NCBI RefSeq assembly: GCF_004006295.1
Contig: NZ_CP026095.1
Span: 2,280,001-2,344,000, forward strand
Source: Peribacillus asahii
Lineage (GTDB): Bacteria > Bacillota > Bacilli > Bacillales > DSM-1321
Reading direction: 5' to 3'
Length of the DNA stretch: 64,000 nt
The position numbers and the translations under genes were made by a program. Positions within the stretch are counted from its first letter, which is position 1. Every line of letters begins with the position of its first letter. The notes beneath the pieces are model-generated. The model saw only the letters and a program-made list of their open reading frames with translations. It made no database searches and was not told the DNA's origin. This document shows positions 1 through 64,000 of this stretch, piece by piece.

Positions 1-234
1 TATGATCTTTGGTGGAATCCTGCGGTCGAGGAGCAAGCGGCAGACCGTGCTCATCGAATTGGTCAGAAAAATGTTGTACAGGTTATCAAGCTTGTTGCCC
101 GTGGCACAATAGAAGAAAAAATGAATGAGCTCCAAGAAAAAAAGAGAGAGCTTATTGCAGACATTATCGATTCAGAAGAAAAAGCATCAGTCATTTTAAC
201 CGAAGAGGATATTCGTGAAATTTTGATGATATAA
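1..234 (+). CDS. SNF2-family helicase, C-terminal end (5' part outside window)
   Basis: The frame is open from base 1 and gives 77 residues ending at TAA. It begins with YDLWWNP and contains AADRAHRIGQ, the classic motif VI region of SWI2/SNF2 helicases, followed by a charged helix (EEKMNELQEKKRELI) typical of the C-terminal brace. These proteins are ATP-driven DNA translocases. The N-terminal part, including Walker A, is not in the window, so subfamily and length cannot be judged. A strong terminator follows directly. Confidence 0.9.
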   Translation, partial: YDLWWNPAVEEQAADRAHRIGQKNVVQVIKLVARGTIEEKMNELQEKKRELIADIIDSEEKASVILTEEDIREILMI

Positions 235-248
235 AAAATATAAGAGAG

Positions 249-279
249 GCACTACTTTCGTACGGAGTAGTGCTTTTTT
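249..279 (+). terminator. Rho-independent terminator of the SNF2 gene
   Basis: A perfect 7-bp stem (GCACTAC/GTAGTGC, 249-255 and 267-273) with an 11-nt loop is followed by a run of T. It lies 15 nt after the SNF2 stop codon. Confidence 0.85.
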
Positions 280-302
280 AACGTTTTAGGGCGGGTTATT
301 AG

Positions 303-357
303 CTTACTTTTATTTTAAGGAACATTGGTTTATATAAATTAAGAAGAATATCTACAT
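303..357. repeat. Upstream element duplicated at 4302-4386
   Basis: The blocks CTTACTTTTATTT, TTAAGGAACA, GTTTATATA and AATTAAGAAGAATATCTACAT occur here in order and again at 4302-4386. The second copy carries about 22 extra AT-rich bases in the middle. Here the element lies just upstream of the gene at 402 and may carry its promoter. Confidence 0.6.
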
Positions 358-401
358 CTTTAAACAAAATAATACAGAGACGAATGGAGGACGATACTGA
401 C

Positions 402-776
402 ATGGAGAGCGTATCAAATGTAGATAAATTGGAATCAATAAAATCCTTCCAATCAACAATTAGAAAACTTGAAAAAACCTTGGCTACGATGACTCAGAAA
501 GGCGCAAATACTGCCTTAGTAAAGAAACGACTCAAAGCTAGTTATATCGGCTTAGCCATGCTGGAAAACGTTTGGAATCAAAGACTCCATCATTACACCC
601 TGGAAGATTTAGCGGAAGCCCGCAATGTTCTTACTGGTTTATTTCCATCAATTGAGAACAGTTATGCTAAGTTAAAGGCAGGTAGTCCCCAAAAAACGCT
701 TTTAGAACGAAGAATTAAAGCGTTGGATCTAGCTGTTCAAGCGATTGACGACCTTTCCAATGGAATAGCTAAATAG
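402..776 (+). CDS. Hypothetical helical protein
   Basis: A 124-residue soluble, mainly helical protein that I do not recognise. It is rich in Lys, Leu and Ala with repeated basic patches (KKRLKASY, LERRIKALD) and has no signal peptide or membrane segment. An ATG at 384 is in frame, but GGAGG at 386-390 sits 11 nt before the ATG at 402, so 402 (MESVSNVDKLES) is preferred. It is probably monocistronic, lying between the SNF2 terminator and the MFS gene. Function unknown. Confidence 0.65.
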   Translation: MESVSNVDKLESIKSFQSTIRKLEKTLATMTQKGANTALVKKRLKASYIGLAMLENVWNQRLHHYTLEDLAEARNVLTGLFPSIENSYAKLKAGSPQKTLLERRIKALDLAVQAIDDLSNGIAK

Positions 777-897
777 AGTAATCGAAAGGGATTTCCAATC
801 CTAATTCAAGCCATAAAAATTACTTATTAAAAACTGGTTCCTACCGTTACAAAAAGCCATATATATAGAATAAAAGCCTAACAGGAGTAGATATTCA

Positions 898-2163
898 TTG
901 GACAAACAAAATAGCCGATTTAGATGGGTTGTATTTGCTTCTGTATTGTTTACTTATTTATTAATGTCAAGCCAACGTACTGCTCCGGGATTGATTATCG
1001 ACCAAGTAATGTTGGATTTTAATGTAACAGCAACAACAATTGGGTTACTGACAAGTATCCAATTTTTTGTGTATACGGGTTTGCAAATTCCGATGGGGAT
1101 TTTGGCTGATCGTTTTGGACCCAATTTCTTTCTAATTATTGGTGCAATCCTTACAGGTTTAGGTACAATCCTTTATAGCTTTGGCACGAATGAATTTTTC
1201 TTATTTTTTTCCAGAATTTTAACCGGGACGGGGGATGCGACCATCTGGGTCAATATGGTGTTAATTTTGAGCCAATGGTTTAATGCAAAGGAATTTACAC
1301 GATTAATTGGTATAGCAGCAATGACGGGAAGCCTTGGTTTCCTTTTGGCGACAGTTCCTTTCTCCTTATTGATTGACTTCCTTGGTTGGAGGGCAGCATT
1401 TTTTTTAGCGGGACTACTGCTATGCTTATGTGGCATTCTCCTTTATTTTGTACTTTTAAAAAAACCAAAACAATCGGTATTTATAAAAAATGAAGTACAA
1501 CGTGAAAAAACATTGGTTTTACTACGAAGAATATTTTCGAATCGGCAAGCATGGGCTTTATTCTTTTGTCACTTTGGAATTGTTGGAACGTATGTTGGAT
1601 TTATCAGTTCGTGGGGAGTGCCCTATGGGATGAATGTGTATGGAATGACACGTTCAGATGCGAGTCAACTTATTATGATTGGTCTGATCGGGGCACTTAT
1701 TGGTGCTCCTCTAGCTAGTTGGATTTCTAGTCAGTTAGAAACAATTAAATGGCCGTATGTTGTTGTTCATATCATTCTTTTATCGACTTGGTCAATCTTT
1801 CTTTTATTTAATGGGAATCCTCCATTTTTCTTGTTAACTATACTTTTCTTTATTATTGGCCTTGCATATGGGGCAAATGCCTTAACTTTTGCTGCCGTTC
1901 GTCAATCTTTTCCTATCATAGAATCTGGTATTGTCTCTGGGTTTGCGAATACGGGTGGATTTCTAAGTGCCGTATTGCTGCCAAGTATTTTTGGAAAACT
2001 ATTGGATTATTTTCAAACTGCTTCAGGTAGTATAAGCGATGGATACTACTATGGTTTCATCACTCCAGTTATCTTCTCCATGATTGGCCTGATTGGAGTG
2101 CTTTTGATTAAGGAAAAGCGCCAGCTGCAGGAGGTAAAGTCAATATCTACTTATTTTAAATAG
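898..2163 (+). CDS. MFS transporter, 12 transmembrane segments
   Basis: A 421-residue membrane protein of the major facilitator superfamily, probably a proton-coupled exporter or organic-anion transporter. The loop between helices 2 and 3 carries the family motif A form (GILADRFGPN, about residues 67-76). A central cytoplasmic loop rich in Lys/Arg (about 190-210) separates two six-helix halves, and the length is normal for the family. The start is TTG with AGGAG at 883-887, 10 nt upstream. Substrate cannot be deduced. A weak hairpin follows the gene. Confidence 0.85.
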   Translation: MDKQNSRFRWVVFASVLFTYLLMSSQRTAPGLIIDQVMLDFNVTATTIGLLTSIQFFVYTGLQIPMGILADRFGPNFFLIIGAILTGLGTILYSFGTNEFFLFFSRILTGTGDATIWVNMVLILSQWFNAKEFTRLIGIAAMTGSLGFLLATVPFSLLIDFLGWRAAFFLAGLLLCLCGILLYFVLLKKPKQSVFIKNEVQREKTLVLLRRIFSNRQAWALFFCHFGIVGTYVGFISSWGVPYGMNVYGMTRSDASQLIMIGLIGALIGAPLASWISSQLETIKWPYVVVHIILLSTWSIFLLFNGNPPFFLLTILFFIIGLAYGANALTFAAVRQSFPIIESGIVSGFANTGGFLSAVLLPSIFGKLLDYFQTASGSISDGYYYGFITPVIFSMIGLIGVLLIKEKRQLQEVKSISTYFK

Positions 2164-2215
2164 TGTCGCTAAAATACTGTAATCTGGTTAATTTCTATTT
2201 AAAATCTTTACAAGT

Positions 2216-2247
2216 GCCATACTTCAAGAAGGGAGTATGGCTATTCT
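2216..2247 (+). terminator. Probable terminator after the MFS gene
   Basis: Perfect 8-bp stem GCCATACT/AGTATGGC (2216-2223 and 2234-2241) with a short T-poor tail, about 50 nt after the stop codon. Confidence 0.5.
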
Positions 2248-2290
2248 TATTAAAGTAAAAAGAAGCAGGTCAGTTGAATAATTCTGCTGA

Positions 2291-2674
2291 TTGTTGAAAA
2301 AGTATATTTCCGCAGATGAAGGTACTACTGCTAAGTATTTAAAGTCATATGAAGTAATGCATTCTTTATTTGAAATTGATAATGATCCATTAATTACATA
2401 TGAAAATAAATTATATATTGAATGGGGAAAGGCATCTGTGAAATGGTCTCAAAAAGGAACTAATGAAAAAATCATTACACAGTTAGTGAATACAAGTCAA
2501 TTTGTCTTTCCAGGATACGAAAATTGTACAGGGATAATAAAATTGTTTAAAAAACGCCAGTCATGTTATTGTTATTCAACAATCGGGCCAGATTGTGGAA
2601 CAACACTTAAAAAGGTAATTGGTATACAGAGAAGAAGATTGTCAAGAAATGTACTTAAGCTAACGGGAGTTTAG
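2291..2674 (+). pseudogene. GIY-YIG-type nuclease N-terminal remnant running into a dispersed repeat
   Basis: The open frame has 127 codons with a TTG start and no ribosome binding site. Its first about 80 residues (pattern LYIEWGKASVKW, TNEK, FPGYEN) resemble the region before the catalytic domain in a Bacillus family of GIY-YIG nucleases, where a WG..W..TNEK..I stretch precedes FPGYENV. Just after FPGYEN the similarity stops and the sequence enters a copy of the GCGCCCGATTGTTGAA repeat (minus orientation, 2533-2589), so the last about 45 codons are read-through of repeat DNA. The catalytic domain is absent. The family assignment is from memory of motifs and is tentative. Confidence 0.35.
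2533..2589 (-). repeat. GCGCCCGATTGTTGAA-family dispersed repeat
   Basis: Read on the minus strand this matches the copy at 23405-23458 almost base for base: GGCCCGATTGTTGAAT, then CATGACTGGCG, then TTTTTTAAACAA and TTATTATC. It interrupts the nuclease-like remnant. Confidence 0.75.
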
Positions 2675-2767
2675 TTGAAGTACATTCCTTCACAAAGTTA
2701 GAATGAATAATGAATTCATGCAAATTAACATACTAAGACCAAATAATTCGAACATGAGGTGAGTATG

Positions 2768-3181
2768 ATGAATCGGGTCGGAAAATATGCCATTCAAAAA
2801 GATATGGACGAAACGGAATTGTTGAAAATGGTACTTGAACTTCCGGAAAAAGATAAAATGTTAATGTGGTCAGAGGGGTATATCGACCTTGTTATTAATA
2901 AATTGCCGGAGTATGGTAAGGATATTTTGGTGATTCGCAAAGATAAATGGGAAGATACGAAAGCCTATTACCAAGACCAACTTGACGACATCCTTTCAAA
3001 AGAAGAAGTAAAAATGAAAATGAAGAGCGAACGAAAAGAATTCGCTCTTTTTGTCATGGAGAATTTTAAGAAGTTTCAATCTTTACTCTTTTTGTGTTAT
3101 GACGGTAATTTAAAAGATGTTGATTTAAGAAAATTCATTTACCGGAAGAGATATGGAACAAGAAAAAATTATTTAAAATAA
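2768..3181 (+). CDS. Hypothetical protein, possibly RNA ligase C-terminal fragment
   Basis: A soluble basic protein of about 137 residues. GAGGTGAG at 2756-2763 is the ribosome binding site, so a GTG inside it at 2759 is not the start; ATG 2768 (or 2765) is. The C-terminal half (ERKEFALFVMENFKKFQS, LFLCYDG) recalls the C-terminal helical region of T4 Rnl1-type RNA ligases, but the nucleotidyltransferase domain with its KxDG lysine motif is absent. This is either a truncated ligase or an unrelated small protein. Neighbours are decayed genes. Confidence 0.45.
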   Translation: MNRVGKYAIQKDMDETELLKMVLELPEKDKMLMWSEGYIDLVINKLPEYGKDILVIRKDKWEDTKAYYQDQLDDILSKEEVKMKMKSERKEFALFVMENFKKFQSLLFLCYDGNLKDVDLRKFIYRKRYGTRKNYLK

Positions 3182-3220
3182 GAAAAAAATAAACTATCGA
3201 GGGCGTTAGTTCAAGAAGAA

Positions 3221-3267
3221 CAGTCACTTCTTACACTAACGAATACAGGTTAGTGTAAGAAGAACTG
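3221..3267. repeat. Long perfect hairpin (14-bp arms)
   Basis: CTTCTTACACTAAC at 3227-3240 and its exact complement at 3249-3262 flank an 8-nt loop. CAGT/ACTG just outside extends the pairing after a two-base mismatch. There is no T-run, so it is not a typical terminator. The adjacent GGGCGTTAGTT resembles part of other dispersed repeats in the window. Confidence 0.6.
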
Positions 3268-3320
3268 GCTAAAATATTCTTATAGGTAGTATTGATATAA
3301 TTAGTAAATGGAGGCAAATG

Positions 3321-3536
3321 ATGAACTTTTTTGATTGGAAAATCGAAATGGCAGACGGTTTAAAACCGTATATAGATATTAAAAATAAAAGAATGGCTAT
3401 TCTTACAACTGAGGATGATGAAATTCATATGGCTTTAGAATTTGATGAAAACAACAATTTAGTTATGCACCCAAGATGGAATATAAACATTATTATCTTA
3501 GGTGATAAACATTTGAAATTCACTACAAATTCATAA
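3321..3536 (+). CDS. Small hypothetical protein
   Basis: A 71-residue protein (MNFFDWKIEMADGLKPYIDI). GGAGG at 3310-3314 lies 6 nt before ATG 3321, favouring it over ATG 3318. The predicted fold is beta-rich with an acidic middle (TTEDDEIHMALEFDENN). There is no signal or membrane segment and I do not recognise the family. The end (LKFTTNS) is close to a zone of decayed coding DNA, so it could be a truncated gene. Confidence 0.4.
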   Translation: MNFFDWKIEMADGLKPYIDIKNKRMAILTTEDDEIHMALEFDENNNLVMHPRWNINIIILGDKHLKFTTNS

Positions 3537-3639
3537 AGTTATTCTTCAAGTAACGGGTAAAACGTACTTAAAAGAAAGCTACAAGCAATTTCGTTTGGTT
3601 ATAACCGTAATTAAAAAGAATAGGTGATTTAGGCGGTAC

Positions 3640-3905
3640 AGTATTTTGGGGAAGTGCAGATTTTAAAGAACAACTGTTAACTTCTAGATTAAGCGAACGT
3701 TGATAATCGATCATTCTCATTTGCATTAGAATCCCACCTTAAAGATTTTTTAGCAAGGAATTTACATAGTATTTCAATTGGAGGACAAAATTTATCATCG
3801 TATTATGATCAAAATAATCGAGTTGGTATAGAGTATTAAACTGACATAGGTCCAATAGATATTCTAGCTGCAGATGAAACTGTATTGAACTTAAAGTAGG
3901 AAGTG
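3640..3905 (+). pseudogene. Remnant of a NucS/DUF91-type PD-(D/E)XK nuclease gene
   Basis: Translation from 3720 gives FALESHLKDFLARNL, then GIEY, a stop at 3837, then TDIGPIDILAADE and LNLK, with a second stop at 3897. The pattern (E-x-HL-DFL-NL ... D-GxIDILA-D ... ELK) is that of the NucS/DUF91 restriction-endonuclease-like fold, where the Asp of ID(I/L)LA and the ELK are catalytic. Here the Glu of ELK is Asn and two stops interrupt the frame. An upstream piece, GGTVFWGSADFKEQL (about 3644-3690), may belong to the same or a neighbouring lost gene. Confidence 0.45.
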
Positions 3906-4301
3906 GTTGTTTCAAGAAGTGTCATTTGGAGCTAACCATTTTTCTTTATTGATGTGAATATAATGGGAATATACACTTGACTGTAGTTTGAATAAGAAAG
4001 TGAGCGGGGAATTTTGAAGATATCTGAGGTACATGAAAGGTATTTGTTTACAAATGAAGAAAGAGGATTACATAAATAAAAAGACTGTACATTTACCCTT
4101 TGAAATTATTCCAGATGAGATATTTCAAAGGGTAAAAGCATACGATTACAAATAATATACAGTGTGAGAAACTAGAAACAAAAAACAGCATCTGGAGCAA
4201 TATGATATTTTAAAATAATTATCCTATGGTCATAACCCGTTATTTTTAGCATTTTATCCAAATTTGCACATACTAATATAATAATTAAAGTGTGAAATCA
4301 A
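3906..4301. other. Non-coding or decayed region
   Basis: No convincing gene. It holds an inverted repeat at 4094-4134 (TACCCTTTGAAAT and its exact complement, 15-nt loop, no T-tail) and otherwise AT-rich sequence with stops in all frames. Confidence 0.5.
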
Positions 4302-4386
4302 CTTACTTTTATTTGTTTTTTTTAAGGAACACTCGTTTATATATATAATAAAAAAAATGCCTATAATTAAGAAGAATATCTACATT
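4302..4386. repeat. Second copy of the 303-357 element
   Basis: The same ordered blocks as at 303-357, from CTTACTTTTATTT through TTAAGGAACA to AATTAAGAAGAATATCTACAT. Two copies flank the cluster of decayed genes between them. Confidence 0.6.
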
Positions 4387-4404
4387 TATTATTTTTGATT
4401 AATA

Positions 4405-4494
4405 ACAGATCTAGACAAATATGAAACCCAAATAGTAAGATTATCTGATTGTGCTATTCGTGATGTAATGTATAACCAATTACACAACAAGTGA
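4405..4494 (+). pseudogene. Short coding remnant
   Basis: Open for 29 codons (TDLDKYETQIVRLSDC...) with protein-like composition but no start codon or ribosome binding site. The family is not recognised. It probably belongs with the next small frame. Confidence 0.25.
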
Positions 4495-4531
4495 CTAAAG
4501 CGTGAAATTCTATTTATCTTATCGTGTCTAG

Positions 4532-4792
<261 letters not shown>

Positions 4793-4888
4793 TCGTTTTT
4801 TTATTAGATATCAAGTCTCAAAAACTAAGATTACTTATGATATTGAGACGAGATGAATTTTTTATGTTTATTTTTATAAATAAATTAA

Positions 4889-4943
4889 ATTACTTAAAAT
4901 AAATACGACCAGCCATTTATTTAAGTAATTATTGGTGGTCGTA
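4889..4943. other. Two overlapping hairpins that compete or form a pseudoknot
   Basis: Arms at 4889-4904 and 4915-4929 (ATTACTTAAAATAAAT against ATTTATTTAAGTAAT) enclose one half of a second pair, TACGACCA at 4904-4911, whose partner TGGTCGTA is at 4936-4943. Both cannot form fully at once. The surrounding 4793-5104 stretch is very AT-rich and has no gene. Confidence 0.4.
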
Positions 4944-5104
4944 TAAATCATCAAAAAATTAATTAATACTTAATACAATGATTATTATTTTTTAATATTT
5001 AAGTAGTTTGTTATAAAAAGCTCCTTAGGAAATTAATTTAAGTATAATATTTTTCCGTTAAATAAAATTAAAATAAAACTCTTTACTTTTAAACAAGAAT
5101 ACAA

Positions 5105-5950
5105 TCAATTAGTCCAATGAGATGGCTTCTGTATGTGCGTTGGTAATATCGTTTTACTATTGCCTTTAGCGGAATTAACTTGCATTTGAGTTAAAAACAT
5201 ACTTGTAGAAAGATTTGCTCCATTTAAATTCGCATCACGCAAATCAGCTCCAATAAAATCAACACCCCTTAGATCTGAGTTTCGTAAATCAGCAGCAATT
5301 AAATAGGCTCCTCGTAAATCAGTCGTTCTTAAATCTTTTCCTGTTAAGTTTTTTCCAACCCAATCAACGCCCCTGTATTTTTTGCCTTTCTTAATAGCAA
5401 ACACTTTCGAGCTTAGTTCATTTCGAATATATTCACTTGTTTCTAAAAGTAATTCGTTTACAGGGATTCGACACTCTACAATATTTAATGATAATAAGCT
5501 ATCAGCATCCATATCCGTAAGACTTTGCAATTTTTCTAATTGTTTATTTAACTTATCCTGTAATGAATGTGACACCTCATAAGTTAATGCTTCAGCGATA
5601 AATGCAATCATTTCATATAATTGTTCCATGACCGGAAATACACGAAACATTTTTTCAGCAATCTCAGGGTGCTCTTGCCAACTTTGGCCATTGAAAGTAA
5701 CTTGAGAAACTTTTTGACCAGCTCCCAAACAATCAAATACGGTACATCCCTTAAATCCTTTTTCTCTTAGACTCTCATGAATCTTACATCGAAAATCTCT
5801 TTGTAGATTAGGACAAGGTGTTCCAGCGATTTTATTGATTGCAAAATCACTTGATGCTGCAACATTAAGCGCTGTACAACAGAGTCCAAAGCAACTCGTA
5901 CAATCAGCTTTTAAACTTTTTCTAAGATTTTTGGCTGTTTCATTATCCAT
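5105..5950 (-). CDS. Pentapeptide-repeat protein with Cys-rich N-terminal domain
   Basis: 281 residues. The N-terminal about 80 carry an ordered Cys pattern (CTSCFGLCC near 17-25, then PCPNL, FRCKIH, GCTVFDC) that suggests a metal-binding domain related to the YkgJ type. A helical middle follows. Residues about 207-255 form a right-handed pentapeptide solenoid with repeats such as ADLRN, SDLRG, ADLRD, ANLNG. There is no signal peptide. The start ATG has AGAGGG upstream. It follows the AAA ATPase gene on the same strand but is separated by a terminator. The role is not established; pentapeptide proteins often act as DNA mimics or scaffolds. Confidence 0.8.
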   Translation of the reverse strand: MDNETAKNLRKSLKADCTSCFGLCCTALNVAASSDFAINKIAGTPCPNLQRDFRCKIHESLREKGFKGCTVFDCLGAGQKVSQVTFNGQSWQEHPEIAEKMFRVFPVMEQLYEMIAFIAEALTYEVSHSLQDKLNKQLEKLQSLTDMDADSLLSLNIVECRIPVNELLLETSEYIRNELSSKVFAIKKGKKYRGVDWVGKNLTGKDLRTTDLRGAYLIAADLRNSDLRGVDFIGADLRDANLNGANLSTSMFLTQMQVNSAKGNSKTILPTHIQKPSHWTN

Positions 5951-5987
5951 TTTTATACCCTCTTAAAACTTCTTAATTTTCGATTAG

Positions 5988-6019
5988 AAAAAACCAACAT
6001 CATTAGTCGTTGGTTTTTT
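5988..6019 (-). terminator. Terminator of the AAA ATPase gene
   Basis: AAAAAACCAAC at 5988-5998 pairs with GTTGGTTTTTT at 6009-6019. On the minus strand it follows the ATPase stop codon and ends in a T-run. Confidence 0.8.
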
Positions 6020-6039
6020 GCTATGCATACATATTAGTA

Positions 6040-7323
6040 TTAAAAGTTAAATCCTACCTTCGTTTCACTATCTGAATCCCAGGATAACTCTTTACTTTTT
6101 CGATTATCCGCTTTTAATTCGTTGCAAATATCTAATACGTCTACTTGCTGTTCATAATGCCATTGAAGCGCGACGGCATTATATACCTCGTTTAATTGTG
6201 CAAATGAAAAACCATCTGTTGAATTTGCAATCAGTGTTAGATCTTTTTTAGAGATTAGATTAGTAATGTTTTTCTTTAGTAAATATTGATAACGCATTTC
6301 TTGCGTTGGTCCTTTTATTTCATAAGCGCGATCAAATCGTCCTGAACGGTTAATAAGCGCTGGATCGATTTTTTCTGGATAATTTGTTGTTCCAATTAAA
6401 AAAATGCCTTCCTTAGACGTTGCCCCATCTAATGTATTAAGGAATACTGAACGTACTTCTTCTGGCATGGAGTCAATATCTTCAATAACTAAGACCATTG
6501 GCGCCATTTTCGCAACAGATGAAAATACTTCTTTAATCGAATAACTTGTTGTATATTCTGTAATTTGCCAGTATGCTACAGGTGCTGAAATACTGTTTGC
6601 AATCGATTTAACAAGCGTTGTTTTTCCGTTTCCGGGTTTACCATACAGTAAAATTCCTCGTTTATACGGAATTTGATACGTTTTGAAAAACTCTCCGCTG
6701 TTTGTGAAAAATTCATCAATCGAGCGGTAAATTTGCTTTTTCATAGACTCTTCTAAAAAAACATCCTCACGTGTAACTAGATTCGTAATCTTTTCTTTTT
6801 CATTTTCAACGCCGTCTTCCGTATCAATAAATACAGTTACATAATCTTTAATATATTCGCGTTTCCGCTTTAATACATACGTTAAAAAGTTCCCTAATAC
6901 CTGTTCATTTTCCGCAAATACATAATCATGTTCCATATTGTCATGTGCTTGATAAATTGGCATTCGTACGAGCGCAATCTGATAGTCTGGATAATAGTAT
7001 AAATGATTATTAATACTTGCTTTAACAAGGAATTCCATTTGCTTATCGTTATGATTAGATGAAATGACACCTGCTTCTACACAATCATACACAGTAGCAA
7101 GTGATTGAACACGATCAGGATGAATGATTAAATCTTCTTCAAGTACTTCCCAAATTTCATTAGAGGTTTCACCATCAGAAAATAGTTGAAATTCCTTTCC
7201 TGTTTCTTCTGTAAGCTTTTTTTGTATGTTATGAATAGCAAACGCATAATTATAATATTGTGGTGCCGATTCTATACTCGTTTTAGAAAATTGAATAATA
7301 GATTGATGGTTTACTTTACTCAC
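6040..7323 (-). CDS. BCS1-like AAA+ ATPase
   Basis: 427 residues. The N-terminal about 200 residues form a variable alpha/beta domain. The AAA module has Walker A GKPGNGKT (229-236), Walker B VLVIEDID (277-284), a sensor-1 Asn in GTTNYPEKID (about 314), and the arginines of NRSGRFDR (326-332). Such proteins remodel or unfold other macromolecules using ATP; BCS1-like bacterial members are poorly characterised. No transmembrane segment is visible, unlike mitochondrial BCS1. The start is GTG with GGAAGGG 5 nt upstream. Monocistronic, with its own terminator. Confidence 0.8.
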   Translation of the reverse strand: MSKVNHQSIIQFSKTSIESAPQYYNYAFAIHNIQKKLTEETGKEFQLFSDGETSNEIWEVLEEDLIIHPDRVQSLATVYDCVEAGVISSNHNDKQMEFLVKASINNHLYYYPDYQIALVRMPIYQAHDNMEHDYVFAENEQVLGNFLTYVLKRKREYIKDYVTVFIDTEDGVENEKEKITNLVTREDVFLEESMKKQIYRSIDEFFTNSGEFFKTYQIPYKRGILLYGKPGNGKTTLVKSIANSISAPVAYWQITEYTTSYSIKEVFSSVAKMAPMVLVIEDIDSMPEEVRSVFLNTLDGATSKEGIFLIGTTNYPEKIDPALINRSGRFDRAYEIKGPTQEMRYQYLLKKNITNLISKKDLTLIANSTDGFSFAQLNEVYNAVALQWHYEQQVDVLDICNELKADNRKSKELSWDSDSETKVGFNF

Positions 7324-7376
7324 TACATCCCTTCCTCTCTACGTAAATCACCTACAATTTTACATGAAAGGAATAA

Positions 7377-7416
7377 AAAAGAACACTAAAACCCATTTAA
7401 GGTTTAGTGTTCTTTT
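7377..7416 (-). terminator. Terminator of the acyl-CoA dehydrogenase gene (bidirectional)
   Basis: AAAAGAACACTAAAACC (7377-7393) pairs with GGTTTAGTGTTCTTTT (7401-7416), leaving a short loop. Strong in both directions. Confidence 0.85.
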
Positions 7417-7419
7417 TCT

Positions 7420-8562
7420 TTAATCATACAAAGCGGATTTCGCTAACAGTGTAATCGTTGCATCATCCATTGGTGGATTGTGCAGTCCTGCACGAACGTC
7501 ACAATAATAACGCTGTAGCGGATTGTTTCTCTGCAAGCTCTTTGCACCAACGACACGCATTGCTTTATCCACAACTGAAATAGCATGATTTGTAACAGAA
7601 TGCTTCACCGCTCCTAATTCTTTCATTAAGAATGGACGCTGCTCTGGTTGTTGTTCCCACTTTTCAGCAACAGAGTAAAGAAAATGGCGTGCCTCTGCTA
7701 GTTCTAATTCGATTTCACCAATTGTACGTTGCACATTTGGCAAATCACGAATTGGGCTTGGAAGACTATTCGGCTTATACGTTTTCGCAAACTCAACGGC
7801 ATAGTTCCTAGCTGCCGCAGCAATGCCTAAATAACACGCTGGAATATGTAAAAGCCACCCTTCACCTTGTTTCTTTCCTGGCTGCTGCCGCACAACTAAA
7901 TACTTTTCTGGTACTGCTACATCTTGTAGTACTAAATCATGGCTGCCTGTTCCTTGCATAGATACCATATCCCATGTTTCTTCAATACTTACACCGTCTA
8001 GATTTCGATGAATTAAAAAAGTCCCCATGATCTCTTCTTCTGGTATCCAAGCTGTAACAAGAATAATGTCTAAAATATATGAAAGTGTCGTGAACGTTTT
8101 TCGTCCAGTGATACTCCATTGATTACCTTGTTTAGTGGCTATTGTCTCAGGACGTGCACCACGTGTAGGGCTGCCTGAATTCGGCTCTGTTGCCGCTGTA
8201 TTCACAATCGCGCCCTTTGCTACTTCCTGAAAAAATTCATCCAGTACATCAGAATTCCATGGCTTTTTTTCAGTTAACGAAAGGACGGTCCCAACATGCC
8301 AGCCAATAGCTAATGCTGTCGGTCCACACTGAGTAGCAATCGCTTCTTGTGCTAGTAGGAAATCATATAACGAACCTCCGCTCCCACCGTATTCTTTCGC
8401 TAATGTTAATGTAGGATAACCGAACTCCTTAAGCTCTTTCATATTTTCAAAAGGAAAACCTCTTGATTCATCAAGTGCTTCAGCACGTTCTGAAAATAAT
8501 TGAATGGCTGCATTTAAGCTATTGATATAATCCTCTTGTTCCTTTGATTGAAAAAATGGCAC
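7420..8562 (-). CDS. Acyl-CoA dehydrogenase family protein
   Basis: 380 residues, close to the normal length of soluble FAD-dependent acyl-CoA dehydrogenases. It shows the N-terminal helical domain (EYGGSGGSLYDFLLAQEAIA), a middle beta-domain with a family-like NTAATEPNSGSPTRG and WSITGRKTFTT, and a C-terminal helical domain ending RVVGAKSLQRNNPLQRYYCDVRAG. The overall pattern resembles B. subtilis YdbM. The substrate is unknown, and the acyl-CoA family also includes flavin monooxygenases (DszC-like), so dehydrogenase activity is inferred. GTG start after AAGGATGA. Monocistronic. Confidence 0.8.
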   Translation of the reverse strand: MPFFQSKEQEDYINSLNAAIQLFSERAEALDESRGFPFENMKELKEFGYPTLTLAKEYGGSGGSLYDFLLAQEAIATQCGPTALAIGWHVGTVLSLTEKKPWNSDVLDEFFQEVAKGAIVNTAATEPNSGSPTRGARPETIATKQGNQWSITGRKTFTTLSYILDIILVTAWIPEEEIMGTFLIHRNLDGVSIEETWDMVSMQGTGSHDLVLQDVAVPEKYLVVRQQPGKKQGEGWLLHIPACYLGIAAAARNYAVEFAKTYKPNSLPSPIRDLPNVQRTIGEIELELAEARHFLYSVAEKWEQQPEQRPFLMKELGAVKHSVTNHAISVVDKAMRVVGAKSLQRNNPLQRYYCDVRAGLHNPPMDDATITLLAKSALYD

Positions 8563-8617
8563 GTAACATCATCCTTCCTAATAAAACACAATATCTACTT
8601 TAATTCTATCACTTTAG

Positions 8618-9442
8618 TCAACGTTGCCGCTCCCACTCTTGATTAAGTCGTTCCAATGCTTCAGGCCCTGTATCATCAGCTAAACGATAGGCTCCGTAAT
8701 GCATAGGGATAAAAAAGTCTCCTGACAATTCAAAAAACGCTCGTACCGCATCTTCTGGAGTAATATGAGAATCACTCATAAACCATTCTGGTTCATAGGC
8801 CCCAATTGGCATGAGGACATATTGAAGCTTAAATTTCTCAGCAATTTCTTGAAAACCACGAAAATAACCGGTATCTTCTACAAAATAAAAAGAAGTTTTC
8901 TCATTCTGTAGCACCCATCCACGCCAATGTGAGGTATTTGTATCAAATAAAGTACGTCTTGTCCAATGTTGTGCCGGAACAAAGGAAAGTGTCACTTCTC
9001 CTGCTTGAAAAGAATCCCACCAATTTGCTTCATATGTATGTTGATAGCCTCTTCTAACAAATACTTTTTTTAGCCCATGTGGTACATAAAAAGTCGGATT
9101 CCCTTTCAAACGTCGAATGGTACCAAAATCAAGATGATCATAATGGCCGTGTGAAATCACAACAACATCAATTTCAGGTAGATCCTCAAGTAATATACCA
9201 GGCTTTGTTTGTCTCTTTTGTACACCTTGTCTTTTTGCCCAAACGGGATCAGTTAAAATATTCAGGCCATTCAATTGCAGCAAAAACGTTGAATGGCCAA
9301 TCCATGTAATTGAAGGATGAGAACTATTTGCTTGTAGTTGCTTAATCTGTTTCTGCTCTGCATGTGGAATTTGCTGTAATAAGTCTTTCTTTTTCTGGCG
9401 TCTTTCCTTCTGCCATTTCCAAAGATCCTTCATTGATTTCAT
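8618..9442 (-). CDS. MBL-fold hydrolase, NAPE-PLD/UlaG-like
   Basis: 274 residues with the metal site HGHYDHLD (His98, His100, Asp102, His103) preceded by TDPVWAKR, and further ligands in PAQHWTRR, EDTGYF and MHYGAYR. This pattern belongs to the NAPE-PLD-like lactonase/phosphodiesterase branch of metallo-beta-lactamase proteins. The substrate is unknown. The chosen ATG has a weak ribosome binding site. A better-placed ATG (GAAGGT then ATGAAAAAACG, about 37 nt upstream) opens MKKRYENLDN in another frame, so a small indel may have displaced the true N-terminus. Lies 38 nt downstream of the PadR-like gene, probably co-transcribed. Confidence 0.75.
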   Translation of the reverse strand: MKSMKDLWKWQKERRQKKKDLLQQIPHAEQKQIKQLQANSSHPSITWIGHSTFLLQLNGLNILTDPVWAKRQGVQKRQTKPGILLEDLPEIDVVVISHGHYDHLDFGTIRRLKGNPTFYVPHGLKKVFVRRGYQHTYEANWWDSFQAGEVTLSFVPAQHWTRRTLFDTNTSHWRGWVLQNEKTSFYFVEDTGYFRGFQEIAEKFKLQYVLMPIGAYEPEWFMSDSHITPEDAVRAFFELSGDFFIPMHYGAYRLADDTGPEALERLNQEWERQR

Positions 9443-9480
9443 GTTTGTTATCTAGATTCTCATAACGTTTTTTCATACCT

Positions 9481-10230
9481 TCATTCCTTTTCTAAAAACG
9501 AGAGAACACTCGCTAAATATTTTTGTACTTCTTGAACATGATGAGCGGCAGAATCTGCAATCTGTTTATAATGGTATTGCCCTTCGTCTGTAATACGTAA
9601 ATAACGCTTCGTTCGCTTCTCACTTTCCCAGCGTCCAACAAGCAGCCCCATTTCCTCCATTTCATGAGACAGATCATACAGATACCCATTGCTTGCAATC
9701 CAACCAAATTTATGTTTGAGCAAATCCGCAATCTCTCCCATATAAATCGGTTTTTTTGAAAATAAAGTTTTCAGCGTCACATAACGAACTAAGTCTTTTA
9801 CAGAAACAATTTTTGAAATATATGACCTATATTCTTCGGGAAGATCATGTGTAACTGCTGGATTAGGCCCTGATCCTGTTAAATCATATACAAACCGATC
9901 AATCACCAATTTGACTTCTGTAAAACGAGCAGAGAAATTATTTTGATACCATGCGAATAATTCTTTCCCTTTATCCGTAATTTGATAATAATTCCTTCTT
10001 TTTTCCGTGTATAATGAAAGATGATCGGATCCAACAAGTTGTTTGGCGATTTTACATAAATAGTCATAACTATGTACTTTTCCTGTAAAAGAGCTCTTTA
10101 ATTCACCATGAATCGCCCGTGGATAATTTCTTTTTTTCGACAAAGAATGAAGTAAAAATAACGTTAAAAATTCTCTTTGACTCAATCCAATCGACTCAAC
10201 AGAAGCAGTTAGCTTTTCTCCCTTCTCCAT
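9481..10230 (-). CDS. Tandem winged-helix transcriptional regulator, PadR-like
   Basis: 249 residues made of two similar winged-helix units: residues about 15-90 (FLTLFLLHSLSKKRNYPRAIHGEL ... YYQITDKGKELF) and about 145-230 (LKTLFSKKPIYMGEIADLL ... RYLRITDEGQYHY). Both halves have the PadR-style recognition helix and wing ending in Y-x-(L/Q)IT-D-x-G. Likely a cytoplasmic DNA-binding regulator; ligand and targets are unknown, and the downstream MBL hydrolase is the obvious candidate. GGAGGGG lies 5 nt before the ATG. Confidence 0.75.
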   Translation of the reverse strand: MEKGEKLTASVESIGLSQREFLTLFLLHSLSKKRNYPRAIHGELKSSFTGKVHSYDYLCKIAKQLVGSDHLSLYTEKRRNYYQITDKGKELFAWYQNNFSARFTEVKLVIDRFVYDLTGSGPNPAVTHDLPEEYRSYISKIVSVKDLVRYVTLKTLFSKKPIYMGEIADLLKHKFGWIASNGYLYDLSHEMEEMGLLVGRWESEKRTKRYLRITDEGQYHYKQIADSAAHHVQEVQKYLASVLSFLEKE

Positions 10231-10469
10231 CCATACCCCTCCATAACATTTCTATCAGAAAACTCGCTAGAATATTTTTTTCTTAGTCTTAATTCCATTA
10301 TCCTGTGTTGGAACAAAATAGTAAAGTATTTAGGTTAGTTCATGACAGGAACACTAGTTCTTGTTTTTTTATAGACAAAGCCTCACTAACTTCTATATAA
10401 TAGAATGGAAATAAACGTTATGGTTGGATGACCTTAGGTAACGTTGTGCTTTAATAAAGGAGTGATTAC

Positions 10470-10880
10470 ATGAAACAACAAGCAACCCCCTATTTAATAT
10501 TTAACGGAAATGCGAGACAAGCGTTAGAATTATACAAAGAAGTATTTCAAGGTGAAGTTGTTGAATTACAAACTTACGGTGAAGCGGATTTCCCAACTCC
10601 TCCAGAAGCTGATGATCTCATCATTCATGCGAAATTTAGAAAAGATTCTTTATTTCTTATGATTTCTGATGTGTCCCCTAACCAACCTTATGAGACTGGC
10701 AATAACATTTCACTTGTTCTTGAATTAGAAAGCAAAGAAGAAATTCAACACATTTACACTCAATTAAGTCAAAAAGGTTCTATTCTAATGGAATTACAAG
10801 ACACTTTCTGGGGTGCTAAATATGCAAAAGTTCAAGATCCATTCGGTGTAATTTGGGATTTGAATTATACAAAAGCGTAA
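10470..10880 (+). CDS. VOC-fold protein, PhnB/YjdN type
   Basis: 136 residues. The N-terminus YLIFNGNARQALELYKEVF and C-terminus AKVQDPFGVIWDLNY are diagnostic for the PhnB-like branch of vicinal-oxygen-chelate proteins, related to glyoxalase and bleomycin-resistance proteins. Members are dimeric; most have no proven substrate. AAAGGAG precedes the ATG and a terminator follows the gene immediately, so it is monocistronic. Confidence 0.85.
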   Translation: MKQQATPYLIFNGNARQALELYKEVFQGEVVELQTYGEADFPTPPEADDLIIHAKFRKDSLFLMISDVSPNQPYETGNNISLVLELESKEEIQHIYTQLSQKGSILMELQDTFWGAKYAKVQDPFGVIWDLNYTKA

Positions 10881-11190
10881 CTGACAGACTCCCGCTCTTT
10901 CACAATTTGTGAGGGAGTTTTTTGGTGTAGCCTTGAAATGAAGTAATAAAGAGATTTACATAGTGTCACATCACGATGCTTTAATGATTCTCCTTTAAAA
11001 CGCAACCAAATCTCATCGTCAGCCATAACACCATGTGTTTTACGGACAATTGCCCACCGATTATAGCTATTTAAACCAAGGGAAGCTAGTAATTGATTTG
11101 CATTAACTCTTGTTTCAGGGAATACACGCCACTTTAACCATCTTTCCAACTCATCTTTTGTAATGTATCCCTCTAGATTAGGTGAAAATT
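10865..11190 (-). pseudogene. Remnant with HipA-system-like domain
   Basis: The frame (from about NLEGYITKDELERWLKWRVFPETRVN to DDEIWLRFKG) matches the pattern W-(L)-x-R-x-(F/I)PxxR-x-N-x-LL-x-LGL-x-SYN, with T-x-G and D-x-(I/Y)W-(L)-F, found in Firmicute HipA/CtkA-like kinase loci. It has no intact start and overlaps the VOC terminator. It is probably the distal piece of the broken kinase locus upstream. Confidence 0.4.
10888..10923 (+). terminator. Terminator of the VOC gene
   Basis: ACTCCC (10888-10893) pairs with GGGAGT (10913-10918) followed by six T. The loop contains a second short pairing, TTCACAA/TTGTGA. Confidence 0.75.
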
Positions 11191-11697
11191 GCTTATTAAA
11201 TCCTTTGATATAATTGATTACGTAATTGAAAGAGTAGCTCTACCTAAATCGTACGGGGCTTTGTCTAACTTTTCAAGCAACAACGAACGCTTGATGAAAG
11301 GTTCTCCTTCATATAAGTCTAATTGTTTTTTAATGAAGAGCTAAAAGGTTTTGATTTCACTTGTCTTGTTAAAATATCTATAGGTTTGCTGAGTGGATAA
11401 TCCCTTACATCCGGTAATAAGCTTAAACCATGATCCAAAATCGGAGCTAGCTGCCAAGATTCTGTTTGGGGATTAAATAAAAACAGAATATTATTTGTAT
11501 GACGATCTTCATTCAGAATGAATACATCAAATGCTAGCATTTGTGCAACTTCATGTGTAACATCTAATCCTGTGAAGTGGAATACTTTCTCCATAATCAA
11601 ATGAAATTTATCCTCTGTGGAGTAGCGGGTGTTGTTTAAAATATCATCAGTTGCTTCAAAGTTCGCTTCAAATAAGCGTTCTAGTGTTACCTCTTGT
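11191..11697 (-). pseudogene. HipA-like Ser/Thr kinase, broken
   Basis: On the minus strand the frame enters from the IS6 remnant junction (LERLFEANFEATDDIL) and runs through AFDVFILNEDRHTNNILFLF. There NEDRHTNN is the catalytic loop and LAPILDHGLSL the DFG-equivalent metal-binding segment of HipA-like kinases. A frameshift near 11320 separates it from LDLYEGEPFIKRSLLLEKLD, and a stop follows. The 5' part is replaced by the IS6 fragment at 11698. Nonfunctional as a kinase. Confidence 0.55.
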
Positions 11698-11953
11698 AAA
11701 GGACCACGAAAATCGTATTAAAAAGAGAGTTCGTTCGATGTTAGGATTGAAACCTTTTCGTACAGCCCAATCTATCCTTAAGGGAATAGAAGCGATGCAT
11801 ATCATTAAAAAAGGACAACTTGCTTTACAGGACAAGTCTGTCCAAAATCGAGTGAAGTTCATTCATCAACTATTTGGAATCGCTGCATAAGAACAGATTC
11901 CATTAGGAATCTATATACCTCTTTCAAATAAATGCAGTCTTTGCACCAGAACC
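11698..11953 (+). mobile_element. IS6-family (IS240-like) 3' remnant
   Basis: Encodes the last about 60 residues of an IS6 transposase (RIKKRVRSMLGLK ... HQLFGIAA, stop at 11890) and ends with the terminal repeat TTTGCACCAGAACC at 11940-11953. The 5' part, including the first catalytic Asp residues, is missing. Its junction truncates the HipA-like gene. Confidence 0.75.
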
Positions 11954-12038
11954 CTTAAATCGTTATCAGTAAATCTATTATTTTTTATCATAATTATTTT
12001 TTTATTGATAAATTAGGAACGCTAGTTAATAAAAAAGT

Positions 12039-12054
12039 TCAGTCCTTTGACTGA
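12039..12054 (-). terminator. Terminator of the flavoprotein gene
   Basis: On the minus strand GCTCAGTC, four bases, GACTGAAC, then six T. Lies 20 nt after the stop codon. Confidence 0.75.
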
Positions 12055-12073
12055 GCCTAAATGACTTTCCAAT

Positions 12074-13405
12074 TTATTTTATTCTTCTTGCGGCTTGTTG
12101 GAGCGGATCCCAGACTCCATTATATGGAGGTGAATATGCTAAGTCTAAATCTAGCAATTGCTCAGCTGTCATAGAATGAAATAAAGCCGTTGCAAGTACA
12201 TCGATTCTCTTATCTATCCCCTTTTCTCCAATAATTTGTCCCCCAAGAATTTTATGTGATTTATTATGTACTAATAATTTCAAGGTCATTTTTTTAGCAT
12301 TTGGATAATAGCCTGCAATATCAGATGTTTTTATCGTAACTGTTTGATAGGGAATGTTTAATAATGTTGCCTCTCTTTCTGATAATCCTGTCTTTCCAAG
12401 TGTTAAACTGAAGAATTTAATAATAGAGGTTCCTAATACACCTTTAAAAGTTTTTGGAATATTAATTATGTTTAATCCTGCAATTTGACCTTGCTTATTT
12501 GCATGTGTTCCTAATGGAATATGATCATCCTTTTCTTTGATTCGATGGTATTGTGTTGCACAATCGCCTGCTGCATATACATCTTCAATATTTGTTTGCA
12601 TATATGCATTTACTTGGATTGCACCATTTACACTTGTAATGATTCCAGTCTTATCTAAAAAAGAAGTATTTGGCCGTACACCAACAGCAACTAGAACAAG
12701 ATCAGTCTCAATCTCCCCTTTATCAGTCTTTATAAATTCAACTTTATCTTCGCCAAGAAAAGCTTCTACAGATTCACTCATTCTAAGATCAATGTTTTGC
12801 TTCTTTGCTTCTTCATGGATAAGCTCTGCCATTTCTTCATCAAAAATTTTTGCTAATTGTTCATTTCGTTCAATGATTGTTACCTTCTTACCCAATTCCG
12901 CAAAACTCTCAGCCATTTCAAGCCCAATATATCCGCCGCCAATTACCGTGACATTTTTAACATCCCTTTCAAGGGATTCTATGATTCGCTTTGCATCTGG
13001 AATCGTCTTTAAAGTGAATATACCCGAAAGATGAGCACCTTCCCACTCAGGTATAACCGGGCTTACGCCAGTAGCTATAAGGAGACGGTCATATGACAAA
13101 TAAAACTTCTCTTCATTTGCATGGTTTATCCCATACACTTGTTTATTTTTTGTATCAACTTGGCAAACCTCATGTAAGATTCGTGCATCAATTCCGTATT
13201 TTTCTTTAAATTCAGTCTGTGTCCGAGCTATTAATTTATCTGTTGAATCAATTTTATTGCTAATCACATAAGGGAGCCCACATTGGCCATATGAGTATAC
13301 TTCTCCCATTTCAAGAACAGTAATCTGGTGATCTGAGCTATTCCTTACAATTTGCATGGCAGCACTCATACCTGCTGCATCTCCGCCAATAATTATTATC
13401 TTCAT
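12074..13405 (-). CDS. CoA-disulfide reductase-like FAD/NAD(P)H oxidoreductase
   Basis: 443 residues with a Rossmann FAD site [13 protein letters not shown] (4-16), an active-site Cys42 in SYGQCGLPY, an NAD(P) site [17 protein letters not shown] (about 155-170), the FAD-binding [10 protein letters not shown], and a C-terminal dimerisation domain with [23 protein letters not shown]. This matches single-Cys CoA-disulfide reductases and NADH oxidases of the same family, which reduce CoA disulfides or persulfides. There is no fused rhodanese domain. GGAGGG upstream of ATG; monocistronic. Confidence 0.85.
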
Positions 13406-13510
13406 CTACAATCCCTCCACCTGCTTATTTTCCCTTTACAGTTTGTTTTTTAAACGTAAAAGGCGCTCAACTTGAAACTAAAGTCAGTTTTTACACCTGA
13501 CACAAAGAAG

Positions 13511-13737
13511 GATTCTGGTGCAAAAATGGTTTCAAAAAAACATAGGACATGAATTTCCTGCTAACTTACGGATTATGATGCGATGCCAAATAGTTTATCA
13601 ATGAATTCTTTTCGATTTTGGGCAGACTTCACCCCTTGGTGAACTTGCCCTTTTTTCATCATATGCATGGCTTCAATGCCACGTACTATTGAAATAGCAG
13701 TTTCATACGTTTTGAATCCCAGCATGGAGCGGACTCG
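13511..13737 (-). mobile_element. IS6-family 3' remnant
   Basis: Begins with the terminal repeat ATTCTGGTGCAAA and, read on the minus strand, codes for the transposase C-terminus down to the RSMLG region. It is nearly identical to the matching part of the copy at 29461. Homology stops near 13737 and the rest of the element is gone. Confidence 0.75.
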
Positions 13738-13879
13738 AGAGGGTCCATATAAGCGTATTCGAGGTGATCATTTTTTAATATTAATACTCTAAACACGCAG
13801 AACACCGTTCATAAATGGAACAGTGTTCAAAAAAGTAGTTATTTAATTTTCTTCATCCTATACTCAATTTTCCAAAAAT

Positions 13880-13944
13880 AAATAACAATAAAGTCGTTTT
13901 AAACCTGCGTATTCTTCCGCAATCGGCCCGATTGTTGAAGATCA
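13880..13944. repeat. GCGCCCGATTGTTGAA-family repeat
   Basis: Contains AACAATAAAGTCGTTTTAAA at 13884-13903 and CGGCCCGATTGTTGAAGATCA at 13924-13944, both motifs that recur elsewhere in the window (20-base limit kept: CGGCCCGATTGTTGAAG). Lies just downstream of the RNase J-like gene. Confidence 0.6.
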
Positions 13945-13975
13945 ATTAATTCATTTTTTTAAAACTTCCCCCCTA

Positions 13976-15646
13976 TTAAATTTCAATAAGTATAGGAACA
14001 ATCATTGGCTTTTTCTTAGTATGTGTATATACATATTGTCGTATTGATTTTTTTATTTGTTTTTTCATTACATTCCATTGGTTTCTATTTGCTTCTTGTA
14101 GCTCGTTAACAATTTCTGTAGTAAGTCGATTAACGTCTCGGCGGAATTCCGAGAAATCTCTATCCATAAATCCACGAGAAATGGTATCGGGTTCAGAAAG
14201 CAGTTTTCTTTCCGCTTTGCTCATAGTTAAAACAATCATGAGCATTCCATCCTCTGAAAGCTGTTTGCGGTCTCGTAACACAAATTCCCCAACATTACCG
14301 ACATCCCCCCCGTCTACGTAGGTATTCCCAACCGGTATTTTCCGGGTCTGACGGGCAATGGTATGTTCAATATCGACGACATCGCCATTATTGATGATAA
14401 ACGTGTTTCCTTGCTCTACTCCAACGGATTCAGCTAACAAACGGTGATGGTGTAACATTCTAAATTCACCGTGAATGGGAATAAAATATTTTGGTTTCAT
14501 TAATGTAAGCATTAGTTTTAAATCTTCTTGATAACCATGGCCGGAAACATGCATTCCGGATGTACTTCCTAATCCATAAATCACTTTGGCTCCAAGTGCA
14601 AATAAGTTGTCTACGATACTCGTGACATTTCGTTCATTCCCGGGTATTGGACCTGCTGCAAAGATAACCGTATCTTCAGGTAAAATGTCGACACCGCGAA
14701 AGTTTCCAGTGGACAGGCGGGCAAGAGCAGCCAATGGTTCTCCTTGACTCCCGGTGCATAAAATAGCCACCTTTTCAGGAGCCATTTCATTGATTTCATG
14801 TGGGTCAATTAACATTCCATCAGGAACTGTTAAATAACCATGTTCCATAGCAACCGCTACGACCTTAACCATACTTCGTCCAAGCAACGCAAGTTTTCGA
14901 TTTGTTTTTTGCGCTGCATTCACGACTTGCTGAACGCGACTAATATTTGAAGCAAAGGTAGAAAGAATAACTTTGCGTTCGGCTTTCATGAAAGTTGCTT
15001 CCACATGTTCACCTACCATTTGTTCCGATGGGGTCAAACCAGGACGTTCTGCATTGGTACTCTCAGACAATAGAAGCAAGACCCCTTCTTTGCCGATTTC
15101 AGCCATTTTATGAATATCCGAATGCTCATTATTCGCAGGTGTTAAATCGAACTTGAAGTCCCCCGTATGTACAATATTACCCTCTGGTGTGTGAAAGACC
15201 ATTCCCAAGCAATCAGGAATACTATGGGTTACTTTGAAAAAGCTCACACTCATTTCTCCGATTTTTAAGTTTGAGTTTGAGTTGATTTCAACAAGTTCAC
15301 TTTCTCTTAGAAGTTTATGTTCTTTTAATTTGATTTCAATTAATCCTAGTGTGAAGCGTGTGGCATAAACGGGTACATTCAATTTTTTTAAGAAGAACGG
15401 GATCCCCCCGATATGATCTTCATGTCCATGTGTGACAATTAAAGCCCTGACTTTATCTTTATTTTCTACTAAGTAAGCTATATCAGGGATAATCAAATCA
15501 ATTCCTAATAAACTTTCATCTGGAAACTTATTACCACAGTCGATAATCACGATATCGTTTGAATATTCGATTGCATACATATTTTTCCCGATTTCATTCA
15601 AGCCGCCTAAGGCGAAGATAGATAATGCATTCTCTTTTGTACTCAA
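13976..15646 (-). CDS. RNase J-like beta-CASP ribonuclease, divergent paralogue
   Basis: 556 residues, normal length. The N-terminal MBL domain has THGHEDHIGG (His73, His75, Asp77, His78), THSIPD, and HTGDFKFD. The beta-CASP part has STFASNISRVQQV and LGRSM; SGHGYQEDLKLML and IPIHGEFRML supply the remaining ligands. RNase J enzymes are 5'-3' exo- and endoribonucleases acting in mRNA decay and rRNA maturation. The fixed SDST motif of RnjA reads SEST here. Bacillus normally has rnjA and rnjB elsewhere; this copy, beside a small XRE gene and a recombinase, looks like an accessory paralogue. TTG start with GGGAGG. Confidence 0.85.
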   Translation of the reverse strand: MSTKENALSIFALGGLNEIGKNMYAIEYSNDIVIIDCGNKFPDESLLGIDLIIPDIAYLVENKDKVRALIVTHGHEDHIGGIPFFLKKLNVPVYATRFTLGLIEIKLKEHKLLRESELVEINSNSNLKIGEMSVSFFKVTHSIPDCLGMVFHTPEGNIVHTGDFKFDLTPANNEHSDIHKMAEIGKEGVLLLLSESTNAERPGLTPSEQMVGEHVEATFMKAERKVILSTFASNISRVQQVVNAAQKTNRKLALLGRSMVKVVAVAMEHGYLTVPDGMLIDPHEINEMAPEKVAILCTGSQGEPLAALARLSTGNFRGVDILPEDTVIFAAGPIPGNERNVTSIVDNLFALGAKVIYGLGSTSGMHVSGHGYQEDLKLMLTLMKPKYFIPIHGEFRMLHHHRLLAESVGVEQGNTFIINNGDVVDIEHTIARQTRKIPVGNTYVDGGDVGNVGEFVLRDRKQLSEDGMLMIVLTMSKAERKLLSEPDTISRGFMDRDFSEFRRDVNRLTTEIVNELQEANRNQWNVMKKQIKKSIRQYVYTHTKKKPMIVPILIEI

Positions 15647-15754
15647 ATTTATATCCTCCCACTTTAAATTTATAAAAAGATTCAGCGCAAGAAGGCTTTA
15701 CCCTGCTGACAATAATGTGACCATTGGAAACTCTTACTTTCCCTACGTTTTTAT

Positions 15755-15991
15755 TTACATACTCCAGAAATCATCATAATCAACGTTTTTTCCTGTTAAG
15801 TCACGCAAGGCCTTTATAACCTTTCGGGCATTCTGCATTGTTGGTCCATTTTCATGTTCTACCTGGCATAATCTGCTGATTGTACCCCGACTAACCCCAC
15901 TCTTTTCAACAACTTCCTGTTGCGTTAATTCGTGACGATCTAAGAACTTACCAAACTTGGAACGCCTTTTTCCTAATGAAAACCAATCCAT
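15755..15991 (-). CDS. Small XRE-family repressor
   Basis: 78 residues. The helix-turn-helix covers about 20-45 (ELTQQEVVEKSGVSRGTISRLC). AAGGAGGT lies just upstream of ATG 15991, so a longer frame beginning at 16057 is not used. Downstream is the RNase J-like gene on the same strand; upstream and divergent is the XerS remnant. Paired repeats at 16097-16143 in the shared upstream region are candidate operators. Confidence 0.8.
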   Translation of the reverse strand: MDWFSLGKRRSKFGKFLDRHELTQQEVVEKSGVSRGTISRLCQVEHENGPTMQNARKVIKALRDLTGKNVDYDDFWSM

Positions 15992-16096
15992 ACATGAACC
16001 TCCTTGGCAGATACGAAATGTTAAGATTCGCCTCTTTTCATCAAGCTTGGTCAACAATTTAATTTTTTAAACTTCACGAAAATTATAATACAAGAG

Positions 16097-16143
16097 GGTC
16101 TAGACTTTTGTTTCATTTTCCGAGAGTGTCTAGAGCTTTGTGT
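16097..16143. promoter_or_regulatory. Direct repeat GGTCTAGACTTTTGT / TGTCTAGAGCTTTGT
   Basis: Two copies of a G-T-C-T-A-G-A-(C/G)-(C/T)-TTTGT unit, start to start 31 bp, between the divergent XRE regulator and recombinase remnant. Candidates are an operator for the regulator or a recombinase core site. Confidence 0.4.
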
Positions 16144-17217
16144 CAAAAAAGAATACGTAATTGAGTACGTTCGCTCAAAGAAAAGAGCCAAATACTCCGC
16201 TTCTACCCTTCTTGGTTACGTCCATGAATATATGAAATTTTTCAATTGGTTACAACATGAAGGTATTTCGAAAGTTGAACATATTCGAGATACCCAGCTC
16301 TCTGTTTTAGAAACATTAACCAAGAAAAATGCAGAGTTTTACAAAGAATTTTTAGAAGAAGAAATCATAAGCACAGAGAAAGAAAAAGAACAAGGAATTA
16401 TAAAAAAGCGTTCTGTTGATGCTGTTGCAAGGAATATTAACGCCATTAAGTCCCTCTTCAACTATCTTACTACAGAGACTGAAAATGAAGAAACTGGTGA
16501 ATGCTACTTCTATCGCAATGTCTTTAGTAAAATTAAAGTGTTTAAAAAAGATGAAACAGCAGACGAGCAAAAAAAATAAGCTCTATTATTCTTACCAATC
16601 AAGAAATCAATGAATTTTTAGTATATCTAAAAGATAGATATGAGCATTCTCTAGAAGCACGACAAAAAGCCTCCTTCCTGCGAGATAAAGAAAGAGATAT
16701 TGCTTTAATTAGTATGATGCTTGGCAGCGGTATTCGAGTGAGTGAAATTGCCTCATTAACATTTAAAGATATTAATTTACAAAAAGAACAAATCGATATT
16801 ATTAGAAAAGGTAATAAGGCAGATACGGTAGCAGTCCTCCCTTCTGCCTTAGAGGATTTAAAAGATTATTTAGGGATTCGAGATTTAAGGTATCCTGGTT
16901 CCAAACAAACACCTTATGTTTTCGTATCGAAATATGCAGGTGCTTCAAGACCCCTCTCTGTAAGAGCAATTCAAAATTTAGTGAACAAGTATACAGGGGC
17001 CTTTAATTCACAAGAACAGTTTGATTCTGGACAATCTTTAAGCCCCCATAAATTAAGACATAGCTTTGCTACAGAATGGATTAAAAATGGCGGTAATATT
17101 ATATTGTTGCGCGATCAATTGGGACATAACTCAATTGAAACAACACAAAAGTATACGAATTTATCATCCGAAGAAAGTAAAAAAGTTATGAAGGATATTG
17201 AAAAATCTAGAGATTAA
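16142..17217 (+). pseudogene. xerS: XerS-type tyrosine recombinase, frameshifted and 5'-truncated
   Basis: The first part (VIEYVRSKKRAKYSASTLLGYVHEYMKFFNWL and ISKVEHIRDTQLSVLETL) matches the N-terminal SAM-like domain of Firmicute XerS. The frame breaks near 16575; the catalytic domain resumes before 16714 with GSGIRVSEIASL (catalytic Arg), HKLRHSFATEW (His-x-x-Arg), LGHNSIETTQKYT (His and nucleophile Tyr). All five catalytic residues are present but are separated from the DNA-binding domain by the frameshift. The first about 30 residues and a start codon are missing. XerS normally resolves chromosome dimers in streptococci; here the copy is dead. Confidence 0.7.
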
Positions 17218-17261
17218 ACAGAAGTTTTTTACACAGCAAGGTAGCTCTCCCCTTCTGTCCG

Positions 17262-17465
17262 AAAACCCGAAAAAAGTTACTAATAGATACTAAGCCTAAA
17301 ACAATTATAGAGGTTTTTGGAATGTCTGAACAACATACAGACTATCACCTACATCGTGAGTATAAGATCAACCATTTTAACAGTTTAAAGCCAAGTTATA
17401 ACTTATGGTATTGGGATGCATTTAATAAGTCTGAAAAGCCCCCATTACCTCCTAAAAATAAATGA
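17262..17465 (+). pseudogene. C-terminal fragment of a predicted nuclease-like protein
   Basis: The frame LLIDTKPKTIIEVFGMS, then REYKINHFNSLKPSYNLWYWDAF and PPLPPKNK ends at 17465. It has no start. The IEVFG / K-x-x-HF / YNLWYWD pattern resembles the tail of a Bacillus family of PD-(D/E)XK-like proteins, but I cannot name it with confidence. Its stop codon overlaps the first possible ATG of the next frame. Confidence 0.4.
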
Positions 17466-17479
17466 AAGTGGAATGGTTT

Positions 17480-17884
17480 ATGAGAAATGACGTCATTTTA
17501 CATAAGATAAGTGTAATTGAACGCTGTAAAAAACGAATTCTCGATGTGTATGGCCAAAACCCCAATAACCTAAAGGACCTTACGAAACAAGACTCAATCA
17601 TCCTTCATATTCAGAGAGCTTGTCAGGCTTGTATTGATTTAGCCATGCATATCGTGGCTCAGAAGCGGCTTGGTTTACCGAGAAATAGTCGTGATGCTTT
17701 TGATATGCTTCAATCCCATTCCGTTATTGATGAGGACATTTCCTATCGCATGAAGATGATAGTAGAGTTTAAGAATATAGCTGTAAAAGATTACGGAAAC
17801 CTTAATCTAGACACGTTGCAGCAAATCATCGAACAACATATAGATGATTTTACTGATTTCACTAAGCAGATTTTAAAATATTAA
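17480..17884 (+). CDS. HepT-like (DUF86) HEPN protein with degenerate active site
   Basis: 134 residues, all helical, aligning in pattern to HepT: MRNDVILHKI, ERCKKRILDVY, QACIDLAMHIV, and the signature region. In active HepT RNases the signature is R-x4-H-x-Y (usually FRNIAVHDY). Here it is FKNIAVKDY (Lys98, Lys103, Tyr105), so both catalytic Arg and His are Lys. No MntA-like nucleotidyltransferase antitoxin adjoins it. ATG 17480 is preferred over 17462 because it gives the standard family N-terminus. Likely catalytically inactive or decaying. Confidence 0.75.
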   Translation: MRNDVILHKISVIERCKKRILDVYGQNPNNLKDLTKQDSIILHIQRACQACIDLAMHIVAQKRLGLPRNSRDAFDMLQSHSVIDEDISYRMKMIVEFKNIAVKDYGNLNLDTLQQIIEQHIDDFTDFTKQILKY

Positions 17885-17964
17885 TAGACGTCAAGGAGCG
17901 GTGGAATTTTTATAACAGTCTTAATCTCATGAACCTTTATAAATTAAGATACCGGTTAAATCGT

Positions 17965-18010
17965 AAAAAACCCTAAAGCTAAAGTTGAAGCTACGCTTTT
18001 AGGGTTTTTT
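17965..18010. terminator. Bidirectional terminator after the HepT-like gene
   Basis: AAAAAACCCTAAAGC and GCTTTTAGGGTTTTTT pair with a one-base bulge around a 15-nt loop and end in T-runs on both strands. Confidence 0.8.
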
Positions 18011-18184
18011 ATTGGATGAAAATAAATTATTTACATCTACTCTTTTCAGTTTTGCTTCTACGGATTTAAGCGTAGACTCTGATAAAGATTCCTCTAATTT
18101 AACACTTCTTACTAAGCTCAGAAGCAATTTAGCCATTTCCCCAGATGAGTCTTTTCTATTTGCTAGGTAAATGCAAAAAAACAC
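17999..18184 (-). CDS. Small hypothetical frame, doubtful
   Basis: 61 codons on the minus strand (SGEMAKLLLSLVRSVKLEES) with an amphipathic helical character. No ribosome binding site is seen and its end overlaps the terminator hairpin. It could be the tail of a lost gene. The sequence just upstream (18196-18214) contains GCTAGAGCCCCCGTTAGT, part of a dispersed repeat also seen at 57770. Confidence 0.25.
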   Translation of the reverse strand: MFFCIYLANRKDSSGEMAKLLLSLVRSVKLEESLSESTLKSVEAKLKRVDVNNLFSSNKKP

Positions 18185-18247
18185 CTTATTTATGGTGCTA
18201 GAGCCCCCGTTAGTAAACTTACTTACCCTATAATAAACATTAAGGTT

Positions 18248-18973
18248 TTAATTATTTTTCCCTTGTCTTAAGTTTTGCTCAGCTTCTGCTATTGCTATAG
18301 AAATATCAGTAAGTGGCTGACTTAATATTTCTCCATGTCCAACAGCAAGTAAAGGTGGTTTGAAACTTTGTATTTTTTGGGCACTTTTTAAAGCAATCTC
18401 CTTACTCCACGTTCCCTTGGCTGGGAATGGAAACGATGGTCTAATTTGACCTGCCACCGCCAGACCTCCTTCGGTTTGAAAAGCATCTCCTACTATCAAT
18501 GCTTTATTTCGCGTGTCAAAAAATGACATTGAACCGGGTGTGTGTCCTGGTGTAAATAACGCTTGTAAGGAACCTATACGTTCTCCATCTTGTAGCAAAA
18601 GATCTATATCCGATATGATTTTCTTAGGGAATATTCCACGAACTGGAGTTTGTGGTTCATCTCCATTTAAAGATAAATCTCCATTCATGAGTGGTGCTTC
18701 TCTGTGAGAAATATATATTCTACTGTGGGGTGTTTGTTGTTTTATCGAGTCTAGTCCGCCTATATGGTCATGATGTGCATGAGTCAAAATAATATTGTTT
18801 ATAGGTTTTCCTATATCATTTGCAACTCTTAGAATATTTTCTACATGTTCTTCCATAGCTGTATCAATAAGAGTTAAGTATTCATTTTCTTCGACAAGAT
18901 AACAATTAACAGATAAACCTCTAGAATTGTAGAATGTGATCTTGTATAACATTTTCACTTGAGTAATTTGCAT
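18248..18973 (-). CDS. MBL-fold metallo-hydrolase
   Basis: 241 residues. The metal motif is THAHHDHIGG (about 78-86), with further ligands in TPGHTPGS, VGDAF and AVGHGE; this is the glyoxalase-II-like arrangement of small cytoplasmic MBL enzymes. No signal peptide. GGAGGTT sits 5 nt before ATG 18973, which is better than the longer frame to 19000. The substrate cannot be deduced. Stands alone on the minus strand between the HepT-like gene and the IS3 element. Confidence 0.8.
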   Translation of the reverse strand: MQITQVKMLYKITFYNSRGLSVNCYLVEENEYLTLIDTAMEEHVENILRVANDIGKPINNIILTHAHHDHIGGLDSIKQQTPHSRIYISHREAPLMNGDLSLNGDEPQTPVRGIFPKKIISDIDLLLQDGERIGSLQALFTPGHTPGSMSFFDTRNKALIVGDAFQTEGGLAVAGQIRPSFPFPAKGTWSKEIALKSAQKIQSFKPPLLAVGHGEILSQPLTDISIAIAEAEQNLRQGKNN

Positions 18974-19224
18974 AATAACCTCCCCCTCCGTATAAATCAA
19001 TAAGCCGTTTACTATGATATATTTTATCTATTGCTTGTAAATTCCTGCTATCACTAAACTGCTTCATACTTTAAGTACACAATTTCACAATCTATTCTAA
19101 AATTCAACATAGAGTTCCAATTTTCTTTGAATGTGTTATTCAACAATATAGCCCTATAATGAAAAAAAGCACTTCCTTATTATGATCTGACCCCTGTCAA
19201 GTAGACATAAAAAAATAAGCGCAG

Positions 19225-20115
19225 TTAAGAAGCCTGACTTCTATATTCGATAGGAGTCAGGTTGTTTAGCTTGGTTTGAAACCTTTCGTGGTTATAAAAG
19301 TGAATGTAGTCTTTAATAGCCCTTCTAACCTCTTGTGAAGTTTTAAAAGTATGCAGGTTAAAACATTCTGTTTTTAAATGACTAAAGAAATTTTCCATAC
19401 TAGCGTTATCCCAACAGTTGCCCTTTCTAGACATACTAGCTTTCATTTTATTTCTTGTGAGTAGCTGATTATAGTTATGGGAAGTGTATTGGTATCCTTG
19501 ATCACTATGGAGAAGGAGTCCCTTTACATTCCTTCCTTTTATGGCTTTTTTAAGAGTATCCAAGACTAGTTTATAATCATTACGTCTACTAATTTGGTAC
19601 GCAACAACTTCGTTATTATATAGGTCTTTGATGGCAGACAAGTATAGTTTCTGTCCATTGAAAATGAGGTACGTAATATCCGTTACCCACTTTTCATTAG
19701 GGCGAGAAGCGTAAAAGGATCTATTTAAATAATTATTCGAGATAAGATAAGGTTCTTTCTTACCGTAATAAATTCGTTTCTTCCTGATAATTGCTTTAAT
19801 ACCTAGCTCACTTAGTAACCGTTGAACTTTTTTGTGATTAATATGAATATCATAGGTCCTCTTTAACCAAATTTGTATTCTTCTATAGCCATAGATGCCC
19901 TTATATTTCTGATGACATTCTATTATTTTCTGCTTTAGCTTCTCATCCTCTATCTGCTTTTCCGAAGGTAATGCTTTACGCTTTATCCACTTGTAGTATC
20001 CACTTCTTGATACTTTAGCTAGATGACAAAGTAGCTGTATAGAGTGAGCTTGTTTAGATAAATCATTAATGATTGGAAATAGAATACTAGGTTTTAGATT
20101 CATTCCTCCTTTCAC
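19225..20115 (-). CDS. IS3-family transposase OrfB (DDE catalytic part)
   Basis: 296 residues. The N-terminal HTH_21-like region (SGYYKWIKR, YGYRRIQIWL) is followed by an rve integrase core: WVTDITYL (first Asp), LLLHSDQGYQYTS (second Asp), NCWDNASMENFFSHLKTE (Glu). All catalytic residues are intact. It overlaps orfA by 4 nt (GTGA). AAAGGAGG inside the overlap can also serve an internal ATG (MNLKPSILF), so OrfB may be made both alone and as a fusion. Confidence 0.9.
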   Translation of the reverse strand: MKGGMNLKPSILFPIINDLSKQAHSIQLLCHLAKVSRSGYYKWIKRKALPSEKQIEDEKLKQKIIECHQKYKGIYGYRRIQIWLKRTYDIHINHKKVQRLLSELGIKAIIRKKRIYYGKKEPYLISNNYLNRSFYASRPNEKWVTDITYLIFNGQKLYLSAIKDLYNNEVVAYQISRRNDYKLVLDTLKKAIKGRNVKGLLLHSDQGYQYTSHNYNQLLTRNKMKASMSRKGNCWDNASMENFFSHLKTECFNLHTFKTSQEVRRAIKDYIHFYNHERFQTKLNNLTPIEYRSQAS

Positions 20116-20402
20116 ATCTTTAAAAGCTTTTTTAATAGTTCATTCTCAGCTTCTAATCGCTTTATTTTCTGTTGGGTATTTTCAAAGGTAGATGAAGAGA
20201 CTCTACTAGACCCACTTTTTCTGCCACGTTTTTCTCTAAGACCAACCATCCCATCTTCACTAAACTGTTTAACCCATCGTTGTATGTTTTTTCGATGAGT
20301 GTTTAATTCTCTGGAAACGGCTGCATAATTCTTCTTTTGATGAAATAAATCCACTGCTTTTTTCTTGAATGATATATCATAAGTCTCTGCTTTTTTCTCC
20401 AT
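20112..20402 (-). CDS. IS3-family transposase OrfA (HTH protein)
   Basis: 96 residues with an N-terminal helix-turn-helix (AVSRELNTHRKNIQRWVKQF) and a C-terminal leucine-zipper-like end (IKRLEAENELLKKLL), as in OrfA of IS3 elements. AAGGGGG precedes the ATG. A slippery heptamer A AAA AAG lies at 20133-20127 in the correct phase, and the -1 frame is open into orfB, so a fused OrfAB transposase can form. Confidence 0.9.
   Translation of the reverse strand: MEKKAETYDISFKKKAVDLFHQKKNYAAVSRELNTHRKNIQRWVKQFSEDGMVGLREKRGRKSGSSRVSSSTFENTQQKIKRLEAENELLKKLLKM
20127..20133 (-). promoter_or_regulatory. Programmed -1 frameshift heptamer A AAA AAG
   Basis: On the minus strand the codons of orfA read AAA at 20132-20130 and AAG at 20129-20127, preceded by A. 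A -1 slip leads to GCT TTT AAA GAT GTG AAA in the orfB frame with no stop. Confidence 0.75.
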
Positions 20403-20547
20403 AAAAAATACCCCCTTAATAATAGACAGATTAATGCGCTTTTTAAAACGTGTCTACTATAAGGGGAGCATACCAATTCAAGAATAGCGCCCGTTTCTTG
20501 AATAAACAGGAACTTATATTTGCTGTATTACTAAAGCCTGAAATTCA

Positions 20548-20905
20548 TTCAAGTTAATCAATTAAGACTTTGAACATAATCGATATAAGAAGTATAGCCC
20601 ATGCAGCTGTTCTTGATTACGTTTATCCAAATGCTGTTGGCATCTCGCTACAATCTTTTTTGCTTCTTCAATTTTCCATCTACTAAGCTCCTAATAGTGT
20701 TTTTTAGTTCGACAACATCATTAGAGTAAACAGCTTTTTAAGTAAGCTTTATTAACAAAATTTTAATATACTGATACGAATCAAAATAACGATAATTATT
20801 GGCTTCATTTCTCGATGAACTACAGTACCCTTTCTTTTCCCAATACCGTAAAGTAGAAGAAGAAATTTTTACTTTGTTGGACATCTCTCCGATAGCGGAA
20901 GATCA
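20548..20905 (-). pseudogene. MerR-family regulator remnant
   Basis: The minus-strand translation gives EMSNKVKISSSTLRYWEKKGYCSSSRN and NNYRYF, the N-terminal DNA-binding motif of MerR proteins (TLRYWEKKG..). The following helical region (VVELKNTIRSLVDGK, CQQHLDKRNQEQL) is broken by frameshifts. No start codon is intact. The gap 20471-20547 holds only a degenerate copy of the GCGCCCG repeat. Confidence 0.5.
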
Positions 20906-20925
20906 ACTTCATACAATTTAGACAA

Positions 20926-22830
20926 CTATTCTTGATTTCTATTTCTAATCTCCTTTTGAACCTTTCGCAGTGCCTTTTTCGAACCTCTCTCCAAATCATG
21001 CTGCAGCTTTCTGTCTTGATAACTGGTAAATAAGGTGTTTATATCATACCCTTCAGGATATAATTGAGTTGCTTTAATGTCCAATTCAATCCGCTTAATA
21101 TTTACTTCCAATACTTCACCTTTATAGAACAGTTTAATGTTATTAAATTTATCTCTTGGCTCAAAGACGATTGCATAATCATCCTGGCTGATTAATTTTA
21201 CCCGGTCACCTATTTCATAATGATATGCCTCTAATGGCTGATTCACTTCATGCACTGGTTTTTTTATTTTGTTTTCTTTTATTGCTTCCAGGTTATAATT
21301 TTTATTTTCTATATACAATTGAGCCCGCTTCAAAACATTTTCACGGATATTCATCCTGCTTGAAATCCAAAGTGCATTACTCTCTCCTGATTTCCCTATT
21401 AATAACTTATACATCGGCTTCAACTCGACACTATTAAATAACATGGCCGCATTCATAAAGTCATCGTGCATTTCAGAATACCGTTTAATTTCCCCATAAT
21501 GAGTTGTTGCAATTGTAATACATCCCATATGATAAAACTCTTCCAAAATGGCGATTGCTAAAGCAGCACCTTCATTCGGCTCCGTTCCACTTCCAATTTC
21601 ATCGAATAAAAGCAGAGTATTATTAGTAGCAGTACTCATGATCTCTGAAATATTCTTCATATGAGAAGAAAAAGTACTTAGGGCATTCTCTATGCTTTGA
21701 TTATCTCCAATATCAACAAACACGTAATCAAAGATGGCAATTTCAGTTCCTTGTTTTGCCATAATATGAAACCCTGACATGACAGCTAAAGTTAAAATTC
21801 CAATGGTCTTTAATACGACGGTTTTCCCACCCGCATTAGGACCTGTAATGACTAAGCTTCTATAATCTTCACCGATTTCAAAATCCAATGGGACAATGCT
21901 GCCTTCTAATAATGGGTGTTTACTATTAATTAATTTTATATATCCATAATTATTGATCTTCGGTTCAATAGCATCGGTACTTTTACTGTACTTGGCTTTC
22001 GCAAAAATCATGTCGTACTGACTGATGCATTCAATATTAATACCTATTTCATGAAGCGATTCATGAATCGCTCCGGTTAACGTTGCTAATATTTGATATT
22101 CCTCAACTGATTCTTCCGATTTCAAACTCACTAATTCCACATTAAGCTTCGAGACAGCCTCAGGTTCAATGAATACTGTAGATCCTTTAGAGGATGTTTC
22201 AATAATCGTTCCGGCTACATGATTCTTAAAGGATGCTTTAATTGGAATCGTAAAACGATCATCTTTCTTACTGATATAAGATTCTTGGATATATTCTTTG
22301 TTGGCTCTACTTTTCAAAAACTTATTCAAACGTTCTTCGATTTTCTCTTCTGTTTTAGCTATCTGATTCCTAATTCGTTTTAACTCTTTACTAGCTCCTG
22401 AATCAACTCGATTTCCTCTAATTGCAGATAAGATATCCTCTTCAATATCTCGAAATTCAGTCATAGAAAGTGCATAGGCGTAAAGTACAGGCGCAAAAAA
22501 TTCCTTATCCGCCATAAACTTTTTGATTTTTCTACAGCCTCTTAAAAAATCAGAAATAGCAAGTAATTCTGCTGGTGTTAATACCATGCCTTTTTCTAAT
22601 TTTTCAATATGGCTTGTTATATTGGAAATGCCGGTTAATGGCAAGTGCTTTTCAGCGTCCAATAACTTTCGGGCCTCACTCGTTTCATTTAAACGATTAC
22701 GAACGACTTTTATATTCGAGCTTGGCTGTAATCTTTCTATTAACTCTTTACCTAAACTGCTGACGCAATGGTTTTTAACTTTATTTTTTAATTCGTAGTA
22801 TTGTAATTTTTCAAAGGTCATATTATTCAT
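20926..22830 (-). CDS. MutS2-like ATPase lacking the Smr domain
   Basis: 634 residues against about 785 for MutS2. It has the MutS2-like N-terminal core (FEKLQYYELKNKV), the lever/clamp region, and an ABC ATPase domain with Walker A ITGPNAGGKT, signature-like SIENALSTFSSHM, Walker B LLLFDEIGSGTEP and ATTHYGEIK. The C-terminus keeps a KOW-like linker (IGDRVKLISQDDYAIV) but has no Smr nuclease domain. MutS2 proteins act in recombination control and in splitting collided ribosomes; short forms like this are undefined. GAGGAAG precedes the ATG, and a leader hairpin lies upstream. Confidence 0.8.
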   Translation of the reverse strand: MNNMTFEKLQYYELKNKVKNHCVSSLGKELIERLQPSSNIKVVRNRLNETSEARKLLDAEKHLPLTGISNITSHIEKLEKGMVLTPAELLAISDFLRGCRKIKKFMADKEFFAPVLYAYALSMTEFRDIEEDILSAIRGNRVDSGASKELKRIRNQIAKTEEKIEERLNKFLKSRANKEYIQESYISKKDDRFTIPIKASFKNHVAGTIIETSSKGSTVFIEPEAVSKLNVELVSLKSEESVEEYQILATLTGAIHESLHEIGINIECISQYDMIFAKAKYSKSTDAIEPKINNYGYIKLINSKHPLLEGSIVPLDFEIGEDYRSLVITGPNAGGKTVVLKTIGILTLAVMSGFHIMAKQGTEIAIFDYVFVDIGDNQSIENALSTFSSHMKNISEIMSTATNNTLLLFDEIGSGTEPNEGAALAIAILEEFYHMGCITIATTHYGEIKRYSEMHDDFMNAAMLFNSVELKPMYKLLIGKSGESNALWISSRMNIRENVLKRAQLYIENKNYNLEAIKENKIKKPVHEVNQPLEAYHYEIGDRVKLISQDDYAIVFEPRDKFNNIKLFYKGEVLEVNIKRIELDIKATQLYPEGYDINTLFTSYQDRKLQHDLERGSKKALRKVQKEIRNRNQE

Positions 22831-22847
22831 TTTATCTTCCTCATTCC

Positions 22848-22945
22848 AAATAAAATAAGCCCGCTAAAGCCTTCCCTGCCTTCCAATTTAGACAACCAAA
22901 CTGGACAGAAAGCTTCCGCGGGCATAACCTTGTCACAAAACAAGG
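22848..22945 (-). promoter_or_regulatory. Attenuator-like leader of the MutS2-like gene
   Basis: On the minus strand GCCCGCGGAAGC (22923-22912) pairs with GCTTTAGCGGGC (22870-22859) around a 41-nt loop, followed by TTATTTTATTT (22858-22848), about 20 nt before the start codon. A smaller hairpin CCTTGT/ACAAGG (22945-22928) lies just upstream. The arrangement resembles an intrinsic terminator placed in a 5' leader. Confidence 0.5.
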
Positions 22946-23352
22946 TCATATCTCGAACAGGCATGAATAAATAAGACCTAAATAAATTAAGCATGACAGG
23001 ATAGAATCCAGCCTCAAAGCTTAATGTCTTACATTCTACGCTAAACGAATATATTGAAATGGAAGCAGTCTGATAGCAGGTATTCAAAAATGTTAAAGTA
23101 ACATGTTTGAAAAAAGGCATTCTTAATAAACTGGCATTGACCAGAAAATAAACACCTTATTCAACTAATAACAATTAGTTGATACCTACTACCGACATAC
23201 TTCACCACACCTTTTTGTAATATGAGATTAATGTAGCATGGAAAAACAGTTTCGTCAAACAGCATGGAGAATTAAATGATAAGCCTGAACCCTGTTGGAG
23301 GCAGCGCTAGGAAACCGCATTTACAACGTTAAAGAAATCCAAATATAAAAAT
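22946..23352. other. Leader and intergenic DNA, no gene
   Basis: Minus-strand upstream region of the MutS2-like gene. One minus-strand frame (22827-23120) is open across it and overlaps the start codon, but its Cys/Phe-rich composition is not protein-like. Confidence 0.4.
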
Positions 23353-23388
23353 GCCTAATTTCTCAGTGTTGTAAGTGAGAAATTAGGC
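23353..23388. terminator. Strong isolated hairpin
   Basis: GCCTAATTTCTCA at 23353-23365 and its exact complement at 23376-23388 around a 10-nt loop, followed by TTTAGTTAG. No gene directly upstream is intact. Confidence 0.55.
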
Positions 23389-23404
23389 TTTAGTTAGTTC
23401 ATAA

Positions 23405-23458
23405 AAGCGCCCGATTGTTGAATAACATGACTGGCGTTTTTTAAACAACTTTATTATC
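23405..23458 (+). repeat. GCGCCCGATTGTTGAA-family repeat
   Basis: AGCGCCCGATTGTTGAATAA, CATGACTGGCGTTTTTT, AAACAACTTTATTAT. It is the best match to the copy at 2533-2589 and abuts an IS1595-type transposase remnant. Confidence 0.7.
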
Positions 23459-23473
23459 TCTGTACAGAAGCAG

Positions 23474-23662
23474 TGGATTGACCGTTTTAAAGGTGTGGCT
23501 ACAAAATATCTCGACAACTATCTTACGTGGTTCTTGTTCGTAGACAGTCGAAGCAATGAAAGCATGAAACACAATAGTAAAGAATTCTTACTTACATCAT
23601 TCGTATTTGAAATGACGGATACTTATGATAGTTTACGATTATCGGAATTTCAAACAGTTTAA
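23474..23662 (+). pseudogene. IS1595-family transposase C-terminal remnant
   Basis: 62 codons, WIDRFKGVATKYLDNYLTWF onward to SLRLSEFQTV, the typical end of IS1595-type (ISXO2-like) DDE transposases, where RFKGV-x-TKYL-x-NYL-x-WF follows the last catalytic region. The upstream part is replaced by the repeat at 23405. Dead. Confidence 0.6.
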
Positions 23663-23687
23663 TCGAAATAGTTAATTTTAATTTATC

Positions 23688-23701
23688 TTTGCACCAGAAC
23701 C
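23688..23701. mobile_element. Solo IS6 terminal repeat
   Basis: TTTGCACCAGAACC, the exact end sequence of the other IS6 copies, with no adjoining transposase. Confidence 0.6.
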
Positions 23702-23949
23702 ACACAATACCCTCCTATCAATTCAATCCTTTTATAATCATCCTGAATGTTTTTTTCTTGTTTAAAGGCTGCTATCCGTTGGAGATAGTGGTCTTTAAAA
23801 TTTAGCATCTTGATTCATAACGACCATTTTCTAATCATTAATATTTCTAATTATAAGTATCACTAATCTATATTTCACTTAATGATTGAACTAATATAAA
23901 GTAAAACAACAGAGAAATACTGTGATAAATACAAGGAGATGTAGAAGTT

Positions 23950-24549
23950 ATGTCGCAACATTTATTTAAAGCAATCATTCTTGCATTTGCCTCTGCCATT
24001 CAAGGAGCGGCTATGTCTATTTTCTTATTTCCTCATTACATTCCATCCGGTGGTGCTGCCGGAATAGGTGTGTTATTAAATTACATGTGGGCTGTGCCGT
24101 ATGCAACGAGCATTTGGTTATTAAATGCGGTGATGGTAATTGCAGCTGTCAAGTGGCTTGGAAAAAGCAACGCGGTGTGGACGATGTTTTGTGTCGGCGT
24201 AGCTGCCTTCACTATCCATTCACTTTCTCCATACATTCATCATCCGGTTGGAAATGTATGGATCGATTTAGTAATTGGAGCCCTTTTATTCGGTTTTAGT
24301 GTGGGAATTTTATTTAAAATGGGGGCTTCTTCAGGAGGAATGGATATTTTAGCTCTTATTATATCATCTTTTATAAAGCGACCTCCCGGAAGCATATTAT
24401 TTTGGATTAATAGTTTGATATTACTTGTTGCCGGTGTCGTGATCGATTGGAAAGTGATCATGTATGCCCTGGTTTGCCAATGGTTTGGAACAAGGCTGAT
24501 TGATATCATCGGAAAGGGAACCGTTTCTATACCTGTACTAAGGAAATAA
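23950..24549 (+). CDS. YitT-family membrane protein (short form)
   Basis: 199 residues with about five transmembrane helices and the family motifs FPHYIPSGGAAGIGVLLNY and GMDILALIIS (compare GG-x-D-I-(I/L)A). YitT proteins are putative transporters of unknown substrate; long forms carry a C-terminal DUF2179 domain that is absent here. The stop codon is immediately followed by an IS6 end (24550), so the gene may have lost its tail, although naturally short forms exist. AAGGAGATG upstream of ATG 23950. Confidence 0.75.
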   Translation: MSQHLFKAIILAFASAIQGAAMSIFLFPHYIPSGGAAGIGVLLNYMWAVPYATSIWLLNAVMVIAAVKWLGKSNAVWTMFCVGVAAFTIHSLSPYIHHPVGNVWIDLVIGALLFGFSVGILFKMGASSGGMDILALIISSFIKRPPGSILFWINSLILLVAGVVIDWKVIMYALVCQWFGTRLIDIIGKGTVSIPVLRK

Positions 24550-24614
24550 GGTTCTGGTGCAAAAACTTCAAGATAATTGTAAGTAATCTCTAAATCTTGG
24601 ACATACTGATACTA
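24550..24614. mobile_element. Solo left end of an IS6-family element
   Basis: GGTTCTGGTGCAAAAACTTC followed by AATCTCTAAATCTTGGACAT and ACTGATACTA, matching the transposase-start side of the copies at 32151 and 38561. The remainder is absent. It begins at the first base after the YitT stop. Confidence 0.7.
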
Positions 24615-24674
24615 TTACTTTCAAAACGCATACCCTGTAGGATAGTCAATGGTGTAGCCCTGGAATAAAGTTTG

Positions 24675-24755
24675 ATTAAATTAACTTAATAAACCTTGAT
24701 GAAAGAGCAAATAGAAAAGCGTGTTTTGAAAAAAATTGATCAAAACACGCTTTTT
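24675..24755 (+). repeat. Remnant end with hairpin (INxxNxDER family)
   Basis: Reads INLINLDERANRKACF in one frame, then a hairpin AAAAGCGTGTTTTG/CAAAACACGCTTTTT (24715-24728 and 24741-24755). Related copies are at 46320-46400 and 57625-57690. The hairpin can act as a terminator for upstream transcription. Confidence 0.5.
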
Positions 24756-24819
24756 CTATACTCAATTGAATCATCCTTTTATAAAAAAGCTTGATAATTT
24801 TGTGATCCTTATGTTATTA

Positions 24820-24905
24820 AAGCGCCCGATTGTTGAATAGAATGACTCACATTTTTTAAACAACTTTATTATGTTTTAAACGACTTTTTTGTCACTTAAC
24901 GAGAA
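24820..24905 (+). repeat. GCGCCCGATTGTTGAA-family repeat, long copy
   Basis: AAAGCGCCCGATTGTTGAAT, AACAACTTTATTATGTTTTA, AACGACTTTTTTGTCACTTA. It combines motifs that occur singly at other sites. The rest of 24756-25074 shows nothing else. Confidence 0.65.
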
Positions 24906-25074
24906 AGTAACCTCTATTAATCTTATCATATGAAGGTAGTGAGTTTTAAGGTTAGATGTGCAAAATATTTATATATGGTCAGATTAGATAGAGTGTTGCA
25001 AAAAGGTTGCTCTAGACCCACCCATATTTCACTTGTTATGATAATTTTGCACTTGATTGAGGGCAGAATTACTA

Positions 25075-25944
25075 TTGGAAGAGATAAAATATAATAATCT
25101 TAAATTAGGAGAGCGTGGAGCAATCATTAGTATAATTGCTTGCATCTGTCTTTCCGTTTTAAAATTAGCTATTGGGTACATAAGTGACTCTGCTGCATTA
25201 AAAGCAGATGGTCTAAATAATACAACTGATATCATTGCATCTATTGCTGTACTTATTGGACTAAAGCTTTCACAAAGACCACCTGATAAGGATCATGGGT
25301 ATGGCCATTGGAAAAGTGAGACTATTGCATCAATGATTGCTTCATTTATTATGATAGCAGTGGGTATACAAGTATTGCTTGATGCTGTTACTTCAATGAT
25401 TCAAGGTGGGAAAGAGTCACCCGACATAATAGCAGCTTATGTGGATGTTTTTTCTGCATTAGTCATGTATTTTGTCTATCGCTACAATAAAAAGCTAGCT
25501 ATTAAAATTAATAGCAAATCAGTTATGGCAGCTGCAAAAGATAACATTTCAGATGCTTGGGTAAGTATAGGAACTGCAGTAGGTATTTTCGGTTCACAAT
25601 TACATATGCCCTGGCTTGATACAGTAACAGCTATTATTGTAGGTTTATTAATATGTAAAACAGCTTGGGATATTTTTAAACAAGCTTCTCATGAACTTTC
25701 GGATGGGTTTGATCCAGAGAAAATAGAACTGTATAAAAATGTAGTATTAAAAGTAGATGGAGTTAAAGGACTAAAAGAGATTAAAGGGAGAAACTATGGG
25801 AATAACGAAGTAATAGATGTTGAAATTCTGGTTAATTCTACCCTAGATATTAAAGAAGCTCACGAGATAGCAACCCATATTGAAAAAGTCATGATAAATG
25901 ATTATGGGGTATACGATGTTCATGTACATGTAGAGCCGAATTAA
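25075..25944 (+). CDS. Cation diffusion facilitator, manganese-type
   Basis: About 289 residues with six transmembrane helices and a C-terminal cytoplasmic ferredoxin-like domain (VLKVDGVKGLKEIKGRNYGN, VHVHVEPN). Metal sites read DGLNNTTD in helix 2 and DNISD in helix 5; the D-x3-D form in helix 5 and absence of His in helix 2 favour Mn2+ over Zn2+, as in MneP/MneS of B. subtilis. It would export Mn2+ by H+ antiport. TTG 25075 with GAGGG 11 nt upstream is preferred over TTG 25057, which has no ribosome binding site. Confidence 0.85.
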   Translation: MEEIKYNNLKLGERGAIISIIACICLSVLKLAIGYISDSAALKADGLNNTTDIIASIAVLIGLKLSQRPPDKDHGYGHWKSETIASMIASFIMIAVGIQVLLDAVTSMIQGGKESPDIIAAYVDVFSALVMYFVYRYNKKLAIKINSKSVMAAAKDNISDAWVSIGTAVGIFGSQLHMPWLDTVTAIIVGLLICKTAWDIFKQASHELSDGFDPEKIELYKNVVLKVDGVKGLKEIKGRNYGNNEVIDVEILVNSTLDIKEAHEIATHIEKVMINDYGVYDVHVHVEPN

Positions 25945-26062
25945 TCAAAAAAACTTTTAGCAGATATAGAGTATAAATAGATACATTATTTTAAGTAAAA
26001 TAAAAAAAGCCAAATTCCTAAAGATGTTATCAAGACCTAAATAAAAAAAAGATATATAAATT

Positions 26063-26106
26063 AAAGGACATTACATATTTTATATGACTAATATGTAATG
26101 TCCTTT
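26063..26106. repeat. AAAGGACATTACATAT hairpin repeat
   Basis: Perfect 16-bp inverted repeat AAAGGACATTACATAT (26063-26078) and its complement (26091-26106), loop of 12. A nearly identical copy is at 60832-60876 and a half copy at 63618. It may serve as terminator for the CDF gene. Confidence 0.7.
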
Positions 26107-26347
26107 CTTATTTATTGGGGGTAGTACCAGCGAAGCTGTCACCACTCGCAATAAGGAAATGCCAAGATTACTTAAAACATACATACCCCCTATCCTGTTT
26201 TAGATGGGGGGTAAATAAAGTTATTAAATTTTTTAATAAGGATGCCTTAGCAATAAAGTCGTTTAAAAATCTAAGTTGTATTAAACAATCGCGCCCTTTA
26301 ATGGAATAACTTTATTATCACTTAACAGATTCTTAATCTACAAGAAA
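26107..26347. other. Intergenic DNA with repeat pieces
   Basis: Contains a TACCCCC/GGGGGTA hairpin (26184-26213) and a copy of the AATAAAGTCGTTTAAA / ACAATCGCGCCC / AACTTTATTATCACTTAAC motif set (26253-26331). A plus-strand frame of 64 codons crosses these repeats and is not credible as a gene. Confidence 0.45.
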
Positions 26348-26400
26348 AACCGAAATTCCTTCTTTATAGAGATAGGAAATTCCGGTTCATCTTTTTTATA
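26348..26400 (-). terminator. Terminator of the secreted nuclease gene
   Basis: AACCGAAATTCCT and AGGAAATTCCGGTT pair with one bulge; on the minus strand the stem is followed by TTTTTCTT. Confidence 0.6.
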
Positions 26401-26500
26401 AACGGTTAAACTTTTTTCAAAACGGTGCGACTTTTTTATAAACAGTTCAACTTTATTTCAAAGCCACACAGGTTTCCCATACGGCAACCTGCCTTCTCTC

Positions 26501-28933
26501 TTACTTCTCGTTTTTCTTTAATACGTCAACAACAGTTTCCTCACTGATATTTCCAGAAGCATCTGAGGCCGTCACAGTTAAGATATTCTTGTGTTTTTGC
26601 TTTGGCACAGATACCTTAAACTTACCGTTAGTATCTGCTGTAGCTGTACCTAGCTCCACCTTGCCCATCATTACCTTAACACTTGCACCGGCTTCTGTTG
26701 TTCCTGTGATAATCGTATCATTATGAATGACAGGATTGACCTGTGGTGCATCTGGTGCGGTTACATCCACAACTTCTAACTGAGCAACGAGTGCATCATG
26801 ATCACTAGCGCGTCCATGTTCTTTCATATACGGAGAGTTAAAGTTCACGATATCAAGCTTAGCTGCTTTAGCTAAATTATTGGATACTAAAATATGATCC
26901 AACACTTGTGCATTTCCTTGATAGTTGTATGTGTATCTCTCGGAAGCAGGTAAAGTTTCAACTAAGTTAGTTAAGTCATCCCCTTTGAGTGCCGCTAGAG
27001 GAGCAGAAAACTCAAAATCGTTTAAGTCACCTAATACCACTATATTTGCGTCCCCATTCTTTTCTTTTATGTCAGAGACAAAGTTATTAACGATCTTCGC
27101 AATTTGCACACGCTGCGCTTCACTTTCAAGGTGCGGTGGTTGATTTTTTCCAAATAAAGGATCTTCTCCCCCTTTTGAGTTGAAGTGATTGTTAATGACA
27201 ATGACTTCTTCTCCTTGGAAATTAAACTCGGCTGCAAGCGGCTTACGGCTGCTGTTGAATGCAACATTTGTTGGGTCAATGCGGCCAGGGTTTAGTGTAA
27301 GATAACCATTTTCGTAAGCGACAGCTGTTGTTGCCTCTCCCTTTGGTGCCTTGTTCAGAGTTACACGCTCAGGATTGTATAGATATCCTACACGAATATT
27401 TCCTCCCGGTAATCCACCGTCTTTCCCGTCAACTGGAGCGATGTCTGTCCAAGCATAGGCTGGTCCGCCAAAGTCTTTGATTGCATCACTTAATGCCTTA
27501 TAGTTTGCATCAGCTTTGACAACACCGTCATTCGTTTCTCCACTTTCGTCAAGCACCTCAATCAGACCGATAATATCTGGAGATCCTAAGTTCTCGATCA
27601 TTGATTTTGCCAGCTTATCTCGTTTGGCAGTGTCTGTTGCTACAAAGTTTTCGATATTGTAGCCTGCGATGGTTAGTTTGTCTTCTTCTTTTTGAATAGT
27701 CGTTATTTCATTCGTTCTTGGACGTTCTATTATGTTAGGTAAATCAGTTGCTTTTGTAAGAATCTTAAAGTTACTAAACGAATAACTGACCACTCCTGTG
27801 ACGGTTCCGTCAAAAGTATCTCCCGCTTTCGTTACAAAGCTGCGGTCATCAAGCTGAAGAAGCATTTTCTCGGGATTTTGATTTTCATGTGTTAAAAGAG
27901 GAGTTCCTTCTTTTGTATATTCTTTTCCGTCCATTTTACCTGTAATGACAGGTACTTCTCCATATTTCTGTGGTCCTGTCACAATCGGATTTTCAATGGA
28001 AACAAGCATCCCTTCAAGGCTTTCATAAAAATCAATGCCATCCTCTGCCGGGTCAAATGTGCCAAATTGATCGTTGTCGATGACAGAAGCTGGCGGCATT
28101 ACATCCTTACCAATTACGATTGGAGCCGGAAGTTTATTTCCACTAGAAACCTTTGTAATCTTGCCTGATTGGGCATTAATTTCTGTCATGGCTAAATCGG
28201 TTTGCAGTTTCTCTTCATATCCATCTAGTACCCACTCTTTTACAAGTCCCGAAACGGTTACGCTATCCCCCACTGCAACACCGTGAGAAGGCTTGTAGAC
28301 GAGAAGGCCTTCTGATGTATTAGAGTTGTTATCTGGGTTAGGATCCTGCATGTAAAAATTGCTGCCGTCTACTACATAGGTTACTATCCCAGGTACATCT
28401 ACTACATTTTTATCTTTATATGGTGAAGTATGAGATTGACCTTGAATGTCCCGAATTTTTAAACCTGTTTCGCCATTTCCAGGTTCATCTGGAGGTGGTG
28501 TTGTGCCATCAAACGAAATGGCCGTTGGAGATTTTAGGCCAGGTACTGAAAAATAAGTTTCAAGTGAACCCGTAACAAAAACCTTTTTACCTACGATTGA
28601 TGGATTCGTTAATAATCCAAAGGTTGGGCGGAAACTAGCAGGGATTTGAACAGGTAATATTTTGGTTGCGTCTTTTTCCGTAGGGCTATCAGCGATGGCG
28701 AAGTTTGTATCATCTTTAAATGGAGCCTCAAAATCATATGTAGCTTTTCCACCACCGCCACTTGTTGTATAACCTACAATATACCCTGCCACAGTAGCTG
28801 TCCCCGAATTATTCGCGATTGCCTGTGAAACCGTAATAGTTTCAGCCGCTTGTGCCCGATAAGGGAGAATCATGCTAATCAACATGACAAACATCGTCGT
28901 TATAGCAAATAGCTGTTTTCTAAGCCTCTCCAA
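26501..28933 (-). CDS. Secreted endonuclease/exonuclease/phosphatase-family nuclease
   Basis: 810 residues. Signal peptide 1-29 (LFAITTMFVMLISMILPYRAQA). Residues about 30-130 match the DUF6359-type OB-like domain (TVSQAIANNSGTATVAGYIVGYT); further OB-fold-like domains reach about 400. The EEP nuclease domain (about 410-720) shows IAGYNIENF, IIGLIEVLD, VINNHFNSKGG, VVLGDLNDFE and GRASDHDALVAQL, the metal-binding Asn/Glu/His/Asp set of ExeM/NucH-like extracellular DNases. A C-terminal Ig-like domain follows (TGTTEAGASVKV). It ends without a sortase signal. TTG start after AAAGGAGG. Probably degrades extracellular nucleic acid for phosphate or biofilm turnover. Confidence 0.85.
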   Translation of the reverse strand: MERLRKQLFAITTMFVMLISMILPYRAQAAETITVSQAIANNSGTATVAGYIVGYTTSGGGGKATYDFEAPFKDDTNFAIADSPTEKDATKILPVQIPASFRPTFGLLTNPSIVGKKVFVTGSLETYFSVPGLKSPTAISFDGTTPPPDEPGNGETGLKIRDIQGQSHTSPYKDKNVVDVPGIVTYVVDGSNFYMQDPNPDNNSNTSEGLLVYKPSHGVAVGDSVTVSGLVKEWVLDGYEEKLQTDLAMTEINAQSGKITKVSSGNKLPAPIVIGKDVMPPASVIDNDQFGTFDPAEDGIDFYESLEGMLVSIENPIVTGPQKYGEVPVITGKMDGKEYTKEGTPLLTHENQNPEKMLLQLDDRSFVTKAGDTFDGTVTGVVSYSFSNFKILTKATDLPNIIERPRTNEITTIQKEEDKLTIAGYNIENFVATDTAKRDKLAKSMIENLGSPDIIGLIEVLDESGETNDGVVKADANYKALSDAIKDFGGPAYAWTDIAPVDGKDGGLPGGNIRVGYLYNPERVTLNKAPKGEATTAVAYENGYLTLNPGRIDPTNVAFNSSRKPLAAEFNFQGEEVIVINNHFNSKGGEDPLFGKNQPPHLESEAQRVQIAKIVNNFVSDIKEKNGDANIVVLGDLNDFEFSAPLAALKGDDLTNLVETLPASERYTYNYQGNAQVLDHILVSNNLAKAAKLDIVNFNSPYMKEHGRASDHDALVAQLEVVDVTAPDAPQVNPVIHNDTIITGTTEAGASVKVMMGKVELGTATADTNGKFKVSVPKQKHKNILTVTASDASGNISEETVVDVLKKNEK

Positions 28934-29246
28934 GTGTTTTCCTCCTTTAAATCCCTCTATTAAGTAGTACTTCCAAATATTATTCCAAATCTATAAATAT
29001 ATCCCCCTTTCTCTTGGAAGGAAGTACCAGAGGTATGCTACTACTTTATCATTTTTTCTAGTTATTCCCATTGATTTAACTAAAATTTAACCTTCGCAAT
29101 ACAAACGTTTACAATTTTTGATTGACTCCATCTTAATGGATTAGACTCTATTAGGACGTTTTGGCTTTACATAGAAAACTTCATTGTTGAAATACAACTG
29201 ATCTGAATGTGATTATAGTATTCGCTATATGTTGCTAGTTTTAACA
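28934..29246. other. Upstream region of the nuclease gene
   Basis: AT-rich DNA with no frame of note; it presumably holds the nuclease promoter but no confident -35/-10 pair was picked. Confidence 0.4.
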
Positions 29247-29352
29247 ATTCGTAAAATAGGTATTATACGAACAATTGAAAAGTGTATTATAAATCCCCTT
29301 TTACTCAGAAGGGTTCGTTAAATTGGGATTTAACGCGAAAAAGTAAAATCAA
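29247..29352. repeat. lox/res-like palindrome within a ~105-bp repeat, copy 1
   Basis: ATTCGTAAAAT (29247-29257), spacer AGGT, ATTATACGAAC (29262-29272), then AATTGAAAAGTG and AATCCCCTTTTACTCAGAAG. The same block occurs at 46889-47000. Confidence 0.65.
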
Positions 29353-29460
29353 GAAAATGCCCTCTTTTGTACAGATGTTAAATGACGATTGACACAAATC
29401 TTTAGACTTTTGAACTGGTTACTTGAAAAAGAAAAGAGCGTTTCCTGTGTTCCAGAAACG

Positions 29461-30179
29461 GATTCTGGTGCAAAGATGATTTCAAAAAACATAGGACATG
29501 AATTTCCTGCTAACTTACGGATTATGATGCGATGCCAAATAGTTTATTAATGAATTCTTTTCTATTTTGGGCAGACTTCACCCCTTGGTGAACCTGCCCT
29601 TTTTTCATCATGTACATGGCCTCGATGCTACGTACTATTGAAGTAGCAGTTTCATACGTTTTAAATCCCAACATGGAGCGTACTCTTTTCTTAATGAAAC
29701 GATGATCTTGTTCTACGATATTATTGAGATATTTCACTTGTCTCATTTGGATGCCTTCAGGCATCTTTTGCTCGTCTTTTAATTGTTGAATGGCTACAGG
29801 ATACGCTAGATTCTTATCGACAGTTATGACACGAGGCTTAGAAACATGAAAAGACCGCAAAGCTTTCTTGAAGAAGTACTTTTCAGCCTTTTGGTCTCTT
29901 GTTTTGCTTAGGTAAAAGTCAATGGTGTTTCCTTCGGAATCTACTGCACGATACAGATACATCCATTGACCTTTGACTTTGATATACGTTTCGTTCACTC
30001 TCCATGAATCATTTGTACGTATCTGACGGTAAGAAGAATAATATCGGGTTGATAATGTTTCCACTTGAATAAATTTTGCTTTTCCACACTGATCTCGCAC
30101 CTTTTTTAGATTAGTAGTATCAGTATGTCCAAGATTTAAAGGTTAATTGCAAGTGTTTTGAAGTTTTTGCACCAGAACC
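29461..30179 (-). mobile_element. IS6-family element with internal deletion
   Basis: Ends are ATTCTGGTGCAAA (left) and TTTTTGCACCAGAACC (right). At 719 bp it is about 140 bp shorter than the full copies. The internal gap removes the transposase region between TVR and TNDSWRV. Confidence 0.85.
29522..30100 (-). pseudogene. IS6-family transposase, internally deleted
   Basis: 192 codons. From NDSWRVNETYIKVKGQWMYL on, the DDE domain is normal (first Asp position reads Asn in WRVNETY; RVITVDKNLAYP; VEQDHRFIKKRVRSM). Upstream, the DNA still encodes FKWKHYQPDIILLTVR, but in a different frame, and about 45 residues including the HTH end are deleted. The D-to-N change at the first catalytic position (WRVDETY in the other copies) also argues against activity. 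Confidence 0.8.
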
Positions 30180-30232
30180 TATTTTTAAGTATAGTGAAGT
30201 ATCTTATATCAAAAATTAAACAACTATATTTT

Positions 30233-30260
30233 AACCCCGTCCTAAAGTTAGAACGGGGTT
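30233..30260. terminator. GC-rich hairpin
   Basis: AACCCCGT/ACGGGGTT with a 12-nt loop, between the IS6 copy and the barstar gene; the plus-strand tail ATGCTTGTTTT is weakly T-rich. Possible terminator of the toxin-immunity unit. Confidence 0.4.
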
Positions 30261-30361
30261 ATGCTTGTTTTAGGTTTTAAAATTAAATAACTTTATTGTC
30301 ACTTTACAATGGGAGTTCTTTTGATACCTTACTGGAATCAATGACTTCTTATTACAATTAT

Positions 30362-30862
30362 TTAAAATAAGTTTATTTGTTCATTATGTGTTTTGATTTG
30401 TAAGTCATTTATAATATCCTTGTCACTATACATAACGATGTGAAATGGAATTGGTGGAGTTTGAAGTGCACCATATTCTCGCCCCATCTTCCATTCTCCT
30501 ACTGTGTCTACTAGTATATTTAAAAATATCTCTAAATTTTTTTCATCATTTTCAAATATCAAGTTGAAATTTTCGATAAATAGAACATATTGTTCAGCAT
30601 CTAACCATTCTAAATCATTGAGACATTCATCGAAAGCATCCCAATTATCACCAAAATAATCGGGGAATTTTAATTTTTTTGCAAATTCTTTAAAGAAACT
30701 TTTTTTATTACGACATTTTTGTCCGTCAATCATAGCTACAAATTTTTTTGAGTTATTTTCGAAGTTTTCACAAGTAGATTCATATAATTTTTTAAAAATA
30801 TATGAGTTATAACTCAAATGAAAAAATGGTTTTTCTAATTTATTGAAACTATTTATTTCCAT
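30362..30862 (-). CDS. Barstar-family immunity protein
   Basis: 166 residues. Pattern VAMIDGQKCRNKKSFFKEFAKKLKFPDYFGDNWDAFDECLNDLEWL matches the barstar fold's core (ID-G ... K-x-FF-x-x-L-FP-x-YFG-NWDAF-D-L-DL), where the Asp/Glu-rich helix plugs the barnase active site. An N-terminal extension of about 50 residues precedes it. AGGGGATG lies before ATG 30862; the longer frame to 30892 is unlikely. It follows the barnase-type RHS tip by about 33 nt, the expected toxin-immunity order. Confidence 0.85.
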   Translation of the reverse strand: MEINSFNKLEKPFFHLSYNSYIFKKLYESTCENFENNSKKFVAMIDGQKCRNKKSFFKEFAKKLKFPDYFGDNWDAFDECLNDLEWLDAEQYVLFIENFNLIFENDEKNLEIFLNILVDTVGEWKMGREYGALQTPPIPFHIVMYSDKDIINDLQIKTHNEQINLF

Positions 30863-30895
30863 ACTGCATCCCCTATTAAATAATTTAAGCAAGTA

Positions 30896-32150
30896 TTAAT
30901 TCATTGTTCTAAAAGTTTTATAATGATTATTTGTATAATAAGCCTTTCCATTTTCCCCTATTACAATTCTTTCTGCCCCTCTATTTTCCCCTTTTTTCTT
31001 AGGGAAAATATCATATTCTTTATACTTTGTATTTGTTGGTAATAGCTCATTGCTATTTTTATACACACCGCCGCCTTTGTATCCCTGTTTAGGATGACCG
31101 TTCTTTTTTACATATTTAAGAGTATTTGTTGCCTCTTTCGGAATAACAAAGCTAGTTTTAATTTTTCTTACGACTTTTTTTCCTGATTGCCAAACTTTTT
31201 TTCCTTTTTTCACGACCCATTTGCCAGCAGTTTCCCCGAATGTTAGTAAAAATCCATATTTTCTTTCGCCATTATAATCAACATATTTTAGTGGATTATT
31301 GGATGTATATCCATATCCATTTTGTGTACTTGGATCATCATTATCCCCAGAATCGGGATCCAATGCTAAGAACGCACCATTTGCTGGATTATAGTAACGA
31401 GCTTGTAAGTAATAGTTCTTTGTTTCTTCATCAAAATAGTATCCTGCATACCGAATTGGGTTAGCTTGAGCTACTTTGCCGACTTCTGTTAAAACATTTC
31501 CATAGGCATCATACGTATAGGAACCTACTTCTTTACCGTCATTATCTCGAATCGATACAACATCACCACGCTGATTTGTCCAATAGTGATACACTTGTTC
31601 CTTCCAGTTATTACTTTCATCTTTTTCACGAATGACCATACCTAGAGGAGTGTATTTTTCCCATTGATAGTTTCGATATTGCTCGATAGAATCGTTAATC
31701 CGTATGATTTCTAAAGATAATTGATCGCCATCGTAGTAGTACTCATGTGTTTGGGAACCAACGATTTTCTTTGTACGCAATCCAGTTTCATCATATTCAT
31801 AACGAGCCACTTCATTACCTTGTAGATCAGTGACTCTTGTTTGATATCCAAAGGCATTATACTCATACTTAAAATGTTCATCCTGAAGTAAATTTCCGTC
31901 CGTATCATATTGATAAGCGATGTCATTTTTAGTAGCAATTTGATTCGCTTCGTTAAACGTGAAAACGTCGGTTTTATCCCCGCGAATGCTTGTTTTACGA
32001 TTTCCAGCATCATCGTATTCATATTGATTAATTGTACCATCTGGTAATTCTTCTCGAATCAATTGGCTATTTTCGTCATACGTAAAACCTGTAATGCTTT
32101 GTCCGATTTTTTCTTCTTTAATGTTCCCTGAACCATCATACGTATAATCG
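30896..32150 (-). pseudogene. Orphan RHS tip with barnase-like ribonuclease toxin, 5'-truncated
   Basis: Open to the IS6 end at 32150, so the 5' part is lost and no independent start is convincing. It encodes YD/RHS repeats, the RHS core end (PIRYAGYYFDEETKNYYLQARYYNP...ALDP) and then a variable C-terminus. The last about 55 residues have the guanyl-specific ribonuclease pattern: KGGGVYKNSNELLP, YKEYDIFP (catalytic Glu), RGAERIVIGENGKAYYT (catalytic Arg), NHYKTF (catalytic His). In RHS toxins this domain is cleaved off and delivered into neighbouring cells, where it degrades RNA. The toxin domain itself is intact and the barstar gene follows. Confidence 0.8.
31770..31942 (-). repeat. 173-bp tract identical to 40926-41098
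   Basis: By direct reading, every base from 31770 to 31942 equals 40926 to 41098 in wapA, with clear divergence on both sides. Confidence 0.85.
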
Positions 32151-33011
32151 GGTTCTGGTGCAAAAACTTGAAGAAAATATAAAAAGCGAAATATTCCCAG
32201 TTACCCCTGGTCTTATGCAACTAGTCCAAACAGTTGATGGATGAATTCTTTTTGATTTTGGACAGACTTCTCCCTTTGAAAAGTCTGTCCTTTTTTGATC
32301 ATGTGCATAGCCTCTAGCCCTGCAATCATTCGTTTGGCAGTCCGTAAGGACTTTAATCCAAGCATCGGGCGAATTCGTTTTTTAATAAAGCGATGATCCT
32401 GTTCCACGATATTGTTGAGATATTTAACTTGCCTTAGTTGGATGCCTTCAGGCATCTGTTTTTCTTCTTTTACCTCTTGAATAGCGATGGGATAAGCTGG
32501 GTTCTTGTCTACTGTTATCACACGAGGCTTAGAAACGTGCGAAAAAGCCAAGGCTTTCTTAAAAAAGCGCTTGGCTGCTTGTTTATTTCTTGCTTTACTT
32601 AGATGAAAATCAATGGTATTCCCTTCTGAATCAACAGCACGATACAGATACATCCATTGACCTTTGACTTTCACATAGGTTTCATCTACTCTCCAGGAGT
32701 CATTGGTTGACTTAAGATGGCGCCGTACTCTTTCATCTAATTCAGGCCCATATTAGTGTACCCAACGCATAATCGTTGTGTGAGCCATGGATAAGCCTCG
32801 TTCCTTCATCATTTCCACCAAATCACGAAAACTGAGGCTGTACCGTAGGTACCATCTAACCGTTAATAAAATAATGTCAGGCTGATAATGCTTCCATTTG
32901 AATTCTACTGGTTTTTTCATACCGATACACGTCCTTTTTAGTTTAGTAGTATCAGTATGTCCAAGATTTAGAGATTAGTTTCAAGTTAGCTGAATTTTTT
33001 GCACCAGAACC
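32151..33011 (-). mobile_element. IS6-family element, full length
   Basis: 861 bp from GGTTCTGGTGCAAA to TTTTTGCACCAGAACC. It truncates the orphan RHS tip. No 8-bp target duplication flanks it. Almost identical to the copy at 38561-39420 and in the same orientation. Confidence 0.9.
32213..32920 (-). pseudogene. IS6-family transposase with one nonsense codon
   Basis: 235 codons from ATG 32920 (MKKPVEFKWKHYQPDIILL). The HTH part ends WVH then TAA where the other copy has CAA (WVHQYGPEL), so a single C-to-T change splits it. The remaining DDE part (SWRVDETYVKVKG, TVDKNPAYP, VEQDHRF) is intact to FGLVA. Confidence 0.85.
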
Positions 33012-33134
33012 ATTTTCTGGACACAGGGTAAAGCAAGTTGGTAAGCTGTAGGTTTGAACAAAATTATGCTGTTTGTAAAAAGACGTAATATTTTAAATGA
33101 AATTGCGATATTTTTCTTTTTTAATTAAACCTGT

Positions 33135-33230
33135 TTATAAAAACATTTCCCCTAAAGGTCCAAAAAAGAATAAGAGAGCTAAAACAACTACTGCTACCGC
33201 CATAATGGTAATAATGGTGCCTTTTTTCAC
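33135..33230 (-). CDS. 31-residue membrane peptide
   Basis: GTG start with AAGGAGGG just upstream; MKKGTIITIMAVAVVVLALL then FFFGPLGEMFL. One hydrophobic helix preceded by two Lys. It lies 30 nt after the second ABC permease gene and is probably the last gene of that operon. Function unknown; it may be a small subunit of the exporter. Confidence 0.6.
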   Translation of the reverse strand: MKKGTIITIMAVAVVVLALLFFFGPLGEMFL

Positions 33231-33260
33231 TATAATTCCCTCCTTATTTTGGATAGGTAT

Positions 33261-34004
33261 TTATTTCATTTCAGTACGCATGAAATTCCAGACTCCAGCT
33301 AAACTAAACAAGAGAAAACCACCTATTACTGCTAGGTACAAATCTTGGGTTGTCTGTGTAAATCCAAGCTGATTTTCTGGTGTCATAGCATAAGCAGGCT
33401 GCGACCAAGGATAATATCTTCCATACTTTGAACCTGTCACAAAGATATTCGGAATTATAAAAGCAAAGTTCAAGGCAATTGGAAGAGAAAAGTTTTGCCA
33501 TTGTATCGCCAGCCAGGTTTGAAGGGCTATAAGAGGCAGAATGGACAACCATCCATTTAGAAACAGGCCTAAAAATTCGAAATACGGAAATGTTCCTGTC
33601 ACCCCCATCACTTTCCCTAATATAAGGAAATACAAAAACATCATAACATTTGTCATTCCCACCAACAGCCAACCCCATATCATCTTTGACAGATAAAAGT
33701 ATACTTTTGGAATAGGATAGGACAAAAGTTGCTTCCACCCCCCATTTGCATGTTCAAAACGACAGAGTATTGCCAGATACACACTTGAAAGTAGCGGACA
33801 AAGAACAGTTCCATACAAAAACTCGACTTGGGTCCACGCCCCCGTCCATCCTACCATTCCATTCTCTACAAAAACATGGATATGAGTAACATAGTTGGCC
33901 ACTCCAACGACAGTAAGAAACAGAGGTGTTATCAGAATAATCAGTCAAATTTGGATATAGTTCCTAAGCTTCAACCAATCATTCCATAATACATCTTTAA
34001 ACAT
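33261..34004 (-). pseudogene. ABC exporter permease 2, interrupted by TGA
   Basis: From ATG 34004 (AGGAGGA upstream) the frame reads MFKDVLWNDWLKLRNYIQI, a TGA, then LIILITPLFLTVVGVANYVTHIHVF and on through six hydrophobic segments to MRTEMK. This is the ABC2-type permease of bacitracin/lantibiotic resistance exporters (compare HANGGWKQLLSYPIPK). One stop in the first helix should abolish the full product; GTG 33902 could restart a truncated one. Downstream of permease 1 by 10 nt. Confidence 0.75.
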
Positions 34005-34014
34005 ACTCTTCCTC

Positions 34015-34791
34015 CTAATCTATTTCTCTACTGGAAAAATGTATCGATCCAATGATAGTGAAAAATAAGCCCATGCCAACGCTAATCCAAACCCATTCCC
34101 ACTGGTAATCAGGGGAATTAACTATACTAGAAAAATCAGTAATGATATTTTCACTTGAAAATGTTACTTGGTATGGCAGGACCCACGGAAGATATTGTGT
34201 AACCCCCGGCAGCTGAATCAAAAATAGCCCCAAGGCTATTCCTACTCCTCCCATCATCATCGGTATCGCCTGATTATTTAATACCATGGACATCCATAGC
34301 TGCAGCCCAATAAGAGCAAAAGAAGTCAGATATGGAAACATTGTAAAATAAAAGATTCTGGAGGCATTAAATGTAGCGCTCCCTCCGAATAAAAATCCAG
34401 AAAGGTACATAGCAACTATTAAAAATAAGCCCGAAAGTAGCACACCAAGGCATATCCACATGTAGCGCGTCCAATAGTATTGGGTCTTGGATATTGGCAT
34501 AGAAAAGATAAGTTTCCACGATCTTGCCTGGTGCTCTAGATTAGCAATATATGAGCATAAAATTGTAACGGAAAGGTGGATAATAAAATAGTTGCCGTAA
34601 AATGTAATCATCCATATGGTACCCCAAATGTTATAACTTCTACCTTCTGAGACCTCCTGCTGTATATCACCAGCATTCAGCAAAAGCAGTAAAGTTACCC
34701 CTCCAACTAATACAGCAGGGAAAAATAGGACAAGTCCCCAAAACCATGAGCGTTTTATTTTAACTAAATCGGACGATAATATCGGTCCCAT
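34015..34791 (-). CDS. ABC exporter permease 1 (lantibiotic/bacitracin-type)
   Basis: 258 residues, six transmembrane helices, with LEHQARSWKLIFSMPISKTQYYWTRY, the conserved first cytoplasmic loop of BcrB/MutE/SpaE-like permeases. It works with the ATPase encoded just upstream. The start ATG overlaps the ATPase stop (TAATG), indicating translational coupling. Confidence 0.8.
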   Translation of the reverse strand: MGPILSSDLVKIKRSWFWGLVLFFPAVLVGGVTLLLLLNAGDIQQEVSEGRSYNIWGTIWMITFYGNYFIIHLSVTILCSYIANLEHQARSWKLIFSMPISKTQYYWTRYMWICLGVLLSGLFLIVAMYLSGFLFGGSATFNASRIFYFTMFPYLTSFALIGLQLWMSMVLNNQAIPMMMGGVGIALGLFLIQLPGVTQYLPWVLPYQVTFSSENIITDFSSIVNSPDYQWEWVWISVGMGLFFTIIGSIHFSSREID

Positions 34792-35714
34792 TATAAGCTC
34801 TGTCCTTTCCCTGTAAGATCTAAGAAGATATCTTCAAGCGACTTTTTCATACCTTCCAAGCGGGAGACTGTAAATCCAGCCTCTACTAGTACCTTGTTGG
34901 CTTCCCCGGCTATAGATGATGAAGATTCTTGAATATACACAGTTCCTTCATCCTCTTCAAAATTTGCCTCAATGCCTTTATGGTTAAGAGAACTAGCTGC
35001 TTCCAAAGGCTTATCGACTTTTATTTTTATTTTAGGTTCACTTTCTTTCCTTAGAACCTCAATAGAATCTTGAAAAAGCATCTTCCCGTATTGAATAATA
35101 CCCACCTGAGTTGCCATCAACTCTATTTCACTAAGTAAATGGCTTGAAACTAAAACGGTCATTCCAAACTTTGCAGGCATTTCTTTAATAAGTTCACGTA
35201 TTTCATGAATACCAGCAGGGTCAAGACCGTTGGTTGGTTCATCTAGAATTAAAAGCTGTGGGCGATTCAACAAAGCGGTTGCAATACCCAACCTTTGTTT
35301 CATTCCTAAGGAATAATTCTTAACCTTTTTGTCCTTGGCACCTTCTAGCTGGACAATTTTGAGTACCTCCTTTACTCTATCTGCATTATCTATTCGTAGT
35401 AGTCGCCTGGCAGCTTCCAAATTTTCATAGCCGCTAAGATGACCGTAGTAGGTCGGTGTTTCAACAAGAGATCCAACTTTCCCTAAAATTGACAAACGAT
35501 CCTTCTTTAGATCCTGATCAAATATCTTCACATCACCTTTAGTGGGACGAATAAGACCAAGCAACATTCGAATAGTCGTAGTTTTCCCTGCCCCGTTCGG
35601 ACCTAAAAAACCGTAAATCTCACCTTGACTGACTTTCATGTGTAAAGAATCTACAACTATATTTTTTTTGTAGGTCTTTGTTAGATTATTTGTATTGATA
35701 ATTAGTGAGTTCAT
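34791..35714 (-). CDS. ABC exporter ATPase (BcrA-like)
   Basis: 307 residues. Walker A GPNGAGKTT (about 39-47), Q-loop in GSLVETPTYY, signature YSLGMKQRLGIATALL, Walker B LLILDEPTNGLDPAGI, H-loop SSHLLSE. A C-terminal about 80-residue extension typical of BcrA follows. It would energise export of lantibiotic or bacitracin-like peptides from the membrane. GAAGGGAG upstream of ATG. First gene of the ATPase-permease-permease-peptide operon; permease 2 is broken, so the exporter may not be functional. Confidence 0.85.
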   Translation of the reverse strand: MNSLIINTNNLTKTYKKNIVVDSLHMKVSQGEIYGFLGPNGAGKTTTIRMLLGLIRPTKGDVKIFDQDLKKDRLSILGKVGSLVETPTYYGHLSGYENLEAARRLLRIDNADRVKEVLKIVQLEGAKDKKVKNYSLGMKQRLGIATALLNRPQLLILDEPTNGLDPAGIHEIRELIKEMPAKFGMTVLVSSHLLSEIELMATQVGIIQYGKMLFQDSIEVLRKESEPKIKIKVDKPLEAASSLNHKGIEANFEEDEGTVYIQESSSSIAGEANKVLVEAGFTVSRLEGMKKSLEDIFLDLTGKGQSL

Positions 35715-35756
35715 TTTGTATCTCCCTTCACTATCTAATTAAGGACTAATTACCGT

Positions 35757-36411
35757 CTAAGGAGTCACTAGTGCACCACCTAAAGAGGCAAGACAAGCTG
35801 TAATATCCTGTATGGCTTTTTCAATCCGTCGAATAGAATTTATATCAATTGAAAGCTGATCTTTTTGCCCGTTTATACGGTCCATTATTTCTGCTCTTTC
35901 TTTTGAATTAAAATAATTTTTTAATAATCCTGTCTCTTTCAGCAAATATAAAAGAACAACTTTCTGTTCATCAGGATCTCCATTATAGATGAGCTGAGAA
36001 TGAATCAGTTTAACAACTTGTTCTCTCGGTGATTTTTCGTAGAGGTAGAAAAGGGACTTTTAACCCTAAGGTGATTGCCCCTTTTTTTTGCAGTTCTTGA
36101 AGAATAGAGTTATGTATCTTTCCTCGTAACCGGGTTTTAAAATGAAAATACTTAATCCAAGCTTTTAATTTTCTCATTCTAAATGATTTGACAAGAACAA
36201 GGATAACTTGGTCCAAATAATTAACTCCAGTTATATCAGAATCAACAACCACAACTTTTCCCTTTGTATCCAACTCTATTTTCCTTTTTAAAAGTAGGTC
36301 AATAAATATAGATCCAATGCTATATGTTTCTGTGTATGAACGATATTTCAAACGGAGATGATTCGCCCCTAATAGAACCATTTCTTCTGGCAAAGAAAGC
36401 CGATGTTCCAT
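35757..36411 (-). pseudogene. GPP34 (GOLPH3/Vps74)-like protein, frameshifted
   Basis: The N-terminal frame (LSLPEEMVLLGANHL, IFIDLLLKRKIELDTKGKVVVVD) has the bacterial GPP34 pattern L-x-EE-LLLALD ... DLLL-GRIEL-D-KG-V-V. It ends at 36010 (KVPFLPLRKITERTSC). Another frame carries on with YEKSPREQVVKLIHSQLIYN, KETGLLKNYF and ends ACLASLGGALVTP at 35757. A one-base indel near 36040 therefore splits one protein of about 217 residues. GPP34 proteins bind phosphoinositides in eukaryotes; bacterial roles are undefined. Confidence 0.65.
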
Positions 36412-36428
36412 AAATTCACCCCTCTATA

Positions 36429-36905
36429 TTAAATAATGTTTAGATAGCTAAAGCCATACATGGAGCCGATAGTGAATATAGTTGTCCAAACAGCTAAGCT
36501 AACAGTCATCCAACTTACCACTTGTGTCCGAGAGGAACCAAATGTTAAAGCTAAAACAGCGGCAATATCAGTGCCGACAAAAATTGGCGCAAGAAGCGCT
36601 AGACCTGGAATACCGTATCGATCCCAAATTTTTCTGGATCTTGTTTCTTGTTTGGAGGGAGCCGTAATTCCTTTTGCTTTTCTCCTTTTTTCTCTCCATG
36701 CATAAAATTGCTTAAAGAAAAATCCTAGCAATAAAACTAAAAGCAAGTTACCCGTAAAAGCCACTATTGCAACTCCAAGCGGCGGAAGTCCCCATGCCAC
36801 ACCGAGAGGAACTACAATAGATATATCCATCCAAGGAGCGAAAGCAACAACGAAAATTACAATGAATTGCCAGACAGTCGTTTGGTCTTGTGCCCATTCA
36901 AGCAT
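36429..36905 (-). CDS. Small multidrug export-type membrane protein
   Basis: 158 residues with four transmembrane segments and the PF06695-like pattern PWMDISIVVPLGVAWGLPP, GNLLLVLLLGFFF and YGIPGLALLAPIFVGTDIAAVLALTFGSSR. Membership in the small multidrug export family is by pattern; substrate unknown. AAGGAGGTGATG before the ATG. Lies 17 nt upstream of the GPP34-like gene, probably the same transcript. Confidence 0.75.
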   Translation of the reverse strand: MLEWAQDQTTVWQFIVIFVVAFAPWMDISIVVPLGVAWGLPPLGVAIVAFTGNLLLVLLLGFFFKQFYAWREKRRKAKGITAPSKQETRSRKIWDRYGIPGLALLAPIFVGTDIAAVLALTFGSSRTQVVSWMTVSLAVWTTIFTIGSMYGFSYLNII

Positions 36906-37043
36906 TACATCACCTCCTTTTTAATCCGTATTTAAATTACGAATCGTCAGCAAATAGCTGTTTTTCGTCCTAGGGGTTATACAAGAAAGAAAGAAAAAAA
37001 GTAACTAGCAGAATAAATGAAAATATCGGAATAATAGGAGACC

Positions 37044-37238
37044 TTATTCAAGGAAAAAAACTTCTTCTACTGTGACTTGAAAAGCCTTGGCAATTTTTAA
37101 GGCTAACGTTATGGAAAGTGCATAATCACCTTTCTCAATTAATCCAATCTTTTGTCTTGTGATCCCGATTTTTTCAGCCAAATCTTGCTGAGACCACCTG
37201 TGGCGTGCACGCATTTCTCTGACTCTATTAATTAGCAT
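37044..37238 (-). CDS. Small XRE regulator (paralogue of 37623)
   Basis: 64 residues, MLINRVREMRARHRWSQQDL, an HTH_3 protein with recognition helix ITRQKIGLIEKGDY. AAAGGA precedes ATG 37238 and not the in-frame ATG 37256. It is about 70% alike by eye to the divergent gene at 37623 and may bind the same operator. Confidence 0.8.
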   Translation of the reverse strand: MLINRVREMRARHRWSQQDLAEKIGITRQKIGLIEKGDYALSITLALKIAKAFQVTVEEVFFLE

Positions 37239-37306
37239 CCCACTAGTCCTTTCCATAATTTAACTACGATTATAATAAATTAAGCGATCAATAATGTCAA
37301 TAATCC

Positions 37307-37564
37307 TTTGCATTTTGTAAAAAATAATTGTCTTAATGTATTTAGGAAATCATTTTTATGAAGGGAACTTTGAAAACGGGACCCCACATCAAAACACTTA
37401 ACCCATTCGTTCCCTATATTCCTTTAGGCACAGGTGGTTTAATTTTTATTGATTTCGCACACAATTGTTATTGCAGAAGCATAATACCGTCCTAATTATG
37501 AAAGGGATTATTTATGTTTAATTCATGCAATTATTTATAACAAAATGCAAATAATAATTTGCGT
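37307..37564. promoter_or_regulatory. Shared operator motif ACAAAATGCAAA in divergent XRE promoters
   Basis: ACAAAATGCAAA occurs at 37540-37551 and, inverted, at 37318-37307 (TTTGCATTTTGT). The first copy is part of an ATGCAAAT-AATA-ATTTGCGT palindrome (37545-37564) about 60 nt before the plus-strand gene; the second lies about 70 nt before the minus-strand gene. The 250 bp between show no gene. Confidence 0.5.
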
Positions 37565-37622
37565 TTCATAACACATCCATTACAATAAAGGTATTAAATC
37601 GATATAAGAAAGGGAAGTTTGA

Positions 37623-37826
37623 ATGCTTGAAAATAGAGTTCGAGAATTACGCGCCCGTTTTAGGTGGACTCAGAAAGACTTAGCTGATGCAATTGGAGTA
37701 ACGAGACAAACAATTGGATTAATTGAAAAAGGGGACTATTCCCCGTCAGTTACGATGGCATTAAAAATAGCCCAATCGTTTAATGTTTCTGTAGAAGATG
37801 TATTTTATTTAAAAGGGGAGGATTAA
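37623..37826 (+). CDS. Small XRE regulator
   Basis: 67 residues, MLENRVRELRARFRWTQKDL, with VTRQTIGLIEKGDYSPSVT as recognition region. This is the typical stand-alone HTH paired with a membrane protein in Bacilli. AAAGGGAAG upstream of ATG. It is 6 nt from the next gene, so the two are co-transcribed. Confidence 0.85.
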   Translation: MLENRVRELRARFRWTQKDLADAIGVTRQTIGLIEKGDYSPSVTMALKIAQSFNVSVEDVFYLKGED

Positions 37827-37832
37827 TTCTTT

Positions 37833-38267
37833 ATGTTAAATCATATTTTACGTTCACCATTTTTTCCTATGAGCTTATTAGTATTTATTACTGCATTTTT
37901 GCTACTGTCTCTAATGAATACACAGGTATTTCTGGCTAAATTATGTTTTGGAATTTTAATATTTTTTACGTTTGGATGGTCCTTATTTATAAAGCTTTAT
38001 AACCGAAGAAATCCTAAAAATAAGATTAAATCAATGAGCATAGTTCCACCGGAATTTCGCGAAATGGATGAAGGGCAACAGTGGGTAACATTTAAGGCTT
38101 GCCGTAATGTGTACATATACTACACCTTTGCTATTCCAGTTACTGTACTAATCTGTTTCATCTTTTCTCAAAATAATCTTGTTCCATTATTAAGCATTGG
38201 TGTATTAGGTATAGGACAATACGTTGTTTATTGGTTAACTACTATTTACGTATTAAAATCTGTCTGA
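37833..38267 (+). CDS. Membrane protein co-transcribed with XRE regulator
   Basis: 144 residues with four hydrophobic segments (about 13-32, 35-55, 95-112, 118-138) and a cytoplasmic loop rich in Lys and Arg. I do not recognise a named family; similar small membrane proteins commonly follow XRE genes of this type, where the membrane partner may sense a signal and release the repressor. AGGGGAGG overlaps the end of the regulator gene. Confidence 0.7.
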   Translation: MLNHILRSPFFPMSLLVFITAFLLLSLMNTQVFLAKLCFGILIFFTFGWSLFIKLYNRRNPKNKIKSMSIVPPEFREMDEGQQWVTFKACRNVYIYYTFAIPVTVLICFIFSQNNLVPLLSIGVLGIGQYVVYWLTTIYVLKSV

Positions 38268-38384
38268 ACAATACAAAAGTTCGAGAAGGAAATAAACAGT
38301 TGTAGCTTTTAAAAAGTCGTACCATTTATCAAAAAGATGTACCTATTCGATTAAAGAATTATAAAAAACATCTAGATATGGTAT

Positions 38385-38429
38385 AGAAGAAACCATTTTG
38401 ATTAAAGATTTTTCAAAATGGTTTCTTCT
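38385..38429. terminator. Strong bidirectional terminator
   Basis: Perfect 16-bp arms AGAAGAAACCATTTTG and complement (38385-38400 and 38414-38429) with a 13-nt loop. Closes the XRE-membrane protein operon. Confidence 0.75.
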
Positions 38430-38560
38430 TAATTTATCGTAAAATACGGGTTTGCGAGGTATTTTGGATCAAACTTTATTTCGAAGCGATAAGAGCTGTG
38501 TTACGATAAGTAAATTTCTAACAAGGATTATGTAAATGAAAAGTTCCTATCGAAAATTTG

Positions 38561-39420
38561 GGTTCTGGTGCAAAAACTTGAAGAAAATATAAAAAGCGAA
38601 ATATTCCCAGTTACCCCTGGTCTTATGCAACTAGTCCAAACAGTTGATGGATGAATTCTTTTTGATTTTGGACAGACTTCTCCCTTTGAAGAGTCTGTCC
38701 TTTTTTGATCATGTGCATAGCCTCTAGCCCTGCAATCATTCGTTTGGCAGTCCGTAAGGACTTTAATCCAAGCATCGGGCGAATTCGTTTTTTAATAAAG
38801 CGATGATCCTGTTCCACGATATTGTTGAGATATTTAACTTGCCTTAGTTGGATGCCTTCAGGCATCTGTTTTTCTTCTTTTAACTCTTGAATAGCGATGG
38901 ATAAGCTGGGTTCTTGTCTACTGTTATCACACGAGGCTTAGAAACGTGCGAAAAAGCCAAGGCTTTCTTAAAAAAGCGCTTGGCTGCTTGTTTATTTCTT
39001 GCTTTACTTAGATGAAAATCAATGGTATTCCCTTCTGAATCAACGGCACGATACAGATACATCCATTGACCTTTGACTTTCACATAGGTTTCATCTACTC
39101 TCCAGGAGTCATTGGTTGACTTAAGATGGCGCCGTACTCTTTCATCTAATTCAGGCCCATATTGGTGTACCCAACGCATAATCGTTGTGTGAGCCATGGA
39201 TAAGCCTCGTTCCTTCATCATTTCCACCAAATCACGAAAACTGAGGCTGTACCGTAGGTACCATCTAACCGTTAATAAAATAATGTCAGGCTGATAATGC
39301 TTCCATTTGAATTCTACTGGTTTTTTCATACCGATACACGTCCTTTTTAGTTTAGTAGTATCAGTATGTCCAAGATTTAGAGATTAGTTTCAAGTTAGCT
39401 GAAATTTTTGCACCAGAACC
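38561..39420 (-). mobile_element. IS6-family element, full length
   Basis: 860 bp, both ends intact, same orientation as 32151-33011 and almost identical to it. It abuts a fragment of another copy at 39421. Confidence 0.9.
38623..39329 (-). pseudogene. IS6-family transposase, frameshifted
   Basis: Starts at ATG 39329 (MKKPVEFKWKHYQPD) and runs through WVHQYGPELDERVRRHL, WRVDETYVKVKG and TVDKNPAYP. A one-base loss (GGGAT in the sister copy, GGAT here, near 38898) then shifts the frame; the C-terminal part resumes at PEGIQLRQVKYLNN. Different lesion from that in the sister copy. Confidence 0.85.
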
Positions 39421-39655
39421 AGCCATGGAATAAGCCTCGTTCCTTCATCATTCCCACCAAATCACGAAAACTGAGGCTGTACCGTAGTACAGGTACCATC
39501 TCACTGTTAGTAAAAGCATGTCAGGTTGATCATGCTTCCATTTGAATGCTACTGGTTTTTTCATACCGATACACGTCCTTTTTAGTTTAGTAGTATCAGT
39601 ATGTCTAAGATTTAGAGATTAGTTTCAAGTTAGCTGAAATTTTTGCACCAGAACC
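39421..39655 (-). mobile_element. IS6-family 5' fragment in tandem
   Basis: Repeats the transposase N-terminal region and terminal sequence of the preceding copy with several differences, ending in TTTTTGCACCAGAACC at 39655. The 3' part of this copy is missing; it abuts the full copy directly. Confidence 0.8.
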
Positions 39656-39840
39656 GGATATATTCTCTTCTTGTCAATTCTTCTATATCTTGATTCTCAG
39701 CTAATTCATCAAGTGTTTCCCATATTGTCTATATAGATGGTTAATTCATTCTTTGCTATTACTTATATCCCAATAATCATTATACAAATGGGCTTTCTTT
39801 CAAGGTATTCCTTTCCTCTCTTTATATCCATGACTGCTAT
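39656..39840 (-). pseudogene. Remnant of a small gene, perhaps an older immunity gene
   Basis: Minus-strand pieces read YNDYWDISNSKE then, in another frame, ETLDELAENQDIEELTRREYI before the IS6 junction. The second piece is convincingly protein-like and acidic, as many immunity proteins are. Frames are broken and the end is cut by IS6. Confidence 0.35.
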
Positions 39841-39865
39841 GGATATAAAAAACTTAAGTCTAGAA

Positions 39866-40084
39866 TTACTGATAAAAAACTAATGCAATTCCTAATAAAA
39901 GTGATCCTAATACTATAGCAACGTATAGACCAAATGTTCCTAAAATTAGCTCGAGAGTTAAAGTCATAAAGACTTTAAAAAAGGATATATTCTCTTCTTT
40001 TTTATTTTTATAAACAATAATAATCCATGCAACTAGATTCACTAAAAAAAATAAAAGTAATCCTAATCCGATTAATCGATCCAT
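39866..40084 (-). CDS. Two-helix membrane protein, probable WapA-tip immunity protein
   Basis: 72 residues with two hydrophobic helices (about 3-24 and 40-70) joined by a charged loop YKNKKEENISF. AGAGGA precedes ATG 40084 and only 9 nt separate it from the wapA stop, so it is translationally linked to the toxin gene. In polymorphic toxin loci this position is held by the cognate immunity protein; a membrane immunity protein fits the hydrophobic WapA tip. No family recognised; inference from position and topology. Confidence 0.65.
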   Translation of the reverse strand: MDRLIGLGLLLFFLVNLVAWIIIVYKNKKEENISFFKVFMTLTLELILGTFGLYVAIVLGSLLLGIALVFYQ

Positions 40085-40093
40085 TTTTATCCT

Positions 40094-43000
40094 CTACTTT
40101 CCAAATAAATACACACCTATTTGATATCTCGCATAGGTAGGTACAGCAGCAGAAATTGCACCTGCATGGCTACCGAAAATAAAACCTCCTGTGGCACCAA
40201 TTTTCCCCCATTTTTCTATTGTTTCAACTTTACCACTAATTAATGAAACTTTAACAACAATTCTTCCAGTCATGGCTCCTGCTGCACCCCAAGTTACGGA
40301 CTTTACAGCTATTTGCTGAGAAACCCAACTTTTTTTATTCGGGAACATTTTTTTCAAGCCATCTCTTACCCATTTGGGAGCGTTTTTGACTTTATTTCTT
40401 ATATAACTTTTAACAGACTTTTGTCCGTTAATGTCAATGTTCATAATAGGGTTATTATTAGCATAAGTATATCCATTTTGTGATAATGGCTCGTCTTCAT
40501 CACCCGGATGTGGATCTAACGCTAAAAATGTTCCATTCACAGGATTATAATATCGTGCTTGCAAGTAATAATTCTTTGTTTCGTTATCGTAATAATAGCC
40601 TGCATAACGGATTGGATTTTCTTTAGCGACTTCGCCATCTATAGAAAGGACATTTCCATATGCATCATATTCATAAGAACCAATTTCTTTTCCTTGTTCA
40701 TCACGAATAGAAAGAACATCTCCACGATGATTGGTCCAATAGTGGTACCCATGTTCCTTCCAAATCCCACTTTCATCTTTTTTACGGATTAACATACCTA
40801 GAGGATTAATTCCATCCCATTGATAGTTTCGATATTGTTCAATGGAAGCTCCATTCCGTATCACTTCTAAAGATAATTGATTACCATCATAATAGTACTC
40901 ATATGTTTTCGAACCTATAATTTTTTTTGTACGCAATCCAGTTTCATCATATTCATAACGAGCCACTTCATTACCTTGTAGATCAGTGACTCTTGTTTGA
41001 TATCCAAAGGCATTATACTCATACTTAAAATGTTCATCCTGAAGTAAATTTCCGTCCGTATCATATTGATAAGCGATGTCATTTTTAGTAGCAATTTGGT
41101 TCGCTGCATTATACTTGAAGACATCTGTTTTGTCCCCACGAATACTTTCTGTGCGATTTCCAACGTCATCGTAATCATATTGATTAATTGTACCATCTGG
41201 TAATACTTCTTGAGTCAATTGGCTATTTTCATCATACGTAAAACTTGTAACACTTTGTCCATTGCTTTCTTCTTTGATGTTACCTGAACCATCATACGTA
41301 TAATCATATCTTAAGCTTGTATCATTTCCTTTAGTATAAACAATGCTTTCTAAAAGGTTACGTTGATTAAAAGTATTCGTTTTTTGATATAAATTGTCAT
41401 TAACTGTTACTTTTTGTTGATTGTTCGCAAGGTCATAATCGTAATCAAATATCATCCAGTGTTGTTCGCCTATACCCACTGTTTGTCTATCCATTTTTCC
41501 TTCATCTGTATACTGGAAGGATTGTTCCACCTTCCATGAATCTGTATCTTGATTATAATCAATGGATGAACGTAGTGGTCGTTCATTCTCATCATACGTA
41601 TATCCAATTGTATAGTTTCCTTGTGTATAAGACTTCAATTGAGCAAGATCATTATACATGAAATCCTTTTGAAGGAGTGTTTGATTAGATTCTAAGTCCT
41701 TATACGTTACACTTTCTACTTGTCCACCATCCGTATATGTTTGATTAAATTGTAATACTTCTCCTTCAGATGGAGTAGAAACTGTTGTACTGTCTATTTG
41801 ATCCATCTCATCATAGGAGTAAGATAGTGTATTTCCAGATGGTTTGATTTCCTTATCCATATTTCCATTCAAATTATAATGATAAGTGAACACCATACCA
41901 GGTAAGGTTACTTTGGTAACTTGATCGTTATCATTGTATTCATAGGTTTTGGTTCGTCCTAAAGCATCCGTTAAAGTCGTCATATTACCATTACCATCGT
42001 GGGTGTAATGAGTCGTTTTTCCTTTTCCATCTGCCACTGCTGTAATCACAGTAAGATGTAACGGATGGTATTCATAAGACACACGTCTTCCTTCAGTATC
42101 CGTTTTACTCTTGACATTACCAAATGGGTCATAAGAAGTGCTGGTGATTTGACCTTTAGCATCTTTTACCGTAATCGTATCTGTTGCATCATCATAGACC
42201 GTTTCTTCATACGTTTGATTTGGATAGGTTACTTTTGTTTCTCTACCATACGAATCATACTCATAATTTGTCGTTTCCTCCCCAATCTTCGTACTAGACA
42301 AATTCTCGCCTTCGTAGGTATTGATAGTTTGAATCCCCTTTGGATTGGTGCTACTAATGACTCTGTTTTTATCATCATACTCATACGAGGTCGTTCCATT
42401 TGCATCCGTGTGCGTTTTTAAATTTCCTTTGGAATCGTAGGTATTCGAGTTTTCGATTCCATCCTCATCTTTAGAATGCAAAATATTGTATTTATCATCA
42501 TATTGAACAGTTGAAGTGGTCTCATTGCTATTCGATATTTCTTTAACTGCAAACGTATCATTTTCCGCATCTCTTTTATACACCGTTGTATTTTCATCTG
42601 TATCTGTCACTCTAAATTCATTTTTTTCATCATTATAATGATACGTAGTAGACACAGAAATAGCTGCGTCTGTTTCTTGTTTATCGAATACTTTCAATTC
42701 ATTGTCATCATACAGATATTTAGTTATATTTCCCTTGCCATCGGTATACGATTCTATTTGTCCAAACGAATTGTAAGAAAACTTTTCTATTATGCTCTCT
42801 GTCGTACGTGAATCTTTAGTTTTAGTCGATACCAAATATTTATTATTATATTCATACTCTGTCCAATGTTCACCGTACTCTACTTTATTAATTAACTTAT
42901 CAGAGTTATAAGTTAATTGAATACTAGTGCGAATTTTTTCACCATTATGATTGACTTCAGAGATTTCAGTTAACAACTGATCTTGATTATAAAAGAAACG

Positions 43001-46000
43001 AATCATATTTTGATGAACATCTCTATAGGCATATAATCGATATTCATCCGTTGTTCCTGGTTTTATTTCAAACAGTTTGGAGAACCCATCCTTATCTTTT
43101 AATATAAAACCTTGTGTATCGTTGACCGTTTCCTTTGTTAACGTTAAATATTTCCCCTTTGGAGAAATATACTTCTGATTAGTAGAATCATAGATCAATT
43201 CATGTTGAGTCCCATCTTCATCATGATACGTAACTTTTGATGGCTCACTACTACTATATACTTCTACCAGATTTTCATTTCCTGTAAAGGTCCATCCTTG
43301 TCCAAATGCAGAGGAACGAGTGGATCGTGAGTTATAATAACGAGTAAAGTCAAACCCTAACACTCCTCTAGTGAATAAGGATTGATCCGTAAACTCCGTG
43401 ACTATATTTCCTGTCGTTACATTCACGGATGTTTGAGCATTCCCCGTTTGATGTTCCCCATACGTAAAATAATCTTCTAGTCCTAGCAACTCCTCTTGTG
43501 CTGGAATGGCTCCATATACATCCTCAGAAGGAACACTTAAAGCACGAGGCCCTTCTAGCTTTTCTGTTTCCGATTCAGGGGCATCATCATCATCAAAACG
43601 ATATGCCTTAACACGAACTTGATAAGCTCTTTTTCCCTTTAAGGATTCAGGAGTGTTGGTACTATAATAATTAGTTGGGTCTGCTGGTAAATCGGTTATA
43701 TTATCAAACAAAGAAATACCTGTTGTATCAAAGTTCGTGTCCCCTTTAACCGTAAACGTCTTATATGCTTCACCCGTATTGATTTGAACTTGGTAAGCAC
43801 CTGCACCCTCTACTGCATCCCATTTTACTGCTAATTTTCCCTTATTATTGACGGAATCTAGAATATCCCCTGTTACTTTTACATTTTTCGGTGATAATAA
43901 TGGGATATACCCATAGTTCACATCAGAATATGGAGAATCTCCTAAAGCCGTTACGGCTTTTACCCGAACACTATATCTTTTAGAGTTATTTCCATAGGTT
44001 GGACCTGGATCAATGGGTAATTCGGCTCCAATTGAAGGACTTCCTGTTGATGATAAATCCGCGCTATGGAGAGTATTCATGCCAGCTGCTATTTCTTCAT
44101 CTGTAGGCCATATCTTTTTCCCTTTTGTACTGACACTCGTGACAGATTTTCCAACTGGATACGCGTCATAGGTTCTTCCATTATAAATAAACACTTTATA
44201 ACCTGTTGCATTGGCCACGGGCTTCCAAGAGATATCCAGCCAGCCGCGGCCTTTATTTGCACTATCTTCTGGATAGGCGTATGCCTTTACGGTTGGCATT
44301 TCTGGACTTCCTACTTGAATAATCGGAATAGCTTTATAAACCGTCGTGGAGGCGGGACTATTTCCATTTGGGAATTTGGCTATCACACGGAAACCATAGT
44401 CTTTTTTAGTATTCGTAGTGCCACTTTTGGCGCTGTAAAACGCGCTAGGATCTACTGATAGCTCTACTCCCGTACCATCCGTTTTGTATGTCGAACTAGT
44501 AGAATACGGTGATTTAGGAAAAATCTTTTTCCCTTTAGATGACCAGCTAGTCCCTGAACCTGAATAGATGGTTTGATAGCCTTTCCCATCATACATTTGT
44601 AAATCGTATGAAGTAGCTCCATATTTGGCACTCCATTTCACATCTATATACCCAGTAGTTTGACCCTCACCATAAGAGTATGCATTAACGGTAGGGTTAG
44701 TCATTTGATTATAATGATAACTAATCACAAGTTTCGCTTTATTCGTATTCTCTGCTGACGTGATTTTTTTCCAATACGTTTTTCCATTTCCATTTGTATG
44801 AAATTTAAATCCGTAGTTTTGTCTTGTGCCATTTACCCAAGCCTGAACAGTAGACTTTACATCAAAATAAGCCCATTCATCCCTCGCTGCCGTTGTACTA
44901 TCTATGTTCGTGGACGAAGGCTTATTATTCCACGTTAACTCATCGGCATACCATTGTCCTTTCACTTCGTCTACCCAAATACCTGTTTTAGTAGTGGCAT
45001 AATAAGAATGTGTGATATAGGCAGCCAATTGAGCGGAATCTATGGTCGCCCCTTTTAAATCTCCAATCACACTAAACTTCATAAAAGCATAATTTGTTCC
45101 AGTGGTACTATCATAATATCCCGTTTTTAATACATATTCCCCTTGTGATGCATCCCATTCTTTATTGTAGTTATTATTGGGGTAAGCACTCATCACAAAC
45201 GTATCTCCTAACACATCAATCGATACAGAAGGATCTATATAAATAGGAAAGACTCGTTTAGGCGATGATAACCAACTCTTATTAGCCACTAAGACTAACT
45301 CGTAGCTAGTATCTGACTTTTTAATCAGTTCATAATGAATATCTGATGAGCGGACACCGTCACCTAATGTATCATTATAATTTGAATCGACCATTACCGG
45401 CTTCGGTAAAGTAAAGATTTGTTTTTCTTTCGATTCATCTTCATAAAATCCGATGGATCCATCTTTTTTGACTTGACCGAATAAATCTGTTTGAATAGTA
45501 TAATGAAATTCGTTGATTCCCTTATATTCATGCATAATCCAGTCTTCTTTTACTTCATTGTTTAAGGCAATATGGCGTAAATCAATTGCTGGATATAGAG
45601 ATTTATAGGTTAAGGCATTATCCCTTTTCTCTGACTCTGATGAATACGTTGGTTCTATCTTTTGCTCTCCGTCAGAAGCATAGGTTAAGCCAAATGTTAA
45701 CTCGTGTTCTCCTGAACGATAAATTAAAGGTTGATTCTTACTTGGTTTTTCAGGAAACAAAGATTCTAGTTTTGTTGCTTCTGTCTCTACATACCCATTA
45801 TCACTCTTGTTTACCAAATCTTCAGAAATTGCTTCATACTTTCCATTTACTTTATTATGTATTTCCTCAGGGTAAATTTCCTTAAGAAAATTTCCTTTTC
45901 CATCAGTAAATGTCTTAGAATTGGCTGTTCTCTCTTTCACAACCTCCTCTAAATTTTGATCATTTTGTAGTGTTTTTTCAGTTTGCTTGCTCTGGTCATC

Positions 46001-46090
46001 AATAGCCGTAGCACCTGTATAATTTGGCAGCATGCTACATATTAACGTAATAATTAGGACTATTGAAATGACTTTACGAAATTTAAACAC
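40094..46090 (-). CDS. wapA: WapA-like RHS polymorphic toxin
   Basis: 1998 residues from GTG 46090, chosen because AAGGAGGG lies just before it and it gives a clean signal peptide (VFKFRKVISIVLIITLICSM); the upstream ATG 46120 does not. Domains: a DNRLRE-like cell-surface domain (about 292-460), three Fn3-like repeats (about 465-870), a DUF6531-type entry (TTGNIVTEFTDQSLF, about 910), many YD/RHS repeats (about 1050-1840) forming the toxin cocoon, the RHS core end (YYLQARYYNPVNGTFLALDP), and a 108-residue variable tip. The tip has a basic N-terminal part and a Gly/Ala-rich hydrophobic part (WGAAGAMTGRIVV, GATGGFIFGSHAGAISAAV), suggesting membrane action. Mediates contact-dependent inhibition of neighbours. 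Confidence 0.9.
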   Translation of the reverse strand: MFKFRKVISIVLIITLICSMLPNYTGATAIDDQSKQTEKTLQNDQNLEEVVKERTANSKTFTDGKGNFLKEIYPEEIHNKVNGKYEAISEDLVNKSDNGYVETEATKLESLFPEKPSKNQPLIYRSGEHELTFGLTYASDGEQKIEPTYSSESEKRDNALTYKSLYPAIDLRHIALNNEVKEDWIMHEYKGINEFHYTIQTDLFGQVKKDGSIGFYEDESKEKQIFTLPKPVMVDSNYNDTLGDGVRSSDIHYELIKKSDTSYELVLVANKSWLSSPKRVFPIYIDPSVSIDVLGDTFVMSAYPNNNYNKEWDASQGEYVLKTGYYDSTTGTNYAFMKFSVIGDLKGATIDSAQLAAYITHSYYATTKTGIWVDEVKGQWYADELTWNNKPSSTNIDSTTAARDEWAYFDVKSTVQAWVNGTRQNYGFKFHTNGNGKTYWKKITSAENTNKAKLVISYHYNQMTNPTVNAYSYGEGQTTGYIDVKWSAKYGATSYDLQMYDGKGYQTIYSGSGTSWSSKGKKIFPKSPYSTSSTYKTDGTGVELSVDPSAFYSAKSGTTNTKKDYGFRVIAKFPNGNSPASTTVYKAIPIIQVGSPEMPTVKAYAYPEDSANKGRGWLDISWKPVANATGYKVFIYNGRTYDAYPVGKSVTSVSTKGKKIWPTDEEIAAGMNTLHSADLSSTGSPSIGAELPIDPGPTYGNNSKRYSVRVKAVTALGDSPYSDVNYGYIPLLSPKNVKVTGDILDSVNNKGKLAVKWDAVEGAGAYQVQINTGEAYKTFTVKGDTNFDTTGISLFDNITDLPADPTNYYSTNTPESLKGKRAYQVRVKAYRFDDDDAPESETEKLEGPRALSVPSEDVYGAIPAQEELLGLEDYFTYGEHQTGNAQTSVNVTTGNIVTEFTDQSLFTRGVLGFDFTRYYNSRSTRSSAFGQGWTFTGNENLVEVYSSSEPSKVTYHDEDGTQHELIYDSTNQKYISPKGKYLTLTKETVNDTQGFILKDKDGFSKLFEIKPGTTDEYRLYAYRDVHQNMIRFFYNQDQLLTEISEVNHNGEKIRTSIQLTYNSDKLINKVEYGEHWTEYEYNNKYLVSTKTKDSRTTESIIEKFSYNSFGQIESYTDGKGNITKYLYDDNELKVFDKQETDAAISVSTTYHYNDEKNEFRVTDTDENTTVYKRDAENDTFAVKEISNSNETTSTVQYDDKYNILHSKDEDGIENSNTYDSKGNLKTHTDANGTTSYEYDDKNRVISSTNPKGIQTINTYEGENLSSTKIGEETTNYEYDSYGRETKVTYPNQTYEETVYDDATDTITVKDAKGQITSTSYDPFGNVKSKTDTEGRRVSYEYHPLHLTVITAVADGKGKTTHYTHDGNGNMTTLTDALGRTKTYEYNDNDQVTKVTLPGMVFTYHYNLNGNMDKEIKPSGNTLSYSYDEMDQIDSTTVSTPSEGEVLQFNQTYTDGGQVESVTYKDLESNQTLLQKDFMYNDLAQLKSYTQGNYTIGYTYDENERPLRSSIDYNQDTDSWKVEQSFQYTDEGKMDRQTVGIGEQHWMIFDYDYDLANNQQKVTVNDNLYQKTNTFNQRNLLESIVYTKGNDTSLRYDYTYDGSGNIKEESNGQSVTSFTYDENSQLTQEVLPDGTINQYDYDDVGNRTESIRGDKTDVFKYNAANQIATKNDIAYQYDTDGNLLQDEHFKYEYNAFGYQTRVTDLQGNEVARYEYDETGLRTKKIIGSKTYEYYYDGNQLSLEVIRNGASIEQYRNYQWDGINPLGMLIRKKDESGIWKEHGYHYWTNHRGDVLSIRDEQGKEIGSYEYDAYGNVLSIDGEVAKENPIRYAGYYYDNETKNYYLQARYYNPVNGTFLALDPHPGDEDEPLSQNGYTYANNNPIMNIDINGQKSVKSYIRNKVKNAPKWVRDGLKKMFPNKKSWVSQQIAVKSVTWGAAGAMTGRIVVKVSLISGKVETIEKWGKIGATGGFIFGSHAGAISAAVPTYARYQIGVYLFGK

Positions 46091-46319
46091 GTATTTCCCT
46101 CCTTTTCCTAATAGCACCATAAAATTATACCTTAGGAAATAGGAGGATTATACGCGAAAAATATACCAAAATAATAACCTGTTTATTACAAAAGGTGTAT
46201 TATTTTCAATATAAATAAGAAATAAATACTTTTCTAACTATATCAAAATAACTATTTTAAACCCCAAAATAAATATATCTTAACTTTTAGAAAATCATGT
46301 AGTACTCAAATCAGATTTA

Positions 46320-46400
46320 ATAAAAATAGTGCCGTGAGCCTAGATAAACGAACAAAGGAAAAGAGCATGTTTTGAAAAAAATATTACTCAAAACATGCTC
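46320..46400 (+). repeat. Remnant end with hairpin (xxDERxKRKSxF family)
   Basis: Reads RFNKNSAVSLDKRTKEKSMF then stop. The codons GAGCATGTTTTGA overlap a hairpin AGAGCATGTTTTGA/TCAAAACATGCTCT. Homologous in both coding and hairpin parts to 24675 and 57625. Confidence 0.5.
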
Positions 46401-46733
46401 TTATTGTGGTTACCCTTTTTTATTTTTAACATTGAGTTAGCATTTGCTTGAAATTCATAGGGTACTTTAACTTCTTCAACTGTACATCCGCTATCAGCGA
46501 GATAATTGAATAATTTATCTAAAATGTTCATATCGTTTCCCTTCCAAATCAATTAAAGGGAAAATGCGAATTTCCTCTTTAGTAACCCTCAATAACTCGT
46601 TTATCATTTTTATATGAAATTGGTAATCTAATCGATCAGCATACATAAAAAGAAGAACTATTTTTCTATTTCGATAATAAAGCTTTCCTTCAAAAAGTGG
46701 AAAACCAATACTTTTTGAAGGAGAGCTTTGGCT
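46388..46733 (-). pseudogene. C-terminal remnant, perhaps a SAM-dependent methyltransferase
   Basis: Minus-strand frame FPLFEGKLYYRNRKIVLLFM, YADRLDYQFHIKMINELLRVTKEEIRIFPLIDLEGKRYEHFR ends, then a +/-1 frame continues LDKLFNYLADSGCTVEEVKVPYEFQANANSMLKIKK. The pattern D-x-(L)-x-Y-x-F-H-...EL-RVTK-E-RI-P-(I/L)-x-L-G-x-Y ... V-YEF-x-NANxML-I resembles the end of a Bacillus methyltransferase family. A good ribosome binding site (GGAAGGGA) before MNILDKLFNYL could still yield a 47-residue peptide. Confidence 0.4.
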
Positions 46734-46888
46734 TTATAATATCTATTAAGACAAATACGTACCTATTCAAGACTAGAATATATGAGCTTTTATATAACTA
46801 GAACTGTAGTACAAGAATGTATAGGCCTTTGTGTCACTCGTCAACTCTTATTATTATTTAGAACATACTATCCGTAGGATACAATATT
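46734..46888. other. AT-rich intergenic DNA
   Basis: No gene. TACAAGAATGTATAGGCC and TTTGTGTCAC recall the direct repeats near 16097 but the match is partial. Confidence 0.3.
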
Positions 46889-47000
46889 GTTCGTAAAATC
46901 GATATTATACGAACAATTGAAAAGTGCATTATTAATCCCCTTTTACTCAGAAGGGTTCGTTAAATTAGTGTTTAATGCGAATATAAAATTAACAAAGAAC
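46889..47000. repeat. lox/res-like palindrome within a ~105-bp repeat, copy 2
   Basis: GTTCGTAAAAT (46889-46899), spacer CGAT, ATTATACGAAC (46904-46914), then AATTGAAAAGTGCATTAT and CCCCTTTTACTCAGAAGGGT, matching 29247-29352 with few differences. It lies directly outside the left end of the Tn7-like transposon. Confidence 0.65.
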
Positions 47001-47017
47001 CTGCCAATGAGTTGTTC

Positions 47018-47252
47018 AATTGATCAATGACATGAAAGTAAGTCCCTTTTATGACATGAAAATAAGTACATTGTAAAAATAACAGTATTTTATATTACTT
47101 GGTATCTATATCGTCATACATATTTCTTACTTTCTTGTCACTTAAAAGACAAGAAAGTAAGGAAATTTTTACAAAGATACTTCTACATGATATAGCTTTT
47201 TTACAAAGACAAAAAGTCTAAACTTCATCTTTTAAACTGACAAGAAAATCTA
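47018..47252. promoter_or_regulatory. Left transposon end with TnsB-type boxes
   Basis: Boxes: TGACATGAAAGTAAG (47028-47042), TGACATGAAAATAAG (47052-47066), inverted CTTACTTTCTTGTCA (47126-47140), AGACAAGAAAGTAAG (47147-47161), TGACAAGAAAATCTA (47238-47252). Confidence 0.75.
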
Positions 47253-47340
47253 CATTATTTCTAGACGAGCTTCCTTTCCTGATTAACTAACCTACATTTT
47301 ATTACAAGACTGTACAAAATTTTTTCTGTTTCACGACAGA

Positions 47341-47502
47341 GTAAAAAATCAAATTAAAAAACTATCTGATAAAGAACTATCTGAATTCTTAATTGATTGG
47401 GATTATGCTAACCCTAAATGTACTTTCGAACTTATAAAAACAGGTTTATTGTTAGGCTATGCCCTTGAATCCACTTTTGCAATTATGTTGAGATTTGATT
47501 AA
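47341..47502 (+). CDS. Small cargo frame, start uncertain
   Basis: 53 codons (VKNQIKKLSDKELSEFLIDW, then DYANPKCTFELIKTGLLLGYALES) ending at TAA 47502. Strongly protein-like, but the frame continues upstream without a start codon or ribosome binding site, so it is either 5'-truncated or starts at a rare codon. Family unknown. A small hairpin AAGAACCTG/CAGGTTCTT (47517-47538) follows. Confidence 0.4.
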   Translation, partial: VKNQIKKLSDKELSEFLIDWDYANPKCTFELIKTGLLLGYALESTFAIMLRFD

Positions 47503-47545
47503 AAATAAGGTTAAAAAAGAACCTGTTTTCAGGTTCTTCTCATAT

Positions 47546-47710
47546 CTATTCTTTTAATTCATTAACTCTACCTGCAATAAGGTTTAAGCCATCTCTGATT
47601 TCCTCTAACACGACAATTTGACTCGCAGTTTTCCAAGCTATAATAGATAGACTTACTGCTATAACAACTAAACACGCAACCTTTATGAATTCCAATTTGT
47701 TCTGTTTCAT
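47546..47710 (-). CDS. 54-residue single-pass membrane protein
   Basis: ATG 47710 with GGGGGATGA upstream. MKQNKLEFIKVACLVVIAVS continues as one transmembrane helix (about 8-27) followed by an amphipathic, acidic coiled segment (QIVVLEEIRDGLNLIAGRVN). Plausibly expressed cargo of the transposon; function unknown. Confidence 0.6.
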   Translation of the reverse strand: MKQNKLEFIKVACLVVIAVSLSIIAWKTASQIVVLEEIRDGLNLIAGRVNELKE

Positions 47711-47925
47711 TAGTTCATCCCCCTTGGTTAAGTTCGCTGAATTTTTTCTATATTCCGCCTTTTCAGTTCTATTATCTATTTTTAATATACCATTTTATCA
47801 GCTTTTTGGTAAAATTCATTAAATTACAGCAAACTATACAACAAATATATCCAAAACCATTAAGGCCTTACAGAACAGGTTCTCTATCCACGTTTACTGA
47901 ACGTTCTATTTTCTAAATAAAAAAA

Positions 47926-47947
47926 CGGCCTAATTTACAAAAGGCCG
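47926..47947 (-). terminator. Terminator of the secreted cargo protein
   Basis: CGGCC/GGCCG with 12-nt loop, followed on the minus strand by seven T; 40 nt after the stop codon. Confidence 0.75.
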
Positions 47948-47988
47948 ATAAAATTTTAATAGTCTTATAATACTCGGTAATTAGTTAA

Positions 47989-49026
47989 TTATTTGTTTAT
48001 ATAGGCAATAGCATTCAATTCTGTATCGTAGCTTGCCGCACTATTTCCTAATTTGAAGTCAATACTAGGTGCCCCATATGTTAGAGTAAACCCGTCAATA
48101 GAAATTGGAGCAGTATCAATTTGATGTGTAAACGCTCCCATAATATTCACTGTAGAAGAGGAATAATTCGTATTTGTCAAAGTAAAATTAAACCAAGCAT
48201 TGTGTCTTAAGTTAACTACATAGCAAAATTTTCCGTTAGTATTATAATTATTTTTTAAATTCTGCACCAACGCAGCTCCACTAAAAGAAGCATTTGTCCA
48301 ATTTCCACTGCTAGCTGAATACTGAATAGTGTCAGAAGCATAGTTTGGGTAAAAACCACCATATGAATCATTCGCATCTACTTTCCAATATTGCGTACCG
48401 CCTCTTTTAGTATGGTCAGCAGTCCAATAGCTTGGATATCTAATTGAAGCACCGAGAACATCCATTTCTCTGTTTTTCGGAATAGTTAACCACTCAAGGG
48501 TATTATTCGCTCTGTATGAATTGGTGGCCAACTTTGAAATCACCGTTGTTATCCTTTTATAAGAAGTGTAGTCAGTACCAGTCTCAGTTCCTAACGCTGA
48601 AAAATCGGAATTTTTCTTGGCTCCTTTTTCTTTCGCTTTCTCCTTCGCTTCTTCTTTCTGTTTCTTATTCTCTATCTCTGCCCCAAGTTCAGCCTCTTCT
48701 TTTGTAACTTCAATAGATTCAGACTTAGGTATTTTCTTGCCAGACGCATCTTGTTCATACGAAGTTGTTGTTTTTATATATTTGGTAGATTTTGAGATTT
48801 CAGTTGCTTTGATATCCTTATTTAATTTAAACGATTCTTTGTCCATAATTTGGATATCCAAATCTTCAAATCCCTGTGATAATAGATTATCATACTCCGC
48901 TTTAGTCATTTTAATCCCATTATCATTTACATAAAAAACTGGTGACTGTGCATTAGCAGATGTCGTAAAACTAAAACCCAACGCTAAAAATAAAGCTCCA
49001 TAAATTACTGCTAAAATCTTTTTCAT
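47989..49026 (-). CDS. Secreted cargo protein of unknown function
   Basis: 345 residues. Signal peptide 1-26 (ILAVIYGALFLALGFSFTTS, cleavage after ANA). Residues about 27-140 are charged, with a Lys/Glu-rich helix (EIENKKQKEEAKEKAKEKG). The C-terminal about 200 are beta-rich with many Ser, Asn, Thr and Tyr (YRANNTLEWLTIPKNREMDV, GASIRYPSYW, FTHQIDTAP). This layout resembles secreted Bacillus proteins of a DUF type, but I cannot name it. No sortase or lipobox. GGAGGAGGAG upstream of ATG. Confidence 0.75.
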   Translation of the reverse strand: MKKILAVIYGALFLALGFSFTTSANAQSPVFYVNDNGIKMTKAEYDNLLSQGFEDLDIQIMDKESFKLNKDIKATEISKSTKYIKTTTSYEQDASGKKIPKSESIEVTKEEAELGAEIENKKQKEEAKEKAKEKGAKKNSDFSALGTETGTDYTSYKRITTVISKLATNSYRANNTLEWLTIPKNREMDVLGASIRYPSYWTADHTKRGGTQYWKVDANDSYGGFYPNYASDTIQYSASSGNWTNASFSGAALVQNLKNNYNTNGKFCYVVNLRHNAWFNFTLTNTNYSSSTVNIMGAFTHQIDTAPISIDGFTLTYGAPSIDFKLGNSAASYDTELNAIAYINK

Positions 49027-49522
49027 ATTCTCCTCCTCCGTTGTCTTTGGAGGACTAAGGAGTATTTTGTTTATGTAAGAAAAAAAGAATTGACTATATC
49101 TGTATAACCATTAAATAGAATAGTCAAACGATATAACACAACAATAATTGTTGCCAATAATACATAGTATAAGCACCAATATAAGACTAATAAAAGTTTT
49201 TCATCCATTCTTTTTTTATCATTAGATGCTTCTTACACCCCGTCCGCCTTACAACAAATAACACTATAACATAATTATGGGTGTACTGTAAATTGGATTT
49301 TTTAGAAAGTTTTGTTATTTTTATTATCAAACTTTTTTAGTGCTCAGCACTTATTTAAGTATTAATAGTATGAACAAAAAGGAAAAATTTATAGGTCAAT
49401 TGAATGACATAGCCCCTTAGTAAAATATAAAAAGCTAATATGATTAGCCTTTTTAATTTACATTTGTTAATCTAAAACAATAAAAATTTGGTTTCAGAGG
49501 CAATTAATAAACTGCCAAAAAA
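49027..49522. other. AT-rich cargo intergenic DNA
   Basis: No gene found. It contains the promoter region of the minus-strand secreted protein and a short hairpin GCTAAT-ATG-ATTAGC at 49434-49448 followed by T. Confidence 0.4.
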
Positions 49523-49540
49523 GATGACAGTCGAGTCATC
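49523..49540 (-). terminator. Terminator of the small-peptide unit
   Basis: GATGAC/GTCATC with a 6-nt loop and, on the minus strand, a following run of six T. Lies 13 nt after the 26-residue peptide gene. Confidence 0.7.
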
Positions 49541-49552
49541 ATCATCTTTTCT

Positions 49553-49633
49553 TTAAATTCCTGAAGAAATCATACCAAAGAAGATTATTCCCCCTTCGAT
49601 AATAATAAAAATGGTAAGCGATATATTAATCAT
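49553..49633 (-). CDS. 26-residue hydrophobic peptide
   Basis: ATG 49633 with GTGGGGT upstream; MINISLTIFIIIEGGIIFFG then MISSGI. One membrane-spanning stretch with a central Glu-Gly-Gly. Followed directly by a terminator, which supports it as a real gene rather than chance. Confidence 0.5.
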   Translation of the reverse strand: MINISLTIFIIIEGGIIFFGMISSGI

Positions 49634-49661
49634 ACCCCACAGTATTAATTTCTTAAAACAA

Positions 49662-49748
49662 CTAAGTAAATTGAAAAAAGTAAGCCAAATAATAATAAAC
49701 TAAGTGAGATTTGTATAGTGAAAGTGATATTCCGACAAATTTTTTCAT
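49662..49748 (-). CDS. 28-residue peptide or frameshifted small membrane protein
   Basis: AAAGGAG lies 8 nt before ATG 49748 (MKKFVGISLSLYKSHLVYYY). A different frame over the same DNA reads ICRNITFTIQISLSLLLFGL then LFSIYLVVLRN to 49645, a much better transmembrane helix. A one-base indel just after MKK would join start and helix, so the gene may be damaged or the helix frame may use another start. It sits 12-30 nt before the 26-residue peptide gene. Confidence 0.35.
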   Translation of the reverse strand: MKKFVGISLSLYKSHLVYYYLAYFFQFT

Positions 49749-49971
49749 AAAAATACTCCTTTCTACTTTCCTGATGATAATAGAAACAAAAATTAATAGG
49801 AGTAAATGGAAAATCATTCAAAGTCGGCCGAGTTTTCACAATTTTCATAATCATTATTTACTAGGATATTATTAACTAAAATGAGTTAAAAGTCATTATA
49901 AATCTATAATTTTCCATATTTATAAAGTATTTGTAGTATAAAAGCTTCAGAAATATCTAATTTACTAAAAT

Positions 49972-50014
49972 GTAATAATTTGTCTACAAATTATTACAGG
50001 TAGTAGTATATAAT
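49972..50014 (+). promoter_or_regulatory. Palindromic operator and -10 box of the protease gene
   Basis: GTAATAATTTG (49972-49982), TCTA, CAAATTATTAC (49987-49997) is a perfect 11-bp inverted repeat. A consensus TATAAT lies at 50009-50014, but the -35 position (about 49986-49991, ACAAAT) is poor and falls within the palindrome, so a regulator bound there could activate or repress. Confidence 0.5.
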
Positions 50015-50137
50015 TAGACATATTTGGCATTTTTTTCACAAAATAAGAGGGTGTGATAAATAAAAATATTGTTTTCTGAATCTCTATATCTGTAATACTT
50101 GTTCTAGTAACAATAAATTAAAAGGGAGATGCTAAAT

Positions 50138-51262
50138 TTGAAAAGAAAAATATTAGCCTTAGTAAGTATACTTCTATTATTTATTACATTTGTTCATCCG
50201 AAAATTGGTAATGCTCAAAGTATGAAATCATATCTTGTTGGTTTTAATAATATTGTTAATGAATCTCTTATTTCAAAACATGGTGGTAATGTAAAAGAAA
50301 AGTATAAATCTATACCAGTTGTATCTGCATATTTAACTGATCAAGCGGTTCAGTCTTTGGCAAATGACCCTAACGTTTCTTACATAGAGGAAGATGCACA
50401 AGTCCATAGTTTGGGTCAAGAGGTACCTTGGGGTGTACCACATATTCATGCGGATGATGTAAACCAACTTGGTGGAACTGGTTCGGGAGTTAATATAGCA
50501 GTTATGGATAGTGGTATTGATTATACTCATCAAGATCTTAATGTAGTCGGTGGAGCAACTTTTGTTAATGGAACGCTTAGTTATATAGATGAATATGGTC
50601 ATGGAACGTTTGTTGCAGGTATTGTTTCAGCATTAAACAATGACCTTGGAGTTGTGGGCGTTGCTTCAGAAGCAAATTTGTATTCTATTAGGGTTCTGGA
50701 TAAATACGGAAATGGAAATTTTAGTGATGTAATTTCTGGTATTGAGTGGGCTATTTCTAATAATATTGATATCATCAACATGAGCTTTGGAAGTAATATC
50801 GGCTCGAAGTCTTTAAAAAAGGCAATAGATAAAGCTTATAATGAAGGTATCCTTATGGTTGCTGCTGTGGGGAATGATGGATATAGTAAAAAAGGAAATG
50901 TTAATTATCCAGCTAAATATAAGTATGTTATGGGTATAGGTGCCATTGACCAAAATAATATAATTGCTGATTTTTCTAGTAACGGAAAAGAAGTAGATTT
51001 AGTTGCTCCTGGTGTCCTAGTCAACAGTACGTATATTAATGGGTATGCTATTCTTAATGGAACTTCTATGGCTGCACCATATGTTACGGGTGTTGCTAGT
51101 TTATTAATGCAATTAAACCCTGAACTTTCAAATATAGCAATTGAAGAAATTTTAAATCAGTCCGCTGAACCACTTGGTGACACAGATTTATACGGAAATG
51201 GACTAATCAATGCTTTAAATGCTTACCAATATTCACAAAATAATGTTAATAAGTTCAAATAA
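50138..51262 (+). CDS. Secreted subtilisin-like serine protease (S8)
   Basis: 374 residues. Signal peptide about 1-27 (ILALVSILLLFITFVHPKIG), an I9-type propeptide (SYLVGFNN ... YIEEDA), then the S8 catalytic domain with Asp124 (VMDSGIDYTH), His155 (GHGTFVAG) and Ser310 (NGTSMAAPYV); the oxyanion Asn is in AAVGNDG. It ends soon after the domain, as in alkaline subtilisins. AAAGGGAG at 50121-50128 is too close to ATG 50129, so TTG 50138 is the likely start. Cargo of the Tn7-like element. Confidence 0.9.
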   Translation: MKRKILALVSILLLFITFVHPKIGNAQSMKSYLVGFNNIVNESLISKHGGNVKEKYKSIPVVSAYLTDQAVQSLANDPNVSYIEEDAQVHSLGQEVPWGVPHIHADDVNQLGGTGSGVNIAVMDSGIDYTHQDLNVVGGATFVNGTLSYIDEYGHGTFVAGIVSALNNDLGVVGVASEANLYSIRVLDKYGNGNFSDVISGIEWAISNNIDIINMSFGSNIGSKSLKKAIDKAYNEGILMVAAVGNDGYSKKGNVNYPAKYKYVMGIGAIDQNNIIADFSSNGKEVDLVAPGVLVNSTYINGYAILNGTSMAAPYVTGVASLLMQLNPELSNIAIEEILNQSAEPLGDTDLYGNGLINALNAYQYSQNNVNKFK

Positions 51263-51287
51263 AATACTTTGATTGTTGATTTTGAAT

Positions 51288-51330
51288 AAGCGTATTTGAA
51301 GAAGTTTTACTTCAAATACGCTTGTTTTTT
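51288..51330 (+). terminator. Terminator of the protease gene
   Basis: Perfect 14-bp stem AAGCGTATTTGAAG and complement (51288-51301, 51310-51323) followed by GTTTTTT. Confidence 0.85.
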
Positions 51331-51387
51331 AAGGCTCTGTTTAAATTAATGAGCAAACTTACAATAAATTGTTTCATTTCGATATGC

Positions 51388-51809
51388 TTATTCAACAGAA
51401 TCACCACCAAATTGTTTGTAGGTGAAATCAATAGATTCCGCCCTATCAATTGCTATTTGTTTGAATTTTTTTGGTTCAACCCAATCTTCTGGTTTAAACT
51501 CGTCAATAGGTGCAACTTCCATTAGTACACTTGGATGCTTAGCTACTACATCTTTAACAATTTCAACATATTGCTTATAATAGGCTTCTTTTTGTTCTTG
51601 AGTTAATTCTAAAGGGGGACTGACGCAACATCTTCTTTATTGGTATTAGGTAAAGTTTCAACTTCTACATCTTGTCCATGAAATACATCTTCAGTTACTT
51701 TTACCTTTTCTTTCACCTGTACTTCTTCCTCTGATTCCTTATTTACACTACATCCTGTTAAAACGATAGCTCCAAGTAATACTCCTAGATACATAAATTT
51801 TTTCAACAT
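51388..51809 (-). pseudogene. Lipoprotein, one-base frameshift
   Basis: Starts MLKKFMYLGVLLGAIVLTGC with lipobox LTGC, so it would be anchored to the membrane outer face. After NTNKEDVASVP the frame ends, while another frame continues PPLELTQEQKEAYYKQYVEI, VAKHPSVLMEVAPIDEF and FTYKQFGGDSVE to 51388. The break lies in a run of five C. The joined product would be about 140 residues; function unknown. Confidence 0.65.
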
Positions 51810-52160
51810 TCACACCTCCATATAATTATTGTGAAACTATCCCTATATTAGTTTGTGGTGTTCAAAATCCAACTGCAATTAAACATGGTATACTTACATA
51901 ATTTAATCGATTTTACCATTTTTTAATATTTAACATCTCAAAAAAAAGAAAATAAATTGAATTTTGTTGAACCAACCTGTCCTAAACAAGATTTTTCTTG
52001 AGATACTTCCTCTAGTAAATGGCTGGTTTAATGAAGTAACATGCAAGAGCATTATAAACATTTGACAACATAAAAATGAAAGATCCACATTATATTTTAT
52101 CTGAATTCAACAACCTGTCTGTGTTTAGGTCAAGAAAAGTGAATATTAACTACTTATTTA
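51810..52160. other. Intergenic DNA between cargo and transposition genes
   Basis: AT-rich; no gene. AACCTGTC occurs at about 51973 and 52109 as a short direct repeat. Includes the promoter side of the lipoprotein gene. Confidence 0.4.
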
Positions 52161-53729
52161 CTATCTCCTTTTATCTATTTTATCCATTACTATTTGAATA
52201 GGTGATTTAAATGACGGATACATTTTGTTTTTATTTATGGGACAATTCACTTGATCACTAATGTCTTTAATAAGATTTTTCATGTATTTAATACGTCCAC
52301 TAGGAAAATAAAAAACAATTTCTTTTTTGGAGTTTCGTGGGATTTTCGCGAGGTACATAGGAATGGTATCATCAGGATGGAGTCGTTTAAATTTTTTTGG
52401 ATTTTGTATTACCTCTAGCCACTTTATATAACGCTCAATTAATAAATGTGAAACAATTTTATTTAAAATATAATTTATGCTGCTTACATTACAATTAAAA
52501 AAATCAAATTCTTCCTCTCTACTAATAGGATTTAAAACTTCTTCTAGGTGTGTCATAAATGTTCCATGAAGAAATATACTAAATCGTTCTTTTATCCATT
52601 CAAAGTCATAGGTTTCGTGTACTTTTGTATGTATTTCTATTTCCCATGGTGAATCTATTCCCTCGCACTCCATTTTCCACCAAATAAATGCTAATGCATG
52701 AGGACAAACATCTCCGTTTTGACGTGCCTTATTGAATATTTCAACGCATTTCTTGTGGTCCCTAATAATATTACGTAATATAAATCTGCTTATAGCCTTA
52801 TAAATAATTCTAGTTTGTTTATAAATCTCAAAGAAAAAACTATCAATTTTATGTTTTTCGTTGAATCTAAAATCTGAAAATTGGCGAGAATAAGCCTTTA
52901 AATAATTTTCCTTTAACAATCTATAATCATTTTTTATTTTTAAGATTCCTTTATTAGAGGAAATTTTAATTATTTCCTTACTTTTGGGAGATTTATCATA
53001 AAAGGCATGAATCATTAATTGGGGTATCATCGTCAAGTAATCAGTGTTATTAATAACAAAGTATTTTTTGTAATTATCAAAGGGGTAAATTAAATGATAT
53101 TGATAAACTTTTTCGCGAGGTAAATTTAACCATGAATTTATGATTGTGTTTTGAATTTTAGGTTGATTTTTCCATGATAAAAATATAGATCTTATATTTT
53201 CTGAATCAAGAAAGTGATGACCGCAGCTACATCGGAAAGCCTCTTTAAATCCTTTATTAATAAGATATTCTGGCATTAATTTATTACATCTTACACACCT
53301 TTCAATTAACTTTTGTTCTGGATGAAAAGCACAGTGATCAAAAATTATCAGTTGGTGTAAAATACTATGATATCCTTTACTTAAACAAATTGGGCAATAT
53401 GACAAATTAGAATGAAAATATTTACTTTCATACTTAATATTAGGGATTTTATGGATTAGTTTATCTACTAATTTTGCATGATACTCTTTTAGATCTATTC
53501 CAATAATCTTTTGACTTAATTCTGAATCAATGCTGAAAAAATAAATTAGATTTCGGTGGCTGCTGCCAGCATTTGAAATACTTTTTAATTGTTTCACATT
53601 TTCATTTCCGATTAATTCTAAAATAGTATTTCCATCAATAACATTAGCATAGCTAAACTTCTCTAATATTCCCCAAGGAGATTCGTAATCTTGGATCCAT
53701 TCAATAGACCAATTAAAGTGAAAATTCAT
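52161..53729 (-). CDS. tniQ: TniQ/TnsD-type target-selection protein
   Basis: 522 residues. After an N-terminal about 110-residue region comes the TniQ zinc-finger array CPICLSKGYHSILHQLIIFD, HCAFHPE, CVRCNKLM and CSCGHHF (about 117-175), then a long helical C-terminal DNA-binding region. In Tn7 TnsD recognises the attachment site and recruits TnsC. The length (about 520) fits TnsD rather than the short CRISPR-linked TniQ. AAAGGAG before ATG; 16 nt from tnsC. Confidence 0.8.
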   Translation of the reverse strand: MNFHFNWSIEWIQDYESPWGILEKFSYANVIDGNTILELIGNENVKQLKSISNAGSSHRNLIYFFSIDSELSQKIIGIDLKEYHAKLVDKLIHKIPNIKYESKYFHSNLSYCPICLSKGYHSILHQLIIFDHCAFHPEQKLIERCVRCNKLMPEYLINKGFKEAFRCSCGHHFLDSENIRSIFLSWKNQPKIQNTIINSWLNLPREKVYQYHLIYPFDNYKKYFVINNTDYLTMIPQLMIHAFYDKSPKSKEIIKISSNKGILKIKNDYRLLKENYLKAYSRQFSDFRFNEKHKIDSFFFEIYKQTRIIYKAISRFILRNIIRDHKKCVEIFNKARQNGDVCPHALAFIWWKMECEGIDSPWEIEIHTKVHETYDFEWIKERFSIFLHGTFMTHLEEVLNPISREEEFDFFNCNVSSINYILNKIVSHLLIERYIKWLEVIQNPKKFKRLHPDDTIPMYLAKIPRNSKKEIVFYFPSGRIKYMKNLIKDISDQVNCPINKNKMYPSFKSPIQIVMDKIDKRR

Positions 53730-53745
53730 TATTTTTTGTTCTCCT

Positions 53746-54723
53746 TTAAATAGATTCTATGAAATCCTGATAACTTGAATTAATTATGATTTCTCTCCAA
53801 TGTCGAATGGTAATCCATTCTAAGTTTTCACCATCAGAACCATATGTACGAAAAACGTCGTTAATGATATTCGTCATATAGTACATAGGAATTTCTATTT
53901 GAACGTTCTTCCGCATTTTTTGATGTACCTCTTCAAATACTGTCCAAATATCATCAACTGATCGAACTAACCGTTTTCCTTTTGAAAAACCCAAAGGAAA
54001 ATAGTATCGTGTATAACTCCATTTACTATTAACAGGATATTCAGTAGCTTCATCATAACCCATTAGCAAGTAAGCCAAGTAATCTTTACTTATTATCCCT
54101 GTAAATTGATATTGATGTACCATAAAACGGCCAATTATTTGACGTTGCTTTGTTTCGGTCATTGAATTTCTTTTAAGCTTCAAATCGGATTGACCTATTA
54201 AAATTGATGTCAGTTTAATATCATATTTATCTAAGTCATTAAATATATCCATTAACCATTCATATTCAATTGTATTAAGACGTTGTGCATCATCAATAAA
54301 TAATAGAACTTGTTTTCTTCTCGAATTCAATCCTGAACTTAATAGATATTGAAAAACTCTATTTCTTTTTTGAATCGCATTTCCTTTTTCATGTAATTCA
54401 TGTTCTAAGTCTTTTAGTAAGTAACTAAAAAAAGCATTTTCATTTGGTCTTTGCATAGCCCGACAATTAAAAGAGAATATGGGCAATTTGATTTGATCAT
54501 CTAAAGTAAAAAGTCTTTTTAAGTATTTAACTGCATATGTTTTACCTAAACGCGGATCCCCATAAATAATTGCACCGGGCAATTTATTCATAATCCATTT
54601 TTCAATAGTATTATATAAATTTACAATTGTGAGTGTATCAATGATATATTCATAGGTTTCAACTGGATGGGTCTGTGCTACTAAAATAGGTCTTTCAATG
54701 CTTAGTATTTGTTCAACATCCAT
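53746..54723 (-). CDS. tnsC: TnsC-type AAA+ regulator
   Basis: 325 residues with Walker A GDPRLGKT (55-62), Walker B LLFIDDAQ (140-147) and sensor-like LIGQSD. It forms ATP-dependent filaments on target DNA and bridges TniQ to the TnsAB transposase. Shorter than Tn7 TnsC (555) and similar in size to other Firmicute TnsC/TniB proteins. AAAGGA upstream; 20 nt from tnsB. Confidence 0.85.
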   Translation of the reverse strand: MDVEQILSIERPILVAQTHPVETYEYIIDTLTIVNLYNTIEKWIMNKLPGAIIYGDPRLGKTYAVKYLKRLFTLDDQIKLPIFSFNCRAMQRPNENAFFSYLLKDLEHELHEKGNAIQKRNRVFQYLLSSGLNSRRKQVLLFIDDAQRLNTIEYEWLMDIFNDLDKYDIKLTSILIGQSDLKLKRNSMTETKQRQIIGRFMVHQYQFTGIISKDYLAYLLMGYDEATEYPVNSKWSYTRYYFPLGFSKGKRLVRSVDDIWTVFEEVHQKMRKNVQIEIPMYYMTNIINDVFRTYGSDGENLEWITIRHWREIIINSSYQDFIESI

Positions 54724-54743
54724 TTTAGTCTATTCCTTTCCCA

Positions 54744-56690
54744 TTATTGATTAAATGTTATCCGTTTTTTATTTAAATTTCTCAAATTGTGCGGTGAAAT
54801 TGCTTTTTTATCAAATTCTAAATTACTGTCATCCAATATTTGTGAAGTTAGTTTGTCTTTATTATCATTCATATCTTTTATTTGAGTTTCTAAATTTGCA
54901 AGTTTATTCCTACTTGATTTGTTAGTAATAGCTTTTGTTTTTAAATGTTTATGAAAAACTTCAATAGGATCTTCATAATCTGATAAATAAAGCTCTCCAG
55001 TATTTCTTAATTTATTAATTTGCTTTCTAGTTTGTAACGTATGAGGCTGTAATGACCATTTTCCTTGAGCTATTAATATACCTAATTCCGAACCATCAGG
55101 TAAAAATGCTTTTACTGTTCTTAAATCCTTAGTATCAACTAATAATGTTAATTTTGTTTTCACTAAATGATAGCTATCTGATAATACATTATTTCGATAC
55201 TTTACACCTTCATAATAGATATAAGGTCGTCTCCCTTTCTTTAAGTCACCAGAAATAACTCGTTCTATTTGGATTGTAGAAAAGCTAATATTTTCTGAAA
55301 TAATTCTTGGATAAACCCCTTTTTCCAATCGTTGTTGCATAAGTTCTAGAGGTGTTAAATGATAAATACCACTTTGCGCAGTCCCATTTTGTTCGAATAT
55401 AAGCACTTCTGCTAAATCCATTATTTCTTCATATGTGATTTCATACTTTTTCGCTTTTTGTTCTGGATTTTGCCTTCTAGGATCTTTGGGATTGTTACCT
55501 GTTGTGCTAATTATTCTTTGAAATCCATTTGCCTCAAGTAAATGGAACATTTTCTCAATGATTGGTCGTCTAGTAGGCGTAGCTACTGGTCCAATATTTA
55601 TACTACAACCAATCATTCTTTTTAATTTTTCTTCTACTTGTTTAGCTAAATTTGCTTTAGCATTATCAAACGCTATTTCATCCCATACAGCATACTTTGT
55701 TTCTGCAATAACCTCTGAAGGGAATCCACCATGTTTAGGATATTTTAATCCTGTTATAACAAATTCTTTTGGTTTCCATGGTTTAATAGCATTTTCAATA
55801 CAATTTAGAACATCATACTGGGAATACTCTTTATTTAAACAGATATGATAGCCTAAAATTGTTCTAGTAGCTACATCAACTATCATTAATAACCAAATGC
55901 GACTCATTTCTCGTAAAATTATATCTCCTTCTGGTGAAATAAATTTAATCGTCATGGCTGCGTCAATCTTATGTCCATCAAATTCAACTCTTTGAAATGG
56001 CCGAATAATATTTTCTGTTTTTTGTCCTTTGCCTGTTGTGTGATGCATTGTAGTTGCATCATTACCTTGATCTTTAATTATTGAGGACATATTTTTCATT
56101 CGAAAATTATTAATATACCTATATAATGCTCGTTTTCCTTGATCAGATGTATTAAAAGGATACTCTCCTGCTTCAGCCCTTATCCCTAATGAACGACAAG
56201 TTTTTAAAAATTCTCGATGTAAGTATTTCACTTTAATAATTGGTTCAGTAATATCAATATTTCTTCTTAAATAGTAGGTTTCAATGGTTGTTTTTAACTG
56301 GGGATAATCCTCTAATAATTTATTAAACGCTCCACTAAAATTAGATTCATCTGAAATAATATTTCCATCAGAAGTTTTTTCTCTTTTGTATGGCTTAATT
56401 CTTTTATTAGGTATCAATGCTCTATAACCATATATTTCATTATTTTCATCTAACATAAAACATCTATCAACTAACCTATATAATTCTGTTTTACTAACAC
56501 CTGTACATTTATATATTTCTTTTAAAGAATGTTCTCCGTTTATATACATATCTACTGCTACTTTTCTTTTTTGAAACAGGAATTTATGATTATCAGATAA
56601 CCTATCTTCTAATACAGCTGCCCATTTGGATGTATCTAAAAAATCAGGAGATAAATCAAAATATTTATCCAAAAGGGTTCTGTTTTTCAT
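54744..56690 (-). CDS. tnsB: TnsB DDE transposase
   Basis: 648 residues. N-terminal DNA-binding domains (about 30-75 HTH, HSLKEIYKCTGVSKTELYRLV; about 110-220), an rve core with first Asp in RVEFDGHKID, second in WDEIAFDNAKANL and Glu in TRRPIIEKMFHLLE, then a Mu-type C-terminal beta-barrel (RPYIYYEGVKYRN) and a coiled tail for TnsC contact. It makes the 3' cuts and joins. Start overlaps tnsA by 26 nt, implying coupling. Confidence 0.9.
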   Translation of the reverse strand: MKNRTLLDKYFDLSPDFLDTSKWAAVLEDRLSDNHKFLFQKRKVAVDMYINGEHSLKEIYKCTGVSKTELYRLVDRCFMLDENNEIYGYRALIPNKRIKPYKREKTSDGNIISDESNFSGAFNKLLEDYPQLKTTIETYYLRRNIDITEPIIKVKYLHREFLKTCRSLGIRAEAGEYPFNTSDQGKRALYRYINNFRMKNMSSIIKDQGNDATTMHHTTGKGQKTENIIRPFQRVEFDGHKIDAAMTIKFISPEGDIILREMSRIWLLMIVDVATRTILGYHICLNKEYSQYDVLNCIENAIKPWKPKEFVITGLKYPKHGGFPSEVIAETKYAVWDEIAFDNAKANLAKQVEEKLKRMIGCSINIGPVATPTRRPIIEKMFHLLEANGFQRIISTTGNNPKDPRRQNPEQKAKKYEITYEEIMDLAEVLIFEQNGTAQSGIYHLTPLELMQQRLEKGVYPRIISENISFSTIQIERVISGDLKKGRRPYIYYEGVKYRNNVLSDSYHLVKTKLTLLVDTKDLRTVKAFLPDGSELGILIAQGKWSLQPHTLQTRKQINKLRNTGELYLSDYEDPIEVFHKHLKTKAITNKSSRNKLANLETQIKDMNDNKDKLTSQILDDSNLEFDKKAISPHNLRNLNKKRITFNQ

Positions 56691-57342
56691 TTAATTTCAC
56701 CTCTGTTTCATTACCTAACCTTACAATATCAATATTTGAAAACAGTATTTTTTTGTAAATAAGAATATAAATGATTTTTAATATTATATTTTTCATTATA
56801 TTTGGATTTGAAATAAATATTTCTTGAAATGTATATGCTCCATTATAAATAGAGTTTATAACGCTCAGAATATCATTTGAAGGAATAAGATGACTATCTT
56901 TAAGATGTGGTAGTATTACTTTTTGATTTTCAAGTAAAATCACATTTGAACGGATATCTAATTCTGTTAATACGCGGTGTTCAACTCCGTTTACATCACA
57001 CCATTCTCGTTGTATATTAATTTGTTTTTGAACTTTCTCAAATCTGGGGCTTGATGGTAGTAAATCACTAGAGTATTTTATTTCTACAAATTTTTCTGAT
57101 TCATCTTTATATTGTATCCACATATCAAATATAGAAGAATGTTGCTTACCGTTATAAATACCATCAACTTTTAAAGGCTGTTCACAAAAATTCTCCACTA
57201 GATAATTTGTTTCAATTAAAACCCAATAATCATACTCAAGTGAACTACTTAGATATACATCTCTTTTTATTTTTTCACTGAAAGCTTTCCATCGATTGTT
57301 ACCATATTTATTAATTGAGTTCATTACAATAGGTTTATACAT
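56665..57342 (-). CDS. tnsA: TnsA endonuclease
   Basis: 225 residues from ATG 57342 (AGGGGG upstream); the longer frame to 57372 lacks a site. The TnsA PD-(D/E)XK core shows the order SSSLEYDYW, FCEQPLKV, SIFDMWI (catalytic Asp73) and FVEIKYSSD (Glu87, Lys89). The C-terminal winged-helix part follows (VILLENQKVILPHLKDSHLI). It makes the 5' cuts, so transposition is cut-and-paste. Separate from tnsB, unlike fused TnsAB proteins. Confidence 0.85.
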   Translation of the reverse strand: MYKPIVMNSINKYGNNRWKAFSEKIKRDVYLSSSLEYDYWVLIETNYLVENFCEQPLKVDGIYNGKQHSSIFDMWIQYKDESEKFVEIKYSSDLLPSSPRFEKVQKQINIQREWCDVNGVEHRVLTELDIRSNVILLENQKVILPHLKDSHLIPSNDILSVINSIYNGAYTFQEIFISNPNIMKNIILKIIYILIYKKILFSNIDIVRLGNETEVKLNEKQNPFG

Positions 57343-57427
57343 CACGCACCCCCTTTTGCTAAAAAATACCATATTAAATTTATTCTCTACAATAAAAACA
57401 AATCCCTTTAAAAACTGAAAAATAGTT

Positions 57428-57563
57428 CTTACATTCTTGTCTCAATAACAAAAAGTTCTTATTTTCTTGTCAAAAATTTTTGACAAGAAAATAAGAACTT
57501 CAGAAGAATATATAAATAATAGTCACAATTACGGTGTCCTTACTTTCATGTCATTAATCAACA
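57428..57563. promoter_or_regulatory. Right transposon end with TnsB-type boxes
   Basis: Boxes: CTTACATTCTTGTCT (57428-57442), CTTATTTTCTTGTCA (57458-57472), TGACAAGAAAATAAG (57481-57495) and terminal CTTACTTTCATGTCA (57539-57553), then TTAATCAACA to 57563. The 57458 and 57481 boxes form a near-perfect palindrome. The tnsA promoter must lie here, so TnsB binding could autoregulate the operon. Confidence 0.75.
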
Positions 57564-57624
57564 CTTGTAAAAGGATAAAAAAGTTTTTAATCCTTATCTT
57601 GTGTTACTTTAGAACAATGTTTGA

Positions 57625-57690
57625 TCAAATTAATACTAATAATATTGATGAACGAATAAAAAGAAAGAGCGTGTTTTAAAAAAGTTTGAT
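57625..57690 (+). repeat. Remnant end (INTNNIDERIKRKSVF family)
   Basis: Codes FDQINTNNIDERIKRKSVF then stop, homologous to the remnants at 24675 and 46320, followed by GTTTGATCA, a decayed hairpin arm. Lies just outside the transposon end. Confidence 0.45.
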
Positions 57691-57708
57691 CATTTTCTAC
57701 TTGTGTTG

Positions 57709-57820
57709 CTCCACAATCGCGCCCAATTGTTGAAGATCAAAGGCTGTTGCAGTTAGCCCGTACTTATTTAACTCTAGCCCCCGTTAATGGAATAACATTT
57801 TTATCTTGCAGAGAAACCGT
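57709..57820 (+). repeat. GCGCCC / CTAGCCCCCGTTA dispersed repeats
   Basis: ACAATCGCGCCCAATTGTTG at 57711 and TTTAACTCTAGCCCCCGTTA, ATGGAATAACATTTTTAT at 57768-57805. The first matches the 13924/23405 family; the second resembles 18196-18214 and 26284. The remaining 57821-57924 holds the HAD gene promoter region. Confidence 0.55.
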
Positions 57821-57924
57821 CTCTTGCTCCCAAATAAACTTCACTTAATCTATACACTGAGTTTACTAGACTTTAATATTCAGATGATACGATTGGTTTA
57901 GCAACGAATGAGGAGGCAGTATAA

Positions 57925-58722
57925 ATGAATGTGCGTGCAATATTTATTGATATGGATGGTACACTACTAAAAGCCTCAAACTACATTTCTCGCCGAAATA
58001 TGGAAGCCATTTATAGGCTCATTAATCAGGGAGTCAAGGTTTTTCTAGCCACTGGTCGACACTATGAAGTAACCGCTCCCTACCATAAAGAAATTGGATT
58101 ACGGACTCCGATGATCTGTCTGAATGGTGCCGCTATTCACGCTGCAGAGACAGGAAGAGTTATGCAAATGCGAACCGTCCGATTGAACGAAGAACGATTT
58201 CACCATCTGACCGCTGAAAGTCCTTATAATGTTATTATCCATACAGCAAATGGGCTTTATTGTAAGGAAACAAATGAAGAAATCGATTATTGGACAAAAG
58301 TTGGGCAAATTCCGCCACGGTATATTGGAGATTTAAGACAGGCAAATTATCAAGATGTTCTTAAATATAGTGTTCGAACAGGTACATCAAGTCCTGAATT
58401 AACCGCTTTGTTTAAAAAGGAAGCAGAAGTCATCGATTGGAATGACGGGTTTGAGATAGTTGCTCCTAATGTTTCCAAATGGTCTGCTATACAAAGCTTA
58501 CTTACCGAATTTGGAATTAGTCCAAATGAAGTCGTAGCCATTGGAGACGGACCTAATGATATAGAAATGCTTCGTCATGTCGGTATTGGTGTGGCAATGG
58601 GAAACGCTAGCGAAAAGGTTAAAGCATCCGCTGATATTGTTACAGGACACCACGAAAATGATGGATTAGCTGAGTTTATAGAACGTTATCTTCTTAAAAC
58701 ATATAAATCATATGCGATTTAG
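57925..58722 (+). CDS. Cof-type HAD-IIB phosphatase
   Basis: 265 residues. Motif I DMDGTLL (Asp9, Asp11), motif II ATGRHYE, motif III Lys in NVSKWSAIQ, motif IV GDGPNDIEML, with a C2b cap domain between. Cof-like enzymes dephosphorylate sugar phosphates, FMN or similar metabolites in the cytoplasm. GAGGAGG upstream of ATG; monocistronic with a terminator after. Confidence 0.9.
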   Translation: MNVRAIFIDMDGTLLKASNYISRRNMEAIYRLINQGVKVFLATGRHYEVTAPYHKEIGLRTPMICLNGAAIHAAETGRVMQMRTVRLNEERFHHLTAESPYNVIIHTANGLYCKETNEEIDYWTKVGQIPPRYIGDLRQANYQDVLKYSVRTGTSSPELTALFKKEAEVIDWNDGFEIVAPNVSKWSAIQSLLTEFGISPNEVVAIGDGPNDIEMLRHVGIGVAMGNASEKVKASADIVTGHHENDGLAEFIERYLLKTYKSYAI

Positions 58723-58752
58723 AATTCTTTTATAATGAATTTTTGTAATAAA

Positions 58753-58800
58753 AAATGACAGGTGTGATTCATACCTGTCATTTCAGTTTGTCAACAAACT
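58753..58800 (+). terminator. Terminator of the HAD gene
   Basis: AAATGACAGGT/ACCTGTCATTT (58753-58763, 58773-58783), immediately followed by a second small hairpin CAGTTTGT/ACAAACTG. Confidence 0.7.
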
Positions 58801-59012
58801 GAAGCTTTTATATTAAAGAAGCTTTTCCTTCTTCCTATTCATTTTTTCATAATTCTACCTGTTCAAAAAGGTCCACTGCATAGGAGTTTTCTTTAACTAG
58901 CGGTCTGTTCACACATCGGTTCAAATTCACTTTATCTTGCAATTCCCTGAAATTATATGGTTAACAAAAAAATAATACAAATCACTACGAAGAAGCACCA
59001 TATGCAGCGGGA

Positions 59013-59327
59013 ATGAATTTTGGTCTTGAAGAGGTAGAACCTTTTTTAAAACATTTATCCTCCTCAATATTGGATTCAGGTTTTAATCAAGATGAAATCA
59101 ATACTATTCAATCTGAAATTAACACAATGAAAGAAGACAACGAAGTAAAAGAAATTGGAACCTTTGATGTTATTTATAAAGGACAACCGACAAAAATACG
59201 GATTCAAGCTGAAATTCATATTGAGGATGTTGACAAAGAGGTTGTTCTATATATGTTTAGTATTCAAGAATTAGTTGACATCATAGATGAGGAAATGCTG
59301 AAAACTGAAGATGAACGAGAATTTTAA
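59013..59327 (+). CDS. Small acidic hypothetical protein, possibly 5'-truncated
   Basis: 104 residues from ATG 59013, acidic and mixed alpha/beta (FDVIYKGQPTKIRIQAEIHI). No good ribosome binding site precedes the ATG. The frame stays open and protein-like upstream (YEEAPYAAG) to a stop near 58964, so the original N-terminus may be lost. Family not recognised. Confidence 0.4.
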   Translation: MNFGLEEVEPFLKHLSSSILDSGFNQDEINTIQSEINTMKEDNEVKEIGTFDVIYKGQPTKIRIQAEIHIEDVDKEVVLYMFSIQELVDIIDEEMLKTEDEREF

Positions 59328-59372
59328 GCAAAAAGAGATGTTGTAAAGAACATATAGAATATTCCTACATGT

Positions 59373-59670
59373 TCATTTACAACAATCAGTCAGTAATTGA
59401 TTTAAGTTTTGTAATAGTTCCATAATCTTATTTCTGTCGGTAGAGTAATAAACCTCTTTCCCTTCCTTACGTGATGACAGAAGTCCACCTCTTTTTAATA
59501 TGGCTAATTGCTCGGAAGCCATGGATTGACTAATTCCCACTAATTCAGAAGCTTGATTGACCATTACTTCGCTTCTATCTATAAATAAAAACATAATCTC
59601 CTGTCTCTTTTCACTAGCTAGTGCTTTAAGGAATCCATGGATCTCTTCATTAATTAAATTTACTCTTCAT
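59373..59670 (-). pseudogene. ArsR-family regulator with N-terminal frameshift
   Basis: The winged helix (QASELVGISQSMASEQLAILKRGGLLSSRKEGKEVYYS) is typical of ArsR/SmtB. The frame extends upstream of the listed Met (LINEEIHGFLKALASEKRQEIMFLF, the conserved first helices) but has no start there. ATG 59670 (MKSKF) is one base out of frame. It ends CCK, a possible metal site. An indel in the AATTTAATTAATG stretch likely inactivates it. Confidence 0.55.
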
Positions 59671-59689
59671 TTAGCTTGAATTTTTTCTT

Positions 59690-59738
59690 TTTTTAACGAC
59701 TTTATTATAAATAAAACAATTTTTTTGTCACTTAACAT
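59690..59738. repeat. AACGACTTTATTAT / GTCACTTAAC repeat piece
   Basis: TTTTTTTAACGACTTTATTA, AACAATTTTTTTGTCACTTA match the 3' half of the repeat at 24820-24905. Confidence 0.55.
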
Positions 59739-59900
59739 GAATACCACCTCCTAAATACATAAAATATATATTATTTTCTTTATTATGATTGATATGTAAA
59801 AAAATGTATTCTGACGAGGTTTTTCTCAAAATATGGTTGCTGTAAAAAGCAAGGCATGCCAAATAAGCCTGCAATAACTCATTTTTATTTATTCGAAATG

Positions 59901-59953
59901 AAAAGAAGCCAGTGAATGTAGCTTCTGAAGAACTACATTCACTGGCTTCTTTT
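59901..59953 (-). terminator. Very strong terminator of the racemase-like gene
   Basis: Perfect 21-bp arms at 59901-59921 and 59933-59953 around an 11-nt loop, with T-runs on both strands; 30 nt after the stop codon. The apparent 84-codon frame over it is an artefact. Confidence 0.85.
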
Positions 59954-59982
59954 AAGTTTTGTTTAATGAACATCTTGCCCAA

Positions 59983-60639
59983 TTAAGAGGATTTGTTAGT
60001 GCTATATTGGTTTTGCAAATAAGTATAGCAACGCTTAGCCGCCGCTCTAGGTGCGGTTAAAATAGGAGTCGAACAAGTCACTTGATCGGCGATATGTTCC
60101 ATACTGTACTGGGATAGTACAATGACATCCACTTTGCCTTCCATTTGATAAATCATTTCTTTTACTCGTTCATCATGTTTATCTTTTTTCCCTTGATAAA
60201 GTAAATGAATGAGTCCTGAATCTACGATAGATTCTACTTGAACATTCGCTTTTTTCTCTTGTAGATAACTCGTTAATGCAATGGGAGTTTCTCGTACGGT
60301 AGAAATTAATCCGATTCTCTCATAGACAAGTGCTTGATCTAGCATCGCTTCATCTGAACGAAATAGTTTTACTTTATAAAGAGGCTGCAAGATGCTAGTA
60401 ATGTTATTAAAAGCGGAGCAAGTAAGCTGAATAGCATCGATTTCTGAAGAAGCAGCAATATTTAGAAGTGAAGAAAAACGGAGAATGATGTTTGGTGTAA
60501 GTGATCCCTCTTTCTCCATCATTGAAAGTAATTCAGTATCTAGTAAATGAATCAATTCAATATCTGGTGCTTCTTCGTGAAACGCTCTTTCAATTGGATC
60601 TAAAGATGCTTTTGTCGCAGAAATCAAAGCAACTTTCAT
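59983..60639 (-). CDS. Asp/Glu/hydantoin racemase-family protein
   Basis: 218 residues. Shows the family's two-lobed pattern: IQLTCSAFNNI with the first catalytic-type Cys (about 74), and IGLISTVRETP. The second-lobe position, usually Cys, reads VIVLSQYSMEHI, where Ser or Gln replaces Cys, as in some members with lyase or isomerase roles. Substrate unknown. AAAGGGGG upstream of ATG; monocistronic. Confidence 0.75.
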   Translation of the reverse strand: MKVALISATKASLDPIERAFHEEAPDIELIHLLDTELLSMMEKEGSLTPNIILRFSSLLNIAASSEIDAIQLTCSAFNNITSILQPLYKVKLFRSDEAMLDQALVYERIGLISTVRETPIALTSYLQEKKANVQVESIVDSGLIHLLYQGKKDKHDERVKEMIYQMEGKVDVIVLSQYSMEHIADQVTCSTPILTAPRAAAKRCYTYLQNQYSTNKSS

Positions 60640-60831
60640 GCAAAATCCCCCTTTTTGTTGTTATTTATATCCATTTTATCATAATCAATTAAATAAAATA
60701 GTATCTATCGTGGATATTATTGGTAGTTTTGTAAACTACCAAAGTATGTAAAGTAACATATTCGAAAACCAAAAGGAATCAACTGAGTAATCAAGATGAT
60801 CAAGAACTGAATTTAAAAAAGTTAGATAAAT

Positions 60832-60905
60832 AAAAGGACATTACATATTTTATATGACTATATGTAATGTCCTTTTTTATTAAACTAACGCATTTTATAG
60901 TTTAA
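60832..60905. repeat. AAAGGACATTACATAT hairpin repeat with TTAAACTAACGC tail
   Basis: AAAAGGACATTACATA and complement (60832-60847, 60861-60876), then TTAAACTAACGCATTTTATA and GTTTAAG. The hairpin repeats 26063-26106; the tail repeats 63637-63665. The rest of 60640-61027 is non-coding. Confidence 0.65.
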
Positions 60906-61027
60906 GTACGCTGGTGCGGAAAATGGTGCAATACCTTGTCAGATTCCCCATTCCTAATTTTGTGTTAATAGAACAATTCTAATCATATTCTTATAAAAAC
61001 AAAAAATAAGAAGGAGTGTAAAATTAG

Positions 61028-62443
61028 TTGATAAAAGCTAAGGTTCGTTTACGGCCCATTGTAAGTAAGATAAATTTACCCACTGTTTTGAAAACAACTA
61101 TACTTCCGGGTGACTCAAAAGAAAGATTGTTTATTGCAACTCAGGTAGGAGAGATTTTTTACATAAGAGACGGAGTTATACGGACTTTTTTAGATATTCG
61201 TCCGCGAATCGTAAAACTAGGTGCTTCTGGTGGTGGATATGATGAACGGGGATTGCTAGGGCTAGCGTTTCATCCCGAATTTTATTATAACGGTCTGTTT
61301 TATCTTCATTATTCAGTAGCTGGAACACAAGGTCCAGGTGCTCTTTCTAAATCTTTTTCACCTAATCCGTGTGATCCAAAAACCTTAAACCTAAGGTGGC
61401 TAAATAGAGAAACTCAATATGATCATATTGATACAGTTGAAGAGTGGATTTTACCATCGAATGGTCAACCTCAAAAACGACGGACATTACTAAACTTAAG
61501 AAGACCATTTTCTAATCATAATGGTGTCAATAGCTTAAACTTTTCACCTGAAACCGGAAAACTTGTTTTAACCACCGGGGATGGTGGATCAGGCTATGAT
61601 CCATTCAATTTAAGCCAGAATGATATGGAAATCGCCGGTAAAATAATTGAAATCGATGTAGGTAAGAATACATTTAACCAGAATCCCCCCGTAGTCACAC
61701 GGTTTAATGAGCTTCCCGTACCTATTCAGGAGACACTTACGGTGATTGCCAAAGGGGTTCGAAATATACCGGGCATTTCATTTCAAAGGTTTTATAATCA
61801 ATATATCAAATATGTGGGAAATGTCGGACAGGACTTGGTAGAATCCATTTTTTCATTCGGTCCGAATAAACCAATACCGGTTCCCCAGCTTGTTCAAGCT
61901 TTTTTAATGCAATCTGAAGCTGAACAAGCAGAATTTATTAACTTTGGCTGGCGGGCGTGGGAAGGTGTTTTCCCTACTCCGATTGTAAGGGGCTGCTCTG
62001 CCAATCCAACTTTGGATGAGAACACAATTGCCTATTACAATGAAGCAATAAAAACTTCAGTAAGGCGTCTTCAGCCTGTAACTAGTTATTTTCATAAAGA
62101 TCCCCGACCCGATAAGTTTGGAGGAACTGCACTTACAGGAGTGCAAGCCTATATGGGGAATAGAATCCCCGCTTTAACAGGAAGTGTTGTATTTACCGAT
62201 CTTGCCCGGAAGGAAGAATCGCAATCTCCTGTCAAAGGGGTTTTAGCTTATACTAGAATAAGAACAGATTGTAAATTAAATGATTTTAGTGTTATTGAAA
62301 CCGATTATAATTTTGGATCTCAATCAGCTTATTATGTTAGTTTGGGAACGAATCTGAATCAAACCAAATTATATTTAGGGGTTTATGGTTCTATGAAAGT
62401 GACTGATTTTAACCAAGGCACTGTTTTTGAAATTGTTCCATGA
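61028..62443 (+). CDS. Sugar dehydrogenase-like six-bladed propeller (GSDH/sorbosone type)
   Basis: 471 residues. Pattern: RLFIATQVGEIFYIRDG, GGGYDERGLLGLAFHPEF, FSNHNGVNSLNFSPETGKLV, TTGDGGSGYDPFNLSQN, INFGWRAWEG. These correspond to the PQQ-dependent soluble aldose/sorbosone dehydrogenase family (first His in AFHP; GDGG). There is no signal peptide although homologues are usually exported, and Bacilli do not normally make PQQ, so catalysis is unproven. TTG start with AAGGAG 11 nt upstream. Confidence 0.75.
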   Translation: MIKAKVRLRPIVSKINLPTVLKTTILPGDSKERLFIATQVGEIFYIRDGVIRTFLDIRPRIVKLGASGGGYDERGLLGLAFHPEFYYNGLFYLHYSVAGTQGPGALSKSFSPNPCDPKTLNLRWLNRETQYDHIDTVEEWILPSNGQPQKRRTLLNLRRPFSNHNGVNSLNFSPETGKLVLTTGDGGSGYDPFNLSQNDMEIAGKIIEIDVGKNTFNQNPPVVTRFNELPVPIQETLTVIAKGVRNIPGISFQRFYNQYIKYVGNVGQDLVESIFSFGPNKPIPVPQLVQAFLMQSEAEQAEFINFGWRAWEGVFPTPIVRGCSANPTLDENTIAYYNEAIKTSVRRLQPVTSYFHKDPRPDKFGGTALTGVQAYMGNRIPALTGSVVFTDLARKEESQSPVKGVLAYTRIRTDCKLNDFSVIETDYNFGSQSAYYVSLGTNLNQTKLYLGVYGSMKVTDFNQGTVFEIVP

Positions 62444-62463
62444 TTCATAGCTTTGAACTACTC

Positions 62464-62497
62464 CCCACTTCATTTTCTAACGGAAATTTGAAGTGGG
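62464..62497. terminator. Hairpin between convergent genes
   Basis: CCCACTTCA/TGAAGTGGG with a 16-nt loop and little T tail; between the dehydrogenase-like gene and msrAB, which converge. Confidence 0.45.
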
Positions 62498-62599
62498 AAA
62501 TTCCTGCGAACACCATCTTCAGTTTTCATCTAAACAACAAATGAATCAAAATAAATTAAAAACCGGAAGTGTTCTTATTATATTCCTATTTTGATTCAT

Positions 62600-63559
62600 T
62601 TACGATTCAAAAAGACTTAGAAACTCTCCATATCCCTTTTCCTGCAATTTATTTTTAGGAACAAACCGAAGTGCTGCAGAATTTATGCAATAGCGTGCCC
62701 TATCAGGACCAGGACCATCATCAAAAACATGACCAAGATGGGCATCCGATGCTTTTGCCCGAACTTCAATCCTCCTCATTCCATGAGAGGTATCAAATTT
62801 CTCCTCAAGCTCTGAACGTCGCAATGGCTTTGTAAAACTCGGCCATCCACAGCCTGCATCATATTTATCAATCGAACTAAACAATGGCTCGCCTGAGATA
62901 ATATCAACATAGATTCCTTCTTCTGTATGATTCCAATACTCATTCTGAAAAGGCGGCTCGGTTGCATTCTTTCTTGTTACCTCATATTGAATCGGAGTAA
63001 GTTCTTTCCGTAATTCCTCATCGCTTTTTCGCTTTTTCCAATTCTCACGAATAAACTTGACGCGTCCAGAGCCTTCTTTATATAGATTATAGTGAAAAGG
63101 GTTCCTTTTATAGTAATGCTGGTGTTTTTCTTCTGCCTTATAAAAAGGCCCAGCCGGTAGAATCGCCGTAACAATTGGTTTCTTAAATCTCCCGCTCTCT
63201 GCAAGCTTGGCCTTAGAGGTCTCTGCTAGTATCCTTTGTTCTTCACTATGAAAAAAAATGGCTGTCCGGTACGATAATCCACGATCGTTAAACTGTCCTG
63301 CAGCATCTGTCGGATCAATTTGCTGCCAGAAAAGGTCCAATAGCTTTTGATAGGACATAACAGCGGAATCAAATGAAATTTGAACAGCTTCATAGTGTCC
63401 TGTTGTATCTGTGCACACTTCCTCATAGGTTGGATTTGCTTTATGGCCGCCTGTGTATCCAGAAATTACTCCTTTAACTCCTGGCAGTTCATCAAATGGT
63501 GATACCATACACCAAAAACAGCCTCCAGCAAAAGTCGCCAGCTCCAATGATTGAGACAT
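62600..63559 (-). CDS. msrAB: Bifunctional peptide methionine sulfoxide reductase MsrA/MsrB
   Basis: 319 residues. MsrA domain about 5-155 with catalytic Cys14 in AGGCFWC and [23 protein letters not shown]; MsrB domain about 175-310 with [20 protein letters not shown] and catalytic Cys in [11 protein letters not shown]. It reduces both S and R methionine sulfoxides in oxidised proteins using thioredoxin. The first CxxC of Zn-type MsrB is replaced (SGEPLFSS), so it is the metal-free type. AAGGAGATG upstream of ATG. Confidence 0.95.
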
Positions 63560-63617
63560 AATACCATCTCCTTTCCGTCTATGTTACTTCAAGTATATAT
63601 ATTTCTCAAATTTTTAA

Positions 63618-63670
63618 CTAATATGTAAAGTCCTTTCTTCTTAAACTAACGCACCCTAGAGTTTAACTAC
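63618..63670. repeat. Half copy of the ATGTAAxGTCCTT / TTAAACTAACGC repeat
   Basis: ACTAATATGTAAAGTCCTTT, then CTTAAACTAACGCACC and AGAGTTTAAC. It is the 3' half of the 60832 element without the left hairpin arm. Confidence 0.6.
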
Positions 63671-63685
63671 AATTTAACTCTCCTA

Positions 63686-64000
63686 TCATTCAATAGATTC
63701 TTGTAAATTTTTAAGCGCTTCTAACAAATCTTTATATTTTTCCTTACCCATATCATTTTCAGCTTTTTCTTGTATTTGTAACCAAATAGGCGTTGCTTCT
63801 TCTAATTTAATAAGACCTATATCGGTTATCGAAATAGATTTTGTTCTTGAATCATTTTTATCTTTCGTAATGTTAACATAGCCACTTTGCTTTAGGATAT
63901 TTACATTACGAGTAATAGTAGTTTGGTCAAGTAACATAATCTCTCCTAGCTTGCTAATTGAAATTTCTTTATGATGGGCAATGTTTACTAACATATAGTA
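63686..64000 (-). CDS. MarR-family regulator (5' end outside window)
   Basis: At least 104 residues; the frame continues past the window edge (YMLVNIAHHKEISISKLGEIM). The winged helix is clear: KLGEIMLLDQTTITRNVNILKQSGYV and wing NDSRTKSISITDIG, followed by the dimerisation helices. A DNA-binding repressor, possibly responding to phenolic or oxidative signals. Its target is probably outside the window. Confidence 0.85.
   Translation of the reverse strand, partial: YYMLVNIAHHKEISISKLGEIMLLDQTTITRNVNILKQSGYVNITKDKNDSRTKSISITDIGLIKLEEATPIWLQIQEKAENDMGKEKYKDLLEALKNLQESIE

Follow-up and report, generated by a model that had tools for sequence, protein, structure and literature searches.

Most known Tn7 elements sit beside a gene, and the TniQ/TnsD proteins known so far select a conserved gene, a tRNA, a res site or a position specified by a CRISPR guide. 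The Tn7-like element in the stretch of DNA analysed here (64,000 nucleotides from Peribacillus asahii, hereafter the window) has no attachment gene, which raises the question of what its TniQ selects. From sequence comparison, we consider it likely that this element belongs to a TnsABC+TniQ family, spread over Bacilli, that inserts beside Xer-type sites (dif or XerS-type), 35–50 nt off and with a 5-bp duplication; the window copy, for which the evidence is weaker, probably inserted at an XerS-type double site. Targeting of Xer sites by its relatives would account for the absence of an attachment gene here.

A complete-looking Tn7-like element without an attachment gene

An earlier note on this DNA, made from the sequence alone, had recognized a Tn7-like element with tnsA-tnsB-tnsC-tniQ in order, matching ends and about 5 kb of cargo, and this was confirmed for a 10.5-kb element at 47021–57560, whose matching ends were trimmed by the TG-N6-GACA rule known from relatives. 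The left end, defined throughout as the end opposite tnsA, lies at 47021–47169 on the forward strand and carries the tip TGATCAAT and GACATGAAAGTAAG, with further TnsB-type repeats at 47027, 47051, 47124 (inverted) and 47146. The right end, at 57426–57560 on the reverse strand, carries the tip TGATTAAT and GACATGAAAGTAAG, TnsB-type repeats and a 48-bp perfect palindrome (57453–57500). Inverted ends with several TnsB-type repeats are thus present, as in other Tn7-like elements.

All four transposition genes are on the reverse strand. The product of tnsA (56665–57372) matched PF08722 (1.2e-12, 48.7 bits, cut-off 26.5) and, weakly, a solved TnsA-TnsB fusion (7.5e-4). The tnsB gene (54744–56690) was named by its position and by long matches, at 39–50% identity, to tnsB of syntenic related loci; its product scored 15.1 bits (0.029) against rve, under the cut-off of 32.6, and had no match in a sequence search against the PDB. 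TnsC (53746–54723) matched AAA_22 (9.8e-12) and TniB (3.2e-5, 23.9 bits, cut-off 22.4), with nothing meaningful among PDB sequences. The tniQ gene (52161–53729) encodes a TniQ/TnsD-type target selector of 522 amino acids, as expected of Tn7-like transposons. The cargo comprises a lipoprotein-like ORF of 66 amino acids (51609–51809, reverse strand) with no Pfam match above cut-off, an S8 subtilase with an I9 propeptide (50129–51262, forward strand; PF00082, 3.3e-57) and a secreted-looking protein of 345 amino acids outside recognized families (47989–49026, reverse strand). A search of the genome with the Resolvase profile (PF00239) gave no match inside the element.

The nearest gene to the left of the element encodes an RHS-repeat protein and the nearest to the right a HAD hydrolase; unlike Tn7 proper, the element does not lie downstream of glmS, and no attachment gene accompanies it. 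The chromosomal dif of this genome (4766–4793, forward strand), with two mismatches to Bacillus subtilis dif and a sign change of GC skew, is unoccupied and lies 42 kb from the element. The terminus region in the window carries traces of more than one element, and a TniQ remnant in the opposite orientation lies 52 kb on the far side of dif. A broken XerS-like tyrosine recombinase gene is present at 16148–17211 (forward strand), in two pieces with 45% and 34% identity to a Niallia protein that is XerS by NCBIfam, and with one stop.

Relatives lie at a near-constant distance from Xer-type sites

A 28-bp tyrosine-recombinase-type site was found 35–50 nt outside the tip (mean 45.6) in 18 of 18 left ends measured, although these rows were selected for a readable tip and site, with tips placed by eye using the TG-N6-GACA rule, and the result is therefore no blind test. 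The sites comprised 12 dif, one dif-like and five XerS-type, with the window element included and counted once. All 12 dif rows have one orientation towards dif, on its AGTTTAC side, the XerD arm. The dif-like site of L034 would have the reverse orientation, and the XerS-type sites are near-palindromic, so that no orientation can be read from them. Among the latter, L037 has one site 50 nt from the tip and a second immediately in front of a XerS gene, L042 a site at 44 nt with an adjoining tyrosine recombinase gene, and L044 a site at 48 nt. Plasmid pNY3A has its XerS-type site at the standard spacing, 35 nt, and additionally carries a dif-like site much farther out, some 475 bp beyond the tip.

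A further 13 elements could not be resolved, namely L031 (at contig ends), L035, L036, L064, L065, L069, L070, L071, L072, L075, G495, G597 and G449. The count does not extend to G536, G614 and a second G659 locus, nor to the decayed L043/G039 (about 50 nt; L015 and L043 are one and the same locus). Some gaps depend on where the tip is placed: that of L068 and L073 is 49 by the rule, with a shifted duplication making L068 45, and that of L038 is 45, or 44 with a shifted duplication. A left-end script run over eight stretches located two ends (G652 and G595) and none in five, and G135 was afterwards read by eye. When the TniQ-bearing genomes were searched with a dif pattern, 12 of 26 matched, ten of them once, against 0/26 for the reversed control; the match in G652 is a different site from the one beside its element. 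TniQ and dif were not paired in G353, where an element remnant lies 217 kb from dif, or in G050, where dif is empty and TniQ is on another contig, and in G413 and G230 the left end at dif belongs only putatively to the TniQ found there.

Matching 5-bp flanks were seen at dif in L032, an intact 7-kb Virgibacillus element (CGGCT), in G306 (TCAGA, the two ends being on different contigs) and, more weakly, in G652 (AGACA), where the tips themselves end in AGACA. Flanks also match in L068 (TGGAC) if the tip is shifted by 4 nt and in L038 (ATTAT) if it is shifted by 1 nt. In G595 and L037, as in the window element, there is no duplication.

These junctions support the guess of the earlier note that TniQ recognizes something other than a gene end. 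Its specific suggestion, a repeat ending in DERxKRKSVF, was not seen at the junctions of relatives that were read, where a Xer-type site recurs instead; by eye, that stretch (about 57640–57679) resembles the hairpin-like repeats at 46339–46402 and 24694–24754, and it was rejected as the target.

If the terminus region only tolerated insertions, nearness to dif would reflect weak selection and no targeting, and the traces of several elements in the window's terminus region would fit. We find this hardly credible, given that the spacing varies by only 15 nt over the 18 (selected) rows, that the 12 dif rows share a single orientation and that the spacing is similar at XerS-type sites and at a site on a plasmid.

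TniQ as the probable selector

In the targeting that we propose, the end opposite tnsA would face the Xer-type site from 35–50 nt away, TniQ would do the recognizing, whether of the 28-bp site or of the recombinase sitting on it, and TnsC would then guide TnsAB to insert roughly 45 nt away, producing a 5-bp duplication. In the four complete elements most similar to that of the window, TniQ is better conserved than the other three proteins, with 62–68% identity to the window's, compared with 37–49% for TnsA, TnsB and TnsC; this argues against the site being chosen by TnsB, alone or together with a Xer recombinase, while TniQ serves as a mere bridge. Such a choice has been proposed for TnsB-like IS1202 transposases near dif, and IS1202-family insertion sequences have a TnsB-like transposase alone and leave a gap of 5 bp to the XerC site of dif or pdif (PMC10132070). 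The spacing of 35–50 nt and the position of the dif rows on the AGTTTAC side also differ from that arrangement, and we regard a TnsB-led choice as quite improbable.

Across resolved members with an intact, aligned TniQ, identity to the window TniQ ranges from 65% down to 23%. A phylogeny of TniQ and TnsC within the Tn7 family had been proposed earlier; it was carried out for TniQ, among members of this TniQ family and without Tn7 reference proteins, whereas TnsC was aligned only. The window TniQ falls inside a well-supported set of six, together with L032, L033 and L038 at dif, L045 at an XerS-type site and L031 at contig ends; the order of distant members is unsure because 4 of 18 inner branches are starred. 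Because TniQs about 60–70% identical sit, with like spacing, at dif as well as at XerS-type sites, which differ considerably from it, we suggest tentatively, with a little less than even confidence, that what TniQ recognizes may be the Xer recombinase occupying its core site, or else the synapsed site, and not one DNA sequence. Such recognition would home the element to the dimer-resolution site of the host's own chromosome or plasmid.

A first structure model of TniQ was poor (pLDDT 57.9), and a wider alignment raised it to 86.5. Foldseek with this model returned nothing under E 0.001. By VIA-align, TniQ/TnsD structures match residues ~1–240, the best fold match being TnsD 8v32, and no convincing fold match was obtained for residues 290–480 in the C-terminal half. 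A TniQ alignment scan of viral contigs found no relative, and the phage collection gave no match.

The candidate target of the window copy

Two XerS-type sites lie on the reverse strand outside the left tip. Site A (46888–46915), 105 nt away, matches the motif TTCGTWWAATNNNNATTWWACGAA perfectly, and a match with at most one mismatch occurred in 0/3000 Markov flanks. The putative target proper, the decayed site B (46955–46982), lies 38 nt away with four mismatches to TTCGTWWAATNNNNATTWWACGAA, a level that each Markov window reaches about two times by chance; its weight therefore comes solely from its position and from the copy at 29314, which has two mismatches. That copy belongs to a second double site without an element (29248–29337, forward strand; 29248–29271 and 29314–29337), an 88% repeat of 46890–46996. 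We dropped the idea that the double site in the left flank is a res site for a serine resolvase, since the same site type lies directly before a XerS gene. The exact motif TTCGTTAAATNNNNATTTAACGAA occurred in 0/299 genomes and in one viral contig, which we take as chance.

The right flank of the element holds duplicated blocks and the left flank a repeat. At 57566–57586 (forward strand), 5 bp (acact) past the right end, lies a second Tn7-like tip with one mismatch to TGTAAAAGGACAAAAAAGTTT, which forms the right tip in both L032 and L038; such a tip occurs once in the window and in none of ten Markov windows. The element's flanks, tcaat and acact, show no 5-bp target duplication. Orthologues of the HAD gene in G003, G009 and G010 begin to match no earlier than about 57764, and they therefore do not give the junction. 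The empty site that the earlier note had called for was not found with 46880–47000 among 36 genomes of the genus, where, besides the genome itself, only G002 and G022 gave partial matches.

The evidence for a Xer-site target is weaker at the window copy than for the relatives: the near site is decayed, the better one is farther off and the flanks are rearranged. It is possible, if rather unlikely, that this copy originally inserted next to dif or some other site and reached its present place later, through inversion or through recombination of element copies, the left flank being accidental. The missing duplication, the inverted TniQ remnant across dif, the repeated sequences at both flanks and the second tip at the right end would all fit such a move, but an XerS-type double site lies directly at the left flank, with one half at the expected 38 nt. 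We favour insertion at the double site itself (46888–46982), after which the near site would have decayed and a rearrangement would have replaced a flank and removed the duplication; the loss is read as later because L032, G306 and G652 have matching flanks. The earlier suggestion of a decayed target holds in part, in so far as damage is seen in the candidate site and in either flank, and the duplication is gone.

Relation to known systems

The element resembles Tn7 (TnsABC with TnsD at attTn7) in its tnsA-tnsB-tnsC-tnsD-type gene order, in its best TniQ fold match, in its TG...CA tips and TnsB-type site arrays, and in the 5-bp duplication of some relatives. Tn7 has its tnsA-proximal end towards the target; here it is the opposite end, and the target would be a Xer recombination site instead of the glmS end. 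Hunting of res sites by Tn5053 and of dif by IS1202 is already known. The Tn5053/Tn402 elements also use a single TniQ and a site-specific recombination site as target (PMC11406308). They differ in aiming at resolvase res sites of Tn3-type transposons, compared with tyrosine-recombinase sites of dif or XerS type here, and the window element has TnsA and no visible resolvase. The IS1202-family dif hunters (ISAjo2 group) likewise lie near dif or pdif with 5-bp duplications, but they are single-gene insertion sequences (PMC10132070), about 1.5 kb long and separated from the XerC side by 5 bp, against four genes, 10.5 kb and 35–50 nt here. The Tn7-like Tn6022-like elements (Faure 2023; PMC10293859) target comM with a selector, TnsF, that resembles tyrosine recombinases such as XerH; no TnsF-like gene was recognized in the window element. 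In our literature search, no description turned up of a TnsABC+TniQ family that has dif or XerS sites as its target.

If this targeting is true, the dimer-resolution site would be a safe harbour for Tn7-like elements, available in most circular chromosomes and some plasmids, and Tn7 biology would be joined to Xer recombination and to the termination of replication. The long-standing question of how sites with bound recombinase are sensed by elements of the Tn5053 type would become testable in Bacillus subtilis, and elements like the one in the window could be located by a simple rule, about 45 bp from dif.

Relatives of the window element

Relatives of the Tn7-like transposon at 47021–57560 were gathered by their TniQ, giving a set of 30 proteins, query included. 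TniQ was found in 2 of 43 genomes of the family (the window's own and one remnant), 13 of 397 of the order and 15 of 398 of the class, the window's own genome being counted in each. Seven named loci supplied further TniQ relatives, and one of eight plasmid records with any match held a near-full match. One protein, P0025, is a fused reading frame that joins the start of a luciferase-like monooxygenase to a TniQ piece with 92% identity to the window TniQ over one third of its length; the fusion points to a rearrangement that affected a close relative. Near another TniQ of the same family, in locus L069 (14520–15581), an S8 protease shares 32.5% identity with the window's cargo subtilase.

Spacing of readable left ends from Xer-type sites

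The Virgibacillus element (L032) is readable at both ends, each flanked by CGGCT, and a dif site, AGTTTACATAATATTTATTATAGGAACC, is situated 45 nt outside its left end (opposite tnsA); the same arrangement was seen next in further relatives. In the final measurement, a 28-bp Xer-type site was located 35–50 nt outside the tip in 18 left ends, comprising 12 dif sites with gaps of 40–50 nt, one dif-like site at 48 nt (L034) and five XerS-type sites at 35 (plasmid pNY3A), 38 (window), 44 (L042), 48 (G135) and 50 nt (the Niallia element, L037). These 18 are only the cases where tip and site were both readable, leaving out 13 elements (L031, at a contig end, L035, L036, L064, L065, L069–L072, L075, G495, G597 and G449), together with G536, G614 and the second G659 locus. 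A scripted search for left ends found none in five of eight stretches, two of them being L064 and L071. The left end faced the AGTTTAC arm in all 12 dif cases; the dif-like site of L034 would have the reverse orientation, and XerS-type sites are near-palindromic and so give no direction.

The dif sites were compared with the B. subtilis sequence (PMC3025954), from which those in six first-scanned loci besides the window, two representing the same place, differed by 1–7 mismatches. A candidate in L036, with 8 mismatches, was taken as chance. The dif pattern occurred in 12 of 26 TniQ-bearing genomes, singly in 10 of those 12, while the reversed control matched none of the 26. In G652 the pattern match is not the site adjoining the element, which is too divergent for the pattern and was read separately. 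For neither G413 nor G230 was the left end beside dif joined to the TniQ found in the genome. Pairing with dif is absent from two genomes: in G353 a remnant sits 217 kb away from dif, and in G050 dif is empty and TniQ is on a separate contig. Plasmid pNY3A has an additional dif-like site about 475 bp from the element's tip. In the window, dif lies at 4766–4793, where GC skew changes sign, and is unoccupied. Beside it, at about 4540–4700, is a remnant resembling by eye a LAGLIDADG endonuclease gene; a complete gene of this kind (PF14528) directly adjoins the Robertmurraya element at its right end.

Matching 5-bp flanks were found in L032, in G306 (TCAGA, with the two ends on different contigs) and in G652 (AGACA), the last being less telling because the tips of that element also finish with AGACA. 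Those of L068 and L038 match if the tip is shifted. None were seen in G595, L037 or the window, where the left flank reads tcaat and the right flank acact, with no target duplication.

XerS-type sites

In the Niallia locus, a second XerS-type site stands directly before a gene called XerS by NCBIfam, and the site of L042 is just before a tyrosine recombinase. At 13454–15536 of the Niallia locus, a toxin-antitoxin-like nucleotidyltransferase/HepT pair (PF18765, PF01934) is placed between two XerS-type sites and next to a XerS gene, an arrangement that recalls the dif modules known from Acinetobacter plasmids. The pNY3A element (L045, CP079755) is of Bacillus type, with a set of CBASS-like genes lying upstream of its tnsA; the plasmid's recorded host is Klebsiella, a doubtful label.

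The window's left flank contains two XerS-type sites. Site A (46888–46915), 105 nt from the tip, matches the motif perfectly, a level of one mismatch or fewer being reached in 0 of 3000 Markov flanks. Site B (46955–46982), at 38 nt, has four mismatches; chance alone yields about two matches that good per Markov window, so the weight of site B comes only from its position and from a better preserved copy. That element-free copy of the double site lies at 29248–29337. The window element thus appears to lie at a Xer-type site, of which the half at the right spacing has decayed, and for this reason we rate the claim for the family above that for the window copy. The direct copies of the double site (29248–29356 and 46890–46996, 88% identical, 17.6 kb apart) could serve as a recombination pair. 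A broken XerS-like recombinase gene occupies 16148–17211; in the slightly wider stretch 16060–17211, its 5' side starts at what by eye appear to be two TnsB-type repeats from the end of another element.

Flanks of the window element

At 57566, exactly 5 bp past the right end, is a sequence with one mismatch to TGTAAAAGGACAAAAAAGTTT, the right tip of two relatives; it occurs once in the window and in none of ten Markov copies, which indicates that a second Tn7-like element formerly adjoined this one. A Cytobacillus relative has a comparable abutment, with a neighbour 5 bp off its right tip, but the neighbour's tip is left-type. In L033 (6020–6120; L039, 10100–10210) and near the right end of L066, ends of other elements stand either 5 bp away from the right tip or immediately at it, so that several insertions at a single Xer site may be a common event.

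Both flanks of the window element are patchworks. The HAD gene block (57715–58952) is duplicated outside the window at 97% identity. The stretch 58953–59353 is likewise 97% identical to a copy elsewhere, which lies about 4 kb from an oppositely oriented TniQ remnant. No uninterrupted junction was found among the 36 genus genomes searched. A C-terminal TniQ remnant (L016, 7007–7140; 2232913–2233137 of the same chromosome by protein match) lies about 52 kb beyond dif in opposite orientation, near what by eye resembles a truncated alcohol dehydrogenase gene.

Target recognition

Tn5053, with a sole TniQ, targets resolvase resolution sites (PMC11406308), and insertion sequences of the IS1202 family have been termed dif site hunters (PMC10132070). 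The whole words dif and XerC are absent from Faure 2023 (PMC10293859) and PMC11406308, and the text available from Benler 2021 (PMC8649781) names no dif or Xer-type target. Among the matches listed for Tn7-like elements, TniQ or TnsD with dif, XerC, XerS, res sites or chromosome dimers, a literature in which subscription journals were thinly covered, no TnsABC+TniQ elements directed to dif or XerS sites are described.

The evidence on mechanism seen directly consists of the narrow spacing, the single orientation towards dif, the matching 5-bp flanks and the conservation of TniQ, whose identity across the four closest complete elements is 62–68%, compared with 37–49% for TnsA, TnsB and TnsC. 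In the proposed mechanism, TniQ would bind at the Xer site and TnsC would position the insertion about 45 nt away from it. One tight TniQ clade occupies both kinds of site, dif in L032, L033 and L038 and XerS-type in L045 and the window; the site of L037, where TniQ is a fragment, is also XerS-type. This suggests that TniQ may recognise the recombinase or the shared core layout, not one fixed sequence.
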